A stretch of DNA of 64,000 nucleotides from Pyrinomonadaceae bacterium. Lineage in GTDB: Bacteria > Acidobacteriota > Blastocatellia > Pyrinomonadales > Pyrinomonadaceae. The stretch covers positions 248,001-312,000 of the forward strand of contig JACMJZ010000012.1 in assembly GCA_014380365.1 (NCBI GenBank), given 5' to 3'. Below are positions 1-64,000 of this stretch, one piece after another (positions within the stretch are counted from its first letter, which is position 1; every line of letters starts with the position of its first letter). The translations under genes were made by a program, and so were the position numbers. The notes beneath the pieces are model-generated. The model searched no databases. It saw nothing but the letters and a program-made list of their open reading frames with translations, and was not told the origin of the DNA.

Positions 1-1
1 T

Positions 2-1093
2 GCTACGCGCAAGGTCAAGCGTGGAGAAGTTGTGACGATTCTGCAAACGCTCGAAGCGAGTGGAAAGGCGGATAAAACCACCATCGCCGACCGTCCGGCG
101 AATTCGGAAAGTAAATGGTTAATCACAATCGTGGCTAATGTCAGCAATCGGCGAGTTGATGAGATATCGCTTAGCTCGCGCCTGGCTGACCTTGGGTTCG
201 ACAGTCTCATGTTCGTGGAGCTGGCAACCGCAATAGAAAATGCCGGCGGGTCCATTTCAGCGCCCGAGCGCTTGAATGAAGTCCAGGATTTGCGGGAACT
301 GGCAGACGTGGTTAGCCACCGGCCGGGCGCTTCTGTCGGACGCGATGCATCTCGCGCCGCCTCCGCTCGCGGCGACGAGGCGGAGATCGAAGTGCCCTCA
401 TTCGTCAGTGCTGCCGGAAACAAGGCGGGTGATGCTTTGCAATGGCTCTTCTACAACCGTTTTCTTGATACGCACTACGAAGGCCAGGGAAACATTCCGG
501 TGCACACAAACTTTATTGTGGCCGCCAACCATTCGTCACACCTGGACATGGGATTGACGAAGATGGCGCTGGGCGACGCCGGTAAGGACATGGTCGTCCT
601 GGCCGCCGCAGACTATTTCTTTGACACTAAGTACAAGCGCGCGGTCATGGAGAACTTCACAAACCTTGTGCCAATCGAGCGTACAGGATCGCTGCGCCAG
701 TCTTTGCGCCACGCCCGGTCGTTTCTCGATCGCGGATACAACGCCCTGATCTTTCCCGAAGGCACTCGTTCGCTGACGGGCGAGATGACGGAGTTTAAGC
801 CCGTAATCGGCTTTCTCGCGCTGCACGCACGCGTCGGCATACTTCCCGTCTACCTTCATGGCACGCACGAGGCGATGCCGAAGGGTTCGAGCATTCTCAA
901 GAGTCGGAAGGTGGGCGCACGCATCGGTCGCTACCTGTCCGTTGAGGAGCTCGAGGAGATGACAAAAGGGATGGCACGCACGGATGCGTACCGGCTGATC
1001 GCGGCGCGGGTTCACCACGAAGTCGAAAACCTGCGCGACCAAACGAGGCGGCCGTTTGACGCGGAAGGGATTACGCAAGTTGTGGAAGGTTGA
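2..1093 (+). CDS. C-terminal part of an ACP-PlsC acyltransferase fusion (5' end outside window)
   Basis: The reading frame is open to the left edge, so the GTG at 32 is probably internal. The residues before it (ATRKVKRGEV) resemble the C-terminal end of AMP-forming acyl-CoA ligases, so I infer an upstream adenylation domain. Next comes an acyl carrier domain with the phosphopantetheine motif LGFDSL (Ser codon near 202). A PlsC-type acyltransferase follows, with HX4D in NHSSHLD (about 528-549) and FPEGTRS (about 748-768). The ligase-ACP-acyltransferase order recalls Aas-like enzymes that activate a fatty acid and transfer it to a lysophospholipid. It is followed by an SDR epimerase on the same strand. 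The family calls for the two visible domains are firm; the ligase is inferred from a few residues. Confidence 0.85.
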   Translation, partial: ATRKVKRGEVVTILQTLEASGKADKTTIADRPANSESKWLITIVANVSNRRVDEISLSSRLADLGFDSLMFVELATAIENAGGSISAPERLNEVQDLRELADVVSHRPGASVGRDASRAASARGDEAEIEVPSFVSAAGNKAGDALQWLFYNRFLDTHYEGQGNIPVHTNFIVAANHSSHLDMGLTKMALGDAGKDMVVLAAADYFFDTKYKRAVMENFTNLVPIERTGSLRQSLRHARSFLDRGYNALIFPEGTRSLTGEMTEFKPVIGFLALHARVGILPVYLHGTHEAMPKGSSILKSRKVGARIGRYLSVEELEEMTKGMARTDAYRLIAARVHHEVENLRDQTRRPFDAEGITQVVEG

Positions 1094-1124
1094 ACGCCGT
1101 GCGCAGGTAGCAGGAAGAACGAAC

Positions 1125-1192
1125 AGTGATGAGTGATGAGTAATGAGTCATGAGCGACTAGCGAGGAACGCTCATCACTCATCACTCATAAC
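1125..1192. repeat. Intergenic inverted repeat (GATGAGT/ACTCATC family)
   Basis: Tandem GATGAGT-like words on the left arm are mirrored by CTCATCACT words on the right arm, around a short loop near 1157-1168. It would form a long imperfect hairpin. It lies between the acyltransferase gene and the epimerase gene. An upstream ATG at 1143 for the epimerase falls inside it, which is why the start at 1203 is preferred. Confidence 0.7.
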
Positions 1193-1202
1193 TAAGTTTC
1201 TT

Positions 1203-2300
1203 ATGCCAACAAAGACGCCCGGAAAACGCACAGCGCGAATGACGCCGGTCCAGGCCGGCACCAAACGGCGCGCGACGATTGAGAAGCGACATCGCGCCTC
1301 AACCCTCGTCACCGGCGGGACTGGTTTTCTCGGCTCCCATCTCGTGCGTCAACTCGTTGCCGCAGGCGCGAAAGACATACGCGTGATGGCTACGACCATT
1401 CCCGACTGGCTGGTTGAGTTGGGAGTGGAAACCTTCGCCGGTTCCATCACTAATGAGAGTGATTGTAAGCGCGCCGTCGAGGGCATCAGCGAGGTCTATC
1501 ACCTGGCCGGTAAAGTCTCGCGCGAGAGCGAGAGCGCGCGGGAAATGTATGCTGTGCATGTCGAAGGCACACGTCTTTTGTGCGAAGCTGCTAAAGCTGC
1601 GGACGTGAAGACTATCGTGCTGGCTTCGTCGAGCGGGACCATTGCGGTGACGAAGGATGGTGATCTGGTTCCCGACGAATCGTATCCACCGCCTCTGGAA
1701 ATCATTTCGCGCTGGCCCTACTACGCCAGCAAGACCTACCAGGAGATCGCGGCGCTGGAGGTTTTTACCGGAAACGGTCGCCGTCTCGTGATCATGAATC
1801 CCAGCCTTTTGCTCGGCCCAGGTGATGACCGTTTGAGTTCAACCAAAGTAGTGTTGGATTTTATGGCGCGGAAGATCAGCGCGGTGCCCGGCGGTGGTTT
1901 GAGTTTTGTCGACGTTCGCGATGCGGCCCAGGCGTTTCGCGTGGCGATGAAGAAGGGACGCCACGGTGAGCGGTATTTGATGGGCGCGGCAAACTGGAAC
2001 TTCGAACGGTTCTTCGGCCGGCTTTCCCGCCTCACGAAGGTCGCGGCGCCAAAGTTTGCTTTGCCTTCCGGGCTGATGGTGAAGGGATCGAGACTCATCG
2101 ATTCCCTGTTCAAGCAATGGGACATGGCTTCGCCGGTCGAACCCGGAGCGGTTGAGATGGCCCAGTATTTCTGGTATCTAAACTGCGCCAAGGCGACGCG
2201 CGAACTCGGCTTCCGTCCACGCGATCCCGGCGAGACGCTTCACGAAACGGTAGCCTACCTGCGAGAAAACTTCCTCGGCGGCGACGCGTTTGGAAGGTGA
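1203..2300 (+). CDS. NAD(P)-dependent epimerase/dehydratase (extended SDR)
   Basis: This is an extended short-chain dehydrogenase of 365 residues. After a basic N-terminal tail there is the Rossmann motif TGGTGFLG (residues about 36-43). The active-site YxxxK is in PYYASKTYQE. The overall pattern resembles NAD-dependent sugar epimerases, dihydroflavonol-reductase-like proteins and hopanoid-associated HpnA-type enzymes. The substrate cannot be told. The start at ATG 1203 is chosen because the earlier in-frame ATG (1143) lies within a palindromic repeat. It is in the same direction as the ACP-PlsC gene and may share a lipid-related role. It ends 25 nt from the convergent peptidase gene. Confidence 0.85.
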   Translation: MPTKTPGKRTARMTPVQAGTKRRATIEKRHRASTLVTGGTGFLGSHLVRQLVAAGAKDIRVMATTIPDWLVELGVETFAGSITNESDCKRAVEGISEVYHLAGKVSRESESAREMYAVHVEGTRLLCEAAKAADVKTIVLASSSGTIAVTKDGDLVPDESYPPPLEIISRWPYYASKTYQEIAALEVFTGNGRRLVIMNPSLLLGPGDDRLSSTKVVLDFMARKISAVPGGGLSFVDVRDAAQAFRVAMKKGRHGERYLMGAANWNFERFFGRLSRLTKVAAPKFALPSGLMVKGSRLIDSLFKQWDMASPVEPGAVEMAQYFWYLNCAKATRELGFRPRDPGETLHETVAYLRENFLGGDAFGR

Positions 2301-2325
2301 CAGGGGAGTCAGAGCAACGGGCCAG

Positions 2326-4164
2326 TTATTCTCCGAGCGCCGCGTACTTGAACACGCGGAAGCGATAGCGTTGCCGGTCGCGAATGTTTTTCGCAATGGC
2401 GCCGTGCAGGTTCTCGTCCCACTTGGTGTACTCATCGACGAGGCGATCCGCGGCGGCCTTGTCCCCTTCATACTGCACCGCTAGAACCTTCCGCAGCATT
2501 TTGCCGGCAACGTCGTGGTACTTGTCGTAGTTGATGCGGAGCGTCTTCGTGGCAGGATCAAATTTCAACAGTCCGTTTTCCATGAAGAAGTTCCACTGCA
2601 TTAACTGCATCGTCTGGTAAGGCTGATCGCGGCGTGGCTTGTTGTTTTGCAACACACGCAGAATCCCACTAGCGTAGACGCTGCGCAGTTGAGCGTCGGT
2701 GTAGTAGCCCTGCTTGCGAAGCGCTTCGGCAACAAACAGGGAAACCAGATCCGCTTTCATTTCTTCCATCGCGCTCGCCGTGTCCTGTAGCGCTTCATCC
2801 AGATCGCGATTGTCCTTGGTGCGGTCAACGCCCAGATAATGACCCACTTCGTGCCAGAGGGTACGGTAGAAATTTCCTTCGTTCGTCAGGGCCTTCGCCT
2901 GTTCCGGGCCCAGCGCAGCTTCGAGGGTTCCGGAGGTCGATTCGAAAATATTTGGGTCGCGCATGATGTTGCTACGCAGCAGAATCGTGCGGCCATAGCG
3001 TCGCGCCAGGTAACTCTCGTTTGGCAGGATCGTCGCGGTGTTGCCGCCGCGCGACTGGCCGAAGTCGGCCACCACATCGTAGACGCCGACCGGAATGTCC
3101 TCGCGCACCTTCTTATGCTGATCGTAGGGCAGTGAATCCTCCAGCGCTTGCAATCCCTTCATCGCTTGACGCAGTGCGATGGTTTCCTCGCGGCGCGTGG
3201 CCAGCAGATTGAAAGAGAAGAACGTCTTCACGCCGTACAGTTCATCGTCGTAGGTCTCGTAAGAACCAATTTGCGCATTCAGGTTCTTGAAACGGCCCGT
3301 TACCCACGCGGCATCTCCTGACTCGTAGTCATCGGACAACAAATCCCGGGCGCGGTTTCGCAGAAACCTGGCAAACTCTTCGTCATCCCTCTGCACGGCA
3401 GCCGCAGCTTCGTTTAGCAGACCGTAAGCCTTCATTAGCTCATCGGCGTTCGCCACCGAGTAAGGCACTGCATAGAAGCGCTTCGGCTGCCACGATCGCA
3501 TGCGCGCTTGGCGCGCGGATATAAACGACTCGGCGCGCAGGCGCTGCTCCAAACCCGGGTGAAGCACGCTCAGCAGGGGATACTTTGCCAACACGGCCAA
3601 ATCCTGCCGCAAGTTTTGCGGGCTCGACAGCCGCACCGAGGTACGCAGATCCAAAATGCTGTCTCGCTCCTCGGGATGCGCCTTTAGAAAATCTTCAATC
3701 TCTTCCTTCTTCACGCCCCATGGATACATGTTCTTGCCAGGCTGCACGCCTTCCACGGGAAGGAAGGGTTCACGTTTATTTTCCAGCGTCGTGGCTATTG
3801 GACCCTGGTTGAGCCGGTAGAGCGTCAATAGATTCTGTGTCTCCGCCTTGGAGCCGCTGCGCTTGTCGAGTCGGACAAGTTCCTCATAAGACGAACGCGC
3901 TTGCGGATGTCGCTGCTGTTCATACAGTGCCTGGAAAATCTTGCCCACCTCGAGCAGCTTCTCGACCGCTTTGCGTTCTCCTTCGCTCAAGTGGGAAATG
4001 TCAGGAGACAGCTTAATCGTCTGCGTCTTGTCGATGATGGGCTGGCTCTTCGAAAGCGGCCAGTAACCCGCAGGCGAAGAATTGTCCGAGGCACGAGACC
4101 GGGTTTGCGCGATTGCTACCGCAGACAAACCAAAGATCAGCGCAACAACGATGAGTCTCAACAT
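2326..4164 (-). CDS. Secreted M49-like (dipeptidyl-peptidase III-type) zinc metallopeptidase
   Basis: The protein has 612 residues and starts with a signal peptide (MLRLIVVALIFGLSAVAIAQ). The start at 4164 has an AGGAG Shine-Dalgarno 6-7 nt upstream; the longer frame from 4212 lacks this. The zinc site is HEVGH (residues 438-442), followed about 25 residues later by EEMKAD (467-472). This matches the two-part HEXX(G)H plus EExRAD/E signature of peptidase family M49. Eukaryotic family members have HEXXGH; here it is a plain HEXXH, as in some bacterial relatives. It would act outside the cytoplasm on oligopeptides. Assignment to M49 rests on these motifs and on size, not on an alignment. Confidence 0.7.
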   Translation of the reverse strand: MLRLIVVALIFGLSAVAIAQTRSRASDNSSPAGYWPLSKSQPIIDKTQTIKLSPDISHLSEGERKAVEKLLEVGKIFQALYEQQRHPQARSSYEELVRLDKRSGSKAETQNLLTLYRLNQGPIATTLENKREPFLPVEGVQPGKNMYPWGVKKEEIEDFLKAHPEERDSILDLRTSVRLSSPQNLRQDLAVLAKYPLLSVLHPGLEQRLRAESFISARQARMRSWQPKRFYAVPYSVANADELMKAYGLLNEAAAAVQRDDEEFARFLRNRARDLLSDDYESGDAAWVTGRFKNLNAQIGSYETYDDELYGVKTFFSFNLLATRREETIALRQAMKGLQALEDSLPYDQHKKVREDIPVGVYDVVADFGQSRGGNTATILPNESYLARRYGRTILLRSNIMRDPNIFESTSGTLEAALGPEQAKALTNEGNFYRTLWHEVGHYLGVDRTKDNRDLDEALQDTASAMEEMKADLVSLFVAEALRKQGYYTDAQLRSVYASGILRVLQNNKPRRDQPYQTMQLMQWNFFMENGLLKFDPATKTLRINYDKYHDVAGKMLRKVLAVQYEGDKAAADRLVDEYTKWDENLHGAIAKNIRDRQRYRFRVFKYAALGE

Positions 4165-4256
4165 GAATTGCTCCTGGCGTTTGGATTCGAAGATTTTCGA
4201 CATCTTACCCAATGTATGCGGATCAAGCCACCGGAGTGTTTTCCAGGAACGCGGGC

Positions 4257-4352
4257 ACTTTGCGAATCTTTGCGCCCGCTTTGCGCGCTTAGCGGTTTCG
4301 CTGTTTGTTTTACCGCAAAGGTCGCAAAGGTCTCGCCAAAGAGAGCAAAGAG
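4257..4352. repeat. Intergenic 'CGCAAAG' inverted-repeat element, copy 1
   Basis: Repeated TTTGCG words on the left (4258-4310) are mirrored by CGCAAAG words on the right (4314-4352), around a TTTCGCTGTTTGTTTTA centre. The gap 4165-4512 holds this element and otherwise only short upstream regions for two divergent genes. Three more copies lie at 18546-18643, 28196-28290 and 52011-52104. Copies 1 and 3 share an almost identical centre. Confidence 0.75.
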
Positions 4353-4512
4353 TTCGTACGGCGAAATTTCATTTACCCTGTTCCTCGTTTCAGTGCCCAC
4401 GGTTATTGCAGCCAGCCGTCGGGAAAATCTCGCGACGGAGAAATCCGGCAGTCGGTTTCGTTCAGCAAATCCCTAACCTGAGACTCGGCACCACGCTTGC
4501 TACTCCCGTGGC

Positions 4513-5259
4513 ATGTTTCAACCATCGGTCTCAGTTACAACACAATCCACCTCTTGTCCGCAATATCCTGGTGAATTCGTAAGCTCATCCGTAGATTCTT
4601 TTAGCGGCGCCAGCCACACGCAGGCTCGGTTTCTGGATGGACTCGTTCGGCGGTGGCATCGCGAACGGCGGCGCCGAAAGGTGGGGCGCGCGTACGATAT
4701 GGCGCTGGAAATAGCTCGGGCGCTCCCTCACGCTTTCCCAGCAGCGCGCGTCCTCGACGTTGGCTGTGGCAGCGGCTACATCGCGCACCATCTTTCGGCA
4801 ATGTTGGGTACTCGGGTAATGGGTATCGACCTGGACGATACGACGGAAGCCCCAATCGACTACCGGTCATTCGACGGTACGCGCTTTCCTGTTGAAACCC
4901 AGTCGTTGGACGCCGTACTCTTCTGTTATGTACTCCATCACGCACAGGATCTCGGCACGCTCCTGAGCGAAGTTCGGCGTGTCCTGCGTGCCGACGGCCG
5001 GGTCGTGGTTTATGAAGATAACCCGGGGACTTGGTGGGACCGCATCGTGTGCAGCGTCCACAATCTCCAGTGGCGTGGCCGGACTGGGCCATGCACTTTC
5101 AAAACAGAAGCGGGCTGGCGACGGTTGTTCGAATCCGCCGGGTTTGACGTCGCCAGGACTCGCTCGCTATCGCGCTGGCGCAACCTCGCGCATCCGGTAA
5201 GCCGCAGATTTTTCGTGATGGAATTGGACAGCGCGAGCGGCAACGAGCCAGAGCAGTAA
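4513..5259 (+). CDS. Class I SAM-dependent methyltransferase (type 11-like)
   Basis: The protein has up to 248 residues. The SAM-binding motif I is VLDVGCGSG (about residues 79-87). It is followed by an acidic strand-end GIDLDD and the motif IV-like LDAVLFCYVLHH. This is the layout of Methyltransf_11 proteins that methylate small molecules. An Arg-rich segment (RRWHRERRRR) precedes the fold. No good ribosome binding site is visible before the ATG at 4513, so the true start may be internal. The neighbours give no hint of the substrate. The gene ends just before a palindromic repeat. Confidence 0.75.
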   Translation: MFQPSVSVTTQSTSCPQYPGEFVSSSVDSFSGASHTQARFLDGLVRRWHRERRRRKVGRAYDMALEIARALPHAFPAARVLDVGCGSGYIAHHLSAMLGTRVMGIDLDDTTEAPIDYRSFDGTRFPVETQSLDAVLFCYVLHHAQDLGTLLSEVRRVLRADGRVVVYEDNPGTWWDRIVCSVHNLQWRGRTGPCTFKTEAGWRRLFESAGFDVARTRSLSRWRNLAHPVSRRFFVMELDSASGNEPEQ

Positions 5260-5265
5260 AACGCG

Positions 5266-5345
5266 GAACAATCCACGAAATCACACGAAGCGACACGAAG
5301 AGAACTCTCAGTTCATGTCAATTCGTGTCGTTTCGTGGATCGTTT
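5266..5345. repeat. Intergenic inverted repeat (ATCCACGAA family), copy 1
   Basis: AATCCACGAAATCACACGAA and further ACACGAA words on the left are mirrored by AATTCGTGTCGTTTCGTGGAT on the right, making a long hairpin with a loop near 5302-5318. It sits between convergent genes. A second copy lies at 26140-26211, after ccmI. Confidence 0.75.
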
Positions 5346-5381
5346 TATCTCCCTCAGTATGGCTCTCTTTCCAGCAGCCCG

Positions 5382-6764
5382 CTAAAACCGATCCCAGGGT
5401 CCCCAGATGGCAAGGGTGAGACCGGGAACCTGTATATTCACAAACAGGGTCTGGCCATCCGGACTAAACGTCACACCAGCAAACTCTCGCGTTTGAAATC
5501 CTTCGGTAATATTCTTTGCCAGATCGACGATTTCTCCACGCGAAGTTAGTATTCGCAAATGGGTCTGGATCCCAGAATCATTGTCTTCACAGATGATGAG
5601 CTTGTCTTTCCCGGCCAGGCAAAGATTGTCTGGCATGTTCAGGATCGCCGCGTCAGTGACTTCGAAAAGAAGTGTGAGCGAACCCTGAGTTTTACCGGAA
5701 GGGGTGTATTGCCACACCTGACCCAGCTTCTTGTCGCCGCCGGTGGTTGAAGTGAAATAGACGGTTCCGTTTCCGTAGAAACATCCTTCGAGTCGTCTGA
5801 ACGTTGCTGCCCCGGCTGCGGCACCTTGTTTGTAAACAGCCAGGGTGTCGAAGTCAGCCTCGGGCGGATCGGGATTCGCAATATCAACCCAGGTGACGGG
5901 CAGAGTCGCGCCGGTTTTCTGCTGCGAGCGAGTGTCATAGTTGGGCCGCCCTTCCACCGCGAGCATCTGCAGCTGCCCACCCGCTCCCAACTGACCGCGC
6001 TTGCGTGGAACAAACCTATAAAAGCCAGCCGTAGCAAAATCCTCCGTCAGATACACAATCCCCGTCTTTCGATCAACCGCGATCGCTTCGTGCTCGAAGC
6101 GACCCATTTGTTTAAGCGGAACCGGAGAAACGATGCTGTTACTTTTGGCTGGCACTTCGAAGCAGTACCCATGACGCTTCTCAAAGCCTCCGCGGTCAGA
6201 ACCATCGCGGGCCTTGTACCTTCTCGGGCCCAGCACCGTCTCTTCGCAACTAATCCAACTATTCCAGGGAGTTGGGCCGCCCGCGCAGTTAACGAGCGTA
6301 CCGCTGAGGCTGACGAAGTCTCCTACGACTTCGCGTGTCTTTGGGTCGATAACGAGCGTCGTCGTGCCGCCACCAGCCAGCGTGTCGTACGACTCAGGTG
6401 CGAGTGTGACACCCGGCTTGCCGATGTAGTTATTGATCTCGTGATTGCGGACGAGCCGGAGTTCACTTCCCACGCGAAAGGCAGCCATCCCATCATGCGC
6501 GCGCGGAGTTGGCCGACCATCCGACATGATCTTTCCGGTTTTGCCGAAAACGGTGTACTGAAAATCCGGAGGCAGGGCCAGCAATAGCTCGCCGGTATTC
6601 TTAGTCCTGGCGGGCGCCAGCGGCCCATACCCGACTACCGTAGGCGCGTCAGACGCGTTTGCGTTGAGCAGCGAGAACCGCGATGAAAAACCGTGAAACG
6701 CCAGCAAGCCGGCGCCTGACAGGCCGGCGTTAATCAGGAAATCTCTTCTACCCGGGTTGGACAA
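5382..6764 (-). CDS. PhoX-like (DUF839) secreted protein with Tat signal
   Basis: The protein has 460 residues and begins with a twin-arginine signal (GRRDFLINAG) followed by a hydrophobic stretch. The body has the features of the PhoX/DUF839 family of calcium-dependent phosphatase-like beta-propellers: an early RNHE segment, NCAGGPTPWNSWISCEE, HGYCFEVP, and GRFEHEAIAVD followed by VYLTEDF. The start is TTG at 6764, preceded by a strong GGGGAGAG ribosome site. Known PhoX proteins are exported folded and hydrolyse phosphoesters; activity here is inferred from family only. The gene stands alone between two minus-strand or convergent neighbours. The 207-nt stretch upstream (6765-6971) shows no gene, only a GC-rich partial repeat near 6895-6930. 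Confidence 0.85.
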   Translation of the reverse strand: MSNPGRRDFLINAGLSGAGLLAFHGFSSRFSLLNANASDAPTVVGYGPLAPARTKNTGELLLALPPDFQYTVFGKTGKIMSDGRPTPRAHDGMAAFRVGSELRLVRNHEINNYIGKPGVTLAPESYDTLAGGGTTTLVIDPKTREVVGDFVSLSGTLVNCAGGPTPWNSWISCEETVLGPRRYKARDGSDRGGFEKRHGYCFEVPAKSNSIVSPVPLKQMGRFEHEAIAVDRKTGIVYLTEDFATAGFYRFVPRKRGQLGAGGQLQMLAVEGRPNYDTRSQQKTGATLPVTWVDIANPDPPEADFDTLAVYKQGAAAGAATFRRLEGCFYGNGTVYFTSTTGGDKKLGQVWQYTPSGKTQGSLTLLFEVTDAAILNMPDNLCLAGKDKLIICEDNDSGIQTHLRILTSRGEIVDLAKNITEGFQTREFAGVTFSPDGQTLFVNIQVPGLTLAIWGPWDRF

Positions 6765-6971
6765 TTCTCTCCCCTTGCTGATTCATCGAGTGTCTTTTCC
6801 TATGCCGTCGAAACATGAACTGTAGCGTAATCAATAAACATCCATGTTACGGGCCGAAGGCGCGCAGGTTCGCGCTTCGCGCTCATTGCGGACAGGATTG
6901 CGCGCTCCCAGCGTGCGCGAGCAGCGTTGGCGAGCAACCCAAGCCGTCCATGCGGGTTGAGCAACTGCCCG

Positions 6972-8093
6972 TCAAAAACCGATGACTCCCTTATCTACCA
7001 GGCGTTTGATCATCTGCAGGCTGTCGGCGTCGCGAAACGGACAGATAGACAGGATCGATTCAATATCCCAAACACCATTAATTCGAGAAAGCATGAATCC
7101 TTCCTGCGATCCGATGTCGTCGCCAGCCAGGGTCTCGAGTGCGACGAGCAGCTTTGGAACTGCCTGGCGTGAAAAGTCCCTGGCGTAGATCTGTTTGACC
7201 AGCGCCTCCTCCGCAACCGGCAATAGAGCTTGCGCGCCTGCGCTTTTTGGCTCTTGCTCCAGAATCTTCTGGATTAAAGGCAAGGCACGTTCAGGCTTTC
7301 CTTCGTCGTATTCGGTGCGCGCGGCCCATAAGAGTTCAGACACGGTTTGTGGAAGATTGGCAACATCCCCTGAAGCATCCGGAGGCTTGGGCGCTTCACC
7401 GGCGACACGCGCCACACCTTCACTCACCAACTGATGGAGTTGAGCATAGACATGAAACGCCGAGCTGTGCATGTTGTAGCAAATCTCCGCTACAGTGATT
7501 CGCTTCTCCAGAAAATACAGAATCATGCGAACTTCTTTGCCCACGCTCAGCGACTTAGTCCAACCGGGAACCAGCTCCATAATGCATCGATCGGAGGGAA
7601 TCAATTCGCGGTAGCGGGCCCACTCGTCGACCCGGTAAATGCCTTCCATGGTGACTGAAGTGGGGTGGACGCTGATTCGAATAAGATCTTCCGGAAACGG
7701 GTCGCTGTCGAAAAACTCAAACTGCGCTTCGTCCCACAGAAAAAGGTCATAGATGATCTCGAGAGTGCGCGTGCGAAGGATATCAAGTACATCGGTTTCG
7801 CTCGCCAAGCCCTTCGAAATGAGAATCTCCCCCAGGCGTCCACCTTCCTGGCGCTGTACTTCCATTGCGACCTGGAGGCGGGCTTCATCCAATTTTCCGT
7901 AATGTATAAGCACCTGCCCGAAATACTCGTTGGGGTCATTCGAGAATGATCCGACGATGACGCCGTCTTCGAAATGAATCTGCTTGACGACCCTGCCGGA
8001 AGTGAACTTCAGCGACCCAGTCTTCCGGCCTGTCGCCAGAAACTGGAGCAGATCAGGAACACTCATTGTCGTCAGAGTGCCGTGAATGGCCAT
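6972..8093 (-). CDS. DUF4388 (PatA-like N-terminal) domain protein
   Basis: The protein has 373 residues. The N-terminal 100-150 residues (opening GTLTTMSVPDLLQFLATGRK, then GSLKF, IHFEDGVIVGS and later LGEILISKG) match the DUF4388/PatA N-terminal module. That module is found next to response regulators and motility or surface-behaviour proteins. A middle, probably winged-helix-like section (MILYFLEKRITVAEI) follows. The C-terminal third has a TPR-like helix pair (ARTEYDEGKPERALPLIQKI) and a small helical domain. No signal peptide or membrane segment is seen, so it is cytoplasmic. A PilZ protein lies about 200 nt upstream on the same strand, which fits a signalling role. No catalytic residues are recognised. 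Confidence 0.75.
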   Translation of the reverse strand: MAIHGTLTTMSVPDLLQFLATGRKTGSLKFTSGRVVKQIHFEDGVIVGSFSNDPNEYFGQVLIHYGKLDEARLQVAMEVQRQEGGRLGEILISKGLASETDVLDILRTRTLEIIYDLFLWDEAQFEFFDSDPFPEDLIRISVHPTSVTMEGIYRVDEWARYRELIPSDRCIMELVPGWTKSLSVGKEVRMILYFLEKRITVAEICYNMHSSAFHVYAQLHQLVSEGVARVAGEAPKPPDASGDVANLPQTVSELLWAARTEYDEGKPERALPLIQKILEQEPKSAGAQALLPVAEEALVKQIYARDFSRQAVPKLLVALETLAGDDIGSQEGFMLSRINGVWDIESILSICPFRDADSLQMIKRLVDKGVIGF

Positions 8094-8226
8094 CGTTAAT
8101 TGATCCTATTTTCCAATCACTGAATGGAAGCCACCGAGGAGGGAGTATCTATGAAGACGCAAAACCTCATGCCGCAGCAGAGTACATGCTATTTGAATTG
8201 AGTTTCAAGCCCTTTCTGTTTCCAGT

Positions 8227-8293
8227 AGGTACAGACATTCCTGTCCGTCCACGATCCCGATTGTTACGATGAAGGGCAGGAATGCCTGTCCTG
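8227..8293. repeat. Intergenic inverted repeat (ACAGACATTCCTGTCC family)
   Basis: The left arm (about 8227-8250, with CAGACATTCCTGTCC) pairs with the right arm (GGGCAGGAATGCCTGTCC, about 8274-8291). The element reaches the last codons of the PilZ gene and could act as its terminator hairpin. The stretch 8094-8226 shows no gene. Confidence 0.6.
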
Positions 8294-8294
8294 C

Positions 8295-8645
8295 TTATTC
8301 TTCAACGAGGTCGGCAGATATTCCTGTTTGAGCCTCCGATTCGCTGGCCCTGTGGATCAGGGCCTTGAGCTTGGTTTCCTGCTCGTCGTTTAGATCCACG
8401 AAGCGAACGCCGAAGCCTTCGCCAGCCGTGTGATGTCTAACCTCACCCTCCAAATAGAGCCAGTCGTCCTCCGGCAACAGCACACGAAACCCAACAATTT
8501 CTCCACGTCTGACATCACCAACGGAGTCGAGGTAGCACCCACCCTCGGACAGGTTAGTGATCCGAGCACTGCGCTTACCCGCGGCGCTCTCCCACTCAGC
8601 GCCAAGATTAATGCTTAGACGAGGTTTGGATCTTCGATCAGCCAT
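8295..8645 (-). CDS. PilZ domain protein (c-di-GMP receptor candidate)
   Basis: The protein has 116 residues from ATG 8645, which has GGAAG upstream. A longer frame from 8684 adds 13 residues without a ribosome site. It carries both PilZ signature motifs: RxxxR within RRSKPRLSI at the N-terminus, and NLSEGGCYLD (D/NxSxxG) about 25 residues later. The strand pattern ending FGVRFVDL is also typical. Stand-alone PilZ proteins bind cyclic di-GMP and switch motility, polysaccharide or secretion functions through a partner. The C-terminal tail is acidic. It is followed on the same strand by the DUF4388 gene and preceded by a ferritin-like gene only 47 nt away, so transcription may be shared. Confidence 0.85.
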   Translation of the reverse strand: MADRRSKPRLSINLGAEWESAAGKRSARITNLSEGGCYLDSVGDVRRGEIVGFRVLLPEDDWLYLEGEVRHHTAGEGFGVRFVDLNDEQETKLKALIHRASESEAQTGISADLVEE

Positions 8646-8692
8646 GGCTTCCAAGGCGGCCCGCCCGCTACCGCAGGCGGTCAAGTCATCGA

Positions 8693-9154
8693 CTAGTCCG
8701 TGGGAAACTCGGTTATCTCACCGGGCTTGCGGAGCATCTTATTCACTTCGCCGAGGTGCATCTCCTCTTCGGCGATCATCTTTCGCGCGTATTCTTCCAG
8801 CAACACCGAACGGCCGTTCACCAGCACCAGCAGCTTCTTGTAAAGCACCAGTCCCGTCTGCTCAGCCTCCAGCGACTCAAGCAGGATGTCGTTGATGCCG
8901 TGCTTATGAGTTTCGAGCAACGCGCCAATCTTCAGCGATGGATGCTCGCCAAAATGCGTCACTAACTCCCCTGCTTCGTTGGCGTGCATGAGGCAGGTGG
9001 TCGCCTCGCTGCGGAGCCAACTCACGATAGGAATACGGCTGTGGCCGAAAATCATTAGAGCGTAATGGGTGTACCTAACGACGCCAGCCAGTTCTGTTTC
9101 GAGTATCTCGTTTAGCAATGCGACTGCCGCCGCCTTATCCAGGTTTTCCGACAT
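8693..9154 (-). CDS. Ferritin-like / bacterioferritin-family diiron protein
   Basis: The protein has 153 residues and is all helical. Carboxylate/His ligand patterns of a ferritin-like four-helix bundle are visible: ETELAGVVRYTHY in helix 1, CLMHANEAGEL in helix 2, ESLEAEQTGLVLYKKLL in helix 3 and ARKMIAEEEMHLGEV in helix 4. The EExH pattern in the last helix is a typical diiron ligand set. Likely roles are iron storage, peroxide removal or DNA protection. The start has a strong GGAGGAG ribosome site 3-4 nt upstream. It is divergent from the glutaredoxin-like gene, with a 129-nt shared upstream region. Confidence 0.8.
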   Translation of the reverse strand: MSENLDKAAAVALLNEILETELAGVVRYTHYALMIFGHSRIPIVSWLRSEATTCLMHANEAGELVTHFGEHPSLKIGALLETHKHGINDILLESLEAEQTGLVLYKKLLVLVNGRSVLLEEYARKMIAEEEMHLGEVNKMLRKPGEITEFPTD

Positions 9155-9283
9155 GTCTCCTCCGGATTATGGTCAAGTATCGGACCTAGTGAGAGTGCAA
9201 ACACCGCTTGCGGATCTTACAAAGCGCAAACCAAAGTTTGTACTCTGAACTGCCTGACATTTGGTTACAATTGGAAGCACTGC

Positions 9284-9580
9284 ATGACTGCGAAACCAGC
9301 AATTCCTGAAAAAGTTCAGGTAACACTATACACCCGTCCGGGTTGTCACCTTTGCGATGAAGCTAAAGAAGCCATGCTTGCTGCTCGTTGTGCTGAAGAA
9401 TATACGCTCGACGAGGTAAACATTGAAAGCGATCCTCGCCTGCTCCATTCCTATCGCCAGGATATTCCCGTGGTCTTGATCGACGGTCTTGAAGCGTTCC
9501 GGCATCGTGTGGCAACGGACGAGTTCCGACGACGAGTGGCTATGGCGGCCCGAAGCGGGAACGATACTCCTCAGAGATAA
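9284..9580 (+). CDS. Glutaredoxin-like / DUF836 thioredoxin-fold protein
   Basis: The protein has 98 residues. The redox motif CHLC lies in LYTRPGCHLCDEAKEAM (residues about 19-22). The cis-Pro segment (DIPVVLIDG) and the C-terminal helix are in place. This is the small glutaredoxin-like family that reduces disulfides in the cytoplasm. The last 41 nt overlap the 3' end of the convergent sugar dehydrogenase-like gene. The upstream region is shared with the ferritin-like gene, which could suggest joint oxidative-stress control; no operator is recognised. Confidence 0.8.
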   Translation: MTAKPAIPEKVQVTLYTRPGCHLCDEAKEAMLAARCAEEYTLDEVNIESDPRLLHSYRQDIPVVLIDGLEAFRHRVATDEFRRRVAMAARSGNDTPQR

Positions 9581-11906
9581 GAAAAGCCCTCACCATCTCC
9601 GCACTCACAAAATTTCCACTGTGGTTGTTGAGCTTCCCCAACCAAAAATCAAAACCAGAGAAGTCGGTGTTGGGCGGGTCGTCAGGGTTTCTGCGGAGGT
9701 AGCCAAAATATTGCATGAGCACGAAGGCCCGATTCTTCTCAGCGGTCTTAAGGTCGCTGTCCTCTGTTACTTTGAATAGAACCGTGGCCCGCGTCTCCGA
9801 GCCGTTGGTCAAGCCGGCGATCAAAGGATCGCGCTCTGCGGGAGAGAGCGCGCCACCGGCGTTAGCGTTGAGCGCGTTAACGTATTGCGCGGGGGTCATC
9901 GTCAGTGGGTACTGGCTCAGGAAAGTGACACGCGCTACAAACTCGACGGTATACACCTGCTTGTTCGTCTCCAATAGCTGCTCCCACCCTGGTTGCCCGA
10001 CCACGATACCGCGACTGATTTGCTGCGTGTCCCTGAGAAACTCGAAATAGCGCGGCATCTGTCCGAACGCGCTCTGGTGAAAACGGTAGACAAGAAAACC
10101 GGTCTCTTGAAACTCAACAGACAGGAAAAAGGCCGCCGAGACATTTTGTCTTCGGATATCTATGCACGTGGGCTCGCCGCCGCAGGCGAGAATCTGATTT
10201 GTCCAGAAGTCCTGGCCTTCGGCGTCACTCTGGCGGCTGAGAAAGTCGTGGTAGTGCTGACAGACAAAATCTCCAGCGGCGTCAATTGGATTTGGTGTAC
10301 CGCCGTCGGGATCGTCATCGCGGATGACAAGTGTCGCCTCAATCGGCGCTCCGAGCGTGGCGCCACTCGAAGGGTTGCTCAGCGTGAGTCGCGCTGATTC
10401 GTCGCCTTCAGTATATGAATCTTCTGTGATCGGAACAGACAATGTCCTGGTTGTTTCGCCAGGTTCGAACACCAGGCGGCCGCTGATGAATATGTAGTCA
10501 CTCTTTTGAAGCGCCGATACGTCAGCGATGGAATAATCAACCGAGTCGGTCCGGCTCGTGAGCACTGGGCCACTACGCGTAACTGTGACAAGCGCACTCG
10601 CACACCCTTCCGTTGCCTCAAACGTTGAACCACTAAACTGAATTGTTACCTGGGTGCCGGGCGTGGGCGTGGGCGTCGGTGTGGGAGTGGGCGTCGAATC
10701 AGTCAAGGTGTAGACGGTGCCACCGTAGTTTGCGACATAGAGATTGCCCATTTCGTCTTCGCCGAATGTGGAGATGGCGAGGGTGGTATCAAGAAGTAAG
10801 TCATTCTGCCAGGCGCCCGGTCCGCCGCTAAGTCCCCAAATGCGCCCGCTGCAGAAGTCGCCGTAGAAATACATTCCCTGCATGCGCGGGAAGGCGCTGC
10901 CGCGGTAGACGTAACCACCTGTCACGGAGCACCCGAAAGAGTGGCTATACTCTGCCACGGGGATTACCAAACCAGTCGTCGGACAGCCGGTTGAAGGATT
11001 GAAGCAGTGGTTCCCTTCCATCAGACGCCATCCATAATTCTCACCACCTGCGCTGGCGGCGGGCTGGAAGTTGATCTCTTCCCACGCGCCCTGGCCCACG
11101 TCGGCAATAAATAAATCTCCGGTGAGTTGATCAAAAGAGAAGCGCCATGGATTACGCAGACCCATGGCCCATATCTCAGAACGAAACCCGGACTGTCCGA
11201 CAAAAGGATTACTACTCGGAATCGTGTAGGTCGCCGGCAGACCGGTCTCAACATTGAGTCTTAGGATTTTTCCCAGAAGATCGTTTGGGTTTTGCGCGCG
11301 GTTACCGGGGTCGCCCGCGGAACCACCGTCGCCCATGGCGATATAGAGAAAACCGTCAAGTTTACCGAAGGCGAGCTGGCCTCCGTTGTGATTCGCAAAC
11401 GGTTGCGCGATGGTGATAACGATCTGTTCGCTGCCTGCATTCGCGAGGTCCGGGTTAGTTGTGCTTCGCGAGTAGCGGGCGATCACTGTGTCGCCAGCGG
11501 TGTTTGTGTAGTTGACGTAGAAACGGCCGTTGCTGGCGTAGCCGGGTGCGAAGGCGAGGCCCAGCAGGCCACGTTCACCGCCGGTGCTAATGCGGCTGGA
11601 GATGTCCAGGAAAGGAGTTGAAAGCACGGCGCCGTTTCTAATGATACGGATCCTGCCGCCCTGTTCGACGACGAAGATGCGCCCGCTGCCATCACCCGCG
11701 TGCGTGATGCTCACTGGCTGTGACATTCCGGAAATCGGATTGGAAATGGCAAGGACCGGCAAGTCGGCGGCGGCTGCGAGGTTGCTTGTCGCGCTTTTGG
11801 TTTCGAGGATATCGCCCGCAGCACCGGCGTTGAACGAGCTATCGAGAGCGAAGGCGCAACTCAGTATCAGGACTACTAAAACCAAAGCGAGGTTACTTTT
11901 GTTCAC
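9540..11906 (-). CDS. Secreted sugar dehydrogenase-like propeller with Calx-beta and DUF4214-type C-terminus
   Basis: The protein has 788 residues from a GTG start (11906) with GAGGGG upstream. Domains in order: a signal peptide; a PQQ-dependent glucose/sorbosone dehydrogenase-like propeller (about 45-400; markers SGRIFVVEQGGRIRI, GERGLLGLAFAPGY, FANHNGGQLAFG, WAMGLRNPWRFSFD); a Thr-Pro linker; a Calx-beta domain (about 425-530, ending VIRDDD); and a 250-residue helical DUF4214-like tail ending in EEYRSRFGPP. The tail is shared with the large protein at 47772-51959 and with a broken fragment at 42123-42293, so it may be a lineage-specific surface or secretion module. The gene starts 52 nt after the H-subunit N-half and may be cotranscribed. 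Confidence 0.85.
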   Translation of the reverse strand: MNKSNLALVLVVLILSCAFALDSSFNAGAAGDILETKSATSNLAAAADLPVLAISNPISGMSQPVSITHAGDGSGRIFVVEQGGRIRIIRNGAVLSTPFLDISSRISTGGERGLLGLAFAPGYASNGRFYVNYTNTAGDTVIARYSRSTTNPDLANAGSEQIVITIAQPFANHNGGQLAFGKLDGFLYIAMGDGGSAGDPGNRAQNPNDLLGKILRLNVETGLPATYTIPSSNPFVGQSGFRSEIWAMGLRNPWRFSFDQLTGDLFIADVGQGAWEEINFQPAASAGGENYGWRLMEGNHCFNPSTGCPTTGLVIPVAEYSHSFGCSVTGGYVYRGSAFPRMQGMYFYGDFCSGRIWGLSGGPGAWQNDLLLDTTLAISTFGEDEMGNLYVANYGGTVYTLTDSTPTPTPTPTPTPGTQVTIQFSGSTFEATEGCASALVTVTRSGPVLTSRTDSVDYSIADVSALQKSDYIFISGRLVFEPGETTRTLSVPITEDSYTEGDESARLTLSNPSSGATLGAPIEATLVIRDDDPDGGTPNPIDAAGDFVCQHYHDFLSRQSDAEGQDFWTNQILACGGEPTCIDIRRQNVSAAFFLSVEFQETGFLVYRFHQSAFGQMPRYFEFLRDTQQISRGIVVGQPGWEQLLETNKQVYTVEFVARVTFLSQYPLTMTPAQYVNALNANAGGALSPAERDPLIAGLTNGSETRATVLFKVTEDSDLKTAEKNRAFVLMQYFGYLRRNPDDPPNTDFSGFDFWLGKLNNHSGNFVSAEMVRAFLISEEYRSRFGPP

Positions 11907-11958
11907 GACTTAGCCCCTCATGCATGGACCGTCAGCGACGATTCTGGTACCCAGTTCG

Positions 11959-14283
11959 CTACTGTGATGCGAGATGAAGCGCTTGCGCCTGCTCGTCGAT
12001 CACCTGGTAGAGCCGCTCGCGCTCGAGTTCATCAGTCGCTTGCCGGTAGGCGAGCATCATGTCCTTGAGCGTGGCCAGCCCTTTGTAGAGTCCGGCGTTT
12101 TCTATCGGGGGCGTGAGGTAAGAGACTAATTCTGCATAGGAACGACGCTTGGCAATCGAACCCTCCGACGGGTTGTTTACACTGTAAATATAGATATTCG
12201 GCAACTCGTCCGTCAACCTGTCGGGCCAGCACTCGCCAGACAGACCAACCTGTTTGCCGGGCATGAACTCCAGGGCTCCGTGCGTGCCAACGTGAACCAC
12301 AGCGTCGACGTTAAGAACTTTTGAAAGATACGTGTAAAAGCCCATGAAGCCATGATGCGGCGCACCGCTGCGCGCCATCATCAACCGCATCGGATCGCCT
12401 TCGTAACCAAAGCTCGGTTGCACTCCAATAAATACCTTGCCGAGCTGGAGACCCTGGATGAGCACATCGCGTCCAAAAGAATTGACACGTCCCGGCGAAG
12501 GTCCCCAATCAGTTTCAATTTCATCCACATAGGGACAGAGCCGGCGATATTCATCGACGCCCATGCGATAGGCGACGTTGGCGGGGGAGCCGAAGCTTTC
12601 GGCGTTGCCGCCAATCAACATGTCTCTTAGGACATCGGCCGACTCCGGCAGTTTGACGTCGTAGCCTTCGGCTTCGAGTTGCTTGAGCGTGTCCCAAACA
12701 CTGGGAAACACGTCGAGGTCCGCAGCCGTTCCGATGTTTCCTTTGTTAGGCGGAAAACAGAAGAGCACCAGGGCCAGACTGATGTCGGTGCGCGGCGCGG
12801 TACGAAGTCTGTTCCAGCGCTTCAGTCGCCGCGCAAACCGCACGCAGCGATCGTCCAGCGGCATAGGTTCAACGCCGCTGCCGGGAATGCCACCGTAGAC
12901 AAAAGGTTCGGTCGCGCCGTCAATTTCCGGAATCGCAATCTGCATTCCCGCCTGAACGGGATTGAGACCTGTTTGCGACGCGCGCCAACTGTCAATTGTC
13001 TGCGTGTCCAGGCTGACTGCCGAGCGATAGGGACGATTCAAGCGTTGTAGAAACTCTGACGCAGCTTCGCTGTCGTTCATCGCCGGCCCACCAACGAAGC
13101 TGAAGCCTGTTAGCGAAACGATCTGGCTGACACGGGAACGGTCCGTGGGAAGTCCAATGTCCAAAGTCCAAGGTCCAAAGTCCTTTCGGTCTTCGACTTT
13201 GGACTTTGGACTTTGGACTTTGGACGCTTTGTCGTTGACAAAGAATTTACTAACAGCTTCGCGGTTATCCATCAACGTCGATAGTGCGGGGATTACGCTC
13301 AGACCTTCCGCCTCAATAGCGCGAATAAGCGCGTCGTAATGCTTCGTCGTTTTGCTGACAACCTGCGGCCGCATTAATAGCAGGCCAATCGTCGATTCCG
13401 GATCCAGAGCCGGCTTCTCGGACATTGGACTTTGGACTTTGGACTTTGGACTTCGCTTCTCGTACCACCTTCGATACTCCGCGAACGATTCGAATAACTT
13501 TGATGCGTCCGGATGGTAGATCGCGACCGAAGGCATTTGGTCGGGGGGCGGAATCTTTATCTTCGCCTTTTGGAGACGTTTGTCAGGAACGTATTCCTTC
13601 AGCGCGTAAAGCAGCATTGAGCGAATGTTCGCGGGAGTGGGCTGCAGGAAATAGCAGAAGATGTTGAGATAGTGTTTGACGTCGCGGAGTCCGCCTGCGG
13701 TTGGTATGAACCGAAGGATGCCCGGCAGACGATCGATAAGTTTCAGGTATTGTCCATGCCCATGCCTCACGGGCTTCCCGTTGGGTTCTTTGGACCTGAC
13801 CTGACGGCCGATCCACGAGCCGACAGTCCCGAGCATTTGAACGGCCTGACGGCTAAGTGTTTTTTGCTTCGCGCCATTCGCGGCGCTCTCCTGTTCCTCG
13901 GAGACCTCGCCAATTTCGCCCGATCCCCTGCTGCGCATCAACTTGCTGATATCCAGCCGTCCCATGCGCGTCCGCCGCATCAGTTCGGGCATGCAGTTGA
14001 TGACGATCACTGCTCGATGACGCGCCTTGTAGTCTTCGAGGGCTGGCATGAGACGCGCGGCGTTCTCGCCGTCCATAACGTGAATGACGAACACCACATC
14101 AGCGTCGCTGAGGCCCTGATCAACTTCGCTCCACTCAAGGTCACTCAACGGCGAGCCGAAGTTGTGGGCATCGATACGCAGATCCAGATTGTAATCACGA
14201 TTCAACTCGCGCTCCGCATTTCGCAGCGGCGCCAACAGACTTGAACCGATGTAACAAACCGTTACTTTCATGTCATTCCGCAT
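11959..14283 (-). CDS. bchH: Magnesium chelatase H subunit, N-terminal half (split, second in order)
   Basis: The protein has 774 residues and corresponds to roughly the first 60% of BchH/ChlH. It opens with the DUF3479-type domain (KVTVCYIGSSLLAPLRN, then VINCMPELMRRTRMG). It continues through HVGTHGALEFMPGKQVGLSG and NNPSEGSIAKRRSYA to ENAGLYKGL, and stops exactly where the family's C-terminal part would begin. H subunits bind protoporphyrin IX and insert the metal with the ATP-driven I and D subunits. The C-terminal half is a separate gene directly upstream (stop at 14291), so the natural order is inverted. The start is ATG 14283 or 14271; the longer frame to 14514 is shadow sequence. Two low-complexity stretches (about residues 278-287 and 354-380) come from inserted heptad repeats. 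Pathway unproven. Confidence 0.88.
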   Translation of the reverse strand: MRNDMKVTVCYIGSSLLAPLRNAERELNRDYNLDLRIDAHNFGSPLSDLEWSEVDQGLSDADVVFVIHVMDGENAARLMPALEDYKARHRAVIVINCMPELMRRTRMGRLDISKLMRSRGSGEIGEVSEEQESAANGAKQKTLSRQAVQMLGTVGSWIGRQVRSKEPNGKPVRHGHGQYLKLIDRLPGILRFIPTAGGLRDVKHYLNIFCYFLQPTPANIRSMLLYALKEYVPDKRLQKAKIKIPPPDQMPSVAIYHPDASKLFESFAEYRRWYEKRSPKSKVQSPMSEKPALDPESTIGLLLMRPQVVSKTTKHYDALIRAIEAEGLSVIPALSTLMDNREAVSKFFVNDKASKVQSPKSKVEDRKDFGPWTLDIGLPTDRSRVSQIVSLTGFSFVGGPAMNDSEAASEFLQRLNRPYRSAVSLDTQTIDSWRASQTGLNPVQAGMQIAIPEIDGATEPFVYGGIPGSGVEPMPLDDRCVRFARRLKRWNRLRTAPRTDISLALVLFCFPPNKGNIGTAADLDVFPSVWDTLKQLEAEGYDVKLPESADVLRDMLIGGNAESFGSPANVAYRMGVDEYRRLCPYVDEIETDWGPSPGRVNSFGRDVLIQGLQLGKVFIGVQPSFGYEGDPMRLMMARSGAPHHGFMGFYTYLSKVLNVDAVVHVGTHGALEFMPGKQVGLSGECWPDRLTDELPNIYIYSVNNPSEGSIAKRRSYAELVSYLTPPIENAGLYKGLATLKDMMLAYRQATDELERERLYQVIDEQAQALHLASQ
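13150..13225. repeat. CCAAAGT/ACTTTGG heptad inverted repeat inside the H-subunit gene
   Basis: CCAAAGTC-type words (13158-13182) are mirrored by ACTTTGG words (13196-13225). In the gene frame they encode Lys/Ser/Pro/Trp-rich residues such as KVQSPKSKV. The insertion keeps the frame open. The normal H-subunit sequence resumes on both sides. Confidence 0.75.
13424..13452. repeat. ACTTTGG heptad repeat, second in-frame copy in the H-subunit gene
   Basis: Four ACTTTGG-like heptads in tandem. They encode part of KRSPKSKVQSPMS on the minus strand. This copy has only one arm, unlike the one at 13150-13225. Confidence 0.7.
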
Positions 14284-14290
14284 CGCCGAA

Positions 14291-16042
14291 TTAAGCGACG
14301 CCTTCGAGTTGATCTTCCAGGCTGCCGATGATCTCGCGCAATTGATCGAGTGTTTCAGGGTCCGCGTCCCAATAGCCGCGGCCGTTGGCTTCGAGTAGAC
14401 GCGAAACCAGCGAATGCGCTGAGTGGGGATTGAGTTCGCGCAGGCGAGCCAGCATCTCCTGATCCAACACGAACGTTTCCGCAACCTCCGTGTAGACCCA
14501 GTCATCGACTGCATCCGCCGTAGCGCTCCAACCGAAAGTATTTGAGACGTGGCCCTCGATTTCCGCCACGCCGCGGAAGCCGTGCTTCAACATTCCCTCG
14601 TACCATTTCGGGTTCAGCGTCTTCGCACGCGTTTCCAGCCGCACAGTCTCCGCAAGCGATCTTATCTTTCCGTCCGGCGAAAGCGTGTCTGACAGATAGA
14701 TCGCCGGGCGGTTGCTCGCAAGTTTCTCTACCGCCTTCGAAACTCCACCGAGGTATTCGAAGTAGTGATCGACATCCGTAATCCCGATCTCAAACGTGTC
14801 GATGTTTTGGTAGGTGGCTTCGACACGAGCCAGCGCGCTATCCATCGCCGCCCGGGCTTCCACTCCTTCAATCGCCTGCCCTCTCGAGTCACGCCCGTAG
14901 GCGAAACACTTCCGGGTTACGAACAAATCGCCAAGCGTGTCGTCAGTCTGCCACTGCGAGTCCATCACCATGAAGTTGACGTTGGTTCCATAATTGCCCG
15001 GAGCGTTGGAGAACACGCGCGTCATCGCCTCGTCCGCATCGCAATGTCCATTCAGAACCTGCTCTTGAACGTGCCGGCGCAAGTAGTTCATCTCCTCGGG
15101 CTCATCAAGTTGAGCCACGAGACGGACAGCCTTATCCAACAACTGCACCGTCGGACTAAACAGATCCCGAAAGATTCCCGAGATGGTCATCACCACGTCG
15201 ATGCGTGGACGGCCCAGCTCATCAAGCGGGATCGCTTCCACTGCGGTAACCCGATTCAACGAATCAGACACAGGACGCACGCCGAGCAGCCAGAGCGCCT
15301 GAGCAACGCCTTCGCCTTGGGTCTTGATGTTGTCGAGTCCCCACAAAACGAGGGCCATCGCCCGTGGATAATGACCATGCTCTTCCTGGTATCTCGCCAA
15401 CAGTTTGTTAACAACCGCTTCGGCGCGCGCGTAAGCCATCGCCGAGGGCACTGCGTAAGGATTGATCGCGTGAGTGTTTCTTCCGGTCGGCAGAATCAAA
15501 GGGTTCTGAACTATGTCAGCGCCGGGGCCGGGGGGGACAAACTCGCCACGGAGCGCCTTCACCAGCGCCTCAACCTCGTTGTTTGTCTCGAGTTGCCTTG
15601 AGATGTTTTCCAGGAGAGTGAACACCGGGCGAGACTGCAGAGCGTTGACGTTTGCGCTCGTCTCCAGGGATTGTATCGCCGCGTCAATTCCATCCTCACC
15701 GAGTCTGTTGAGCGCTTTAGAAATGACCGCGTGAATTCGTTCGCGTTGCCTTAGCTCCTCCTCCGTCGGCGAAGCTAAGCTGTTGCTGGCTTGGCTCACC
15801 ACGAAACCCAATCCCTCTGCGACCAACGCCGGCAAGGCATGCGCTCCAGCTTCAGGACGGTCAAACGAGGCAATCATTCTGAGCACGTCCGTTTGCTCAG
15901 CCGGTTGCGAGGGACGGCCAAACACATGCAGTCCGGTTGGAATCAGTCGCTGCTCAATTTCGAGGAGTTGCTCATAGAGCGTGAACACGCGAAGGTCGCG
16001 TTTGTCGGATTCTGACCGCGTTGGATCGTTTTTCGTCGTCAT
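14291..16042 (-). CDS. bchH: Magnesium chelatase H subunit, C-terminal half (split, first in order)
   Basis: The protein has 583 residues and matches the C-terminal part of BchH/ChlH/CobN-family chelatase subunits. It starts after a short polar leader with LLEIEQRLIPTGLHVFG, where the family's second half begins. It runs through LVLWGLDNIKTQGEGVAQAL, the NYGTNVN segment and NTFGWSATADAVDDWVY to LLEANGRGYWDADPETLDQL. Together with the downstream N-half gene it covers a full H subunit of about 1350 residues without visible loss. Its stop is 8 nt from the start of the N-half, so translation is probably coupled. It follows the ChlID gene by 159 nt, which holds a palindrome. The two halves would have to assemble after translation. 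Confidence 0.88.
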   Translation of the reverse strand: MTTKNDPTRSESDKRDLRVFTLYEQLLEIEQRLIPTGLHVFGRPSQPAEQTDVLRMIASFDRPEAGAHALPALVAEGLGFVVSQASNSLASPTEEELRQRERIHAVISKALNRLGEDGIDAAIQSLETSANVNALQSRPVFTLLENISRQLETNNEVEALVKALRGEFVPPGPGADIVQNPLILPTGRNTHAINPYAVPSAMAYARAEAVVNKLLARYQEEHGHYPRAMALVLWGLDNIKTQGEGVAQALWLLGVRPVSDSLNRVTAVEAIPLDELGRPRIDVVMTISGIFRDLFSPTVQLLDKAVRLVAQLDEPEEMNYLRRHVQEQVLNGHCDADEAMTRVFSNAPGNYGTNVNFMVMDSQWQTDDTLGDLFVTRKCFAYGRDSRGQAIEGVEARAAMDSALARVEATYQNIDTFEIGITDVDHYFEYLGGVSKAVEKLASNRPAIYLSDTLSPDGKIRSLAETVRLETRAKTLNPKWYEGMLKHGFRGVAEIEGHVSNTFGWSATADAVDDWVYTEVAETFVLDQEMLARLRELNPHSAHSLVSRLLEANGRGYWDADPETLDQLREIIGSLEDQLEGVA

Positions 16043-16078
16043 GAAACGGATGGAGCTAGGCTTCTATCGATGTGTCGC

Positions 16079-16161
16079 GCTCGGGGCAGTAGCCCGACCG
16101 TCAGGGAGGGCGCGGATTTTACGCGCTTGCTAACGCGCGGGCTATTGGCCCGCTGCCGCGC
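16079..16161. repeat. Intergenic palindromic element (AGCCCGACCGTCAGGGAGGGC type)
   Basis: GGGGCAGTAGCCCGACCGTC on the left and CGCGCGGGCTATTGGCCCGC on the right frame a GC-rich centre between the ChlID gene and the H C-half. The left part matches the element at 47653-47733. The right part matches the GCCCGCGCGTTAGCAAGGGC words at 18427-18452 and 21342-21370. Confidence 0.65.
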
Positions 16162-16201
16162 CGCTCCAGGTTGTGCTTACATCGCGAACTAACAGTTTGC
16201 G

Positions 16202-18361
16202 TTACAGTTTAACGAAACGCGCCCCCAGTGCTGATGCGATCTTGTGTGTATTGGCCGCAGCTCGAAAACCTGTTTGGGTATCAAGAAGGACGGTGGTGAC
16301 ACCAGTCTTCTGTAACTCCAAACCTATGTGGGCAATCTCACCATCGATAATCTGTTGCCGCACCGCGCGATTATCTTGTCCCTCTACGCGCCAGGAGACA
16401 TTCGCGCCGCCGTCAGTGAAGATTAGTAGAACCACCTCGCCCGCTGTTGACGCAGAAGCCCGCTTAGCCAGATCAAGAGAACATGCTAACCCGGCCGAAA
16501 GCGGCGTCCCTCCGCCCATTGGCAAGGTCTCTAGCACGCGACGCGCACGAAGAATACTCTTCGATGGCGGCAGCATCACCTCGGCCGTCAGACCACGGAA
16601 GCCAACGATCGCTACGCTGTCGCGATGGATGTACGACTGGCGCAGTAGGCCGAACATCGCGTCTCTGGCGTGGTTGATTCTGTTAAGCGCCATGCTGCCG
16701 GAGAGGTCGATCGCCAAAATGAAGAGACGACCTTGCTTGCGCTTGAATAGCTTGAACCGCAATGCGGCGGCAGGTATCGGGTGCCAGGCGTCGGGTGCTG
16801 GGTTTCGAACTACCTTCGACGGCCTGGTGCGTACGCTGGCGGCCAGAGCGGCAGCTCGCAAGGTCGCATCAAGCGCAATCTTGCCGGATGATTTTGCGGA
16901 GTTCACGGACCTCGCGTACCTGCCCCGCTCCTGATTGTAACTAGATTGGTTAGTCCCTGGCCGACGACTGCTCTGGGACCGTGATCTCGATTCGCTCACC
17001 GCTCCTGTGAAGGACTTGTGCAGCCCAAGCTTTATCTTCGTCTCCCGCGCAGAGGTTGACACCGGTTCGGGCGCCGCCTCCGCGCCAAGGTTCCCCGCCG
17101 GTCCTGCATCCGGTTTTCCTCCAGAGTTTCCATTCTGGCCGACTGATGCAAGTTTGCCGCTTGGGGTGCGCGAAGGCGCGCGCTTACCCACTGTTGGGCG
17201 GCCATTTGAAGGTGAACCATTTCCACCACTGCCTTTTTCCTGGGCGCCCGCGCTGTGTCCTTCTCCCAGCACCCTATTCATCGCTTGCTCAATCCGCGCG
17301 GCGCTGGCCGTTTCTTCCAGCGCATCGCGACGCAGGCGGTGGCGTAGCGCCATCACCGCAACACGCCGCACGTCGGTCTGGTTAACTTTCCTGCGTCCTT
17401 CGAATGCCGCGAGAGATCGGGCGGCGCGCGTAATGGTTAACTCGCCACGGTGGCCGTCGATCTTTAACTCGGTGCAGAGTCTCGCGACGTCTCTTAGAAG
17501 TTTCCGCTCTATTATTACATTCGGAAAACTCTTTCGCGCGCGCGTGATCTTACGGCGCAGTTCTGCCTGACTATCAGCGAATCCGTGAAGAAAGGATTCG
17601 CTGTCCCGTTCAAAAGCTTCCCGGCGTTCGACTATCTCCACCCGCCGGTCAAGGTCGTCCTCGGTCTTTACCTCAACGTAGAGCCCGAAGCGATCGAGGA
17701 GTTGCGGTCGCAGCTCGCCTTCTTCAGGATTGCCCGAACCGACCAGGACGAAGCGCGCTGGATGGCGCAGTGAAATACCCTCACGCTCTACGTTGTTAAT
17801 CCCTGTCGTCGCAACATCCAGAAGGAGATCCACGAGATGATCCTCGAGTAGATTCACTTCATCGATGTAGAGGAAGCCGCGATTCGCCCGTGCCAGCAGT
17901 CCCGGTTCGAAACGCTTGATTCCGCTGCGCAGCGCCTGCTCAATGTCGATCGTTCCGCAGACGCGATCCTCTGTGGCTCCGAGCGGCAGCTCAACAACCG
18001 GGACTGGGGCTTTCTCACGCCGGAGCTGCACCCCAGTATCCATTGCTTGGCGGCATTCGCCACAGCTGTTTTGTTCGCCGGCGGGATCACAGCGGTAGGC
18101 GCACGCGGAGACAACTGAAATCTCGGGCAACAGATCCGCGAGTCCTCTGACTGCAGTAGATTTCCCGGTACCGCGATGCCCCATGACCAGCACGCCCCCA
18201 ACCTTTGCATCGATGACATTGAGAATCATCGCCAGCCTCATTTCGTCCTGCGCCACAATCGCCGTGAACGGATACACCGCACGCGTCAAAGGTCTCATCT
18301 TGAGAGACTTCTGCTGAGTGGGTGGATTTGTGACGGGCGATTTTGAGGTGCGGTTCTTCAT
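16202..18361 (-). CDS. bchD: Fused ChlI-ChlD type chelatase ATPase (AAA+ plus VWA)
   Basis: The protein has 719 residues. The AAA+ part (about 25-350) has an intact Walker A, GHRGTGKST (about 60-68), and FLYIDEVNLLEDHLVDLLLD as Walker B region with the ChlI-type insert. A long Gly/Ser/Pro/Lys-rich linker follows (about 360-500). A C-terminal VWA domain has the MIDAS pattern DLSGS (about 550), with GGGTPLSAGL and FTDGGAN. This one-protein I+D layout is known for cobaltochelatase/magnesium chelatase ChlID proteins. It would power metal insertion by the H subunit encoded next. The start at 18361 avoids a repeat-derived extension to 18496; ATG 18298 is also possible. It is divergent from the ccm operon. 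Confidence 0.85.
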   Translation of the reverse strand: MKNRTSKSPVTNPPTQQKSLKMRPLTRAVYPFTAIVAQDEMRLAMILNVIDAKVGGVLVMGHRGTGKSTAVRGLADLLPEISVVSACAYRCDPAGEQNSCGECRQAMDTGVQLRREKAPVPVVELPLGATEDRVCGTIDIEQALRSGIKRFEPGLLARANRGFLYIDEVNLLEDHLVDLLLDVATTGINNVEREGISLRHPARFVLVGSGNPEEGELRPQLLDRFGLYVEVKTEDDLDRRVEIVERREAFERDSESFLHGFADSQAELRRKITRARKSFPNVIIERKLLRDVARLCTELKIDGHRGELTITRAARSLAAFEGRRKVNQTDVRRVAVMALRHRLRRDALEETASAARIEQAMNRVLGEGHSAGAQEKGSGGNGSPSNGRPTVGKRAPSRTPSGKLASVGQNGNSGGKPDAGPAGNLGAEAAPEPVSTSARETKIKLGLHKSFTGAVSESRSRSQSSRRPGTNQSSYNQERGRYARSVNSAKSSGKIALDATLRAAALAASVRTRPSKVVRNPAPDAWHPIPAAALRFKLFKRKQGRLFILAIDLSGSMALNRINHARDAMFGLLRQSYIHRDSVAIVGFRGLTAEVMLPPSKSILRARRVLETLPMGGGTPLSAGLACSLDLAKRASASTAGEVVLLIFTDGGANVSWRVEGQDNRAVRQQIIDGEIAHIGLELQKTGVTTVLLDTQTGFRAAANTHKIASALGARFVKL

Positions 18362-18426
18362 TCTCGAATGTAATTCTTGTAGCTGAAAATGCTGAGAGGG
18401 GCAAGGCGAACGGACGCCCGCTAACG

Positions 18427-18452
18427 GAAGCCCGCGCGTTAGCAAGGGCTCG
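18427..18452. repeat. Short GCCCGCGCGTTAGCAAGGGC repeat
   Basis: This short imperfect palindrome lies upstream of the ChlID gene, in the 315-nt divergent region 18362-18676. Related copies are at 21342-21370 (upstream of ccmD) and, inverted, within 16079-16161. Confidence 0.5.
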
Positions 18453-18545
18453 GTCTCTGCCGCTCGGTTGCCAATGAATGAAGAAGAACCCTTCACCTAA
18501 CGGGTGAGTTTCTGGTCCTAGTGCAGCCTGGGATTGAATTGGATT

Positions 18546-18643
18546 CTCTTTGCGTAACTTTGCGTCTTACTTAGCGAACTTTGCGGTCCTTCTTCTATGT
18601 TTACCGCAAAGGTCGCAAAGAACCCGCAAAGGGCCGCAGAGCA
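18546..18643. repeat. Intergenic 'CGCAAAG' inverted-repeat element, copy 2
   Basis: TTTGCG words (18549-18587) are mirrored by CGCAAAG words (18605-18632). It sits between the divergent ChlID and ccmA genes. Any promoter for the ccm operon must lie inside or next to it; none is clearly recognisable. Confidence 0.75.
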
Positions 18644-18676
18644 CGCTGCACAAATACAAGGAGGGTTCTGCTTGCA

Positions 18677-19393
18677 ATGACAAGTTCCCCGCCCGTCGGC
18701 TATCATGCGAAGTCCAGTCACACTCCTTTTGATTCAATGTTAGAAGCAACAAACCTAGCCTGCGTCCGCGGCGCTCGCCGCCTCTTCAGCGATCTAAATT
18801 TTTCACTCGTGCCGGGAACGCTGCTGCAAGTTACTGGTCCCAACGGAAGCGGCAAGACAAGTTTGCTGCGCATCATCTGCGGCCTCATGGCTCCGGAAGA
18901 AGGCGAAGTAAGGTGGCAGGGCGCCAACATCAATTCGCTTGGCGAGGATTTTTCCCGAAATTTCACCTACCTTGGACACCGAAACGGAGTCAAAGAAGAA
19001 CTGACATCAGTTGAGAACTTGCGCATCACTGCCGGATTGACCGGGATCGAGTTAACAAAGAGCGGAGCAGCGCAGGCGCTCGCCGAGGTTGGCCTTGCAG
19101 GGCGGGAAGAGTTGCCGGCCCGATTTCTTTCAGAAGGACAGAGACGAAGGTCGGCGCTGGCACGATTGATAACAGGCGGGAGAACTCTATGGGTGCTCGA
19201 CGAAGTGCTTGCATCGCTGGATGCCGCCGCCGTCAATATGGTGGAGAGATTGATCGAACGGCATGTGAGCGGTGGCGGGATGGCGATTGTCACAACTCAT
19301 CAGCTCCTCAACTTTTCCCCAGGTTCCTTTCAACGGCTCGAACTCGCAACTGAACTCGCCAGCGGTTCAGCATCGCCGGGGTTGTTGTCTTGA
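18677..19393 (+). CDS. ccmA: CcmA, haem exporter ATP-binding subunit
   Basis: This is the ABC ATPase of System I cytochrome c maturation, 238 residues from ATG 18677. Walker A is GPNGSGKTS (about residues 54-62), the signature is LSEGQRRRSALARL and Walker B is LWVLDEV. With CcmB it drives release of holo-CcmE from the CcmC complex at the inner membrane. ATG 18677 has an AAGGAGGG site about 12 nt upstream. The family's usual N-terminus (MLEATNLACVRG) begins at ATG 18737, which has no ribosome site, so the true start could be either. Its stop overlaps the ccmB start (TTGA), so translation is coupled. It is the first gene of the ccm operon. Confidence 0.9.
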   Translation: MTSSPPVGYHAKSSHTPFDSMLEATNLACVRGARRLFSDLNFSLVPGTLLQVTGPNGSGKTSLLRIICGLMAPEEGEVRWQGANINSLGEDFSRNFTYLGHRNGVKEELTSVENLRITAGLTGIELTKSGAAQALAEVGLAGREELPARFLSEGQRRRSALARLITGGRTLWVLDEVLASLDAAAVNMVERLIERHVSGGGMAIVTTHQLLNFSPGSFQRLELATELASGSASPGLLS

Positions 19394-20073
19394 GTGCCAA
19401 CTCCACTTTTTCAATGTTTCGCTGGATTGTTGCGCGCGATCTGATGCTGGCGTGGAGACGGCGCGCCGACGTTTTATCCACGCTCTTTTTCTTTGTAATT
19501 GTCGTTAGCCTCTTCCCCTTAGGTATTGGGCCCGAGACTGAACTGCTTCGATCGATTGCGCCGGGCACAGTTTGGGTCGCGGCATTGCTGGCCTCAATGC
19601 TTTCGCTCAATCGGGTTTTCTCGAACGATTATCACGACGGCACACTCGAACAGTTGCTGCTTACTCCGCAGCCGCTCTATCTGGTTGTAGTGGGCAAGGT
19701 CCTGGCGCAATGGCTCGTTTCGGAAGTGCCGCTGGTGTTGATTGCCCCGCTTGTTGGTGTACAGTTTGGTTTGTCGCCTGACACGCTGCTTGTTCTTTTC
19801 GTTTCCTTGTTGATAGGAACGCCGATTCTAAGTTTGATCGGCTCGATAGGAGCTGCTTTGACGCTGGGTTTGCGCGGCGGCGGAGTGCTGGTCGCGCTTT
19901 TGGTGTTACCGTTATATATCCCCGTGCTGATTTTTGGTGCCGGCGCTGTCGATGCCACAATCGTTGGGATTGACCCGATGGCAAATATTTACTTACTGAC
20001 CGCGCTTTTGGTGTTGTCTCTGGTTTTTGCGCCGTGGGCGACGGCGGCGGCGTTGCGGATTTCTTTAGAGTGA
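19390..20073 (+). CDS. ccmB: CcmB, haem exporter membrane subunit
   Basis: The protein has 227 residues with six predicted membrane helices. The opening FRWIVARDLMLAWRRRADVL and the conserved FSNDYHDGTLEQLLLTP segment are typical of CcmB. It forms the membrane channel part of the CcmABCD complex. The start is TTG at 19390, overlapping the ccmA stop codon; the coupled arrangement supports this unusual start. The length is normal for the family (about 220). Confidence 0.92.
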   Translation: MSANSTFSMFRWIVARDLMLAWRRRADVLSTLFFFVIVVSLFPLGIGPETELLRSIAPGTVWVAALLASMLSLNRVFSNDYHDGTLEQLLLTPQPLYLVVVGKVLAQWLVSEVPLVLIAPLVGVQFGLSPDTLLVLFVSLLIGTPILSLIGSIGAALTLGLRGGGVLVALLVLPLYIPVLIFGAGAVDATIVGIDPMANIYLLTALLVLSLVFAPWATAAALRISLE

Positions 20074-20150
20074 ATACGCCACAGAGTCTGAGTCAAAGCC
20101 AGGGAGAGTGAGGTTCAAATACTAGTTGGGGCTTCGAGGGAGCGCAAGTT

Positions 20151-20513
20151 ATGAAGAGTAAAATCACCGCGTCACTGATATTCGTTGGTGGGTTGCTGGT
20201 TGGCGCTCTATCGACCTTCATGATCCTGGGCCAAGTCAGTCACCTCCAGTACCGGGATTATTTTATGATGACTGCCAGAGAACAAACCTTTATTGCTTGG
20301 GAGCTGCGAGCTAACAGACAACGTGAACTACAAAATCGCGTCGAAGCAAACCTCCCGGCTATAGTGCGTGCAATTCAAAACGACGGGAAACTGCAGAGCG
20401 CCTCGGATAGTCAGTCAGTGTTGAAAGGTATTAGGGACTTCTACGAAATGAATTCACTCCCTATTCCCTCGGAGATATCCGTGATTCTCAGTGGTGTACC
20501 GCCTAGTCATTGA
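20151..20513 (+). CDS. Unknown 120-residue membrane-anchored protein inside the ccm operon
   Basis: I do not recognise this protein. It has a single N-terminal membrane helix (SLIFVGGLLVGALSTFMIL) after a short basic start, then about 90 residues of mostly helical, charged sequence (QRELQNRVEANLPAIVRAIQ) likely facing the periplasm. A GAGGGAG ribosome site precedes ATG 20151. It lies between ccmB (78 nt before) and ccmC (58 nt after) on the same strand, so it is probably cotranscribed. Its base composition is more AT-rich than ccmB and ccmC. No standard Ccm protein has this form. It may be an unrelated insertion or an accessory factor. Confidence 0.65.
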   Translation: MKSKITASLIFVGGLLVGALSTFMILGQVSHLQYRDYFMMTAREQTFIAWELRANRQRELQNRVEANLPAIVRAIQNDGKLQSASDSQSVLKGIRDFYEMNSLPIPSEISVILSGVPPSH

Positions 20514-20571
20514 TTGTTCTCCGTTTCTCTGCGCCTTCTGTGGGAGATATTGCTCGTAGGCTAGATCAAAA

Positions 20572-21315
20572 ATGAACTGGTACAAGTACGCATCCCCCAC
20601 TGCGTTTTATCCATTAGCCGGGAAGCTAATTCCCTGGTTCGCGATCCCCGCCGCGCTCCTGTTCGTTGCCGGGTTATATATTGGCTTCTTCATCGCGCCC
20701 ACAGATTTCCAGCAGGGCGAGGCCTACCGAATAATGTTCATTCACGTGCCGGCAGCGTGGATGGGAATGTTCTTATACGTCTTGATGGCCTTCTATGCCG
20801 GCATCGGCTGGGCGTTTAATGCGCGGCTGGCTTCGATGATGGCGTCGTCGATCTCGATTACGGGAGCCTTGTTCACTTTTCTCTCTTTGGCGACGGGTTC
20901 GCTCTGGGGCAAGCCCACCTGGGGCACCTGGTGGGTTTGGGACGCACGTCTGACCTCAACGTTGATTCTGCTGTTCCTATACGTAGGATTTATTTCTTTG
21001 CAGGCGGCGATTGACGAGCCGCGGCGGGCGGATCGCGCGGGCGCAGTGCTGGCTATTGTTGGGGTTATCAACGTGCCGATTATTTATTTTTCCGTTCAGT
21101 GGTGGAACACTTTGCATCAGGGTGCGACAATCAGAATTCTCGGTAAGCCAACTATCGCGCCCACTATGCTGGCGGCAATGTTGACTCTGCTCGCCGCCTG
21201 TTGGCTGTATTCGATAGCAATTTCTTTGGCGCGCGTGCGTTGCATCATCATGGAACGAGAGCAGCGCTCAAATTGGATAAACCAGGGTTCAAGTAGTTTA
21301 GAGTACAAACTTTAG
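20572..21315 (+). CDS. ccmC: CcmC, haem-handling membrane protein
   Basis: The protein has 247 residues with six membrane helices and the Trp-rich haem-binding motif WGTWWVWDARLTS between helices 3 and 4. Conserved His residues are in FIHVPAAWM (before the motif) and NTLHQGATI (after it). CcmC loads haem onto CcmE on the periplasmic side. The closing segment after the last helix is basic. It is followed by a 50-80 nt gap holding a short repeat and then ccmD. Confidence 0.93.
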   Translation: MNWYKYASPTAFYPLAGKLIPWFAIPAALLFVAGLYIGFFIAPTDFQQGEAYRIMFIHVPAAWMGMFLYVLMAFYAGIGWAFNARLASMMASSISITGALFTFLSLATGSLWGKPTWGTWWVWDARLTSTLILLFLYVGFISLQAAIDEPRRADRAGAVLAIVGVINVPIIYFSVQWWNTLHQGATIRILGKPTIAPTMLAAMLTLLAACWLYSIAISLARVRCIIMEREQRSNWINQGSSSLEYKL

Positions 21316-21341
21316 TTTGCTCCTCGGTGCAAAAGACAAGC

Positions 21342-21370
21342 TGAAGCCCGCGCGTAAGCAAGGGCTTGGA
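21342..21370. repeat. Short GCCCGCGCGTAAGCAAGGGC repeat
   Basis: A short imperfect palindrome between ccmC and ccmD. It resembles 18427-18452. It lies inside the operon, so it is not a strong terminator. Confidence 0.5.
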
Positions 21371-21395
21371 AAAAGCGTTAAGTAGAGTGCACGAT

Positions 21396-21581
21396 ATGAA
21401 CTGGTCAGAATTTTTCCACATGGGCGGCTACGCCTTCTACGTCTGGGGCTCATACTTGCTGACGTTTGTCGTCATCGTCGTCGAGATCCTGACGGTCGTT
21501 CGCTGCCAAAAGAGATTAGCTGCACATCGAGGTGCGGATTCTAAGTCAACCAAAGTGAGATCCAATGAAGAGACGTCATAA
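21396..21581 (+). CDS. ccmD: CcmD, small haem exporter component
   Basis: The protein has 61 residues from ATG 21396 (71 if started at 21366). It has the CcmD layout: an aromatic N-terminus (MNWSEFFHMGGYAFYVWGSY), one membrane helix (LLTFVVIVVEIL) and a basic cytoplasmic tail. CcmD stabilises the CcmABC-CcmE complex. The shorter start is preferred because family members begin just before the aromatic segment. The 3' end overlaps ccmE by 17 nt in a different frame. Confidence 0.85.
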   Translation: MNWSEFFHMGGYAFYVWGSYLLTFVVIVVEILTVVRCQKRLAAHRGADSKSTKVRSNEETS

Positions 21582-22023
21582 ACGAATCGCTTTCATCGTT
21601 GCGGGAGTGGCGGGTCTCGGTATCGCCGCCGCCCTCGCCTTGAGCGCGTTCAAGAGTAATCTGGTGTTTTTCTTTAGCCCGTCGCAGGTCGCCGCCAAAG
21701 AAGCGCCCTTCGGTCGAACCTTCCGCGTAGGCGGGTTGGTAGAGACGAATTCGCTCAAACGCGATAACGATGGACTGACTGTCAGGTTTACGGTAACGGA
21801 CACGGCGCAGAGCATCCCAGTGGTTTACAAGGGCATCCTTCCCGACTTGTTCAAAGAAGGAAAGGGTTGCGTGGCGCAGGGTCGTGTCGGTGCGGACGGT
21901 GTGTTTTATGCCGACCAGGTGCTGGCAAAGCACGACGAGAACTACATGCCGCCGGAAGCTGGACAGGCCATCGATAAAGCGAAGCATGTGCAGGAAGCGG
22001 GCAAGACAGTGGTGGATTACTAG
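21565..22023 (+). CDS. ccmE: CcmE, periplasmic haem chaperone
   Basis: The protein has 152 residues. A basic N-terminus (MKRRHKR) and one membrane helix are followed by an OB-fold (FRVGGLV, VRFTVTDTAQSIPVVYKGILPDLFKEG). The haem-attaching His is in VLAKHDENYMP. CcmE binds haem covalently through this His and hands it to CcmF/H. It overlaps the ccmD end. The canonical motif is HDEKY-like; the Asn for Lys change does not touch the His or Tyr. Confidence 0.95.
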   Translation: MKRRHKRIAFIVAGVAGLGIAAALALSAFKSNLVFFFSPSQVAAKEAPFGRTFRVGGLVETNSLKRDNDGLTVRFTVTDTAQSIPVVYKGILPDLFKEGKGCVAQGRVGADGVFYADQVLAKHDENYMPPEAGQAIDKAKHVQEAGKTVVDY

Positions 22024-22027
22024 GTAC

Positions 22028-22058
22028 AGTGTCTTCGACGCTACGCGTCGAAGACACT
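22028..22058. repeat. Perfect 13-bp stem palindrome between ccmE and ccmF
   Basis: Left arm AGTGTCTTCGACG and right arm CGTCGAAGACACT pair perfectly around a 5-nt loop. No T-tract follows on the plus strand, so it is not a classical terminator. It could trim or stabilise the operon mRNA between ccmE and ccmF. Confidence 0.75.
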
Positions 22059-22085
22059 TGATCAGAGTTCTTTAGCTTATTCGCT

Positions 22086-24116
22086 ATGGTTCCTGAGATT
22101 GGACAGTTTGCATTAATCCTGGCGTTACTCCTCGCCTTGACCCAAGCCACGCTGCCTTTGATCGGCGCGGCTCGCGGCAACCAATCGTGGATAGCCGTCG
22201 CTGTGCCGGCCGGACAAGCGCAGTTCATCTTCGTCGCGATTGCTTTCGGGTGCCTCGCGTATTGCTTTATTACCAACGACTTCTCTGTTCTCAACGTCGC
22301 CGTCAATTCAAACTCGCGGCTCCCGCTTCACTACCGGCTGGCCGCTACCTGGGGTTCGCATGAAGGTTCGTTGCTGCTTTGGAGTCTAATGCTCGGGCTT
22401 TGGACCGTGGCTGTCTCCCTATTTAGCCGTCACCTGCCGGACGATATGGTCGCGCGGGTGCTGAGTGTGATGGGCATCGTGAGCGTCGGATTTCTTCTGT
22501 TCATGCTGCTCACCTCGAATCCTTTCACGCGACTGCTTCCGGCTGCGCCCGACGGCCGCGATCTCAATCCGCTGCTGCAGGACCCGGCGATGGTGGCCCA
22601 CCCGCCTATGCTCTACATGGGTTACGTCGGCTTCTCGGTCGCTTTCGCGTTCGCGATCTCCGCCTTGATTAGTGGCCGGCTGGACGCGACCTGGGCGAGA
22701 TGGTCGCGGCCCTGGACCACAGTCGCCTGGGTGTTCCTGACCTGCGGCATCGCGCTCGGCAGTTGGTGGGCTTACTACGAACTCGGCTGGGGCGGTTGGT
22801 GGTTTTGGGACCCGGTGGAAAACGCTTCCTTTATGCCCTGGTTGGTCGGCACCGCTTTGATCCACTCTCTGGCCGTCACCGAAAAGCGTGGCGGTTTCAA
22901 GAGCTGGACAGTTCTGCTGGCCATCGCCGCGTTCTCCCTTAGTCTGCTCGGAACATTCCTCGTGCGCTCCGGCGTCCTGACTTCGGTGCACGCGTTCGCC
23001 ACCGATCCCAAGCGCGGCATCTTCATTTTGGCGTTTCTGGTCGTCGTGATTGGCGGTTCGCTGCTGCTCTATGCTTGGCGCGCAAAACATGTGGGGCTGG
23101 GTAGCAAGTTTGAGGTGGTGTCGCGAGAGTCGTTCCTGCTTTCCAACAATGTGCTGCTGACTGTGGCGGCAGCTTCGGTTTTGTTGGGAACGCTTTACCC
23201 GTTGTTTATCGACGCATTGGGCCTGGGAAGACTTTCGGTGGGACCGCCTTACTTCAACAGCGTCTTTGTCCCCTTGATGGTTCCCGCGGTGTTTCTGATG
23301 GGCGTCGGCCCGATCGCGCGCTGGAAGAAGGCGAGCCTCCCGGAGTTAGCGGAGCGTTTACGCTGGGCGTTTTTGGCGAGCGTAGTGACCGCACTGATAA
23401 TTCCCCTCGTATTGGGTCAAGATAAATGGAAACCACTGGTAAGCCTCGGGCTCATGCTGGCGCTCTGGATTCTTGCTACCGCGTTTGTAAACCTTTGGGA
23501 GCGAGTTAAGGCCAGCCCGTCCCAACTCAGCCTGATGCGAAAGCTCGCGATGCAGAGTAGGAGCTACTACGGCATGCAGTTGGCTCATCTTGGGGTCGCG
23601 GTCTTCGTCGTGGGTGTAACGATGGTCACCGGCTACCAGACCGAACAGGACGTTCGCATGGACATCGGCGACACCGTGAATGCCGGCGGCTATAGTTTTC
23701 GCTTTAACGGTGTGACCAACGTTCCCGGGCCGAATTATCGCGCGGCGCGCGCTGAGATCGATGTCAGCAGGAATGGTGAGGTCGTCAACAAGATGTATCC
23801 GGAGAAGCGTACCTATCTTTCGACGGAAAACGTGATGACTGAAACAGCAATTGATTCGGGGCTGTTCCGAGATCTCTACGTCTCGCTCGGTGAGCCGGTC
23901 AGCGGTGGCGCCTGGAGCGTGCGCGTGTATTACAAGCCCTTCGTCGGTTGGATCTGGGGAGGCGCCGTGCTCATGGCGCTGGGCGGTGGTTTGGCGCTAA
24001 CCGACAGGCGATATGCCCTTGCAGCTCGGAAGCAGCGAACTGCGCTTGAGGCCACAAGGGCAACCGCTGCGCCCGCACTTGCAAACGCAGAAGTGAAGGC
24101 AGAGGCTTCGACTTGA
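22086..24116 (+). CDS. ccmF: CcmF, cytochrome c haem lyase core
   Basis: The protein has 676 residues with about 15 membrane helices. The Trp-rich motif GWGGWWFWDPVENASFMPW and the conserved His sites (ATWGSHEGSLLLW, MVAHPPMLYMGY, GTALIHSLAV) are all present. The C-terminal periplasmic domain (about 530-640) precedes the last helix. CcmF with CcmH ligates haem to CXXCH sites of apocytochromes. The length is typical of CcmF (about 650). It follows the palindrome at 22028-22058. Confidence 0.96.
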   Translation: MVPEIGQFALILALLLALTQATLPLIGAARGNQSWIAVAVPAGQAQFIFVAIAFGCLAYCFITNDFSVLNVAVNSNSRLPLHYRLAATWGSHEGSLLLWSLMLGLWTVAVSLFSRHLPDDMVARVLSVMGIVSVGFLLFMLLTSNPFTRLLPAAPDGRDLNPLLQDPAMVAHPPMLYMGYVGFSVAFAFAISALISGRLDATWARWSRPWTTVAWVFLTCGIALGSWWAYYELGWGGWWFWDPVENASFMPWLVGTALIHSLAVTEKRGGFKSWTVLLAIAAFSLSLLGTFLVRSGVLTSVHAFATDPKRGIFILAFLVVVIGGSLLLYAWRAKHVGLGSKFEVVSRESFLLSNNVLLTVAAASVLLGTLYPLFIDALGLGRLSVGPPYFNSVFVPLMVPAVFLMGVGPIARWKKASLPELAERLRWAFLASVVTALIIPLVLGQDKWKPLVSLGLMLALWILATAFVNLWERVKASPSQLSLMRKLAMQSRSYYGMQLAHLGVAVFVVGVTMVTGYQTEQDVRMDIGDTVNAGGYSFRFNGVTNVPGPNYRAARAEIDVSRNGEVVNKMYPEKRTYLSTENVMTETAIDSGLFRDLYVSLGEPVSGGAWSVRVYYKPFVGWIWGGAVLMALGGGLALTDRRYALAARKQRTALEATRATAAPALANAEVKAEAST

Positions 24117-24213
24117 AGGCATTGAAGGTGAGGCTGCCGAAGACCGGGCTCCGCCTGAAAGGATAAGTCCGTTTGTGCGGCTGGTCAGCTGCGGACCATT
24201 CGACGACTTAATC

Positions 24214-24741
24214 ATGCGTTACGCTATACCGCTCGTCATCTTCCTGGTCATCGCCGGTTTCCTCGCCAGTCGTCTGCGCGACGGTTACGACCCACGGATT
24301 CTCCCTTCGGTTCTCATTGGCAAACCGGCTCCTGACTTTCAGTTGCCGGAGTTGCGCGATCCCACAAAGAAGTTCTCTCCGAAAGACCTGCGCGGCAAGG
24401 TTTGGCTTTTGAACGTGTGGGGCGCCTGGTGCTTTGGTTGCCGACAAGAGCACCCATTTTTGATGGAGCTTTCCAAGGACGGTACCTTACCTATTTATGG
24501 CCTTGATTGGAACGACAAACGCGAAGCCGCACTTTCAATGCTCGCCGAGCTTGGGGATCCGTATGTCTTAAGTGGTTTCGATCCCGACGGACGCGTTGCC
24601 GTAGATTATGGAGTGACTGGCGCACCGGAGACTTATCTGATCGACAAGCAGGGCGTGATTCGCTACAAAGAGGTCGGACAACTGACCCCGGAAATTATGC
24701 AGAACAAGATTCTGCCGTTGGTCAGAGAACTGAACAAATGA
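24214..24741 (+). CDS. ccmG: CcmG/DsbE, membrane-anchored thioredoxin
   Basis: The protein has 175 residues. An N-terminal membrane anchor (IPLVIFLVIAGFLAS) is followed by GKPAPDFQLPEL and a thioredoxin fold. The active site is GAWCFGCRQEHP, where CFGC replaces the usual CxPC. The cis-Pro segment is GVTGAPETYLID. It keeps apocytochrome CXXCH thiols reduced for haem ligation. ATG 24214 is chosen because it opens the hydrophobic anchor; a GTG at 24175 would add 13 residues. Its last codons overlap ccmH (ATGA). Confidence 0.93.
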   Translation: MRYAIPLVIFLVIAGFLASRLRDGYDPRILPSVLIGKPAPDFQLPELRDPTKKFSPKDLRGKVWLLNVWGAWCFGCRQEHPFLMELSKDGTLPIYGLDWNDKREAALSMLAELGDPYVLSGFDPDGRVAVDYGVTGAPETYLIDKQGVIRYKEVGQLTPEIMQNKILPLVRELNK

Positions 24742-25214
24742 AGCTGATAGTTGTGTTCCTTGCCATTCTTTTTTCGGTGCCAGTCATTGCGCTGGCGAAG
24801 GAGGCCAGGCCTGTTTCTGACGACCCGGAGCTTGAAAAGCGAGTGATGGCGCTTTCTGAGGAACTACGTTGTCTGGTTTGTCAGAACGAAACACTCGCCG
24901 GTTCAAACGCCGAACTCGCCGTAAATCTCCGCAATCAAATTCGAGAACAGATGACGGCGGGGAAAAGCGACAGAGAGATCATCGCCTTCATGACCGAGCG
25001 GTACGGAAAGTTTATTCTCTTCCGGCCCCCGGTGGATCGCACCACCTATCTCCTCTGGTTTGGGCCCTTCATTCTTCTGCTTGCCGCCTTGATATTCCTC
25101 TTTCGTTATGTCAGGCGGCGTCGCGAGTTGATAGTAGACACTCCGCTGACGGCGGCCGAACGACGCCGCGCCGAGGACCTTCTGCAAACTGAGTCAGGAA
25201 AAACAGCAGCATGA
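24738..25214 (+). CDS. ccmH: CcmH, thiol-disulfide component of the haem lyase
   Basis: The protein has 158 residues. A signal or anchor segment at the N-terminus is followed by the redox motif LRCLVCQN (CLVC) and the three-helix domain (AELAVNLRNQIREQM). A C-terminal membrane helix and basic tail complete the short form of CcmH (CycL). The start ATG 24738 overlaps the ccmG stop. It passes reducing power from CcmG to apocytochrome c. Confidence 0.95.
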   Translation: MKLIVVFLAILFSVPVIALAKEARPVSDDPELEKRVMALSEELRCLVCQNETLAGSNAELAVNLRNQIREQMTAGKSDREIIAFMTERYGKFILFRPPVDRTTYLLWFGPFILLLAALIFLFRYVRRRRELIVDTPLTAAERRRAEDLLQTESGKTAA

Positions 25215-26134
25215 TAACTTTCTGGCTCATAGCCGCGGTCTTCGTCGCGATAGCTCTGGCGTTTGTGCTACCGCCGCTGTTGCAACGCACTGCCAACGAT
25301 TCGACCGCCGGCGACAAGGAAACCAACGTCGCGGTCTATCGCGATCAGTTGGCTGAGCTGGATGCCGATCTGCAAACCGGCATCATCAGCGCTGAACAAC
25401 ATCGACAAGACCGAGATGAGATAGAACGGCGTCTGTTGTCGGACGTCGCTGCTCCGGCGGAGCCCGCCGGAAAGAATCCCAAGCCTGCGCCTGCGGGCCG
25501 CGGCACGGTATACGCGCTCGCCCTCGGCCTTCCGATTGTTGCCATCGCCGGTTACTACCTGGTCGGGACGCCCGGCGTCCTGTCGACTCCAGGCGTCGCA
25601 TCTCCTCTTTCATCTCGCAGTGCGCAAGCGCCGTTTGTCGGCAGCCAGCAGCCGTCTCAAGCTTCCCCCAGTGGAGCAGACGGCCCAATGACGCAGGAGC
25701 GGATGGAAGCAAACATTGCGGCCCTGGCGAAGCGCCTGGAACAAAACCCGGACGATGTAAACGGTTGGAAGATGCTCGCTCGCTCATATTCGATAATGGA
25801 AAAGTACGCCGACGCGAGTAACGCCTACCGGCGGGCAACGGAACTGAAGGCAGACGATGCCGACCTTTGGGCCGATTATGCACTCGCAAAGACGATGGCG
25901 AGCGGGCAACAAATGCAGGGGGAGCCGATGGAGTTGGTCAACAGAGCTTTAAAAATTGACCCGGAGAATCCGAAAGCGCTTCAGCTTGCCGGCGGTGCGG
26001 CGTTTCAAGCAAAGCGATATCGGGAGGCCGTGGCTTATTGGGAGCGCGTGCTCAAAAAATTGCCACCCGATTCGGAATTGACTCAGGCGCTCAAGTTGAA
26101 AATCGACGAAGCAAAATCGTTGGCGAGCAAGTAA
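25211..26134 (+). CDS. ccmI: CcmI, TPR apocytochrome chaperone
   Basis: The protein has 307 residues. An N-terminal membrane helix and the CcmI hallmark VAVYRDQLAELDADLQTGII are followed by a second helix (YALALGLPIVAIAGYYLVG). A Ser/Pro linker leads to a C-terminal TPR domain (about 160-300; WKMLARSYSIMEKYADA, AYRRATEL, AVAYWERVLKKLP). It holds the C-terminal helix of apocytochromes for the CcmF/H lyase. It overlaps ccmH by 4 nt and ends the core ccm operon. Confidence 0.92.
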   Translation: MITFWLIAAVFVAIALAFVLPPLLQRTANDSTAGDKETNVAVYRDQLAELDADLQTGIISAEQHRQDRDEIERRLLSDVAAPAEPAGKNPKPAPAGRGTVYALALGLPIVAIAGYYLVGTPGVLSTPGVASPLSSRSAQAPFVGSQQPSQASPSGADGPMTQERMEANIAALAKRLEQNPDDVNGWKMLARSYSIMEKYADASNAYRRATELKADDADLWADYALAKTMASGQQMQGEPMELVNRALKIDPENPKALQLAGGAAFQAKRYREAVAYWERVLKKLPPDSELTQALKLKIDEAKSLASK

Positions 26135-26139
26135 GAGGG

Positions 26140-26211
26140 GAACGATCCACACAATCACACGAACCAACACGAATTGCCCCTGGTGTCGTTTAGTGAAATT
26201 TCGTGGATCGC
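26140..26211. repeat. Intergenic inverted repeat (ATCCACGAA family), copy 2
   Basis: CGATCCACACAATCACACGAA on the left is mirrored by a TGTCGTTT...TTTCGTGGATCG right arm. It resembles 5266-5345. It lies just after ccmI and may end or process the operon mRNA. Confidence 0.7.
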
Positions 26212-26230
26212 TCTCTTTGGTTGCGGCGGG

Positions 26231-26314
26231 AGCGCTGGGAGCGCAGGCATCCTGCCTGCCTCAACCTTCGTGACCAGGCACGTAAGCAGGCAAGATGCCT
26301 GCGCTCCCAGCGCT
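26231..26314. repeat. Long intergenic palindrome (AGCGCTGGGAGCGCAGGCA family)
   Basis: Two arms of about 29 nt (26231-26259 and 26286-26314) are nearly perfect inverses around a 26-nt loop. A shorter related piece (CGCGCTCCCAGCG) is seen near 6900. It sits between ccmI and the TPR gene, next to another hairpin element. Confidence 0.8.
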
Positions 26315-26325
26315 AAGGATAAACT

Positions 26326-26925
26326 ATGACACGAGACAATCTTCTATTTGCAATCATCGGCGTCCTGCTGGGCTTCATCATCGGTTTCTTGTTTGCCAGC
26401 AACATGAGTCAACGCTACGCGCCCACTGCATTGTCGAGCGGGCAGCTGCCCTCCGATCATCCGCCAACAGATCCAAACGCTCGCGGTCAAAACCCAGCCG
26501 GCATGCAAGCTGAAGTCACCGCTTCACTCGAGAAGGCCAGAAACGAGCCGCAGAATTTTGAGGCGCAGGTGCAGGCAGCTCAGCTCTACTACCAGATACA
26601 GAGGTTTGATCAAGCTATTGAGTTTCTGCTGAAGGCCAATCAACTGAAGCCCGACGATTATCAAACTGTAGCGGCGCTTGGCGTCGTAAACCTGGATGCC
26701 GGTCACTATGGTGTAGCCGAGACCTGGTATCGAGCAGCGCTCCTGAAAAAGCGTGACGACACGGCGACGCTCGCGGGCCTCGCCGCGGCAACGCTCGGCA
26801 AGGGCGACACGAAGGCTGCAGAGGAGGCGATAGCTAACCTGGAGAAAGTGGATCCAAACAGCGTGGACCTACCGCAGTTTCGATCGCGGCTGGCGAGCCT
26901 GAAGTCGGGAGACAAACCTAAGTAG
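26326..26925 (+). CDS. Membrane-anchored TPR protein
   Basis: The protein has 199 residues. One N-terminal membrane helix (FAIIGVLLGFIIGFLFAS) is followed by a Pro/Ala-rich linker and at least three TPR-like helix pairs (AQLYYQIQRFDQAIEFLLKA, LGVVNLDAGHYGVAETWYRA, LAAATLGKGDTKAAEEAIAN). An AGGA ribosome site stands 6 nt before ATG. It resembles the C-terminal half of CcmI and follows the ccm operon after two palindromes. It may be a paralogue or second chaperone for cytochrome assembly, but the TPR fold alone does not prove this. It is convergent with the next gene, 26 nt apart. Confidence 0.75.
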   Translation: MTRDNLLFAIIGVLLGFIIGFLFASNMSQRYAPTALSSGQLPSDHPPTDPNARGQNPAGMQAEVTASLEKARNEPQNFEAQVQAAQLYYQIQRFDQAIEFLLKANQLKPDDYQTVAALGVVNLDAGHYGVAETWYRAALLKKRDDTATLAGLAAATLGKGDTKAAEEAIANLEKVDPNSVDLPQFRSRLASLKSGDKPK

Positions 26926-26951
26926 CGTTTTCAAGGACTGACTTGAGGGAT

Positions 26952-28025
26952 TCAAGGGCCGACCGACATTCGCACCACGTTTGCAAGTAGAAATCTTTCG
27001 ACTTTTCCGTCTTTTCCAACCACCACCACCTGGCCGTTTTCAACCGTCACTCGGCGGACGCTCGTCATGTAACGGTTAATCAGCGTGCCGTCGCTGGTTT
27101 CAATAATCAAACGCGGACCGCTTTCAGGTTCGGCAGGCGACGCCGGTTTCTCGACAGCGCGTGCGGTTGCACTTCTCCGCCCCGGCCTGCGTCTTCCAGT
27201 TGTCGGCTTCGGTTCGGTTTCTTTCGGAGCGGTGGCCGCCACCTCCGGCTCAATCGGGATCTCGGTCGCGGGTTTCTCCGTTGCGGGCTTTTCTTCTGTC
27301 GCCGGGCGCGTTCTGCTGGTTGCCGGACGTCTGCCTCTGGCACTTCTCGAGCTCGCCCGGGGAGTTGTCACGCGCGCGGGTTTCGGTACGGGTTCTGGTT
27401 CAGGTGTTGGGGCCGCGGCGACTTCGGCGGAAGGCGGCTCATAGATTCGCGCGCCTACTGATGAAACGCGACTTCCCCTCTTGCCTGATTTCGCCCCGGT
27501 CGCCGCTTCATCGACAGACGGTGTCCCGGCCGCCGCGCTTAGCGGTCCACCCTCCGGCCCGCCAATGATCGGTTCAAACGATCCGCCGAACTTGACTCGA
27601 TAAGTTCCCTCGTCGTCGTTAGGCGTACGCGCCTCGATTCGCAGGATGAGGTCTTCGCGCTTTCTCAGGTAGATGCTCTTGACAGTGACGGGCGCGCTTC
27701 CCTCGTAGACAGTGAACTTCAACAGCGGCCGCATGCCCGCCAGTGTGAAGACATCGACGTCGCCGTTGAGGTTTCTGCTCTCCACCGTGATCAGCAGATC
27801 CCCAGGTGTCCCGGTGAAAACGAAGAAGTGATCCGTGAGACGGGAATCGCCCAGGTCGCGCGCCGCAATTGAGCCGGTCACCTCGCTGGTGCGCACGGCT
27901 ACGGGCGCCGTAATGTCCGCCGATTGCCCGCTGGCCATGGTGCACAGGAAACACAACGACCCCGCCAGCAGACCCGCCCCCCTGACGAACCGGCTAGCTC
28001 TTCGAACAATTAAGACAAAGTCCAT
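26952..28025 (-). CDS. Secreted PPC-like protein with Pro/Ala/Glu-rich linker
   Basis: The protein has 357 residues. A signal peptide (cleavage near ASGQSA) is followed by a beta-rich domain of about 115 residues (LTDHFFVFTGTPGDLLITVE, LNGDVDVFTLAG, EGTYRVKFGG) that looks like a pre-peptidase C-terminal (PPC) domain. A long linker rich in Pro, Ala, Glu, Arg and Thr occupies about 160-300. A C-terminal beta-rich segment (RLIIETSDGTLINRY, VTVENGQVVVVGKDG) ends the protein. PPC domains help secretion or anchoring of outer proteins. No enzyme domain is present. Function is not recognised. Confidence 0.65.
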   Translation of the reverse strand: MDFVLIVRRASRFVRGAGLLAGSLCFLCTMASGQSADITAPVAVRTSEVTGSIAARDLGDSRLTDHFFVFTGTPGDLLITVESRNLNGDVDVFTLAGMRPLLKFTVYEGSAPVTVKSIYLRKREDLILRIEARTPNDDEGTYRVKFGGSFEPIIGGPEGGPLSAAAGTPSVDEAATGAKSGKRGSRVSSVGARIYEPPSAEVAAAPTPEPEPVPKPARVTTPRASSRSARGRRPATSRTRPATEEKPATEKPATEIPIEPEVAATAPKETEPKPTTGRRRPGRRSATARAVEKPASPAEPESGPRLIIETSDGTLINRYMTSVRRVTVENGQVVVVGKDGKVERFLLANVVRMSVGP

Positions 28026-28195
28026 TAGCGAACCCCTGGCTGAAAAGTGAATCGGGAGAAAGTTTTAAGTGAAACTGATATCAGGCGAGTCGGCCGCCGC
28101 CCACCGAGGTAATCCTTCTTCAATCGAAGTTGATAAGAATATCAGATTTGCGTGGTAGGCGAATACTTGGAATCTGGGGAGTACTGATGCAGTTT

Positions 28196-28290
28196 GCCTT
28201 TGCGACTCTTTGCGTCTACTTTGCGCGCTTTGCGGTTTCGCTGTTTGTTTTAATGCAAAGGACGTGAAGAAGACGCAAAGAAACGCTAAG
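28196..28290. repeat. Intergenic 'CGCAAAG' inverted-repeat element, copy 3
   Basis: This has the same layout as copy 1, including an almost identical centre (GCGGTTTCGCTGTTTGTTTT). It occupies the middle of the gene-free stretch 28026-28439, which otherwise holds only a hairpin at 28302-28337. Confidence 0.75.
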
Positions 28291-28301
28291 GAGAACGAAG
28301 A

Positions 28302-28337
28302 ATCGGGTAGGAGACGGTGACCCGGCCCCTACCCGAT
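28302..28337. other. Hairpin with 9-bp stem
   Basis: ATCGGGTAG (28302-28310) pairs with CTACCCGAT (28329-28337). No T-tract follows. It lies about 100 nt beyond the stop of the MopE/HYR gene and may help end its transcript. Confidence 0.4.
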
Positions 28338-28439
28338 TGCATCTTGACTGAGTTTTCTGTCCGCCATCCGCATCCGGCCCTACCCATTCCAAGGCAGGAT
28401 GCGAGTGGCAGTTTTAAACGAACCAATAGCTGGTATCAG

Positions 28440-31391
28440 CTACTGGCAAATGACGGCGACCACTGTTCCAGTGCCCGCGTGACCCGGATTAGCGTCGTAA
28501 CCGGAATTGGTTTTAACGACTACCATTCCGGGGATGTTGCCGTTAATCGTCGAACCCGATTTGGTAATCGAACTCGATACGAATACCGCAACGTAGGAAG
28601 GAACACTGGCCGGCGGATTCGAACTGTTACCCGGATCCGTCGTCCACGTGCCGCCACAGTTTGGCGCAGTTGTGCTGGTCTGATTCGCAGAGCCCTTGAA
28701 ACTCGAAGGAGCTGAACCACCGCTCAACGAATTTAGCTTGGCCCACTGTGAACCCCAGAAGGTCACTTGATTCCCGACGGAAGCGTTTCGATCACCGATC
28801 ACAAAGCTACCGGTTCCGGTGGCGAATGCGTACACGAGGGTTGAGCTGTTGGCTGTTCCCACCTGTCCACAATCATCCGTGATTGTCAGAGTGACTGCGT
28901 GTGGGCCAGTCGTCGTGAATGTGTGGGTCGCGGTAATCGTGTCCGTGCCCTCGTCGACGATGCCAGCCTGTGGCGCGCCGTCAAACGTCCAGACAGCTGA
29001 GTGCGTGTCTGCAGCGTTATCCGAAAAACTCGCCGTAAAGTTGACCGGTGTGTTCACTGCCTGCGGTGTCACCGGACTCGTGATAACTGTCGTTGGCGGT
29101 GGATTAGTTACCATTACCGTCTGCGTGCTGGACGTGGCACTGCCCGAATTGTCAGTTGCAGTCCAGGTGATGGTAGTCGCGCCCACCGGATATAAGTCTG
29201 TCAGAGCTTTGGCATCACTGCGCACTCCTGCAACTGACTGGATACCGCAATTGTCAGATGTTGAAGGCGTGCCGGGATCAACGAACGCGCCGCATGAACC
29301 AGCTGAATTATCGACCACGACGATGTTTGCCGGGCCGGTAATACTGGGTGCAATCGTGTCTTTTACGATCACGGTCTGCGTTTGTTGTGACTCGTTAGTG
29401 TTGCCGTCGTTGAAGTGCCAGGTGATTGTGTAAGTTCCCTGAGCGTCGTAGCTGATTGGGTCTGTGGTCGTACCCGTAATTGCCCCGGCGCAAGCGTCGG
29501 TGGCTGTCGGAGCCGTCGCACTTGCCGAACACTCGCCAGTCACCGTCGATAGCGTCGCCGAGTCTGGCACCGGCGCAGTCGTGTCTTTCACAATCACAGT
29601 CTGTGTTTGAGTCGACTCGTTAGTGTTGCCGTCGTTGAAGCGCCAGGTGATTGTGTAGGTCCCTTGGGCATCGTATGTGGTTGGGTCCGTGGTCGTACCC
29701 GTAATTGGTCCGGCGCAAGCGTCAGTGGCTGTCGGCGCCGTCACACTTGCCGAGCACTCGCCAGTTACCGTCGCTAGCGTCGCCGCATCTGGTACCGGCG
29801 CAGTGTTGTCAACAACTGTGACGTTAGCCGTGGCATTGCTGGTCGCGCCGTGGCTATCAGTCGCCGTCAGAGTTACCGAATGACTGCCGAGACCAAACGG
29901 TCCAGCCGGGCTCACGCTCAGGGTGACTGTATCGCCGGCATCAGGATCACTGCTGCCGTTGTCTACATCGCCTGCACTAAAGCTCGCCTGGCAATTTGTA
30001 TCGGCTGCAAGGGTAATGTCCTTGGCAACCGCCGCCGGTGGCTGGTTGGTATTTGTGTTCGTCCAATGCATCTGCGCCGTCGCAGCCTGGAGTGAATTGG
30101 TGGCATCAGTAAAGCTGGCCTTGATCGTGTCGTCGCCAACGCCGTTTGCATCGGTGTAAGTGAACGAAACGTCGCCATTGCTATCGGTCAAACAACCCGC
30201 AGTGGCACAGTTGCCTGCCACCCCCGCGTTCTGACCGGTGATGGTGAACGTGACCGTCTGGTTTGCGAGCGGAGCGCCGCCGCTGGTTACGTGCGCCGTC
30301 ACCGTGTGGGTGCCGCCGGCTCCGCTGGTCGCGTCAAGCGGCGCTAGCGAGATGCTGCCCGAAACGACGACCACAGACGAACCTGCAATCAGGATATAGG
30401 CCTGGCCGCAAGCGCTGGCTCCAGTGTTTGGATCGACGCCGCAAACCGGCGTGGTCGAGCTATCCGTGGCGACTGCCAACGCGCTCCAGTCGGTCGGGTA
30501 GGTCGGGAAGGTTTCGTGGACCGAGCAACCCCAACCTTGCAGTGAATCACTCGTTAGATCGGCGAATGACGGCTCGGAAGCAATCAGGGAGACGTTGCCG
30601 CCGCACGGTACGTCATTGGTTTCAGTCCAGGTCCCGGTGCCAGTGCTGAGCAACTCAAGCGTTGCCAAAGTCGCAACGTGATCGCTGTAGTCGCAGGTGG
30701 CATTGAAGTAGAGACCCGTCGTGCCCGGCTGCTTGGCGGCGAAGGCGATGCCGGTGCGAATTATTCTGCCCCGGTCATTAGTTGCATTTGCGCCGTGAGT
30801 GACCGGGTCAGTTCCGATTAGGATTCGGTTGCCCGCCTTAGTACGACCGCCCGCAGTCCCCATTACCACCGGGGCCCACACAGCTGCGTTCGCCGTGAAC
30901 GAATTTGAAACTCCCGAGCAATAAGGATCGCCGGCAATAATAATGCTGTACTGTCCAAACTCGGCTGCCGTCATTGCACTCCAGGTTGCGCCGCTGACGA
31001 CGTCGACCTGGTAACCCTGCGCGACTGCTGCCAGAGCCTCAGGACTTGACGCGCCGCCAGCTACCGTTTCGATGTTGATGAGCGCGCGACAACCGTTGGT
31101 GACGCTCGGGTCCGCGTCGTTGCAGTCTCCCTTGTTGGCAACATAACCCGCTGGCGGGGTCCCGCAAGCAGTTACGGTAACTGAGTCGTTGCGGTCGCCG
31201 AAGCCGTCCGCATCAGCGTCTCGATAGTAGACGGTGCCTTCATCGGCGCTGCCGTCGCAATTGTTGTCCAATCCGTCGCAGATTTCAGGTGCGCCCGGGT
31301 AGACCGTGTTATTGGAATCGTTGCAGTCACCTGCTTGCTCTGTGTACCCGGAAGGAGCTGACGCTTCAATGCTCCCGGCTTGACGAAGCAT
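28440..31391 (-). CDS. Large secreted HYR/Ig-repeat protein, downstream part (frameshifted from the next entry)
   Basis: The frame gives 983 residues but probably lacks its own start. It continues the protein encoded at 31366-32001 after a frame change. At the front are MopE-type metal-binding motifs (GDCNDSNNTVYPGAPEICDG, LDNNCDG, then DADADGFGD). A large unclassified domain (about 90-350) follows, then a Big-1-like Ig domain (SGAGGTHTVTAHVTSGGAPL). Next are HYR-like repeats, two of them an almost identical 75-residue tandem (DNA 29356-29805), a PKD-like unit and a C-terminal beta domain. Such proteins are secreted surface or matrix proteins. The Ca-like acidic motifs suggest metal binding. 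No enzyme domain is recognised. Confidence 0.75.
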   Translation of the reverse strand: MLRQAGSIEASAPSGYTEQAGDCNDSNNTVYPGAPEICDGLDNNCDGSADEGTVYYRDADADGFGDRNDSVTVTACGTPPAGYVANKGDCNDADPSVTNGCRALINIETVAGGASSPEALAAVAQGYQVDVVSGATWSAMTAAEFGQYSIIIAGDPYCSGVSNSFTANAAVWAPVVMGTAGGRTKAGNRILIGTDPVTHGANATNDRGRIIRTGIAFAAKQPGTTGLYFNATCDYSDHVATLATLELLSTGTGTWTETNDVPCGGNVSLIASEPSFADLTSDSLQGWGCSVHETFPTYPTDWSALAVATDSSTTPVCGVDPNTGASACGQAYILIAGSSVVVVSGSISLAPLDATSGAGGTHTVTAHVTSGGAPLANQTVTFTITGQNAGVAGNCATAGCLTDSNGDVSFTYTDANGVGDDTIKASFTDATNSLQAATAQMHWTNTNTNQPPAAVAKDITLAADTNCQASFSAGDVDNGSSDPDAGDTVTLSVSPAGPFGLGSHSVTLTATDSHGATSNATANVTVVDNTAPVPDAATLATVTGECSASVTAPTATDACAGPITGTTTDPTTYDAQGTYTITWRFNDGNTNESTQTQTVIVKDTTAPVPDSATLSTVTGECSASATAPTATDACAGAITGTTTDPISYDAQGTYTITWHFNDGNTNESQQTQTVIVKDTIAPSITGPANIVVVDNSAGSCGAFVDPGTPSTSDNCGIQSVAGVRSDAKALTDLYPVGATTITWTATDNSGSATSSTQTVMVTNPPPTTVITSPVTPQAVNTPVNFTASFSDNAADTHSAVWTFDGAPQAGIVDEGTDTITATHTFTTTGPHAVTLTITDDCGQVGTANSSTLVYAFATGTGSFVIGDRNASVGNQVTFWGSQWAKLNSLSGGSAPSSFKGSANQTSTTAPNCGGTWTTDPGNSSNPPASVPSYVAVFVSSSITKSGSTINGNIPGMVVVKTNSGYDANPGHAGTGTVVAVICQ
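29356..29805. repeat. 225-bp tandem direct duplication within the HYR gene
   Basis: Two adjacent 225-bp units (29356-29580 and 29581-29805) are highly similar base by base. Each encodes one HYR-like repeat with TAPVPD...ATLxTVTGECSAS and YDAQGTYTITW. The period keeps the reading frame. It looks like a recent internal duplication. Confidence 0.8.
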
Positions 31392-32001
31392 CTCCGAACC
31401 CGTCGGCGTCGCTGTCCAGGTAGTAGGTTACGCCGAGCTGTACGTCGAGAGGATTGGCTGTGAAGCCGGAGCTGCACAGGCCGGCATCCGTCGCGTTGCC
31501 ACCGCCATCGTCGTAATAAACGGTAACAGAGCCGTGGGCAGAGACGATCGTTGCGCGAACCCACGAAAAATAGCCACTGCCGCTGCTGACGAAGCGCAGA
31601 CCATTTGGGCCGCTGCCGTTCCACGCAGCTGCGAGTAACGCGGCACTGCTAACCGTGTAAATCTGCAGAGGGGGATCACAGGTGCAAGTGCTATCCCCAC
31701 TGCCATCACCATCCCGATCGTCTGCCACTACGGTACCGAGCGTCGTGGTATTGAGGAAGAACTCGTACGAAGTACTGCCGCCGCACGCGGTGTTCAGGAT
31801 TTCAAAGGTTATTTGCGTCGGTGCATCGGCGTCGTGAAGCGGGGCCATTGCAGGCGCCGCAGCCGATAGGAAGTTTGCTGGTAACCCGAGGGCGGCCCGG
31901 GCATTAAGGGGAACTAAGGCGATGCTGGCGCCCAACAAAGTAAAGAGCGCTAGCGGTAATACACAACGTCTCGATCGTAAGCTTGATCGGAGACTTTTCA
32001 T
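31366..32001 (-). CDS. Large secreted HYR/Ig-repeat protein, N-terminal part (ends at a frameshift)
   Basis: This part has 211 residues from ATG 32001. A basic start and signal peptide (ALFTLLGASIALVPLNARA) are followed by a beta-rich domain and a first DSDADGFGDASS motif. It then stops, while the matching continuation (the residues GDCND and onward) lies in another frame starting near 31391. The DNA at the junction (near 31375-31390) has AGC-CGGG-AGC, so a small insertion could have shifted the frame. Either this is a true pseudogene or a sequencing/assembly error. The longer frame to 32190 has ATG 32100 as an alternative start. Confidence 0.7.
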   Translation of the reverse strand: MKSLRSSLRSRRCVLPLALFTLLGASIALVPLNARAALGLPANFLSAAAPAMAPLHDADAPTQITFEILNTACGGSTSYEFFLNTTTLGTVVADDRDGDGSGDSTCTCDPPLQIYTVSSAALLAAAWNGSGPNGLRFVSSGSGYFSWVRATIVSAHGSVTVYYDDGGGNATDAGLCSSGFTANPLDVQLGVTYYLDSDADGFGDASSSREH

Positions 32002-32549
32002 TTTGGACTTTCTTTCAAATCTAATCGAATTCCTTGTTCGAAACATTTTTACCCTTTCAAAAAGAGCGGCATCTGCGCCGCTGATCAAGACTTTCGTCAT
32101 GGGGGACCTCCGGTTCAACCAAATCTCTTGAGCCAGGAGGCAGTAGTGAACACCTTCGCGCCACGGCGGCACGCACGGTAGGGCAGACAAATGCGCAAAG
32201 GGAGTTTTGCGCTCTAGTCTATTGGCACTGATTGTTTGCGGATGAAGGGATCAGGAATCCGGTGCGGATAATCTGTGGAGAACCCTCGACTTCAGCCTTG
32301 TTCTAATGACCCACTATGACCCGGGGCACCAGGTCGTAGTAAATTTACAATTAACTTGTGGAACGATGAGGTTATACAAAAACTATTGAAGGCAGTCAAG
32401 CGACGCTTTTTTTCCGCGTACTAAGCAAGTAACGTTGCATTGCCAACGTCGATGACTCGGGGCTCTTGCCCGGGCATCACAACTCTAGGACACTACTCCG
32501 ATCGCGCTGCATTAAAGAAGTCACTTTAGTTTTCTGGTATCCTGAGCTC
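32002..32549. other. Gene-free divergent region (548 nt)
   Basis: This lies between the HYR gene (minus) and the propeller gene (plus). I see AT-rich stretches, a GCGCAAAACTCCCTTTGCGC hairpin (rev. strand, about 32192-32212) and possible -10-like words such as TTATAC near 32372. No convincing riboswitch, RNA gene or small ORF could be supported. Confidence 0.4.
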
Positions 32550-34412
32550 ATGAGAAAGCTATCTTTTGTCAGATTGATTTTCCTGATGGCAGCCTTCTCC
32601 GTCTTCACCGCGGCAGCATCCAATGCACAAACATGGACGGCAAAGCTGGACGACAGCGTGCGTTTCTATCAAGCAACTGACATGGGAGTGCTGATTGTTG
32701 GCACCAGGAAATCGCTTTACGCCATTGACGGCTCGACCGGCGAAGTCCTCTGGCGTCGCAAGGATGCTGCTCTCGACGAGTCGGACGTTGCGGCGGTGCC
32801 CGACTCGGATTTGCTCCTGCTGAGTTTTCAAAAAGGCGATCGCACGCGAGTCGAAGCCGTCGATCTTTTTACCGGAGACGCAATCTGGCAGAGCGACAAA
32901 CTTCGTGGGGGCCTGATGCATATGGCCGTGGACACGTCGGCTAATTTGCTTGGAGTTGTCCTCGCGAAGGATGCGAAGGAGAAGCCAAAGGAAGATTTCA
33001 AGCGCCATCCGCTCCTGCATGTCCTCGAACTTTCCACGGGTGACCAGCTTTGGAAGCATGAGGTGGGCGAAGTGGAGATGATGCCGTCGCGCTGGCCGGA
33101 AGACGGCGAGGTCGAATACACGTTGGATAATTATCACGCGCCGGTTTTCCTGGACGGCAGGCTCTATTTGTTCTATGAAGGCCTGACCTCTTTCGACTCG
33201 CGCACGGGCAAGTCGCGGCTGCGCGAGCGTTACCGGGTAAACGAAGACGGCCTGGCGCTCACCGAATCGATTCCAATTTTCGATGAACGCGTTGTCTACA
33301 CATCCGGTCACGGCCGCGTGCGCGCCATCTCGCGCGAAACGGGCGATACGGAGTGGGAGGCGAAGGACCTGGGGCGGACGCCGGAGATGATTTTGGTTGG
33401 CGATGTTCTTTACGTTCGCACCGGCGGCCAGTTCACTCGCCTTAAGGACGGCGAGACCGTGGAGCGCGGCCCTTACGGCGTCAGCGCCATCGACACGCGT
33501 AGCGGCAAAGTGCTCTGGCGTTACAAGGGCGCCGACAAGGGCATCACTAATCTTGTCCTGCCGAATGCGTCGAGCATTGTGATCGCAGATCGTGACGACC
33601 TGATCGACATCGATACAACGACCGGCAAACGACGCGCGCGTGTCAGGCACGGAATAGAACGAGCGTCTTTTGGACTTCTGAATGAACGCGGCGATGTTGT
33701 CATCGGGGGACAATCTGAAATCGCTGCATTTAACACGTCGGACGGTCGCGAGATGTGGCGCGCTCGCCACACCCCGCCGGGCCGTGGCCTCTTTCGCACG
33801 ATTGCCGCGATCACCGCGCGGGCCGCGTCGCTTTATTTCCGCTACGGCGGCGCTGCCACGACGGCGTTTCGCGGTGTGCAAGTCGCACGCGGGTTGAGTA
33901 GCTTGAGCTCGTCCGGTTTAGTGCGTTCTTCAACTTCAAACCTGCAAGCTCTGGCGACGAACTCAGCTCGCAACTACGCGAGATCGTATGCCGCCTCTCG
34001 TTTCAGACAATTCGGCGTGGCCGCTCGCGTCCGCGATCGAATCTCGGCGGGCATGCCTTCACGGCCTTCAGTCCCGTCTCCGGCGGATATATTGCGTCGT
34101 CGTAGCGCGAACGTTGATGAACGACTGTTGGATCGCATCGACCCAGCCCATCAGCTCGAACGGCTGTCGCGTTTCTTGTGGCATCGCGATCGCCTCGCTG
34201 CTTTGCGTGGACAGTGGATGTATTTTTACACGAGCCTGAAAGGCCGCGGTGGAAACGGACTGGCCGGCGTAAATATCAACTCCGGCGAAACTGTGCGTCA
34301 GATTCGCTTGAGCGATCTCGATGAACGCTTCGTTACCGATGAACCGCTGGGATTGATGTTTGTGTCAGCGGGAAACCGCATCCTGGCCCACTCGGTTACC
34401 AACGAACGTTGA
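32550..34412 (+). CDS. Secreted PQQ-like beta-propeller protein
   Basis: The protein has 620 residues from ATG 32550, where a signal peptide (LIFLMAAFSVFTAAASNAQ) begins; the frame from 32466 adds 28 unlikely residues. Repeated blades have the PQQ/quinoprotein pattern: SLYAIDGSTGEVLWRR, VEAVDLFTGDAIWQS, HVLELSTGDQLWKHE, VRAISRETGDTEWEA, VSAIDTRSGKVLWRYKG, AAFNTSDGREMWRA. A Ser/Ala/Arg-rich helical insert (about 440-545) separates the last blade (GLAGVNINSGETVRQIRL). It may be a BamB-like scaffold or a quinoprotein; no cofactor residues can be assigned. It is convergent with the FlhA-like operon. Confidence 0.75.
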   Translation: MRKLSFVRLIFLMAAFSVFTAAASNAQTWTAKLDDSVRFYQATDMGVLIVGTRKSLYAIDGSTGEVLWRRKDAALDESDVAAVPDSDLLLLSFQKGDRTRVEAVDLFTGDAIWQSDKLRGGLMHMAVDTSANLLGVVLAKDAKEKPKEDFKRHPLLHVLELSTGDQLWKHEVGEVEMMPSRWPEDGEVEYTLDNYHAPVFLDGRLYLFYEGLTSFDSRTGKSRLRERYRVNEDGLALTESIPIFDERVVYTSGHGRVRAISRETGDTEWEAKDLGRTPEMILVGDVLYVRTGGQFTRLKDGETVERGPYGVSAIDTRSGKVLWRYKGADKGITNLVLPNASSIVIADRDDLIDIDTTTGKRRARVRHGIERASFGLLNERGDVVIGGQSEIAAFNTSDGREMWRARHTPPGRGLFRTIAAITARAASLYFRYGGAATTAFRGVQVARGLSSLSSSGLVRSSTSNLQALATNSARNYARSYAASRFRQFGVAARVRDRISAGMPSRPSVPSPADILRRRSANVDERLLDRIDPAHQLERLSRFLWHRDRLAALRGQWMYFYTSLKGRGGNGLAGVNINSGETVRQIRLSDLDERFVTDEPLGLMFVSAGNRILAHSVTNER

Positions 34413-34476
34413 CCACTTGGAAGACAAGAGGCGAGGTCTTAGGAGCAACAGAGCGCCTCAGCGGGCAGCCGTCGAT

Positions 34477-36459
34477 TCAATTCGCTGGTACCGCAGAATC
34501 CCTCCCGGGCACAAACGCTATCGGCTGTACGTTTGCCGATTCCGCAATCGACTGCCGGTGCACGACATTCATCTCCGGAAAATCCTGGGCGATCATGTCC
34601 TGAACGAGTAGCGCAACATCCGGTGTCGTGGCCAGGAAGATTACTGGCGTTCCGTAGGTTTCTACAAAACCCTCATTCATGCCCTGAAGGATCTCCGCCA
34701 TTTCCAGCTCGCTGAATGGGTGGCTGTCGGCTCCGGGTGCGAGGCGGAAGGCCAGCAACCGTTTCTCGATATCGGCATCGATCAGATAACAGAGAATCGT
34801 ATTCGGCCCGCGGGTCACCTTGTACGTCACTAATTGCCGCATCCCGCATTTTACGAACTCGGCATTGATCCGGCCGTTCGCAATCCATTCCGGCGCGGGC
34901 TCGGCAAATAACTGCATACCGCGCATATCGAACCGAGGAATGTATGGATCGTCTGCCGTGAAATACGGCTCACCCGTGAACTCCGCAACGCCGACATACA
35001 GGTATGGCGCCCGTCCTTCCCATCCGGCTGTAGGCGAGCGAACTCCGGTAGTGTATGAGAAGTCCAGCATCAGCTCCAGCACACCCCGGAGATCGCGGAT
35101 GGTCACACCATCGCGCAGCAGCCAGCGCAGAACTTGCGCAACTTCGAGCTGGCTATATTGATGAAGCGTGGCGCCTACCAGCGCGGGAAAGGCGGAATTC
35201 AGCGTTGCCAGAAGATCCTCCACGTCATCGAGCGAGAGCAAAGTGGAGGCAGCCAATCTGAGTTCGGTGGCGAGCAACACCACCAGATACTCGACCTGAT
35301 CCCAGGTGTAAGATTCAGCGCGCAACTGATGGCGCGAACTCTGCGAGATGATCGCGCACGGATTGCCGTTCGCCGGGTTCGCACGCGGCCGCCCGTTAGG
35401 AACTCCCTCAGCGGTCAGCCGCTCCGGCGTGTCGTTGACTAGCAGCTCATCCTCGGCGAGGCCGCGCTGCACCGGAGTCAACCTCTGGTGAAACCGGAAC
35501 CTGCAGCAATTCGCCGGCAGCTCCGCATCGACCACCACGTTGATGCTGCAGAATGAGACTCCCAACTCGTAAAAGAGACCCTCGCGCATCATGCTCAGCA
35601 GGCCGGCAGGCTCCTGCGCCAATTCCCCTTCGGGATACGGCGTTCCCGCCACCGGATCGTCCTTGAGCAGTTTCTTCGCCAAAGCCGGATCCACGTGGAT
35701 CTCGATGGCCCCAGGACGCCAGACGTCGATATGTCGTTCCGCTATCTCACCCGCTGTCAAGCCTTCTCCCTGTCCTCGAAACACCGACTGCACAAGGGCG
35801 GCTGTATCCTGGACCTCAACGTGTACTCTCGTAAGGCGACGAAGCACCTCTGTGACAAGACTCCGGTCCAGTACTCTCATGGCTGAACGCGCTCTGGCAT
35901 TCTGCTCCCGCGCCTGCGCCAGTAACGCCTCAGTGCGTCGCTGCCTGATCACCTTTTTGAGGACAGGACGCGCTCTGGCAATCTCGCCCCGCGCCCGCGC
36001 CAGCACCGCCTCCGTGACTTCCGGCGTGATCACCCTTTCCGCCGAACTCTTTACCGCCTCGACCACGAGTTCGGCCAACAATGCCTGCGCCAGACCCAGG
36101 CTCTCGTCTTTATTAGCTGCTTCGGCCAGCAGTTGCCGTGCGGCCTTCAGGACGGCGGCGTGATCCGCCAACTCGCGGCCCGTTGAACTCTCGTACGCGA
36201 GGGCCAGTTGGCGTTTGCTGAAACCGCAGCGAACCCCGTTTAGGATTACGGCGACATCGATAAACCTTGGACCCGGCGGATGGTCAACCAGCGTCAGCTT
36301 CACGCTGGCATCCACGGGCAGATTCAGGGCATCCAGCCATTCCTGCAACCTGGTGCTGATCTGGTCTGCGAGGTGCATGCCGCCGCCGCCGCCGCCGGCT
36401 TTCGCCAGCGCCACGGCCGCGGGACCCAATTCGACAGTGATGTCGGCGTGTGCCGTCAT
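34477..36459 (-). CDS. Soluble protein with FlhA/SctV (FHIPEP)-like C-terminal domain
   Basis: The protein has 660 residues from ATG 36459, 4 nt after the stop of the larger gene, so translation is coupled. The N-terminal 240 residues are helical and Ala/Arg-rich, with no membrane segment. From about 247 on, the order of motifs follows the cytoplasmic domain of flagellar FlhA/type III SctV: WRPGAIEIHVDPALA, LGVSFCSINVVVDAELPANC, the helix pair ahead of PALVGATLHQYSQLEVAQVL, WLLRDGVTIRDLRGVLELML, ILCYLIDADIEKRLL, GTPVIFLATTPDVALLVQDM and FPEMNVVHRQSI. FlhA's eight-helix export gate is absent. FlhA domains form nonameric docking rings for export substrates. A role here in ring assembly is inference. 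Confidence 0.7.
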   Translation of the reverse strand: MTAHADITVELGPAAVALAKAGGGGGGMHLADQISTRLQEWLDALNLPVDASVKLTLVDHPPGPRFIDVAVILNGVRCGFSKRQLALAYESSTGRELADHAAVLKAARQLLAEAANKDESLGLAQALLAELVVEAVKSSAERVITPEVTEAVLARARGEIARARPVLKKVIRQRRTEALLAQAREQNARARSAMRVLDRSLVTEVLRRLTRVHVEVQDTAALVQSVFRGQGEGLTAGEIAERHIDVWRPGAIEIHVDPALAKKLLKDDPVAGTPYPEGELAQEPAGLLSMMREGLFYELGVSFCSINVVVDAELPANCCRFRFHQRLTPVQRGLAEDELLVNDTPERLTAEGVPNGRPRANPANGNPCAIISQSSRHQLRAESYTWDQVEYLVVLLATELRLAASTLLSLDDVEDLLATLNSAFPALVGATLHQYSQLEVAQVLRWLLRDGVTIRDLRGVLELMLDFSYTTGVRSPTAGWEGRAPYLYVGVAEFTGEPYFTADDPYIPRFDMRGMQLFAEPAPEWIANGRINAEFVKCGMRQLVTYKVTRGPNTILCYLIDADIEKRLLAFRLAPGADSHPFSELEMAEILQGMNEGFVETYGTPVIFLATTPDVALLVQDMIAQDFPEMNVVHRQSIAESANVQPIAFVPGRDSAVPAN

Positions 36460-36463
36460 TGCT

Positions 36464-39400
36464 TCACTCCACCGAGATTGCCGGGAGGCCGTCGTAAGCA
36501 TGCGGGGGCATCAGTTCGTAGCTCGCGAGTACTGGGACTTCGGGCCACTCCGCCCGGATCAGGTAGCGCACGAAGTACCGTGATCGCTCTTCAGAGGTGA
36601 CCAGCGCCGGGCGCCTGCCATTTTTGGAGAATTCCGTCCGCACCGCACTAAAGAACGCCGACAGGTCGTCGGCCGAGACCGAAAACCTTTCGCCCCGCAA
36701 GGAGTGTGCGTTCAGCATCGCCTGGAACGGATCGGAGAGCCTGAAGTACACATAGTCGTCGTCATTGCCCCACAGGTGCTCGCGTATCGGTTCGCGCAGC
36801 AGGCGCCGACTCTCCACAGGGTCTCCAATCCCGTGTGCGGCCCACAGCCCTGCCGCCACCCGTTCGGGTTGCGTCAACGGCAGCCGGTCCTCCAGGAGTC
36901 CCTGCAGCTGGCTGGTGGTTCGTCGCAGCAGCCGGTAATCCTGGCGAACGGCACGGATGTGCTGCGCTTCCTCCGCGGGCAAGCCGGTTTCGAGCCATTG
37001 GCCAAGCGTGTTGTCGGCCTCCTGAACGCCGAAGAATTTCACCACGTTCTGCCGGATTATGAACTCGAGGTGGGCAGTTACGTATTCCAAGTGGTTCAAG
37101 ACCCCGTTTTGCTCCCGCCCGCGAGCGTTGCGAGCGTTGTCCGGGGCGCGCCACTCACCCTCGGGAGGAAAACTGGATCCTTCCGCTGCATAGGAATACG
37201 GCCAGGAGAGTTGGGACGGATTGCCGTTTGCGCTGCGTATGAACACTTTGTCGGGATACGCAGAGCCCGTGACCAGTGGAATCTCGTTGATCATGATCAG
37301 GTATTGATCGTTCGGCACTTCTGTATTGTCCCGCATGCGAACCCCGGGGACCGTCACCCCTGTGTCTCTCCTGACTCGCTCCCGCATCTTTGGGAACAGT
37401 TTCTCGACGAGGCTGTCGATGCTTGGGCTGTCGTGGCCGCCGAGAAGGGCGGTCGCTATCTCGAGCCCTAGCGGCGTGACCACGGGAAAAATATCGAGGT
37501 TCCTGGCGCCGGGCACTATCGACGCGTTATCCGGGAAGTAGCGCGTGTCGTTGTGCTTGAGCGTCATCTCCGCCATGCGACAATCCCCGATCTCATCAGG
37601 GTCGGATGCGTAGAGGCGCTGTTCAGCGCTCAGCCATTCCCGGAAGGCCGACCGCCCTATGAGGAAGCGCTGGCGGGCTTCGCCTTCCATATTGCCAACC
37701 GATGCAAGGTTGTCCACCCCTGCGGCAATCGCCGCTCGCCATCGTTTCTCAGACTTTTTTAGCTCGAGGAAGGGCTCCTCTCCCGCGTCGACCCTCTCGA
37801 GCATCGCCAGCAACGCGCAGCGGCGCAGCGTGTAAGTCATAGCGGGTTGGCTTCGTGCGGGAGGTTGACGATAGAGCTTCAGGAACTGTTGGAACCGGGT
37901 GGAGTACTCCGCAGGATCGGAGCGCCGTAGCATGCGAACCGCCAGGTTGAGCGCTTCGCCATCGGAAGCGACATCGGAACATTCGGCATCAATCCGCGCC
38001 GCCGTCGTCGAGGCCTCCAGGGCCAGTTCAAAAAGGCCGATCGACGTTAGGTACTCGCCGACCTTCCAGAGGGTTTCTGGATCCGTCGAGGTGGTGACGG
38101 CGCGTGTCAGCGCAATGCGCGTGCCCTCGTTGCACTGCGTCTCGATTTCGCGATACCGCTCAAGCACGTTCTTCAATTGTTGCTTGCGGGTGTGAAAAGT
38201 CTCATACCCAATGTTCCGGATGGCGACGTGGATGGAGAACGGCGAGCAGTTCAGTGCGTTGTCGAGGGCCAGCAGGATCCGCTCGACGTTCGCTTCCAGC
38301 CGATCGACCTCGTCTTCGTTGATACCGTTGCCTTCCATTTCCTCGTCGTGAATATTACGCAGCTCGTCGAGCGCGCCGACCAACGCGGGTGCGTCCGGCA
38401 TCCTGCTGGGGCCGCTTGCTTCCAGCTGCTCCATCTTTTGCTTTTCACCCACTTTCACAAGGTCCGAGAGCAGCCGCATCCTCTCAGCAACCGGCTCCAG
38501 CAGCTCTCGTTTGCGCTTGGTCCGGCGCGCAATCCCCAACAATTGTTCTGTTCCCAGCCAGTTGTACAGTGCCCCACTCAGATCCGGACGCCTGGCTGTG
38601 TCAACGAACCACTTCACCTTTTCATGGTCGGTAAATGGGCTTTCCGCAATCCACGAGAGCGTGTTAAATGAATAGGGGTCGTCCGCTCGCCAACGTTCGA
38701 TGAGCGTCCTGATTTTGAGGTCATATTCGGTATGCTTAATCCGAGATCCCTCGGTGCTCAAGTCGCGCAGGCGCCGCAGCAGGGGGACATCCTCAAAGGC
38801 GAAAGTTCGGTTGATGTGATCCAACAGCAAAACGGCTTTCTGGCGGCCTGAAGTGCTCAGCGTGAGCGTCTTGACATAAGTCGCCAAGGCGCCGGTATGG
38901 ATGTCATTGAACTGCTTTTCCCACCGTCGCTCGTTCAAAGGATCGCGGTCGTGGATGGCCTTCCAATTAAACTCGCCTTTCGTCCATAGCCAGCGGTGGG
39001 GCACCAATGCCTGGATATGGTCCTTGACTTCGGCTTCAAGCGAGGTGGCAATCGTTTCGTACTCCCTCTTCCTGTCCTCCGCGATGCGTCGGTCATCATC
39101 GGATTCGCTCTGAGCCATTGCTCTTTCCTCCTGCTGGGCCGCGAGCCGCGCCACAAACGCTTCGTAGGCATTCGTCTCTGCTTCCCGCAGTATGCCGAGA
39201 GTCCAATGAGGGTACATTTCCCAAAGTTTCTGGTCGTAAACCTTTGCCTCTTCGGTTTGTTTGCGGGCATCGTCAAGCGCCCGCTGGATGCTCTGCCGCT
39301 CAGACTCGATCTTTTCGTCCAGCGGGTTTGAGCCTGGGTCAGCGCCGGTACGCGGCGTCCCACCAAGGAAGCTTCCGAGCTTTCCCATGCTCCCTTGTTG

Positions 39401-41623
39401 CACCCAGTCGACCGGGGCCTGGTCTACAGCACTCAAGGCCTGGGCGGCGGGGGTCCGGACTTGGGCTGTAGCGCTTCCCTTTTCCTTCTGCGCCGCGTCG
39501 ATCAGGGCCTGGGCCGCTGCAATCTTTCTTTCCAACTGCGCTTCATTCAGGTGGCGAACTCTCAACTCCCTTAGATTGTTTTGGGCAAGCGGGTTTTCGG
39601 AATCAAACAGTCCGGCGAGTTCGAAGGCCCCCTCCGCCCGACGACGGTACCGGCTATCCGCAGTGCGTTCGTAATACCAGCTACAGCACTCGCCGTAGTC
39701 ATTGAGTACGAATGCAAACACTGAGTTAAGCACCCGCGGCGGCAGGCCTTTCGTTTTGTCCGGGTTCGCCAGATGCTCCTCAACCTTAGTACGGTAACGC
39801 TCAAAGCGGTTGAGAACGGCCTCACCCATCATCATGAAGTAGTAGCTGCGGAAATCGCCGAGGTGCGATCCGCTAGGCGCAATCATGTCGGATACGGCCG
39901 TCTCCTGGCGGCAATACGCCTCCTGCAGTTCCCCTTGCTCCGCCGCAATTCGCGCCAACCCGTAGTCCAGCTCGGCGACAAAGGTTTCCTGCTTGATCTG
40001 CTTGTAGTCGCGGCCCGCGCGTAAGCACCCCTTGGCTACGTCACATTCCTCCAGCAGCCAGTTCAGGTAACCGCGGTTCGCCCACGCTCCGACATTGCCG
40101 GGGTTGAGGTCGATCACGCGCTGGTATTCGAGGATCGGAATTGCCGCGAGGCTTTTTTCGAACGCGGGCCGCGCGCGCCACTGCCGCTCCGCCTGGAACG
40201 CAACCGACCACTGCGCAGTCTCAAGTCGCGGCGCCAGATTTACAAGGTGCCGAAACGCCTGCTTTTCGCTTGGCGCCAGTTCGCTTCGCGCCATTTGAAA
40301 ATGGATGTCGCGGTCGCGAGTTGCATCCAGACTGCGCGCCGTTCTGAGTTCTTTTTCAGCGTCGTCGCGCTTGCCCAGGTAGTAGCACACGAGTGCAAGG
40401 CTCACGTGCGCGTCGAACAATGCCTCGCGACAGCCCGGCGCATCCCCGGGGAGTCGGCGCAAACGTTCCAGGGCGTCTTCGGCCATGCTCTGCGCTTCGA
40501 ATGCAGAATTAACCTTCTGTCCCGAGAGGCTCGCCAGCATTCGGCTGTACTGGAGCATGTTCACGTAGCCGGTGAGGGCCCGCGCACACATGATGTCGCG
40601 TCTGGCAAATCCCAGGTTCATTGGTGCAAGCCAGGCCAGCACCCGACGCGACAGTGAAACTCTCAAACGTGTCAGCCTGGCAAAGAATCGCCGAAAGGGT
40701 GAAACCGGCAGCGGTCCGAGACACGGGTCGAACAGGCGCGCCGACGCGTCGTAAAGACGACCTGCCTCTGCATAGCCGTGAAGTGTGTTGGAACGGGCGT
40801 AATCTTCGGCTTCGTGGAAAAGGGCTTGCGCCCGCAGAAACCGCGTCGGCATTAGTTCGATCTTGCCGGCTACATCCGTCTGAATTTGCTGGTAAATCTC
40901 CGTGGCGACACTCGAGTAGACACGCTCGAGAAGGGCTTTGTACTCGGAATGCTTGAGCTTAATCTCGCCTTCCTCGGCCCGCGACTTCGGCAGCTCGAGG
41001 GGAGTAGACGCCGGATCCGAAGGGTAGGATACGGGGTACGCCAGTTTTCTTGCGTACCCCGAGCCGATTCCGACGTTGGGCATGATTTCAAGCGCCAGGT
41101 ATTTGTCTGCATCGTCTCGCGCCCGCACCACGTAGGTTCCGCCGATATCAATGTGCGATTCGTCCTTCTGCGCAGTTGAGCCACCTGGCTGGCTTTTGAC
41201 GAACCGGATCCGCTCGACCCGCTGGCTCAGCAGTTCTGCAAGATCCTCGGCTAGCCATCCAATCTCACGCACCTTTGGGGAATGCGGCAGTGGGGTAATC
41301 GGCTCGATGCTGCAGGTGTAGCGGAACGGCTCACGAGACTGCCGCAACCAGAATTTCGACCATGTAAACAGGAGGAGGAAGAGCGGCAGAACCAGGAGCG
41401 ACCCGATACGAATCGCCGTGATCGCACGCGCAGCCGCGGAACCGGGAGGCGGGGTCCCGAGCACTCCTTGCTCGAACAAGCCGAACACGAGCTGCAGAAT
41501 CGCGGTGAACAGAAATCCGTACTGTCCCACACGCCCGACTTTCTGAATTTTCCGCAGGCCCGCTTCGACCCCCTCGATTTGCTCAAGCAGATTCGAGGCT
41601 GGAATGAGGCTGGGTACTTTCAT
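36464..41623 (-). CDS. Giant membrane-anchored TPR protein with FlhA/SctV (FHIPEP)-like C-terminal domain
   Basis: The protein has 1719 residues. Two membrane helices lie near 36-56 and 70-95, then a soluble domain (about 110-240). TPR-like helices follow (about 260-690; VSLALVCYYLGKRDDAEKEL, LEYQRVIDLNPGNVGAWANR), then a coiled-coil-rich part (about 690-880) and more helical repeats. The last 345 residues (about 1375-1719) match the FlhA/SctV cytoplasmic domain in order: VVTPLGLEIATALLGG, GVTVPGVRMRDN, PNDQYLIMINEIPLVTG, YPDKVFIRS, HLEYVTAHLEFIIRQN, and the closing RPALVTSEERSRYFVRYLI plus EVPVLASYEL. No flagellar or type III gene is in the window. The downstream gene encodes a second such domain. 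I do not know a described system of this form. Confidence 0.7.
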   Translation of the reverse strand: MKVPSLIPASNLLEQIEGVEAGLRKIQKVGRVGQYGFLFTAILQLVFGLFEQGVLGTPPPGSAAARAITAIRIGSLLVLPLFLLLFTWSKFWLRQSREPFRYTCSIEPITPLPHSPKVREIGWLAEDLAELLSQRVERIRFVKSQPGGSTAQKDESHIDIGGTYVVRARDDADKYLALEIMPNVGIGSGYARKLAYPVSYPSDPASTPLELPKSRAEEGEIKLKHSEYKALLERVYSSVATEIYQQIQTDVAGKIELMPTRFLRAQALFHEAEDYARSNTLHGYAEAGRLYDASARLFDPCLGPLPVSPFRRFFARLTRLRVSLSRRVLAWLAPMNLGFARRDIMCARALTGYVNMLQYSRMLASLSGQKVNSAFEAQSMAEDALERLRRLPGDAPGCREALFDAHVSLALVCYYLGKRDDAEKELRTARSLDATRDRDIHFQMARSELAPSEKQAFRHLVNLAPRLETAQWSVAFQAERQWRARPAFEKSLAAIPILEYQRVIDLNPGNVGAWANRGYLNWLLEECDVAKGCLRAGRDYKQIKQETFVAELDYGLARIAAEQGELQEAYCRQETAVSDMIAPSGSHLGDFRSYYFMMMGEAVLNRFERYRTKVEEHLANPDKTKGLPPRVLNSVFAFVLNDYGECCSWYYERTADSRYRRRAEGAFELAGLFDSENPLAQNNLRELRVRHLNEAQLERKIAAAQALIDAAQKEKGSATAQVRTPAAQALSAVDQAPVDWVQQGSMGKLGSFLGGTPRTGADPGSNPLDEKIESERQSIQRALDDARKQTEEAKVYDQKLWEMYPHWTLGILREAETNAYEAFVARLAAQQEERAMAQSESDDDRRIAEDRKREYETIATSLEAEVKDHIQALVPHRWLWTKGEFNWKAIHDRDPLNERRWEKQFNDIHTGALATYVKTLTLSTSGRQKAVLLLDHINRTFAFEDVPLLRRLRDLSTEGSRIKHTEYDLKIRTLIERWRADDPYSFNTLSWIAESPFTDHEKVKWFVDTARRPDLSGALYNWLGTEQLLGIARRTKRKRELLEPVAERMRLLSDLVKVGEKQKMEQLEASGPSRMPDAPALVGALDELRNIHDEEMEGNGINEDEVDRLEANVERILLALDNALNCSPFSIHVAIRNIGYETFHTRKQQLKNVLERYREIETQCNEGTRIALTRAVTTSTDPETLWKVGEYLTSIGLFELALEASTTAARIDAECSDVASDGEALNLAVRMLRRSDPAEYSTRFQQFLKLYRQPPARSQPAMTYTLRRCALLAMLERVDAGEEPFLELKKSEKRWRAAIAAGVDNLASVGNMEGEARQRFLIGRSAFREWLSAEQRLYASDPDEIGDCRMAEMTLKHNDTRYFPDNASIVPGARNLDIFPVVTPLGLEIATALLGGHDSPSIDSLVEKLFPKMRERVRRDTGVTVPGVRMRDNTEVPNDQYLIMINEIPLVTGSAYPDKVFIRSANGNPSQLSWPYSYAAEGSSFPPEGEWRAPDNARNARGREQNGVLNHLEYVTAHLEFIIRQNVVKFFGVQEADNTLGQWLETGLPAEEAQHIRAVRQDYRLLRRTTSQLQGLLEDRLPLTQPERVAAGLWAAHGIGDPVESRRLLREPIREHLWGNDDDYVYFRLSDPFQAMLNAHSLRGERFSVSADDLSAFFSAVRTEFSKNGRRPALVTSEERSRYFVRYLIRAEWPEVPVLASYELMPPHAYDGLPAISVE

Positions 41624-42036
41624 GGTGTGTGTCGCAAATTCAAACCTATGTGAGAGATCTCTGAGTGAATGCGGAAATTAAACAACAACTGAACGAGCGA
41701 GCAGCCAGTCGCGCGTGAATAGAGGTAACCTTATTTCCTTTGACCACGTGGATGAGCCGACCCACCTCGGCCCAAGAGTCGCTCAACTCAGCAATCAGAG
41801 CCTCGTGGCGAATCCGCCATCGTTGGCGTCGGCCCACATCAACGCAGAAAACGGAGTACATATACGGCGTTCGGCAGATTAGGTCAAGGTTCATCTGAGC
41901 GTCGCCGAACGGCTGAGTCAATCGGCAGGAGCGGGGCAAGTCTTCTGTAGGCGCTTTGTTCGGGGGCGCGCCTGATGGAACGACTCATCGTGCAGGGGTC
42001 TATCCGCCAGTAGGAAACAATCCGGGCGCATCAAAA

Positions 42037-42070
42037 CCAAAAAGGCGAGGACTTGAGTCCTCGCCTTTTG
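42037..42070. terminator. Strong bidirectional hairpin terminator
   Basis: AAAGGCGAGGA (42041-42051) pairs with TCCTCGCCTTT (42058-42068) around CTTGAG. A-rich and T-rich flanks allow termination on both strands. On the minus strand it lies just after the DUF4214 remnant and upstream of the FlhA-like operon. Confidence 0.85.
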
Positions 42071-42122
42071 TTCTTGAGACCTTAACGATTCCGATGAATG
42101 AATCGTCAGCAACGCAAGTCGG

Positions 42123-42293
42123 TTAGTTGCCAAACCGGTTGCGATACTCGGTTGACGTGATAAAGGCCCTCACCAACTCTGCGCTGATGAAGTCGCCGTT
42201 AGATTGGTTCAGCTTGTTGAGCCAGAAGTTGTAGCCCCCGAAGTCGAGCGTCGGTTCCGGCGCCGCGTCCGGGTTGCGACGCAGGTAACCGAA
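42123..42293 (-). pseudogene. Severed C-terminal fragment of a DUF4214-tail protein
   Basis: On the minus strand this frame reads FGYLRRNPDAAPEPTLDFGG, then YNFWLNKLNQSNGDF and TSTEYRNRFGN, then stop. It is almost the same as the last 55 residues of the proteins at 9540-11906 and 47772-51959. The match breaks off at about 42293, where the expected RAFVLMQY is missing. Its terminator remains at 42037-42070. The gene-free stretch 41624-42641 otherwise has no recognisable gene. Part of it (42300-42560) has short frames of protein-like look that match nothing I know. Confidence 0.8.
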
Positions 42294-42641
42294 AGAAATA
42301 CAGGCAATCGGGTGCCAAACGCATTGCTGATATCTATGATCTCACCGGCTTGCGCTCCTATGCAGCCAAGGTCTGTGCCTGTCTGCACGGGTACGTCGAG
42401 AACCAATCCATCTTTGCGGACCTGTTGATCCGCTTCCTCGGAACTGACTCGCAGGGGTTGTTATCTGCACGCCGCCCTGCGACGTTTTCGACGTTTCTGA
42501 CCCAGATGTACAGCCTGATGTCTGCACTATTGGTGATATGAACGACATTTTCATAGTCGCCGAGGCCGAAGTAACCGCGTATCAGGCGATCACAAGGTTG
42601 TTCTTTTGGTTGACAAGGGCCTCCTCAGCGCAGGTGTAGCC

Positions 42642-43505
42642 TTAAGTCGGGCTGGGGAAAACCAATTGATACAGTCTTTGCTGTTGCGACTGCTCGAATT
42701 CGAAGTTGTCCGAATTTAATCGCCAGTTGGTAAATATGGAGAACTGGTAATTCGTTTCGTTATCCTGGTAGGCTTCTTCGGCGGTCTGAAAGCCCGATTC
42801 AAACTTCGCTCCATAAGCGAACTTAAACCCGCTGACTCCGGCGCTTTGAAACTGGCTCGGATTTGTAAATCCCGAATACAACTGCAGATTCAAAAAGTCC
42901 ACGTTGTTGTTCACAGCCGTGGGATCCAGATTCCCTACTGCAGCAGGGGAGAGCGTCAGGTAATAATGTTTATCTGTTTGCTGTTGAAACTGTGCTCCGA
43001 TGGCATTGATCAGGAGTGCGAATTGCGCTTGGGTCGTGTTATCGGAAATCGGGTACTCCCAGTCCAGATCAAAGCCATCAAGATTAAAACTCTGCAGATA
43101 GACCATCAGGTTGGAAGCGAAGTTGGCCGCGTTCTGCTGATCCGAAAAATTGGGATTCGAAAATATATTCGAGAGCACGCTGCCATCACCATATTCCAGC
43201 GTCACCGCAATCTTGATGTTGGGGTTGTTTAGGGGCGCATCCTTGAGGATATTATTCATGTAGGGCTGGTTGTGTGCTGCGGCGCCCATCCTAATAGTAA
43301 ACGAAGAACCATCTCCGGCAGGGATGGTATCTGCGCTTGTAGGTAGCGTGGTGACAAAGCAGAGGTACAGGATATCTACAGACTGATAGACGTTGTTTTG
43401 GATGAGCGACTGGTAGCAACTGTTTGGGCTGTCGTAGTTGGTGCCGGCAGGCTCATCTTCATTCAAAAAGATCCAAGCATTAACGAGTTGAGTGTTTGCG
43501 TTCAT
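42642..43505 (-). CDS. GH18-family (chitinase-like) protein without signal peptide
   Basis: The protein has 287 residues. The GH18 catalytic motif DGFDLDWEYP (DxxDxDxE, about residues 142-151) is intact with the Glu proton donor. The strand pattern of the TIM barrel is recognisable: VDILYLCFV at the start, NPNIKIAVTLEYGDG, HYYLTLSPAA, and VDFLNLQLYSGF. A strong GGAG site precedes ATG 43505. There is no signal peptide. GH18 enzymes cleave chitin or related GlcNAc glycans, though some are only binding proteins. It overlaps the upstream small membrane protein gene by 26 nt and is the last gene of the minus-strand cluster 47372-42642. Confidence 0.85.
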   Translation of the reverse strand: MNANTQLVNAWIFLNEDEPAGTNYDSPNSCYQSLIQNNVYQSVDILYLCFVTTLPTSADTIPAGDGSSFTIRMGAAAHNQPYMNNILKDAPLNNPNIKIAVTLEYGDGSVLSNIFSNPNFSDQQNAANFASNLMVYLQSFNLDGFDLDWEYPISDNTTQAQFALLINAIGAQFQQQTDKHYYLTLSPAAVGNLDPTAVNNNVDFLNLQLYSGFTNPSQFQSAGVSGFKFAYGAKFESGFQTAEEAYQDNETNYQFSIFTNWRLNSDNFEFEQSQQQRLYQLVFPSPT

Positions 43506-43761
43506 GTTTTTCTCCTTCTGCGTGCCGTTCGAAAAAGCAAGCCAGGATTCTGGCCCACTCGAGTACCAGTGAGCGTTTTTTCCGGGCGACCACCAGGCGG
43601 TTGTAAACCGCTCCGACCGCGAACATCACAAAAATGATTGCCAATAGCTCATGTTTCCCCGGGTAGAGTCGAGCGGCAAACGTCCAGCTTCCTGTTAGAA
43701 TAGCGACACCAATAAACCCCCAGGCACACGTAAAGCAGATTAGGACCAGCACTAAAGACAT
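43480..43761 (-). CDS. Small two-helix membrane protein
   Basis: The protein has 93 residues and is not recognised. Two membrane helices are seen (LVLICFTCAWGFIGVAIL and ELLAIIFVMFAVGAVYNRLVV) with a charged C-terminal tail rich in Lys, Arg, Glu and His. The end overlaps the GH18 start by 26 nt, and a weak ribosome site precedes ATG 43761. The small size and two-helix form recall holins or membrane anchors, but no motif supports a specific call. Confidence 0.6.
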   Translation of the reverse strand: MSLVLVLICFTCAWGFIGVAILTGSWTFAARLYPGKHELLAIIFVMFAVGAVYNRLVVARKKRSLVLEWARILACFFERHAEGEKHERKHSTR

Positions 43762-43802
43762 CGCGATCCATAAATATAGCTGGAGCGGAATGCATGGACC
43801 TT

Positions 43803-44063
43803 CTAAAACTTTCGGATAGTCAGCACTTTCTGAATCAATCCAAACGGAATCATCTTGGTAGTCGCCAGTGTTTTTATATTGCAGAACGTTTTAGGGATAA
43901 TCCCGCTGCGGGGCTCTCTTGCGAGCCACCCCATAGTCAAGTAATTTGTCGTCACAAAGAATGCGAACCAACTCATTCCCAAGTGCGTGATGTGCCGGAT
44001 ATTCACATGCAGTTCTTTGATTCTATCCTGCGCAGCCACGGTTAATACTTCATTCTCGCCCAT
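43803..44063 (-). CDS. Small membrane protein of unknown function
   Basis: The protein has 86 residues from ATG 44063, which has AGGAG 8 nt upstream; the frame to 44144 adds 27 residues without support. It has an amphipathic N-terminus (QDRIKELHVNIRHITHLG), one membrane helix (SWFAFFVTTNYLTMGWLA) and a basic tail. It lies 41 nt from the next small membrane gene and belongs to the same minus-strand cluster. No family is recognised. Confidence 0.6.
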   Translation of the reverse strand: MGENEVLTVAAQDRIKELHVNIRHITHLGMSWFAFFVTTNYLTMGWLAREPRSGIIPKTFCNIKTLATTKMIPFGLIQKVLTIRKF

Positions 44064-44130
44064 GGCTTTACTCCTATTCTGTTCACACTCCAGCCACTTG
44101 ATTCGTTTGTAAATAGTTCTGGCAGTGCCG

Positions 44131-44613
44131 TCACGGAAGCCCAATACGTATCCGAGGCGCTCGAATGTGCACGTTCTTTCCGCCCAGCATGCTGTAAACA
44201 GTCAACAAGTTTTTTTTGGCAAGTTCCGACAATCCGAAACTGCCGACAAAGGTTTTGCCGTTGAGTTCAATTTTTACGTCCTGGCCCGTCCTATTACTTT
44301 TGAGAACATTTTCAGTGTTCTTCCTCCAGGCTTTCTTATCCGTTTCTAGAGCCGCAACTGTTACCGTTGCGTTGAAAACCTTCGAGAACAGTTCGGCAGT
44401 GTATTGTAGCGGCTGAAGTTGAGCGCTGACGCTAATGCACGAACCTTTACACGTCCCGTTGTTAGCTCCGCATACGGCCGTCTGTCCCGACTGACATTCC
44501 GTCACGCCGCCGGGAGGACTGGGCCGGCATTTACATCTGACGCGGCCTCTATCGGGCACGACCGAGAATGCCAGGCAGAAGTTCAGCAATAGACTAGCGA
44601 CAATTGATTTCAT
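44131..44613 (-). CDS. Secreted Cys-rich protein of unknown function
   Basis: The protein has 160 residues. A signal peptide (MKSIVASLLLNFCLAFS) is followed by a Cys-rich stretch (CKCRPSP, VTECQSG, VCGANNGTCKGSC) likely holding disulfides. A C-terminal alpha/beta domain of about 90 residues (TVTVAALETDKKAW, GQDVKIELNGKTFVGSFGLS) follows. The ribosome site GGGGA stands before ATG 44613. It overlaps the upstream gene by 20 nt, so it is cotranslated with it. I do not recognise the family. Confidence 0.6.
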   Translation of the reverse strand: MKSIVASLLLNFCLAFSVVPDRGRVRCKCRPSPPGGVTECQSGQTAVCGANNGTCKGSCISVSAQLQPLQYTAELFSKVFNATVTVAALETDKKAWRKNTENVLKSNRTGQDVKIELNGKTFVGSFGLSELAKKNLLTVYSMLGGKNVHIRAPRIRIGLP

Positions 44614-45115
44614 AACGTCGTTCCCCTTCCTGCGCGACTGTGTAATCTATACTTTGGCCCTTGACTCGCTGCTTGAGATGTTCCAGAAACTCTTTAATGC
44701 TATTCCCTTCGTGGTCCCCTGCTTCAATCACGGCGCTTCGTGTGGCTTGATCACAGTTTGGGTTGAAGTTGATGGTGACGTTTTGTCCGAGGGCCACAGC
44801 GCGAACAATATTCTCCAGAGTTTGATCCTCATCAGTTCCTACATTCACATACTCGCGATCAAGCTTTGGGTAATATGCATTCATGATGGTAGGCAGCACG
44901 TAGGAAATGAAACCCAGGATGATTGCAACTAGAGCAAGCGTGAGGAACGTATTAATGATCTTAATGATTATCTTTCCACCCAATTGCCTGCTTAACTGGG
45001 GAAAGATATTCATTGCGAGGATCTGTCTGAATATCAGGAAGAGAGCGCCGACAATCAAACCGCCGAGTGCCAGCGGAGTAGAAACCCGGGCTGCGATGTC
45101 CAGAATATTTCCCAC
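44594..45115 (-). CDS. Two-helix membrane protein with C-terminal soluble domain
   Basis: The protein has 173 residues from GTG 45115, with GGGAGA 7 nt upstream. Two membrane helices are seen (LALGGLIVGALFLIFRQIL and IINTFLTLALVAIILGFISY) joined by a short basic loop with KIIIKI. A soluble domain of about 100 residues follows and ends KGQSIDYTVAQEGERRYEI. The N-terminal part resembles a general two-helix membrane anchor seen ahead of varied soluble domains in other bacteria; this is a memory-based impression. Function unknown. Confidence 0.65.
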   Translation of the reverse strand: MGNILDIAARVSTPLALGGLIVGALFLIFRQILAMNIFPQLSRQLGGKIIIKIINTFLTLALVAIILGFISYVLPTIMNAYYPKLDREYVNVGTDEDQTLENIVRAVALGQNVTINFNPNCDQATRSAVIEAGDHEGNSIKEFLEHLKQRVKGQSIDYTVAQEGERRYEINCR

Positions 45116-45175
45116 AACGTTTCTCCCGGAACAAGGGCCTTCACGCGCAGCGAACTGCCCAACTCTGCGTTGGTG

Positions 45176-46291
45176 CTACTTCGTATGAGATTTACAGGCG
45201 ATCACACACGCGGCATACTTGATTGGGTTGAATAAACCAAACGGCATGAAGCTACCGAGTACGCAAGCCCCATAACACCCCCCTTTTGGAACACACTTGT
45301 CCTGTGCCGGATCATAAACCGACATCGGGTCGGGGCAGGGATCCGGTGCGCGAGCCTGCTCGCGTTTGGCATACTTGTCTTTATCCATGCTCGGGCCCGG
45401 CTTCGAAATTGGGAGTTTTCCGAGGGCTAAATGGTGAGCGGTTGGATCTTCCGGCGGCGCCAGGATCGACCAGCCGACGTTTAGTTCGTCCCCCACACTG
45501 ATCAGTGCCGGCCCTCCTCCATGGCAAGCGTTTGAGTATTGAATTGCCGTACAATCCTCCAAGTTCTGCGTCACTACAAAATTGAGGCAGCTTGTTTTAG
45601 CATCCGCCCAGACAAGATAGAAATAATCGTTAAGCACGACGAGCGAAGGAGGGCCGAGGCATGGGTCTTTCGGTCCATACAACTCGCCAAAACTCTGGCC
45701 CTCATCTCTGGAAAAGTAGAAACGCATTGGATCATCTCCATTCAGCGGCCCACCGGAAAGTGCATAGAGTACGTGTCCGTCAGACCAGGCTAGTGACGGT
45801 CTGGATAGCGCGGAACACTGGGTGGGATAGCATTTAATCGTTCCCTTCTTGTCGCAGGTTGCTATCGAGAGCAAACCCTTGGGCGTGGTCCAGGCGATAA
45901 AAAGAAGCTCTATCCCGAAGGTCAAAGCGGGGCCGGTATCTGAAGAGGAGGAGCCAGCCGGAGCAATTTTGATTTCCGTATCCCAGCCATCGCCGGAATT
46001 TGCGAGGTTAATAGCTCCTGTATCATCTGTCCAAGCGAGATAAACTCTTTCCCATTCGAGTGCAATAGCGATAGCCGGCGTATCCCAGGAAGTCCATTTA
46101 GGGTTGACGACCAGGGGTTGGTTAGGGGGATTCTGCTGATCGGTCGCCAGGTAGATTAGCCCGCCCTGGTTCTGGTCGGACCATGCTACTAACACTCCGA
46201 AGAGCTCTTCCCCCGTCAGGGAAGGAGGCCACGGCGACATTCCTTCTAATACTTCCATTTCCAGAATTGGTAAATCAGTAGAGTGGTTCAT
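45176..46291 (-). CDS. Beta-propeller-like protein with Cys-rich hydrophobic tail
   Basis: The protein has 371 residues and no signal peptide. Repeated blades of about 45-55 residues share the core VLVAWSDQ / VYLAWTDDTG / LFIAWTTPKG / YLVWADAKT, which is typical of sialidase-like or exo-alpha-type propellers. The Asp-box pattern is only partly seen (YFSRDEGQSFGEL). The last 60 residues have eight Cys, with DPCPDP, CVPKGGCYGACVLG and YAACVIACKSH around a hydrophobic stretch. This tail is unlike the propeller and may be a membrane-active or metal-binding unit. Its upstream region holds a 21-bp minisatellite. Confidence 0.65.
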   Translation of the reverse strand: MNHSTDLPILEMEVLEGMSPWPPSLTGEELFGVLVAWSDQNQGGLIYLATDQQNPPNQPLVVNPKWTSWDTPAIAIALEWERVYLAWTDDTGAINLANSGDGWDTEIKIAPAGSSSSDTGPALTFGIELLFIAWTTPKGLLSIATCDKKGTIKCYPTQCSALSRPSLAWSDGHVLYALSGGPLNGDDPMRFYFSRDEGQSFGELYGPKDPCLGPPSLVVLNDYFYLVWADAKTSCLNFVVTQNLEDCTAIQYSNACHGGGPALISVGDELNVGWSILAPPEDPTAHHLALGKLPISKPGPSMDKDKYAKREQARAPDPCPDPMSVYDPAQDKCVPKGGCYGACVLGSFMPFGLFNPIKYAACVIACKSHTK

Positions 46292-46380
46292 GATTACTCC
46301 CTTGCGGTTTGGCTGATTCGGATGACTCGGGGCGGCGCATATATCGCTCTCTCATTTCGCTGAGTGCATCAATGAGTTCC

Positions 46381-46611
46381 TGGTCTTGTAAATCTTCAAC
46401 TCCGATTCATAAACCTTGCACTCCGGGTCATGAACCTTCGAGTCTGATTCGTAAACCTTCAAGTCTGATTCGTGAATCTTCAAGTGTGATTCGTAAACCA
46501 TCTACTCGGATTCGTAGACCTTTCACTCGGATTCGTAAACCCTTCACTCAGATTCGTAAACCCTTCACTCAGATTCGTAAACCTTCAAGTCTGATTCGTG
46601 AATCTGGCTAT
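46381..46611. repeat. 21-bp tandem repeat (minisatellite), about 11 units
   Basis: The consensus is CTGATTCGTAAACCTTCAAGT, with all units exactly 21 bp and variants such as CGGATTCGTAGACCTTTCACT. It occupies most of the 349-nt gap (46292-46640) between two minus-strand genes. The plus strand stays open over it (repeat peptide RKPFTQI), because 21 is a multiple of 3. Confidence 0.9.
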
Positions 46612-46640
46612 TCCACCCAGAGTCGAACTGGTTGTTTCGG

Positions 46641-47372
46641 CTAGGTTCCCGATTTTCGTCCAAACTTCAACCCCTTGATTTGTTTGTAGACATTGCTGTT
46701 CGTGCCCAACTCCCCAGCCACAAAAGCCTTCGCGAGTAACGCCGTATTGACCACGCAGTCGGGATTGAGGTAGAGCAGTTGATCGCGAACGCCGCGCGAC
46801 TGGCTCAACGGCACAAAGGTCGCGCTGACGGCGTTGTTTTTGGCCTGCAGGTCCGTCGCCAGCGCAGTCAGCGCGGCAAGCTTCAGACTGTTGTCGTTGG
46901 GTTGATACTCAGGTATTTCGCGCAGGATCGCTACATAGGCGCCAAAATTTGCCAGTTGATTATCGAAGCTTGTCTGCGCCGCTGAATGCTGGACTGTCGC
47001 TTCCGTTGCCGTAGTGTTTGGATCATCCTTAACTTTGGCGATCTTGCGTCTGCCAAGTACTTTGCGATAGGGAGTGTCAACGTTGGCAACCGCCGCTTTT
47101 GAAGCGCCTGAAGCCTTTAACACATTGCGCGTCCGAGGGATTATGGCCGGTAATTTGTCGTAAGCGCTCTGGCGTTCACTGATCGCCAGCTTATTTGGGG
47201 CGATCTTGTTTCCGCAGTCCTGGACCGCAGCAAGTGCCGCGGTGTATTGGCCCTCCATCGCAGCCGTAGTCAGTTTCGGATTCGGTGGCGCGTAAGTGGA
47301 TTCAGCGGTGATAAAATCTATGAGTTTGCGGTAGTTGCCGAGGAGTTTCATGTCTCCTGCTTCGGTTGCCAT
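46641..47372 (-). CDS. Unknown alpha-helical protein
   Basis: The protein has 243 residues. It is mostly alpha-helical and soluble, with no signal peptide or membrane segment. Its N-terminus (LLGNYRKLIDFITAESTYAP) and a YRKVLGRRKIAKVKDD segment near the middle are distinctive. Two similar helical halves may be present. I do not recognise the family. It is the first gene of the minus-strand cluster, followed by the minisatellite. The 399-nt region upstream (47373-47771) holds no gene, only the palindrome at 47653-47733. Confidence 0.6.
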   Translation of the reverse strand: MATEAGDMKLLGNYRKLIDFITAESTYAPPNPKLTTAAMEGQYTAALAAVQDCGNKIAPNKLAISERQSAYDKLPAIIPRTRNVLKASGASKAAVANVDTPYRKVLGRRKIAKVKDDPNTTATEATVQHSAAQTSFDNQLANFGAYVAILREIPEYQPNDNSLKLAALTALATDLQAKNNAVSATFVPLSQSRGVRDQLLYLNPDCVVNTALLAKAFVAGELGTNSNVYKQIKGLKFGRKSGT

Positions 47373-47652
47373 GGGAGGAATCCTTTCGGTGACGAGAAGA
47401 CGATTAGTGAGGAGCTAAGGCCTTCGTGGGACCAAAGACTCTAGTTCCGGGATGTTGACGAGTAAGTTAAAGAAAACTGGCTGAGTCGGCTTAGTTGCAT
47501 GCGAGGACAACTGGTGGTGAGTCAGTCATTAGGCTTTAACGCAAAAAGATCAGTAAGGTCGCCGCGAAGATATGCCAAGGTGGCGGGCAAAGTCAACGGT
47601 TTTTGGTCAGGCGTAGTGGGTAATTGTGTGTTGCTACCAGGTGAGTCGCGAG

Positions 47653-47733
47653 CCGGGGCACTAGCCCGACCGTCAGGGAGGGCTCAATTCCTGCGCCGCC
47701 GAGCCCTCCCTAACGGTCGGGCTTGTGCCCCGG
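47653..47733. repeat. Long intergenic palindrome (AGCCCGACCGTCAGGGAGGGC type)
   Basis: The left arm (47653-47685) and right arm (47701-47733) of about 33 nt are almost perfect inverses around 15 nt. Part of it is shared with 16079-16161. It sits between convergent or same-strand gene ends near the 3' end of the 1395-residue protein gene. Confidence 0.8.
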
Positions 47734-47771
47734 AGATTGGCAACATACTCTTACGCCACTACGTGGTCAGG

Positions 47772-50700
47772 TTATGGGCCGAAGCGTTGGCGGTATTCGG
47801 TTGACGTAATGAACGCCTTAACCATCTCTGCGTTGATGTAGTTTCCGTTGAACTGATTCAGCTTGTTCAACCAGAAGTTGTAGCCGGCGAAGTCGAGAGT
47901 TGGTTCGGGAGGATCGTAAGGATTGCGACGCAGGTAGCCAAAGTACTGCATCAGCACAAATGCACGGTTGAATTCCTGAGATTTCAGCGTCGCATGTTCC
48001 GACACCAGTCGTAGAGCTCGCGCACGCGCGTCCACGTTGGCAGAGTTGACCGCGGAGCCAAACTCGTTGACAGCAGCATTGCGCTCAGCGGTCGTCGGTA
48101 CGACGGCAGCATTCGCGAATAGCAGGTTAACGAACTCGCCGGGCGTCATTGACGTGGGGAAAGCGGCGATGAAGCGTGGCCGGGAAACGAAATTCACCGC
48201 GAACGCCTGTTTGTTGCTTTCCAACAACGCTTGCCAGTTGCCGGATCCTACGACGACGCCCTGGCCAATCTCCTGTGTGTCGGGCAGAAACTCATTGAGT
48301 CTGATTGGCACTGGCGAGCTCGGCGGTGGGGGCAGGTTCGCGAAAGCGGTTTTGTACATGCGGTAGACGAGGTACCCAGTCTCCTGGAATTCAATTGAAA
48401 GGAAGAACGCCGCCGAAACGTTGATGCGCTTAATCTCAATGCACGCCTGATTGTTGCCGCAGGAATCAATCTCGTTAGTCCAGAACGGAAATCCGACGGC
48501 ATCGGGTTCACGATTAAGAAAGTCGAGATAATGCTGGCGAACGAAGAAGGCGGTCTGGTCGATCGGATTCGCTCCGTTTACGGTTTCGTTGTCGTTGATG
48601 GTGACGGTGGCTACATTCGGCGAACCAAGTGTGGAGCCCGCCGGGTTGCTCAGCGCGACAGTAAAGCTCTCGCCGCCTTCAGCGTAAGCATCGTCAACGA
48701 TCGGAATCGAAAGGTTCTTGGAAGCTTCACCGGGAGCGAACTGCAGAGAGCCCGCTACGGGGGCGTAGTCGCAGCGTGAAGAAGCCGCACCGGTGCCCAG
48801 TGCATTACAATTGGTCGAACCGGCTGTGTCGCCGGTCGCATAACCAACCGAGGTGGCGGTTGATGAGTCTCCAATGCGGTTTACGACTATCGAGACGCTT
48901 CCCTCGCCCTCCCCGACTCCAAGTTTAGACGCAGCAAACTGAACCGCGCTCGCGGAAGCCGATGTTTGAAGCTGGCCGCGGATATCTCCGGTAGGAAATG
49001 TAGCGCTATGGACGTTGATGTAGAACAGTCCGCTCTTCAAATCCTGGACCTGCGTCGGCGTCAGGGTTATCTCAAAGTCGCTGAGCTGGCCCAGCGGCAA
49101 TGGGAACAAAGCGCTCGCGGTGCTGCCGGCGGGAGCCGGTCCGTGAATATGCGCATCAGTCTGCGTGCCGGAAATTCCGCTAAAGTTCAGCGACAACCTG
49201 GCGGTCTTTTCGTCTGGACTCAGCAATAACGTCGCTGCGCCGGTTCCAGCTGAAGCAGTGGGCGGAACTTCCTGGGCGCCGTTGAGGTTGGCGGTGAACA
49301 GCAGCGACGGTTTCGATTTGATTTCGTATACCGCGCCGTTTGAGAGGGACACGACAAACAGGTTGCCGTTCGGTCCCGTCTGAATGTCAGTGGTTACGCC
49401 AAAGTCGCGACCTATTAACAAGCTTTCGCTTTCCGTGAGGTCAAACTTGTCCGCGTTGTCGGCAACCAGGTCAGACAGATCGGGATCGGTAAACGCGAAG
49501 TGCTGGCGGTCGGCGCTCATCTTGAAGCGAAACAGGTACCCATTGGAAAGCGTTGTGCGTGACGCGCCGACGAACAAGTCGCCTTCGAACTGCGGACCCA
49601 GGCCGCGACCATGGACGAAACCGATTGGCGAGGGCGCCACGGCATACTTCCAACTGAATTCCGGATCGGAGTATTGGGCGCCGGGCAGCATGTAGAGTCG
49701 CGTCAGCGCAGCTTGAGCCGTGTCGGCGATGTTGCTCGGCGGCCAGCGTACCTGTTGCAGCGTGCCAATCCCATATGTGGTTTCGATCGCCTTGAACTCA
49801 GCGACGCGATTGATGGGTCCCATCGCCTGGATCCAGCCACCATTGAAACCCGGGCGCACACGGTTCAGCTCATCGAAGGCGTCGTCACCGTTCTCCTGCG
49901 TCCAAAAATTTCCGGTAATAGGATCGACGGCCATGCCGAAACTGTTGCGTATTCCGTAGGCGAAAAGCTTCTTTACATTCGCAGCCGCCTGGCCGCTGAG
50001 ACCACTGTTCGCGTTGAAGAAAGGATTATCCGCAGGCGTTGAACCATCGTCGTTCAAGCGCAGGATTACTCCGGTGAGGTGCGCATCGTCGGGCTCGGGT
50101 CCGCCAAATTGATCGTCAGGGACCGGGCCGCCGCTGGTGATGTTTTGCAGCAGCCCGCGCCGGCCGTTATCTCCCACGATTATGTAGAGCTTGCCGTCCT
50201 GCCCAAACCGCAATACGCCGCCATTGTGATTGCCACGGTGTTGTTGCGTCCCATCCTCCTGCTGCGCGCGCAACTTGATCAGGTTCCGATCAAACGCGAG
50301 CCCGCTTCCATTCCATAGATAACGATCTACCCGGTTACCGAGCAAAGCTATGTCATCGACGTTTGCCGTGTCGGCACCGGTGCTGCTTTCGGTCCAGAAC
50401 AGGTAGACGAATCCGTTCTGGGCAAACTGCGGATGCAGCGCGATGCCAAGCAAGCCGCGTTCAGAAAACGAGTTGACATTCAGGTCGAGCGCCGCGCCCT
50501 GCAAGGCCCCGTTTAGGACCCGCTGGACCCGGCCGGTCGCCCGTTCGAGGACGAAGAATTCATTTGCCCCGACGAAAGCGAGGCTGGTCGGCTGATCGAG
50601 TCCGTTGAGCACAGTGCTGACGGTTAGATTGTCGTCGAGCATCAGCGGCGATGCAGCGGCCGCCTGGATGAAAGTGGTAACAGTTGCCGAGTTGTTGCTG

Positions 50701-51959
50701 GTATCAAAATCAGTTTCGCTCGCGCTGACGTTCGCGTTGTTGATTATCGAACCGGCAGTCGTTGGCGTGACATTGATTGTGATAACCGCGCTGGCGCCGA
50801 CAGGTAGACTTCCGAGCGCACAACTGACGGTTGCGGTGCCAACGCAGGTTCCCTGACTCGGAGTCACCGTTCCCAGCGTGACGCCCGCCGGTAGAGTGTC
50901 GCTAACGTTTACGTTGGTCGCGGTAGCGGGGCCATTGTTTGTTACGGTCAGCCGATACGCCAAATTCAATCCCACCTGACCAGGGTTCGGCGACGCGGTT
51001 TTGGCCAACGCAAGATCAATATTCGACGGACTGATTACCTTTAGTGTGACCGCTGCGGAATGCTGCGTGGCGCCGGTGCCGGTGACAGTGATCTGGAAAT
51101 CGCCCAGTGGCGTGCCCGCGGTGGTGTTCACGGTGAGCGTCGCGCTTTTCGAAGTGGCGTCAGTGATATTGACGGAGGTGGGATTGAAGCTGGCGGTTGC
51201 TCCCGAAGGCAATCCGCTGGCGCTCAGATTTATCGCCCCGGTAAAGCCCGCGAAGGGCGTGATAGTCACGGTGTATTGCGCACCGTTGCCAGGCGTTACA
51301 AAACGCGAAGCTGGTGTCGCCGTAATCGTGAAATCAGGAGTCGTTGACGCGGGAGATGAGGCAACAAACGTGGAGTAGATGTGATCGCCCGAACTATTGT
51401 CGTCGTTGTTGGCCTGATTGCCGGCGGCGTAAAACAGTACCGTACCGACGTCGGTTGCGGGCGCCGTCCAATTGAAAGTCCAGCTTGCGCCACCTTGCTG
51501 GCCGACAAAAGTTCCCCCCGGGCCGTGTTCGATGTATTGGCGCGCATTGCCGGGACCTGCGTTGTTCAATACCTGCGTAAGCGCATCCGTGCTTTGCAGG
51601 TTGCCTGCCTTTTCATCAGCGCCATCAAGGACGGTCAACTGAAATCCCCAACGCAGCCGAGTGGGGTCTGCATTGGTATGCCTCACTGTGATCTGGTAGC
51701 TCTGATTCGGAACATAGGTTGAGGGGGCTTCGATAGAAATCTGGCCGGTCCCCGCCTCGGCAGTTACGTGGCACTCGGCGCAAGCTTCGGGTTCCTCGCC
51801 CGGAGCGCGTGTGTAACCTGGCGGAGGTCCGGATGAGAACGCCTGCGCAGGTTGGTGGACTGAGTTGGAGGAGAGCACGAAACCAAGGAATGCGCAAAGA
51901 AGAGACGGAAGGATGATCAGTCTTGCTTTTTCGAACTTGAGTTTTGCTGCAGTGCTCAT
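47772..51959 (-). CDS. Large multidomain secreted protein: CXXCH domain, DUF11, sugar dehydrogenase-like propeller, CHRD, Calx-beta, DUF4214 tail
   Basis: The protein has 1395 residues from ATG 51959; the frame to 52091 reads into a repeat. In order: a signal peptide; a choice-of-anchor-V/reelin-like domain with CAECH (residues 60-64), a CXXCH haem c site; an Ig-like domain; a DUF11 repeat (NIDLALAKTASPNPGQVG); a glucose/sorbosone dehydrogenase-like propeller (ERGLLGIALHPQFAQNGFVY, HRGNHNGGVLRFGQDGKLYI); a CHRD domain (FTANLNGAQEVPPTASAGTG); a Calx-beta domain (VTINDNETV); and the DUF4214-like tail ending TSTEYRQRFGP. If the CXXCH binds haem, the Ccm system at 18.7-26.1 kb would mature it. 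The role is likely extracellular oxidation or surface binding. Confidence 0.85.
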   Translation of the reverse strand: MSTAAKLKFEKARLIILPSLLCAFLGFVLSSNSVHQPAQAFSSGPPPGYTRAPGEEPEACAECHVTAEAGTGQISIEAPSTYVPNQSYQITVRHTNADPTRLRWGFQLTVLDGADEKAGNLQSTDALTQVLNNAGPGNARQYIEHGPGGTFVGQQGGASWTFNWTAPATDVGTVLFYAAGNQANNDDNSSGDHIYSTFVASSPASTTPDFTITATPASRFVTPGNGAQYTVTITPFAGFTGAINLSASGLPSGATASFNPTSVNITDATSKSATLTVNTTAGTPLGDFQITVTGTGATQHSAAVTLKVISPSNIDLALAKTASPNPGQVGLNLAYRLTVTNNGPATATNVNVSDTLPAGVTLGTVTPSQGTCVGTATVSCALGSLPVGASAVITINVTPTTAGSIINNANVSASETDFDTSNNSATVTTFIQAAAASPLMLDDNLTVSTVLNGLDQPTSLAFVGANEFFVLERATGRVQRVLNGALQGAALDLNVNSFSERGLLGIALHPQFAQNGFVYLFWTESSTGADTANVDDIALLGNRVDRYLWNGSGLAFDRNLIKLRAQQEDGTQQHRGNHNGGVLRFGQDGKLYIIVGDNGRRGLLQNITSGGPVPDDQFGGPEPDDAHLTGVILRLNDDGSTPADNPFFNANSGLSGQAAANVKKLFAYGIRNSFGMAVDPITGNFWTQENGDDAFDELNRVRPGFNGGWIQAMGPINRVAEFKAIETTYGIGTLQQVRWPPSNIADTAQAALTRLYMLPGAQYSDPEFSWKYAVAPSPIGFVHGRGLGPQFEGDLFVGASRTTLSNGYLFRFKMSADRQHFAFTDPDLSDLVADNADKFDLTESESLLIGRDFGVTTDIQTGPNGNLFVVSLSNGAVYEIKSKPSLLFTANLNGAQEVPPTASAGTGAATLLLSPDEKTARLSLNFSGISGTQTDAHIHGPAPAGSTASALFPLPLGQLSDFEITLTPTQVQDLKSGLFYINVHSATFPTGDIRGQLQTSASASAVQFAASKLGVGEGEGSVSIVVNRIGDSSTATSVGYATGDTAGSTNCNALGTGAASSRCDYAPVAGSLQFAPGEASKNLSIPIVDDAYAEGGESFTVALSNPAGSTLGSPNVATVTINDNETVNGANPIDQTAFFVRQHYLDFLNREPDAVGFPFWTNEIDSCGNNQACIEIKRINVSAAFFLSIEFQETGYLVYRMYKTAFANLPPPPSSPVPIRLNEFLPDTQEIGQGVVVGSGNWQALLESNKQAFAVNFVSRPRFIAAFPTSMTPGEFVNLLFANAAVVPTTAERNAAVNEFGSAVNSANVDARARALRLVSEHATLKSQEFNRAFVLMQYFGYLRRNPYDPPEPTLDFAGYNFWLNKLNQFNGNYINAEMVKAFITSTEYRQRFGP

Positions 51960-52010
51960 CTCGTCAATTCTAACCGAGGAAACTGGCAAGAAAGGCCGCG
52001 CGATTGCAGT

Positions 52011-52104
52011 CCTTCGCGTTCCTTTGCGTGTACTCTGCGTCCTTTGCGGGTGAAGCAAACCCAAACCGCAAAGAGCGCAAAGTAGACGCAAAGAGTCGCA
52101 AAGG
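52011..52104. repeat. Intergenic 'CGCAAAG' inverted-repeat element, copy 4
   Basis: TTTGCG/TCTGCG words (52013-52050) are mirrored by CGCAAAG words (52067-52104). It lies between the DUF1501 gene end and the start of the 1395-residue gene. Confidence 0.75.
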
Positions 52105-52120
52105 CAAACTGCGCCAACAC

Positions 52121-53518
52121 CTAAACGAAGCCTAAATTCGAATTGGGGAAACGACTGATCAAGGGAAAGACTGCGGGCAGATCACTCGTGGACAATCCAT
52201 ACCAGGTCGCCAGCGTGGCGGCGTATTGTTCCACCGAAGTCGTCGGAATCCAACGCCCCCGCGGACTACCGCCGCCGTCGGTGTCGTCGGGCCCACCCAG
52301 GGCGAGCGTCGGGTAGCTGCCGTAGATCCTGCTGCCGAGGACGGAACCACCCATAATCAAGTGGTGGTTTCCCCATGCATGATCGGAACCAGCCTGGGCG
52401 CCAGTGCCGGCAGGTTGAAGCGTGCGCCCAAAGTCGGAAAGAGTGAACGACGTAACGTTGTTCTGCACGCCCAGTTCGACTGTAGCGCTGTAGAACGCGT
52501 TCATCGCCTGGCTAACTTGCGTCAGAAGCGCCGCCTGACCGGTGAGTTGAGTGGAGTGCGTATCAAAGCCTCCGATTTGCGCAAAGAAAATCTGGCGCTT
52601 CATGTTGATGCCGGCCGTCGGATCAGTGCACGCCTTAATCAGTAACGCGATCTGTTTGAGTTGACGACCAAGTGACGTATTGGGAAACGTTGTTGCCAGG
52701 ACGGGGCTGACCGAGCTGAGGGCGTTGTCGGTTTGAATAGCGCTCGTGCGCGTATCGCTCGCGGCTTTCACCAGCTTGAAGTTGTTGTCGAGCGCACGCA
52801 GTTCGTTGAACGACGCCATCCTTGAGTTGATTTCCGTGGTCGTCGCACCGGGCGCATTGCTCAGAAGCAGCACGTTTGCCAGGCTCGTGTTGGAGTCAGC
52901 TACGGCAAGCTGCCGCGTATCGACTCCGGTCAGAAACAAATTGAGGCCGCTGATAGAAACGTTCTGCGGAAATGCGGCGCCTCCGTTCAAGCCGAGCGTC
53001 TTGTCGGCGACTCGCCCGCCCCAACCCGTCTGACTAACGTTGTCGGCGATCGCAGTTTGAAACAAGCCGACCTGGTCGGAATGCGAAAAGAGCTGCAGCG
53101 GCTTTTTGCCGGTGCCGTTTTGGTACGTCGTTTTCGACAAAGGCTCGACCAATGGTCCGTTATTCGCCAACAAGGCGACACGTCCCTGGTCGAAAAGGGC
53201 TTTCATCTCCGGCATGCTCGGATGCAGTCCGTAGGAGCCGCCGCTTGCCGGCGAGATCGGAAGGAAATTGGCTTGCGGGATAGCAAGGCCGGCAGCGTTA
53301 CGGGCCGTTGAGTACGCCGCATACTGACCCAGGTCAATCAGCAAGTTATTGCCGTCGTTTCCGCCGTTCATGAAAATGCACACGAGCGCCTTGTAGTCAG
53401 TTGCCGACTGAGGCGTAAGCGCATGGATGGCGCCAAAACTATCGACACTCGAGGCCAATGCCATGCCGCCGAGCGCACAGGCGCTATTTCGTAGAAAGTC
53501 TCTGCGTGATGTAGCCAT
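52121..53518 (-). CDS. DUF1501 family protein with Tat signal
   Basis: The protein has 465 residues from ATG 53518, where a twin-arginine signal (MATSRRDFLRNSACALGGMA) begins. The DUF1501 marks are present: LVCIFMNGGNDGNNLLID near the start, GLHPSMPEMKALFDQGRVAL, IGGFDTHSTQ and TLSDFGRTLQ with HAWGNHHLIMGG near the end. The fold resembles alkaline phosphatase/sulfatase-like enzymes, but the function of DUF1501 is unknown. It is encoded 4 nt after the DUF1800 gene; the two families occur together widely, so they probably work as a pair at the cell surface. Confidence 0.92.
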   Translation of the reverse strand: MATSRRDFLRNSACALGGMALASSVDSFGAIHALTPQSATDYKALVCIFMNGGNDGNNLLIDLGQYAAYSTARNAAGLAIPQANFLPISPASGGSYGLHPSMPEMKALFDQGRVALLANNGPLVEPLSKTTYQNGTGKKPLQLFSHSDQVGLFQTAIADNVSQTGWGGRVADKTLGLNGGAAFPQNVSISGLNLFLTGVDTRQLAVADSNTSLANVLLLSNAPGATTTEINSRMASFNELRALDNNFKLVKAASDTRTSAIQTDNALSSVSPVLATTFPNTSLGRQLKQIALLIKACTDPTAGINMKRQIFFAQIGGFDTHSTQLTGQAALLTQVSQAMNAFYSATVELGVQNNVTSFTLSDFGRTLQPAGTGAQAGSDHAWGNHHLIMGGSVLGSRIYGSYPTLALGGPDDTDGGGSPRGRWIPTTSVEQYAATLATWYGLSTSDLPAVFPLISRFPNSNLGFV

Positions 53519-53522
53519 GGTT

Positions 53523-55805
53523 TTATCTCTGTATGTCGTACTGCGAAGAAGTTGCCACGAGGTACGCCGCAACCTGCGCCCGCTTGCGCGCGAAGGCGGC
53601 GTCGGAAGTGGGAATCGCATTCATCGCGGTTTTGATCGAGTTGCGCACTTCTGTGGACATGGTTCCGTGAAGCATCAGGGCATTTAACTGGTCGGCTATC
53701 GCGTCGGGATTTGAAGCGTTCGCTTCGAGATTCGCCAGATCAACTGAAGTGCCTTTCGGCCGATCAGGACTGAAAGCCGTGGGCGACGTCAGGTTCGCGG
53801 ACACTCCCGTATAGATCAGAGTGTTGACATTATTCGCCCGGCGCAATGTGGTTGAAGTGGAAAGAATTCCAAAGGCCGGTCCAAGTATCTTGGTGCCGGG
53901 AACTTCATACTCAGGTTGGTAATAACTAAAGACCGTCGTCGGCGTGAAGACAGGCTGATCCAATGAGCCGGTGAAGTCCACAGTCGATCGAGTATCCAGA
54001 ACGCCGTCGCTGGTCGAGAGTTTGTCGAACGATTTAACGTTGAGAGCCCGGAGCACTCCCACGATGTACTGGGCCGGTTCGCGCAGCTTCCCGTAGTGAT
54101 GCGCTGTTTTCACATCGCCGCGCGCTTCGGGATCGAGGAGGATCGCCTGAACAACCGCTCTCAGGTTTCCACGTGTGCTCGAACACCCGGCGGGATATAG
54201 CGCATCGCAATCGTTGTTGAAAACGCGTGCAACTCGAGCCACGTAAGCCGGGCTCGGATTGCTGGTCACCAAATGCTGAATCAACTGCTTCCCGATGAAT
54301 GGCCCCACATTGGGATGATTAAAGATATTGTCGAGCGCCGCGGTCAGGTCTGTCTGGGCGCAGGCTTGGTTATTCCCGCAACTAGCCACCACTTGATTAT
54401 TCAGCAGCGTCTTCGCGCTCCCGTCGTGAGCAGTTCCCGCGCGGGGCACCATCGGATCGCGCCAGTTATTGATCCCGGGACCGATCAGAGTGGGACTGAG
54501 ATTCCACCCCGTAAACACTTTCGTAAATTCGTTGACCGTGGTTTGCGAGTAAGAAGGAATCGGCATGCCCTGCCCATCAAGTTTTGGTGTGCCGTCGATG
54601 TTAAGTTCGTTAACGCCGATCGAGAAGAGTTGCAACACTTCGCGGGCCCAGTTTTCATTCGGGCTGGTGCGCGTGCTCAGGCGCATGTCGAGGTACTCAC
54701 CCATGGACGGGTTAAGCGTGACCTCGTTTAGCAGCGTGCGATAGTTGCCAAACGCGTGGCGGTCGAGCGACTGAAGATAGATCGTCATCCAGCTTCCGCG
54801 ATTTAGAGGGTTAACGCCGGACACCACGAGGATTTGGTGCAACGCAAAAGCGACGCGCTGTCGCAACTGATCCTGGCCGTACATCGCACCTGTAAAGAAC
54901 GTGCGACGGAGCGGGTACATGGAAAAATTGTCGCGGTTGCAAACGTTCTGATTGTAGTTGGGGTCTCCCGGACTCGAACTGGGACATGCAGTGGCTTGAT
55001 CGTCGAGTGGAAACGTTAAGTCGGGATAGTTTGAACCCTTGCCCGGGTTGGCGACGGGAGCGTTGAACTGCTCGTTAAGATAAGCCTGAAAGCCAACTGC
55101 CTTAACGTGTGCAAGATCAACAGCATTGGGCCCCCAGGCGGCCTGATCGAGAAAACGGACTGCATCGGCATCTGACGCAGGACCGGTGTAGGCATCAGGA
55201 ACCAGCGGCGGATCAACGGGAGGCGGGCTGGCAGGCGCGGGCGTGGGCACGGAACCGGCATCGTCTGCCGGTCCGCCACCCGTGTGACCGATCGCGACGC
55301 GAACGCGGTTGCTGGACATGCCGTGCAGGTTCAGACTGAGAAGTACGTCACCCACATCTCCCATGTCATCCGCCAGCCGCACAACGATCATCGTGATGCC
55401 GCGGAAATCTGAAGTAATATTTCCCTGAGCGTCGAGTGCCGGCGGCACCGCGCCTACGAATTCAATTCTGAGCGGATAACGCTTGCCGGCGGCATCCTGC
55501 GCATCAGCGCTAAAGGCGTTGGCGCCTTCACCCGGAAGCAGTTCCAGGTTCATCGCGAAGATACAAATCCGCGTCCGCGTATCATTGCTGAATTTTACGG
55601 TAGAGGTTAAGGGAAACGGTTCGGCCTTTAGAGTCACGGCTTCCAACGCCACAGCTCGAGTGGAATTGGCGTCGCTAATCAGGACCGGGGACTTGTTAGT
55701 CGCAGCGTGAGTGAGACTGGCCGACGTGCAGATGGCGGCAAACAAAAACAGACTGACGAGCCTAAGAACGCGCTTAGGCCAGCAACGCGGGAGATTGGTT
55801 GACAT
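53523..55805 (-). CDS. DUF1800 family secreted protein
   Basis: The protein has 760 residues. A signal peptide (LVSLFLFAAICTSASLTHA) is followed by a beta-rich N-terminal domain (about 40-180) and a Pro-rich linker (PTPAPASPPPVDPPLVPD). The DUF1800 domain takes up the rest: DADAVRFLDQAAWGPN, QLRQRVAFALHQILVVSGV, NPSMGEYLDMR, NENWAREVLQLFSIGVNEL, HDGSAKTLLN, NVGPFIGKQLIQHLVTSNPS and FSPDRPKG. It is paired with the DUF1501 gene directly downstream. The molecular role is unknown. The 300-nt region before it (55806-56063) has no gene. Confidence 0.92.
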   Translation of the reverse strand: MSTNLPRCWPKRVLRLVSLFLFAAICTSASLTHAATNKSPVLISDANSTRAVALEAVTLKAEPFPLTSTVKFSNDTRTRICIFAMNLELLPGEGANAFSADAQDAAGKRYPLRIEFVGAVPPALDAQGNITSDFRGITMIVVRLADDMGDVGDVLLSLNLHGMSSNRVRVAIGHTGGGPADDAGSVPTPAPASPPPVDPPLVPDAYTGPASDADAVRFLDQAAWGPNAVDLAHVKAVGFQAYLNEQFNAPVANPGKGSNYPDLTFPLDDQATACPSSSPGDPNYNQNVCNRDNFSMYPLRRTFFTGAMYGQDQLRQRVAFALHQILVVSGVNPLNRGSWMTIYLQSLDRHAFGNYRTLLNEVTLNPSMGEYLDMRLSTRTSPNENWAREVLQLFSIGVNELNIDGTPKLDGQGMPIPSYSQTTVNEFTKVFTGWNLSPTLIGPGINNWRDPMVPRAGTAHDGSAKTLLNNQVVASCGNNQACAQTDLTAALDNIFNHPNVGPFIGKQLIQHLVTSNPSPAYVARVARVFNNDCDALYPAGCSSTRGNLRAVVQAILLDPEARGDVKTAHHYGKLREPAQYIVGVLRALNVKSFDKLSTSDGVLDTRSTVDFTGSLDQPVFTPTTVFSYYQPEYEVPGTKILGPAFGILSTSTTLRRANNVNTLIYTGVSANLTSPTAFSPDRPKGTSVDLANLEANASNPDAIADQLNALMLHGTMSTEVRNSIKTAMNAIPTSDAAFARKRAQVAAYLVATSSQYDIQR

Positions 55806-56063
55806 AGGACAGGCTCTCCATCACAAGCTTCTGCAAAAAACGTTATGCCGGAACGGCAATTGTGAGTGATGATTTCCCAATTGGATTGGTGGAGGGGCCA
55901 CCCGGCCAATAACCCAGGTTCATTCTGAATATAACACTAGTCGCAGGCTCTGGGTCAACAACTTAGACGAAAGAGATCCAAATATAGCCGAAAGAATCTG
56001 TCCGGTATTTTCTGGAAGTCGGGCAGGCAGGTTCCATAACCGGCCAGTTGAGTTTTGTTGAGT

Positions 56064-56092
56064 TTGACAGGGTAGGTTCGGTTGCCTATTAT
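56064..56092 (+). promoter_or_regulatory. Sigma-70 promoter of tRNA-Pro
   Basis: A consensus -35 TTGACA (56064-56069) is followed after exactly 17 nt by TATTAT (56087-56092). It is 13 nt before the mature tRNA 5' end at 56106, so transcription would start about 56099. Confidence 0.85.
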
Positions 56093-56104
56093 CCAAGTCT
56101 CTTG

Positions 56105-56183
<79 letters not shown>

Positions 56184-56191
56184 GACTCTTC

Positions 56192-56222
56192 AAACGGACA
56201 GCGTGTGCTGTCCGTTTTTGTT
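56192..56222 (+). terminator. Rho-independent terminator of tRNA-Pro
   Basis: AAACGGACAGC pairs with GCTGTCCGTTT around GTGT, followed by a TTTTTG run on the plus strand. It lies 10 nt after the tRNA. Confidence 0.9.
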
Positions 56223-56229
56223 TTGAGGC

Positions 56230-56261
56230 ATAAACAAAAAGACCGCACGAGCCTGCGGTCT
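56230..56261 (-). terminator. Rho-independent terminator facing the giant gene
   Basis: GACCGCA (56241-56247) and TGCGGTC (56254-56260) form the stem. On the minus strand it is followed by TTTTTGTTTA. It would end transcripts coming from the giant gene on the right, back to back with the tRNA terminator. Confidence 0.75.
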
Positions 56262-56275
56262 TCTCAAAGAAAGAA

Positions 56276-56297
56276 TGGTGCCGAAGGGGGGATTCGA
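56276..56297 (-). other. tRNA 3'-end fragment, probable attachment (att) site
   Basis: On the minus strand this reads CGAATCCCCCCTTCGGCACCA: part of a T loop, the T-stem 3' strand, an acceptor 3' strand CTTCGGC, discriminator A and CCA. The rest of the tRNA is missing. The acceptor would pair with GCCGAAG, as in many tRNA-Leu genes. Such lone tRNA 3' ends typically mark the boundary of an integrated element. The following 56298-56511 is AT-rich, has a direct repeat (AGACACCAAAC, twice, 56435-56456), and carries no gene. Confidence 0.65.
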
Positions 56298-56511
56298 GTT
56301 CAATCACTATCGAAATCATCAATTTTGCTGGGATTTTCGCATAATCCGCGCATTCCCTTCGATTTCTTTCCGCTGTTAACTTTCTCTATAGTTCTCATTA
56401 TTCTATATATTCTCGCTAGTGCTCTCTCGTAATAGACACCAAACAGACACCAAACTTCTCAGATTGTAGATCGTCTGATCATGGCGGAGGGCTTTTCCAT
56501 TCATCATTGAC

Positions 56512-59500
56512 TCACGGCGGGCTGGAGCCGACCCGTGTGAAGAAGGCGATCGTCGCAGGTGATCCATGTGACGAGATGAAGGCGCCGAGTTGACCGAGCA
56601 CCAGCTCATTGTTCAGATCGATGCGGTAGAAGTAGAGTCCTTGAAACGCTGCGGCGCTGCTGAGATCGGTTGCCGGGACGTTTTGCCAGCCCTGATTCGT
56701 CCAGGCGCTCGTCGTGCCCGCCGGCGTGTCGCCGTTTCGATACCAGTTCCATTCCGAGAGCGGCACGTCGGAGCAGGCCACCACCGAGTTGGTGACGGTG
56801 TAAAGGGTGTTGTCGTTTGGGCCGCCCAACGCGAGGAGGATTTTGAAATAGCCTACCTCCGGCGTCGCCGTGACCGTGTTGCTCACCGCGCTGAACTGCC
56901 CGTAAGGGAGCTGCGGGTCGTTGGCGTTGACGTTGAATATCTCGTTGATGAGCGCGCCCAGCGAGCCGGCCACGACGGGCGCGAAGCCCGCGGGGATGGG
57001 CCAGGGCTGCTCGGGCAGCGTATAGAAGAAGACCGTCGCGGCGTTCTGCGACATCATGAGGAAGTCCGCGAGGGTCGGACCCATTGTGACGTTCTTGAGG
57101 ACGACCCGGTAGAAGTAGAGTCCGCGGTAGGCCACAGAGGTGTTAACGGTCGTCGCGTCGAGCACTTTCCAGCCGCTACTCGTCCAGATGCTCGCGACGC
57201 CCGTTTCATTCGCATCATTCTCATGCCAGGCCCACGCGGAGAGTGGGACGGTGGAACAGCCGATGACGGCGTTGAACAAATAGTTGGGCTGCGCGTTGCC
57301 GAGATTTAAGAGAACCTTGTAGGCGTCGTCGTCGAGCGTCGCCGTCAGCACGCTCGGGCTGGCGCTGAACTGTCCGCGAGTGAGACTGGCGGTCGCCATC
57401 TCCTGGTTAACAAGGTTTCTGATGAGGTCGGCGACGTTCGAGACGAGAACGGGGGTGTACCCGACGCCGACGGGGAAGGCCGGTTGGTAAGCCCAGACCA
57501 CATTACTGAATTTTCCGAAGCTGATGCCGCCCAGCAAGTAGATGAAGTTGTCCTGCGCGGCCACGCCCATCTGCCCGCACGTCCACGCAGCGCTGCTTTC
57601 GAGCTGAGTCCAGTTTGTGCCGTCTGTCGTGACCCAGGTGTCGAAGAGTTCGCGCGTCTGCGTATTGATGCCGCCGATCAGGTAGAGGCTGCCGTGGACG
57701 ACCGCCGAGCAGGCGTCGAAGCGTGACGCCCAGGGCGGCGCCGCCTCCTGACGCCAGTTGACGCCGTCCGCCGTTGACCAGACGTCCTGAAGGCTGTTAC
57801 CGCCGAAGGAGCCGCCCATGATCCAGATGCGCCCGTTGAAGACGACGGCGGTGGCGCTGTCGCGTTTCGACCACGCGGCGGCCGGTGCTGCCTGCGTCCA
57901 CGACGCGCCGTCGGTCGAAGTCCAGACGTCGTTGTAAACGTTCCCATCGTGATCCATGCCGCCGAAGACCCACATCTTGCTTTGGAAGACGACGGCGCAC
58001 AGCCCGAAGCGCGAGGGCCATTGAGCGGCGGACGTGGCCTGCGTCCAGCTACTCCCGTCCTCCGACGACCACACGTCGTTCTTATCGCCCGACGATGACT
58101 CGCCGCCCATCAGCCACATCTTGCCGAGGTAAACCAACCCGGCGGCGTTGCGGCGGCCCACCCACGGTGCGTCGCCGCTGACCTGTGTCCACGCGCGGCC
58201 GTCCGGCGAGCTGTAGACGGTGTTTGAATACTGCCCGGCCATCGCCCACAGTTGCCCCTTGTAGCTGAGCACTACCGGGTTGGTCATCATCGGCGGCCCC
58301 GCCGTGGTGACCCGTGTCCAGCCGCCTGGTATCTGGAAGGGGACAGCGTCGCTGTAGATGCCCTCCTTCCCCTGATAGACCGTCGTGACTTTGACCGAGT
58401 AAGAGCCGGGCGCGAGCGCCGACACGTCGGCGGCGGCGGTCGTGCCGGAGTAGAGCACATCGGGTTGAGGCTGTAGCTCCTGACCCCGCGAGTCGAGGAA
58501 CAGCAGTCGGAAAGTATCGATGCCGGGATACGGCTGCCACGAGGCGAAGACCGAGTCGGCGGCGTAGAGCGTCAGCCCCGCCGGTGGCGTCGTCGGCGCG
58601 TAATTGATGAGCGCGGTCAAGGAGTAGGGACTGACGGCCGAGTCGTTGGCCGCCTGCACGTTGAGGTTGTAAATGGCGAACGCGAGGTTGGTTGCGTCCG
58701 CCCGGGCGGTCGTGCCCGAGTAGGTGATGGGCGGCTGCTGGGCGAGGTGGTTACCGTCCGGGTCTGAGACGGCCAAGTTGTAGCGGGTCGCGCCATCGAC
58801 GACTCCCCACTCGACCACGATGTCGTTGCCTTGCATGGTTACGTTGGTGATCGTGGGCTTCGCGAGGAACGCGACGGTGATGGCGACCGGCGTACAGAAA
58901 ATCCCGTCGGCGTTGGCGGACGTGCCCTTGACCTGCACTTTAATCTGCGCGCCCGAGACGATGCCCACGCCGGAGAGTTCCGCCGAGAAAGTGGCCGTTC
59001 CGAACGTGACCGCGTTTCCGTGCTCGTCAACCCCGACCGCCGCGGGCACCCCCGACATTGCAATCTCCGGCTGCGGGTCGAGCGGCCGGTCGAGGTTATC
59101 AAGGTCGAGGTTATCAAGGACGAGAACCGTGTAGCTGCTTGCGCCGGGAACTTCCGGCCACTGCGCCATCACGGCGGCGCTGACAAGGTGCAGCGTCAGG
59201 CCCACGGGCGCGGGCAGCAAGACCGAAGCCGTGGCAGAGGCGGGCGCGCTCCACGGCCCGCGGCTCGGCGGCGCGTCGAGCGCGCGCACCTGCACCTGAT
59301 AGGTTGTGCCGTTCTGCAAGGCGGAGGAGTCGAAGTGCGCGTTCGTCCCGTCGTATGTGACAGGCGGCTGTGCGGGGAGCGTTTCCCCGGCCGCGTCGAG
59401 CGCGAGCGCCTCGTAGCCGCCCGCGCCCGTGACCTGCTGCCACTGCGCCGCGATGACGTTCGGCGTGGCGGACAGTTGCAGCCCGGTCGGGGCCGGCAGA

Positions 59501-62500
59501 ATGTTTACGGTGAGGGGCGCGCTCCAATCGCTGTGCGCCGTCTGTATGCTCGCCTGCACGCGCAACTGGAAGGTCGTGCCCACGACGATGGCCGGGCCGG
59601 TGATCTGCGCTGTGAAAGAGTTCGGCCCCGACGAGACTGTGTTTCCGTGCTCGTCAATCGCAAGCCCCGGGCCCATCGCCGCCATTTGAATCTCAGGCGG
59701 CGGTTCGAGCGGCTGTCCCTGTTCGTTCAGTATTTCGATGCCGCCCGACGCAGTCTGGACGGTGCTCCACGAGGCGCGAATCATCAGGCCGTCGTAGCTG
59801 ACGCCGAAGTTGTTCGGCACGGGCACCGGCTGATACTGAACACTTACCGCCGTGCACCACGCGCCGACGTTCTGCGGCTTGGCGGCGCGCACGCGCAGCT
59901 GATAGGTCTGCCCTTCCTGAAGCGACGACGCATCGACGTGCGCCGTCGTGCCCGCGTAGGTGATGGGCGGCTGAGCGGAGAGAGGTTGCCCCGCCGAGTC
60001 GAGCACCTGCGCCTCGTAGGTGTTCGTGCCGTTGACTGCCTGCCAATGCGCCTGTAGCGCGTGCCCTTCGATGTTCACCTGCAACCCGCTCGGCGCAGCG
60101 AGTTGTGCGATGGTGATTGTGCCCGTGCTCCATGGACTCATCGCGTTCGCGCTGCGTGCGCGGACGGTGACTGTGTAAGTCGTGCCGTCCTGATAGGACT
60201 GCCCGGCGTCGGGCGTGAGTTCGACGCTGCCCGCACTGCTCGTCGTCGTGGCGACGGTCGTCTCCCCCGTGCGCACGAATATTAGGTACGTCACGCCGCT
60301 CTGTGCGCCCGCGTCCCAGCTCGCCGTCAGCTTCTCGCCGTCGTAGAGGAGCGCGAGGTTTGAAGGGGCGGGGAGAGTCAAAATCTCCAGGGACACGCTC
60401 GCGCCCCAGTCGCCGGGGATGCCGCCGGTCTTTAACGACTTGCCGCGCGCGGTGTAAGCCCCGGCGACGGGGTCGGCGACTACGACCGACGCGGAGAAGG
60501 GCGCGGCCGTGACCGTCCGATCCGTTGCGAGCTGGTTGCCCTGCGGGTCGAAGAACTGCACGACGTAACCGTCAACGCCGAGGTCGCTCCACGTCGCGTT
60601 CAACCCAGTGCCGTCGAAGTCGAGAACGAGCGACGGGGGCGCGGGCTTGACTATCGGCTTCGTGCTCCACTCACTCGCTTGTTCACCGCGCGTGGACTTG
60701 ACGCGACCCTGAAACGTTCCGGCGGGGAGCGTCGCGGCGTCGGTGGTCAGGCTGCCGGACAAGGTGAGTCCGTAGGGCTTCACGCCAAGACTCGCCCCTT
60801 CCGGATTGAGGACTTCGAAGACGTAGCCGGCGGCGTAAGCCGCGGCGCCCCACGACGCCTCGAACCCGCCGTTCGCATAGACGAGCGTCTTGAGCGTCGG
60901 CGTCTGCGGTGCCGTACTCGAACTGCTGCTCGAACTGCTGCTGCTCGAACTGCTGCTGCTTGAACTGCTGCTGCTCGAACTGCTGCTGCTTGAACTGCTG
61001 CTGCTTGAACTGCTGGAGTGACTGCTTGAACTGCCGCCACCGAGGGCAACGCCAATGGCTATCCCCACCGCGCCCGCCGCGCCCGCCGCCAAGGCACCGC
61101 CTGCCGTGGCCAGCGCCTCCGCGCCCGCTTCGGTCGCCGCCGCTACCGCCGCATCGGTCACACCGTTGCAGACCAGCTCCAGCGCAATCGCGGCGGCCTG
61201 CTCGGCGAAGATCATCGCGAGAAACTGCGCGATCTTGTCGGGCTGGCTCAGAAGGTCTTGCGCGAAACGCCCGGACGCTCCGGCGATGCCCGAGGCGAGC
61301 GCTTCAGGCAGTGTGTCGTAGCTCGTCGTCTTGGGGATGTGGACGTTGAGCGGCGGGAAAGTCATCGACAAAAACGCCGAGTCGGCCCCGCGAAGCTTGA
61401 GCGAGTAGGTGCCGGTGAGAGTGAAGACCAGATCGTCGCCGTCCGAGGCGACTGAAGGGCTGAGCGAGAACGTCTCGGCAAAGGCGTTCTTGACGATCAT
61501 GTTGGCGAGCTGCCCGCAGGTCGAGCCCGCGGCGGTGTCGCACAGATTCTTAATCGACTGCACGAGGTCGATGAGGTCGCGCACCCACGTGAAGTCGGGC
61601 CAGTTGTTGATGCGCAGGACGTTGCTCCGACCCGTGCGGACGATGTAGGTGAAGCCGCACCTGAGGACGCCGAAAGGCGCGAGCGGCTTCGCCGCCGTCA
61701 TCACCCCGTCGAACTGCGTCTGCGCTTCGGCGGGCTTCGAGATGGAGACCGTGACCGACCCGAATGCCGAACCGAGGAAGTTGACGCCCGTGCTTAGGAA
61801 AAAGCTCGACTGGTCGCCCGTGACGATGCCCAGTTGCGGCCCACCGGTGTACTTGGGTGCGTTCGTGGAGGGCAGCGTCGGTCCGGCCAGCTCGATGAAG
61901 ACGAGGTCGAGCGGGTTGTCGAGGACGAGGGCGGCGCTGATACCGGTGTATTTGCCGTTGGCGTCGTGGACCACCTGGATGACGGCGTGCAGCGTCATCT
62001 CGACGATGAGCGTTATGCGGATGCGCGCGTCGATGTTGTAGCCGTCGTTGAGCGCGTAGCCGTCGTAAGTGGCGAGCGTGTTGTTGGGGTCGGCGGTCTT
62101 CGAGTAGTAGTAAATGCGCGTCCCTTCGAGAAAGGCCAGATCGATGAAGCTGGAGGGCCAGCTGGAGCCGCTGCCGGTGATGCACTGGGCCAGGAAGCGT
62201 CCGATGGAGAAGTCACGGTCGACGGCGACGTAGACCAGAGCGGGGGTGCCATTGACGAGCGCGAGTTTACCAACGAGCGAGATACGGTCGTCCGTCCCGC
62301 CCTGCAGCGGAGCGGGGCCGAAGAGGACGTGGCCTTGCAGCGTGAACTGCGAACTTTTCTCGCGCGCGGGCTGCGCCGGTTGCCCACCCTGCCCCGGGAC
62401 CGCGGGCTTTGCGAACGCGAAGTGGACGAGCAGCGCGAGGTCGGAGACGACGATGCCGGGGAGTCCGAAGGGGTTTGAGATGGACTGCGAGGTCTGTTGA

Positions 62501-64000
62501 ATGGCGGCGTCCATCATCTCGTCGTTGACCGTGAGCGTCACGTCGAAGCTGAAAGCGGAATTGAAGACGGAAGCGAGCTGCACGCGCCCGGCGAGCTGAA
62601 ACTCGGAGTTGCGCGCGGCGGCGTATGTAAGGTGGATGCCGGGGTAGTTCGGCTGGCGCGTGAGGAGGATTGTGCTAAGAATGGTGATGTCAGGGAGGTC
62701 TGCGATGAAGAGGCTGCGCGTCGAGTCGGCGCTGTCGATCAGCGCGTAGATGCGGACGCTCGGCGGAGCGGCGGCGCTGCCGATCTGGAGGAGGTTGGAG
62801 AAAATCGTGTTGGTCGAAAAATCTATCTGGGCGGCGAAGATCGCGCCACGTTGGAGCGCGAACGAATCGCCCGTCAGCCCGGCGAGCGGCGAGGTGGCGA
62901 GCGGCACCGCCGCAGTCATGATGGCCGTCACGGTCTGCGAGAGATCGCCGAGCGTCTCTCCTTCGATGTCGCAGAAGATTGCGCGCGCGCCGCGGACGCG
63001 CAGGAAGTTGTCGATGATGCTGAGCGCCGAAAAGAGATTCGCGAAGCGGAAGTTGTCGCCAAGCGAGAGGGCGACCGAGTAGTTCCAGCCCTGTCCAGCG
63101 GCCGTTGATGAAGACGACGAGGAGGACGAGGCGGAGCTTGCGCTTGAGGAGGACGAAGAGGAGCTGGAGCTGGAACTCGAAGCCGACCTTTTCTCGCAGT
63201 AGATTGTTGCTGCAGCTTGCAGCCCCTGGCTGCCGTAACTGAGCACGCCGTAGAGCAGGAAGCGCGAGCGCGTGAGGTTGAGATAAACGGAGGCGCTCGT
63301 GTAAGTCAGCGAGGCAAGGTCAGAGGGGACAACCTGCGACCACTTCTCGTCGTTGCCCGAGGCGGCGATGCCGTCCGTGACGGCCGCGATTTGTATCTGC
63401 GAAGTCTGCTCCGGCGCGACGGTGCCGGTCAGGATTGTCTCGACGTTCTGCGTCCCGACTTGCAGCGCAAGCGTCGCCTGGATGCCTGCGAAGGTGAACG
63501 CACCCTGGATGACGGCGGTGAGCGCGCCGCCGGTCTCCGGGATGTCGATCGTGCCGGCGATGGCGACGATGGCGAAGGTCGCGAGTCCGAAGTCGAAAGA
63601 CCAGTCGAAGCCCGCCGCGCCGTCGAAGTGGAAGAGGCCCGTGTCGGGAACGGCGCGCAGGTTCGCCGAGCGGATGGTCATCGAGGCCGGGAAGCCGTAC
63701 GAGGTAACGTCCTGAGGCAGCGCGCAATTCGCAGCGGCGGCGACCGAATTAACGGCGGAGATGAAATCTATGGTGATCTGGTCCTGAAGCGAGCCGCTGA
63801 ACTCCCAGGCCGTACCGGACGTGGGCTTAGTCGCGGTCACGAGGATCTCCGCGCCTGCCAGCGTGATGGTTCCTTCAATGCTGCCGGTGATCTGGCTGGC
63901 GACGACGGGGAACGGCATGGTCAACTGCGCCAGCACGTCGGTGATCGAGAGCTTGCCTTGGACGACCGTCCAGAGATTCGGCGTGTAGACTTGGAAACCA
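56512..64000 (-). CDS. Giant repeat protein: poly-Ser tracts, FN3-like repeats, Kelch propeller, duplicated C-terminal module (5' end outside window)
   Basis: More than 2490 residues are visible, and the frame is open to the right edge (the GTG at 63936 need not be the start). Numbering from 63936: a long beta-rich region (1-960) is broken by a poly-Ser tract (252-279). A second tract of about 42 Ser lies at 968-1009. About nine fibronectin-III-like repeats follow (1019-1868; LxAxWxxVxGAxxYxxxVLD, GTTYQLRVRA). A Kelch-type propeller of six blades comes next (1869-2149; KMWLMGGESSSGDKNDVW, RIWIMGGSFGGNSLQDVW). Two copies of a module of about 155 residues end the protein (GQFSASPSV...LSAWAWHEND / GQFSAVSNT...LSEWNWYRNG). 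GC content is visibly higher than in the genes to the left. Function unknown; likely extracellular adhesion or a scaffold. Confidence 0.75.
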   Translation of the reverse strand, partial: GFQVYTPNLWTVVQGKLSITDVLAQLTMPFPVVASQITGSIEGTITLAGAEILVTATKPTSGTAWEFSGSLQDQITIDFISAVNSVAAAANCALPQDVTSYGFPASMTIRSANLRAVPDTGLFHFDGAAGFDWSFDFGLATFAIVAIAGTIDIPETGGALTAVIQGAFTFAGIQATLALQVGTQNVETILTGTVAPEQTSQIQIAAVTDGIAASGNDEKWSQVVPSDLASLTYTSASVYLNLTRSRFLLYGVLSYGSQGLQAAATIYCEKRSASSSSSSSSSSSSSASSASSSSSSSSTAAGQGWNYSVALSLGDNFRFANLFSALSIIDNFLRVRGARAIFCDIEGETLGDLSQTVTAIMTAAVPLATSPLAGLTGDSFALQRGAIFAAQIDFSTNTIFSNLLQIGSAAAPPSVRIYALIDSADSTRSLFIADLPDITILSTILLTRQPNYPGIHLTYAAARNSEFQLAGRVQLASVFNSAFSFDVTLTVNDEMMDAAIQQTSQSISNPFGLPGIVVSDLALLVHFAFAKPAVPGQGGQPAQPAREKSSQFTLQGHVLFGPAPLQGGTDDRISLVGKLALVNGTPALVYVAVDRDFSIGRFLAQCITGSGSSWPSSFIDLAFLEGTRIYYYSKTADPNNTLATYDGYALNDGYNIDARIRITLIVEMTLHAVIQVVHDANGKYTGISAALVLDNPLDLVFIELAGPTLPSTNAPKYTGGPQLGIVTGDQSSFFLSTGVNFLGSAFGSVTVSISKPAEAQTQFDGVMTAAKPLAPFGVLRCGFTYIVRTGRSNVLRINNWPDFTWVRDLIDLVQSIKNLCDTAAGSTCGQLANMIVKNAFAETFSLSPSVASDGDDLVFTLTGTYSLKLRGADSAFLSMTFPPLNVHIPKTTSYDTLPEALASGIAGASGRFAQDLLSQPDKIAQFLAMIFAEQAAAIALELVCNGVTDAAVAAATEAGAEALATAGGALAAGAAGAVGIAIGVALGGGSSSSHSSSSSSSSSSSSSSSSSSSSSSSSSSSSSSSSSSTAPQTPTLKTLVYANGGFEASWGAAAYAAGYVFEVLNPEGASLGVKPYGLTLSGSLTTDAATLPAGTFQGRVKSTRGEQASEWSTKPIVKPAPPSLVLDFDGTGLNATWSDLGVDGYVVQFFDPQGNQLATDRTVTAAPFSASVVVADPVAGAYTARGKSLKTGGIPGDWGASVSLEILTLPAPSNLALLYDGEKLTASWDAGAQSGVTYLIFVRTGETTVATTTSSAGSVELTPDAGQSYQDGTTYTVTVRARSANAMSPWSTGTITIAQLAAPSGLQVNIEGHALQAHWQAVNGTNTYEAQVLDSAGQPLSAQPPITYAGTTAHVDASSLQEGQTYQLRVRAAKPQNVGAWCTAVSVQYQPVPVPNNFGVSYDGLMIRASWSTVQTASGGIEILNEQGQPLEPPPEIQMAAMGPGLAIDEHGNTVSSGPNSFTAQITGPAIVVGTTFQLRVQASIQTAHSDWSAPLTVNILPAPTGLQLSATPNVIAAQWQQVTGAGGYEALALDAAGETLPAQPPVTYDGTNAHFDSSALQNGTTYQVQVRALDAPPSRGPWSAPASATASVLLPAPVGLTLHLVSAAVMAQWPEVPGASSYTVLVLDNLDLDNLDRPLDPQPEIAMSGVPAAVGVDEHGNAVTFGTATFSAELSGVGIVSGAQIKVQVKGTSANADGIFCTPVAITVAFLAKPTITNVTMQGNDIVVEWGVVDGATRYNLAVSDPDGNHLAQQPPITYSGTTARADATNLAFAIYNLNVQAANDSAVSPYSLTALINYAPTTPPAGLTLYAADSVFASWQPYPGIDTFRLLFLDSRGQELQPQPDVLYSGTTAAADVSALAPGSYSVKVTTVYQGKEGIYSDAVPFQIPGGWTRVTTAGPPMMTNPVVLSYKGQLWAMAGQYSNTVYSSPDGRAWTQVSGDAPWVGRRNAAGLVYLGKMWLMGGESSSGDKNDVWSSEDGSSWTQATSAAQWPSRFGLCAVVFQSKMWVFGGMDHDGNVYNDVWTSTDGASWTQAAPAAAWSKRDSATAVVFNGRIWIMGGSFGGNSLQDVWSTADGVNWRQEAAPPWASRFDACSAVVHGSLYLIGGINTQTRELFDTWVTTDGTNWTQLESSAAWTCGQMGVAAQDNFIYLLGGISFGKFSNVVWAYQPAFPVGVGYTPVLVSNVADLIRNLVNQEMATASLTRGQFSASPSVLTATLDDDAYKVLLNLGNAQPNYLFNAVIGCSTVPLSAWAWHENDANETGVASIWTSSGWKVLDATTVNTSVAYRGLYFYRVVLKNVTMGPTLADFLMMSQNAATVFFYTLPEQPWPIPAGFAPVVAGSLGALINEIFNVNANDPQLPYGQFSAVSNTVTATPEVGYFKILLALGGPNDNTLYTVTNSVVACSDVPLSEWNWYRNGDTPAGTTSAWTNQGWQNVPATDLSSAAAFQGLYFYRIDLNNELVLGQLGAFISSHGSPATIAFFTRVGSSPP
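60918..61032. repeat. 15-bp tandem repeat encoding the second poly-Ser tract
   Basis: GAACTGCTGCTGCTT/C units of 15 bp are repeated about seven times on the plus strand, giving AGC/AGT/TC(A/G) serine codons on the minus strand. Such a tract can change length by slippage without shifting the frame. Confidence 0.85.

Follow-up and report, generated by a model that had tools for sequence, protein, structure and literature searches.

A gene pair with the cytoplasmic ring domain of the SctV secretion gate, in a genome without a detected secretion machine and with protease-type neighbors in related loci

Two neighboring genes of a Pyrinomonadaceae bacterium carry the cytoplasmic ring domain of the bacterial secretion gate SctV in a genome in which no secretion machine of that kind was found, and five related gene pairs, in at least three bacterial phyla in all, lie beside protease-type genes. 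This suggests that the ring domain was reused as a control platform for proteins that cut other proteins. Our analysis started from a stretch of 64,000 nucleotides, here called the window (GenBank assembly GCA_014380365.1, contig JACMJZ010000012.1, positions 248,001 to 312,000). The original prediction for this DNA held that both proteins end in an FlhA/SctV-like cytoplasmic domain, that neither possesses the eight-helix export gate, and that the pair might form a ring or scaffold outside secretion. The fold, the missing export gate, the pairing and the conservation across genomes were each tested and held, whereas the formation of a ring or scaffold remains an inference from the SctV/FlhA family. 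Three refinements can be added: the domains derive from the SctV (injectisome) branch rather than from FlhA, the small protein probably contains a cryptic second copy of the domain, and relatives of the pair sit next to protease-type genes. The features of the locus are as follows.

36464-41623, minus strand: large protein, 1719 aa, with a membrane anchor, an N-terminal domain, TPR-like and coiled-coil parts, and a C-terminal SctV/FlhA cytoplasmic domain
41459-41530, minus strand: first hydrophobic helix of the large protein (about residues 32-55)
41345-41431, minus strand: second hydrophobic helix of the large protein (about residues 65-93)
40826-41341, minus strand: N-terminal domain of the large protein (about residues 95-266)
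39554-40501, minus strand: TPR-like helical region of the large protein (about residues 375-690; limits approximate)
39074-39541, minus strand: probable coiled-coil region of the large protein (about residues 695-850; limits approximate)
36506-37495, minus strand: SctV/FlhA cytoplasmic domain of the large protein (residues 1377-1706)
36460-36475, minus strand: junction with the large-gene stop, a GGAG and the 4-nt gap before the small-gene ATG
34477-36459, minus strand: small protein, 660 aa from the ATG at 36459 (674 aa from the upstream in-frame ATG at 36501)
35767-36441, minus strand: degenerate extra copy of the domain (D1-D3-like) in the N-terminal half of the small protein (about residues 21-245 of the 674-aa ORF)
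35887-36038, minus strand: 81-bp imperfect tandem duplication inside the small gene
34510-35718, minus strand: canonical SctV/FlhA cytoplasmic domain of the small protein, with an insert near residues 484-540

The likelier start of the small gene is the ATG at 36459, which stands 4 nt after the stop of the large gene and has GGAG 7 nt upstream, so that the 4-nt gap of the original prediction is right. Base use by codon position is coding-like, with GC values of 0.64/0.44/0.71 for the large gene. Pfam assigns FHIPEP, the SctV/FlhA family, to both proteins: residues 1377-1706 of the large protein match profile positions 326-654 (E 2.6e-21), and the small protein is matched (E 1.1e-23) in two stretches split by an insert, the best being residues 302-483 against profile positions 357-535. 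The gate half of the family (profile 1-325) is not matched. In a phmmer search of the PDB, the best hit was CdsV (6wa6), with E 5e-18 for the large and 1.5e-15 for the small protein. AlphaFold models of the two proteins (pLDDT 76 and 70) were compared with solved structures by Foldseek, and the top hits were FlhA (6ai0, 1.8e-19), YscV (7qij) and CdsV (6wa6); for the canonical domain of the small protein, 6wa6 was matched with E 6.8e-18 and a TM of 0.82 on the target. As the alignments used for these models contained SctV sequences, the structural matches are supporting and not fully independent of the sequence match. Neither protein reaches the NCBI equivalog level for SctV, as their scores of 54.9 and 80.7 bits compare with a cut-off of 692.

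A hydropathy scan placed two hydrophobic helices at the N-terminus of the large protein, while the small protein has none there. Such an anchor was absent from the large proteins of the four other loci scanned. The N-terminal domain that follows is shared (40% identity, E 1e-30) with a frame-broken gene in another genus (genome G139, locus L113, 12745-14800, minus strand). This gene is a homologue of the N-terminal half of the large protein (helix pair, domain, TPR), split between two frames and without the SctV domain; the half therefore exists apart from it. TPR matches are only weak in the large protein of the window but strong in most orthologues, and the coiled-coil assignment rests on a weak DUF4407 match (residues 695-842) and on sequence inspection.

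No secretion system was found, although FliQ, FliR and FlhB were not included in the search. In the 95%-complete genome of the window, the only FHIPEP matches are these two proteins. The four other pair-carrying genomes tested likewise have no FHIPEP outside the pair locus, except for one short contig-end piece in one of them that is probably the rest of its small gene. FliP (PF00813) is absent from all five genomes, while two control genomes in the same search were positive. One might consider the pair as the cytoplasmic export platform of an unrecognized, highly diverged type III-like secretion system, since SctV-C is the substrate-docking ring of such systems (PMC9163089) and the large protein of the window is membrane-anchored. 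However, the missing gate half, the absence of FliP and of any other FHIPEP in five genomes, and the lack of an anchor in the other large proteins scanned speak against this view, and we consider it very unlikely.

The pair is conserved. Class-wide, 3 of 162 genomes carry it, and 32 others have a match, mostly full-length FlhA or SctV; a strikingly long-branched full-length SctV-like gene (end branch 2.4) was noted in the same class (locus L029, genome G154, contig C115, 4602-6557). Together with a scan of the genome collection using an alignment of the large C-domains, this yielded the related loci L033, L035, L067 and L069, and a class sample around L069 yielded a sixth locus, L115. These five loci originate from two relatives of the window's class, an Ardenticatenaceae genome (Chloroflexota) and a second genome of its class, and one genome whose phylum has four members in the collection. 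Since the collection scan missed L115, the family is probably under-counted. A scan of genome contigs with the small window protein alone found nothing, and viral contigs and plasmids gave no relatives. Four further hits (L070-L073) are complete SctV genes and were kept for the phylogenetic analysis. A sample of 396 genomes of the window's phylum gave, apart from the window itself, only matches in ORFs of ordinary FlhA/SctV kind, and 195 genomes of the L072 phylum gave only matches in ORFs of ordinary SctV length.

A careful maximum-likelihood tree of 50 cytoplasmic domains separates FlhA (100/100) from a side holding SctV and the large and small domains (100/100). The large domains (6 rows, 100/99) and the small domains (6 rows, 100/100) each form one clade, so that large and small are distinct orthologous families; the small domains lie beside Myxococcota SctV (94/89). 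The window and L115 rows are long branches, and positions inside the clades are consequently unsure. The N-terminal half of the small protein aligns collinearly with SctV-C subdomains 1-3 over about 200 columns (hhalign E 9e-5 and 2.8e-5), and the scores of 40-45 compare with a maximum of 25 in 100 column shuffles and of 17 for the reversed profile. The small protein is therefore probably a tandem of one degenerate and one canonical domain. In the window, this half also contains the 81-bp tandem duplication, which may account for part of its extra helical segment relative to orthologues.

Could the pair be a mere remnant of a lost type III secretion system, with leftover SctV pieces that fused to TPR and membrane segments and are now decaying? 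The long branches of the window copies (2.7 and 1.9), the internal duplication in the small gene and the related N-terminal half that is split between frames in G139 would fit such a view. It is disfavored by the long intact ORFs with a coding-type codon pattern, by two separately conserved orthologous families with the same gene order in at least three phyla, by the conserved domain motifs, and by the in-operon protease-type genes. We regard decay as unlikely.

The five related loci have a CHAT (caspase-like) or a HExxH gene directly in the operon. In L033, the order is a 356-aa unknown, CHAT (E 9e-24), large and small; in L069, CHAT (E 5e-16) with a sub-threshold EAD7 match (E 0.0014), large and small; and in L115, CHAT (E 1.3e-8), large and small. 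CHAT lies directly upstream of the pair in these three loci, with gene ends that overlap or are a few bases apart. The CHAT His/Cys dyad is present in L033 (GHG, LHLCES) and L069 (GHG, LQACRSG), but both catalytic residues are lost in L115 (GHG to APG, QAC to QIN), and protease activity is thus not universal. L035 and L067 share a different arrangement: a 391-397-aa protein with a C-terminal hydrophobic stretch, a protein with HEFGH followed about 45 residues later by DELFADIFA in both, a paralogue with a degenerate HEYGY motif, then large and small. A weak mCpol match (E 0.0011) in the 391-aa protein of L035 is not seen in its L067 homologue. L067 has frame breaks and an in-frame stop in this operon, perhaps assembly errors. 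The motif reads as a gluzincin-type zinc protease, but this putative assignment rests on motifs alone, as Pfam, NCBIfam and PADLOC give no family.

The window pair has no linked protease. Its neighbors are a convergent PQQ/BamB-type beta-propeller protein (32466-34412, plus strand) and a GH18-like protein of 287 aa that matches only part of the family profile (42642-43505, minus strand), with about 1 kb without clear genes between the latter and the large gene. No CHAT was present among the neighboring proteins scanned; the six CHAT proteins of the genome lie on other contigs, and the metalloprotease-like protein of L035 has no homologue in this genome. Farther away, the window contains ten copies of a 21-bp repeat (46388-46599) inside a small plus-strand ORF (46309-46644) that reads as a repetitive Ile-Arg-Lys-Pro/Ser peptide, a DUF1501 and DUF1800 gene pair (52121-55805, minus strand), and a 2474-aa protein with fibronectin III, Kelch and Ig-like domains (56512-63936, minus strand). 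A gene pair that looks similar to the DUF1501 and DUF1800 pair lies, by inspection only, near the L033 locus (3-2464).

The data lend themselves to a model in which the two genes are a domesticated pair of SctV cytoplasmic domains that no longer serves export and that was turned into a TPR-bearing platform holding or gating proteolytic effectors. We are highly confident of an SctV origin outside a recognizable type III secretion system, but only moderately so of the protease-platform model, as ring formation and protease control are inferred in the absence of a multimer model or an assay. YscV-C is a nonamer, and the TPR chaperone YscY docks in its SD2-SD4 cleft (PMC9163089). By analogy, the large and small subunits might assemble into a mixed ring or arc, and the TPR array would be the docking or sensing arm. 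A bound ligand or partner would change the assembly and so release or activate the co-encoded protease, probably in a stress, conflict or cell-fate response. In the window, the assembly would be tethered to the inner membrane by the helix pair of the large protein and act on a partner encoded elsewhere or not yet recognized. Two unrelated protease types in the same operon position make protease control the best single guess, whereas the dead CHAT of L115 and the protease-free window locus, whose large protein is among the most diverged (only that of L115 is longer-branched), count against it as a general rule; moreover, six loci are few.

Alternatively, the pair may be a structural scaffold, for example a TPR assembly hub for the cell envelope or differentiation, with incidental protease neighbors. 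The membrane anchor and the lack of a protease in the window copy, the CHAT domain of L115 that is catalytically dead by sequence, and a match of the L033 CHAT to the model of the cell-division protein HetF below cut-off (E 4e-15) point in this direction, but the presence of in-operon CHAT or HExxH genes in five of six loci leaves this reading doubtful. A narrower form of the platform model envisions a conflict (immune or suicide) system, in which TPR senses an invader or damage and the SctV-C assembly activates a caspase-like or zinc protease that kills or arrests the cell. CHAT domains, TPR and the weak EAD7 match recall predicted conflict systems (PMC7159879, PMC8195603), CHAT matches SAVED_CHAT in PADLOC (E 3e-15 and 2e-8), and the distribution is patchy. 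However, no NTPase or nucleic-acid sensor family was found in the operon proteins scanned, and PADLOC has no model for the pair itself, so that this proposal remains tentative. More speculative still, and in our view unlikely though not excluded, is an apoptosome-like activation platform, in which one domain from the large and two from the small protein, three times, form a mixed nine-position ring that gathers TPR sensors and switches on caspase-like or zinc proteases.

In comparison with the SctV/FlhA export gate, the pair retains the full cytoplasmic domain in sequence and predicted fold, but it lacks the membrane gate and comprises two paralogous subunits instead of one, with a degenerate extra copy in the small subunit and a fusion to a TPR array that is only weakly matched in the window protein and in L115. 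In the YscV:YscX:YscY complex (PDB 7qij; PMC9163089), a TPR protein and an SctV-C domain also act together, but here the TPR array is fused in cis to the domain. With TPR-CHAT/Craspase and other CHAT-based systems (PMC9729208), three of six loci share CHAT plus TPR (weak in L115), yet TPR sits on the SctV-C protein and not on the protease. The predicted conflict systems share a CHAT effector with a weak EAD7 match in L069, but no NTPase module was found in the operons, and neither of the two main papers on these systems mentions FHIPEP, FlhA or flagellar terms. We found no description of a system such as the one reported here in the open-access literature searched, which is not proof of novelty; what appears new is the composition of the system, its function being untested.

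The SctV/FlhA cytoplasmic domain is known as the substrate-docking ring of flagella and injectisomes. A conserved pair that keeps this domain, drops the gate, and in relatives travels with caspase-like or putative zinc proteases would be a first case of the ring being reused outside secretion, and would give a simple experimental system for asking what the ring does on its own.
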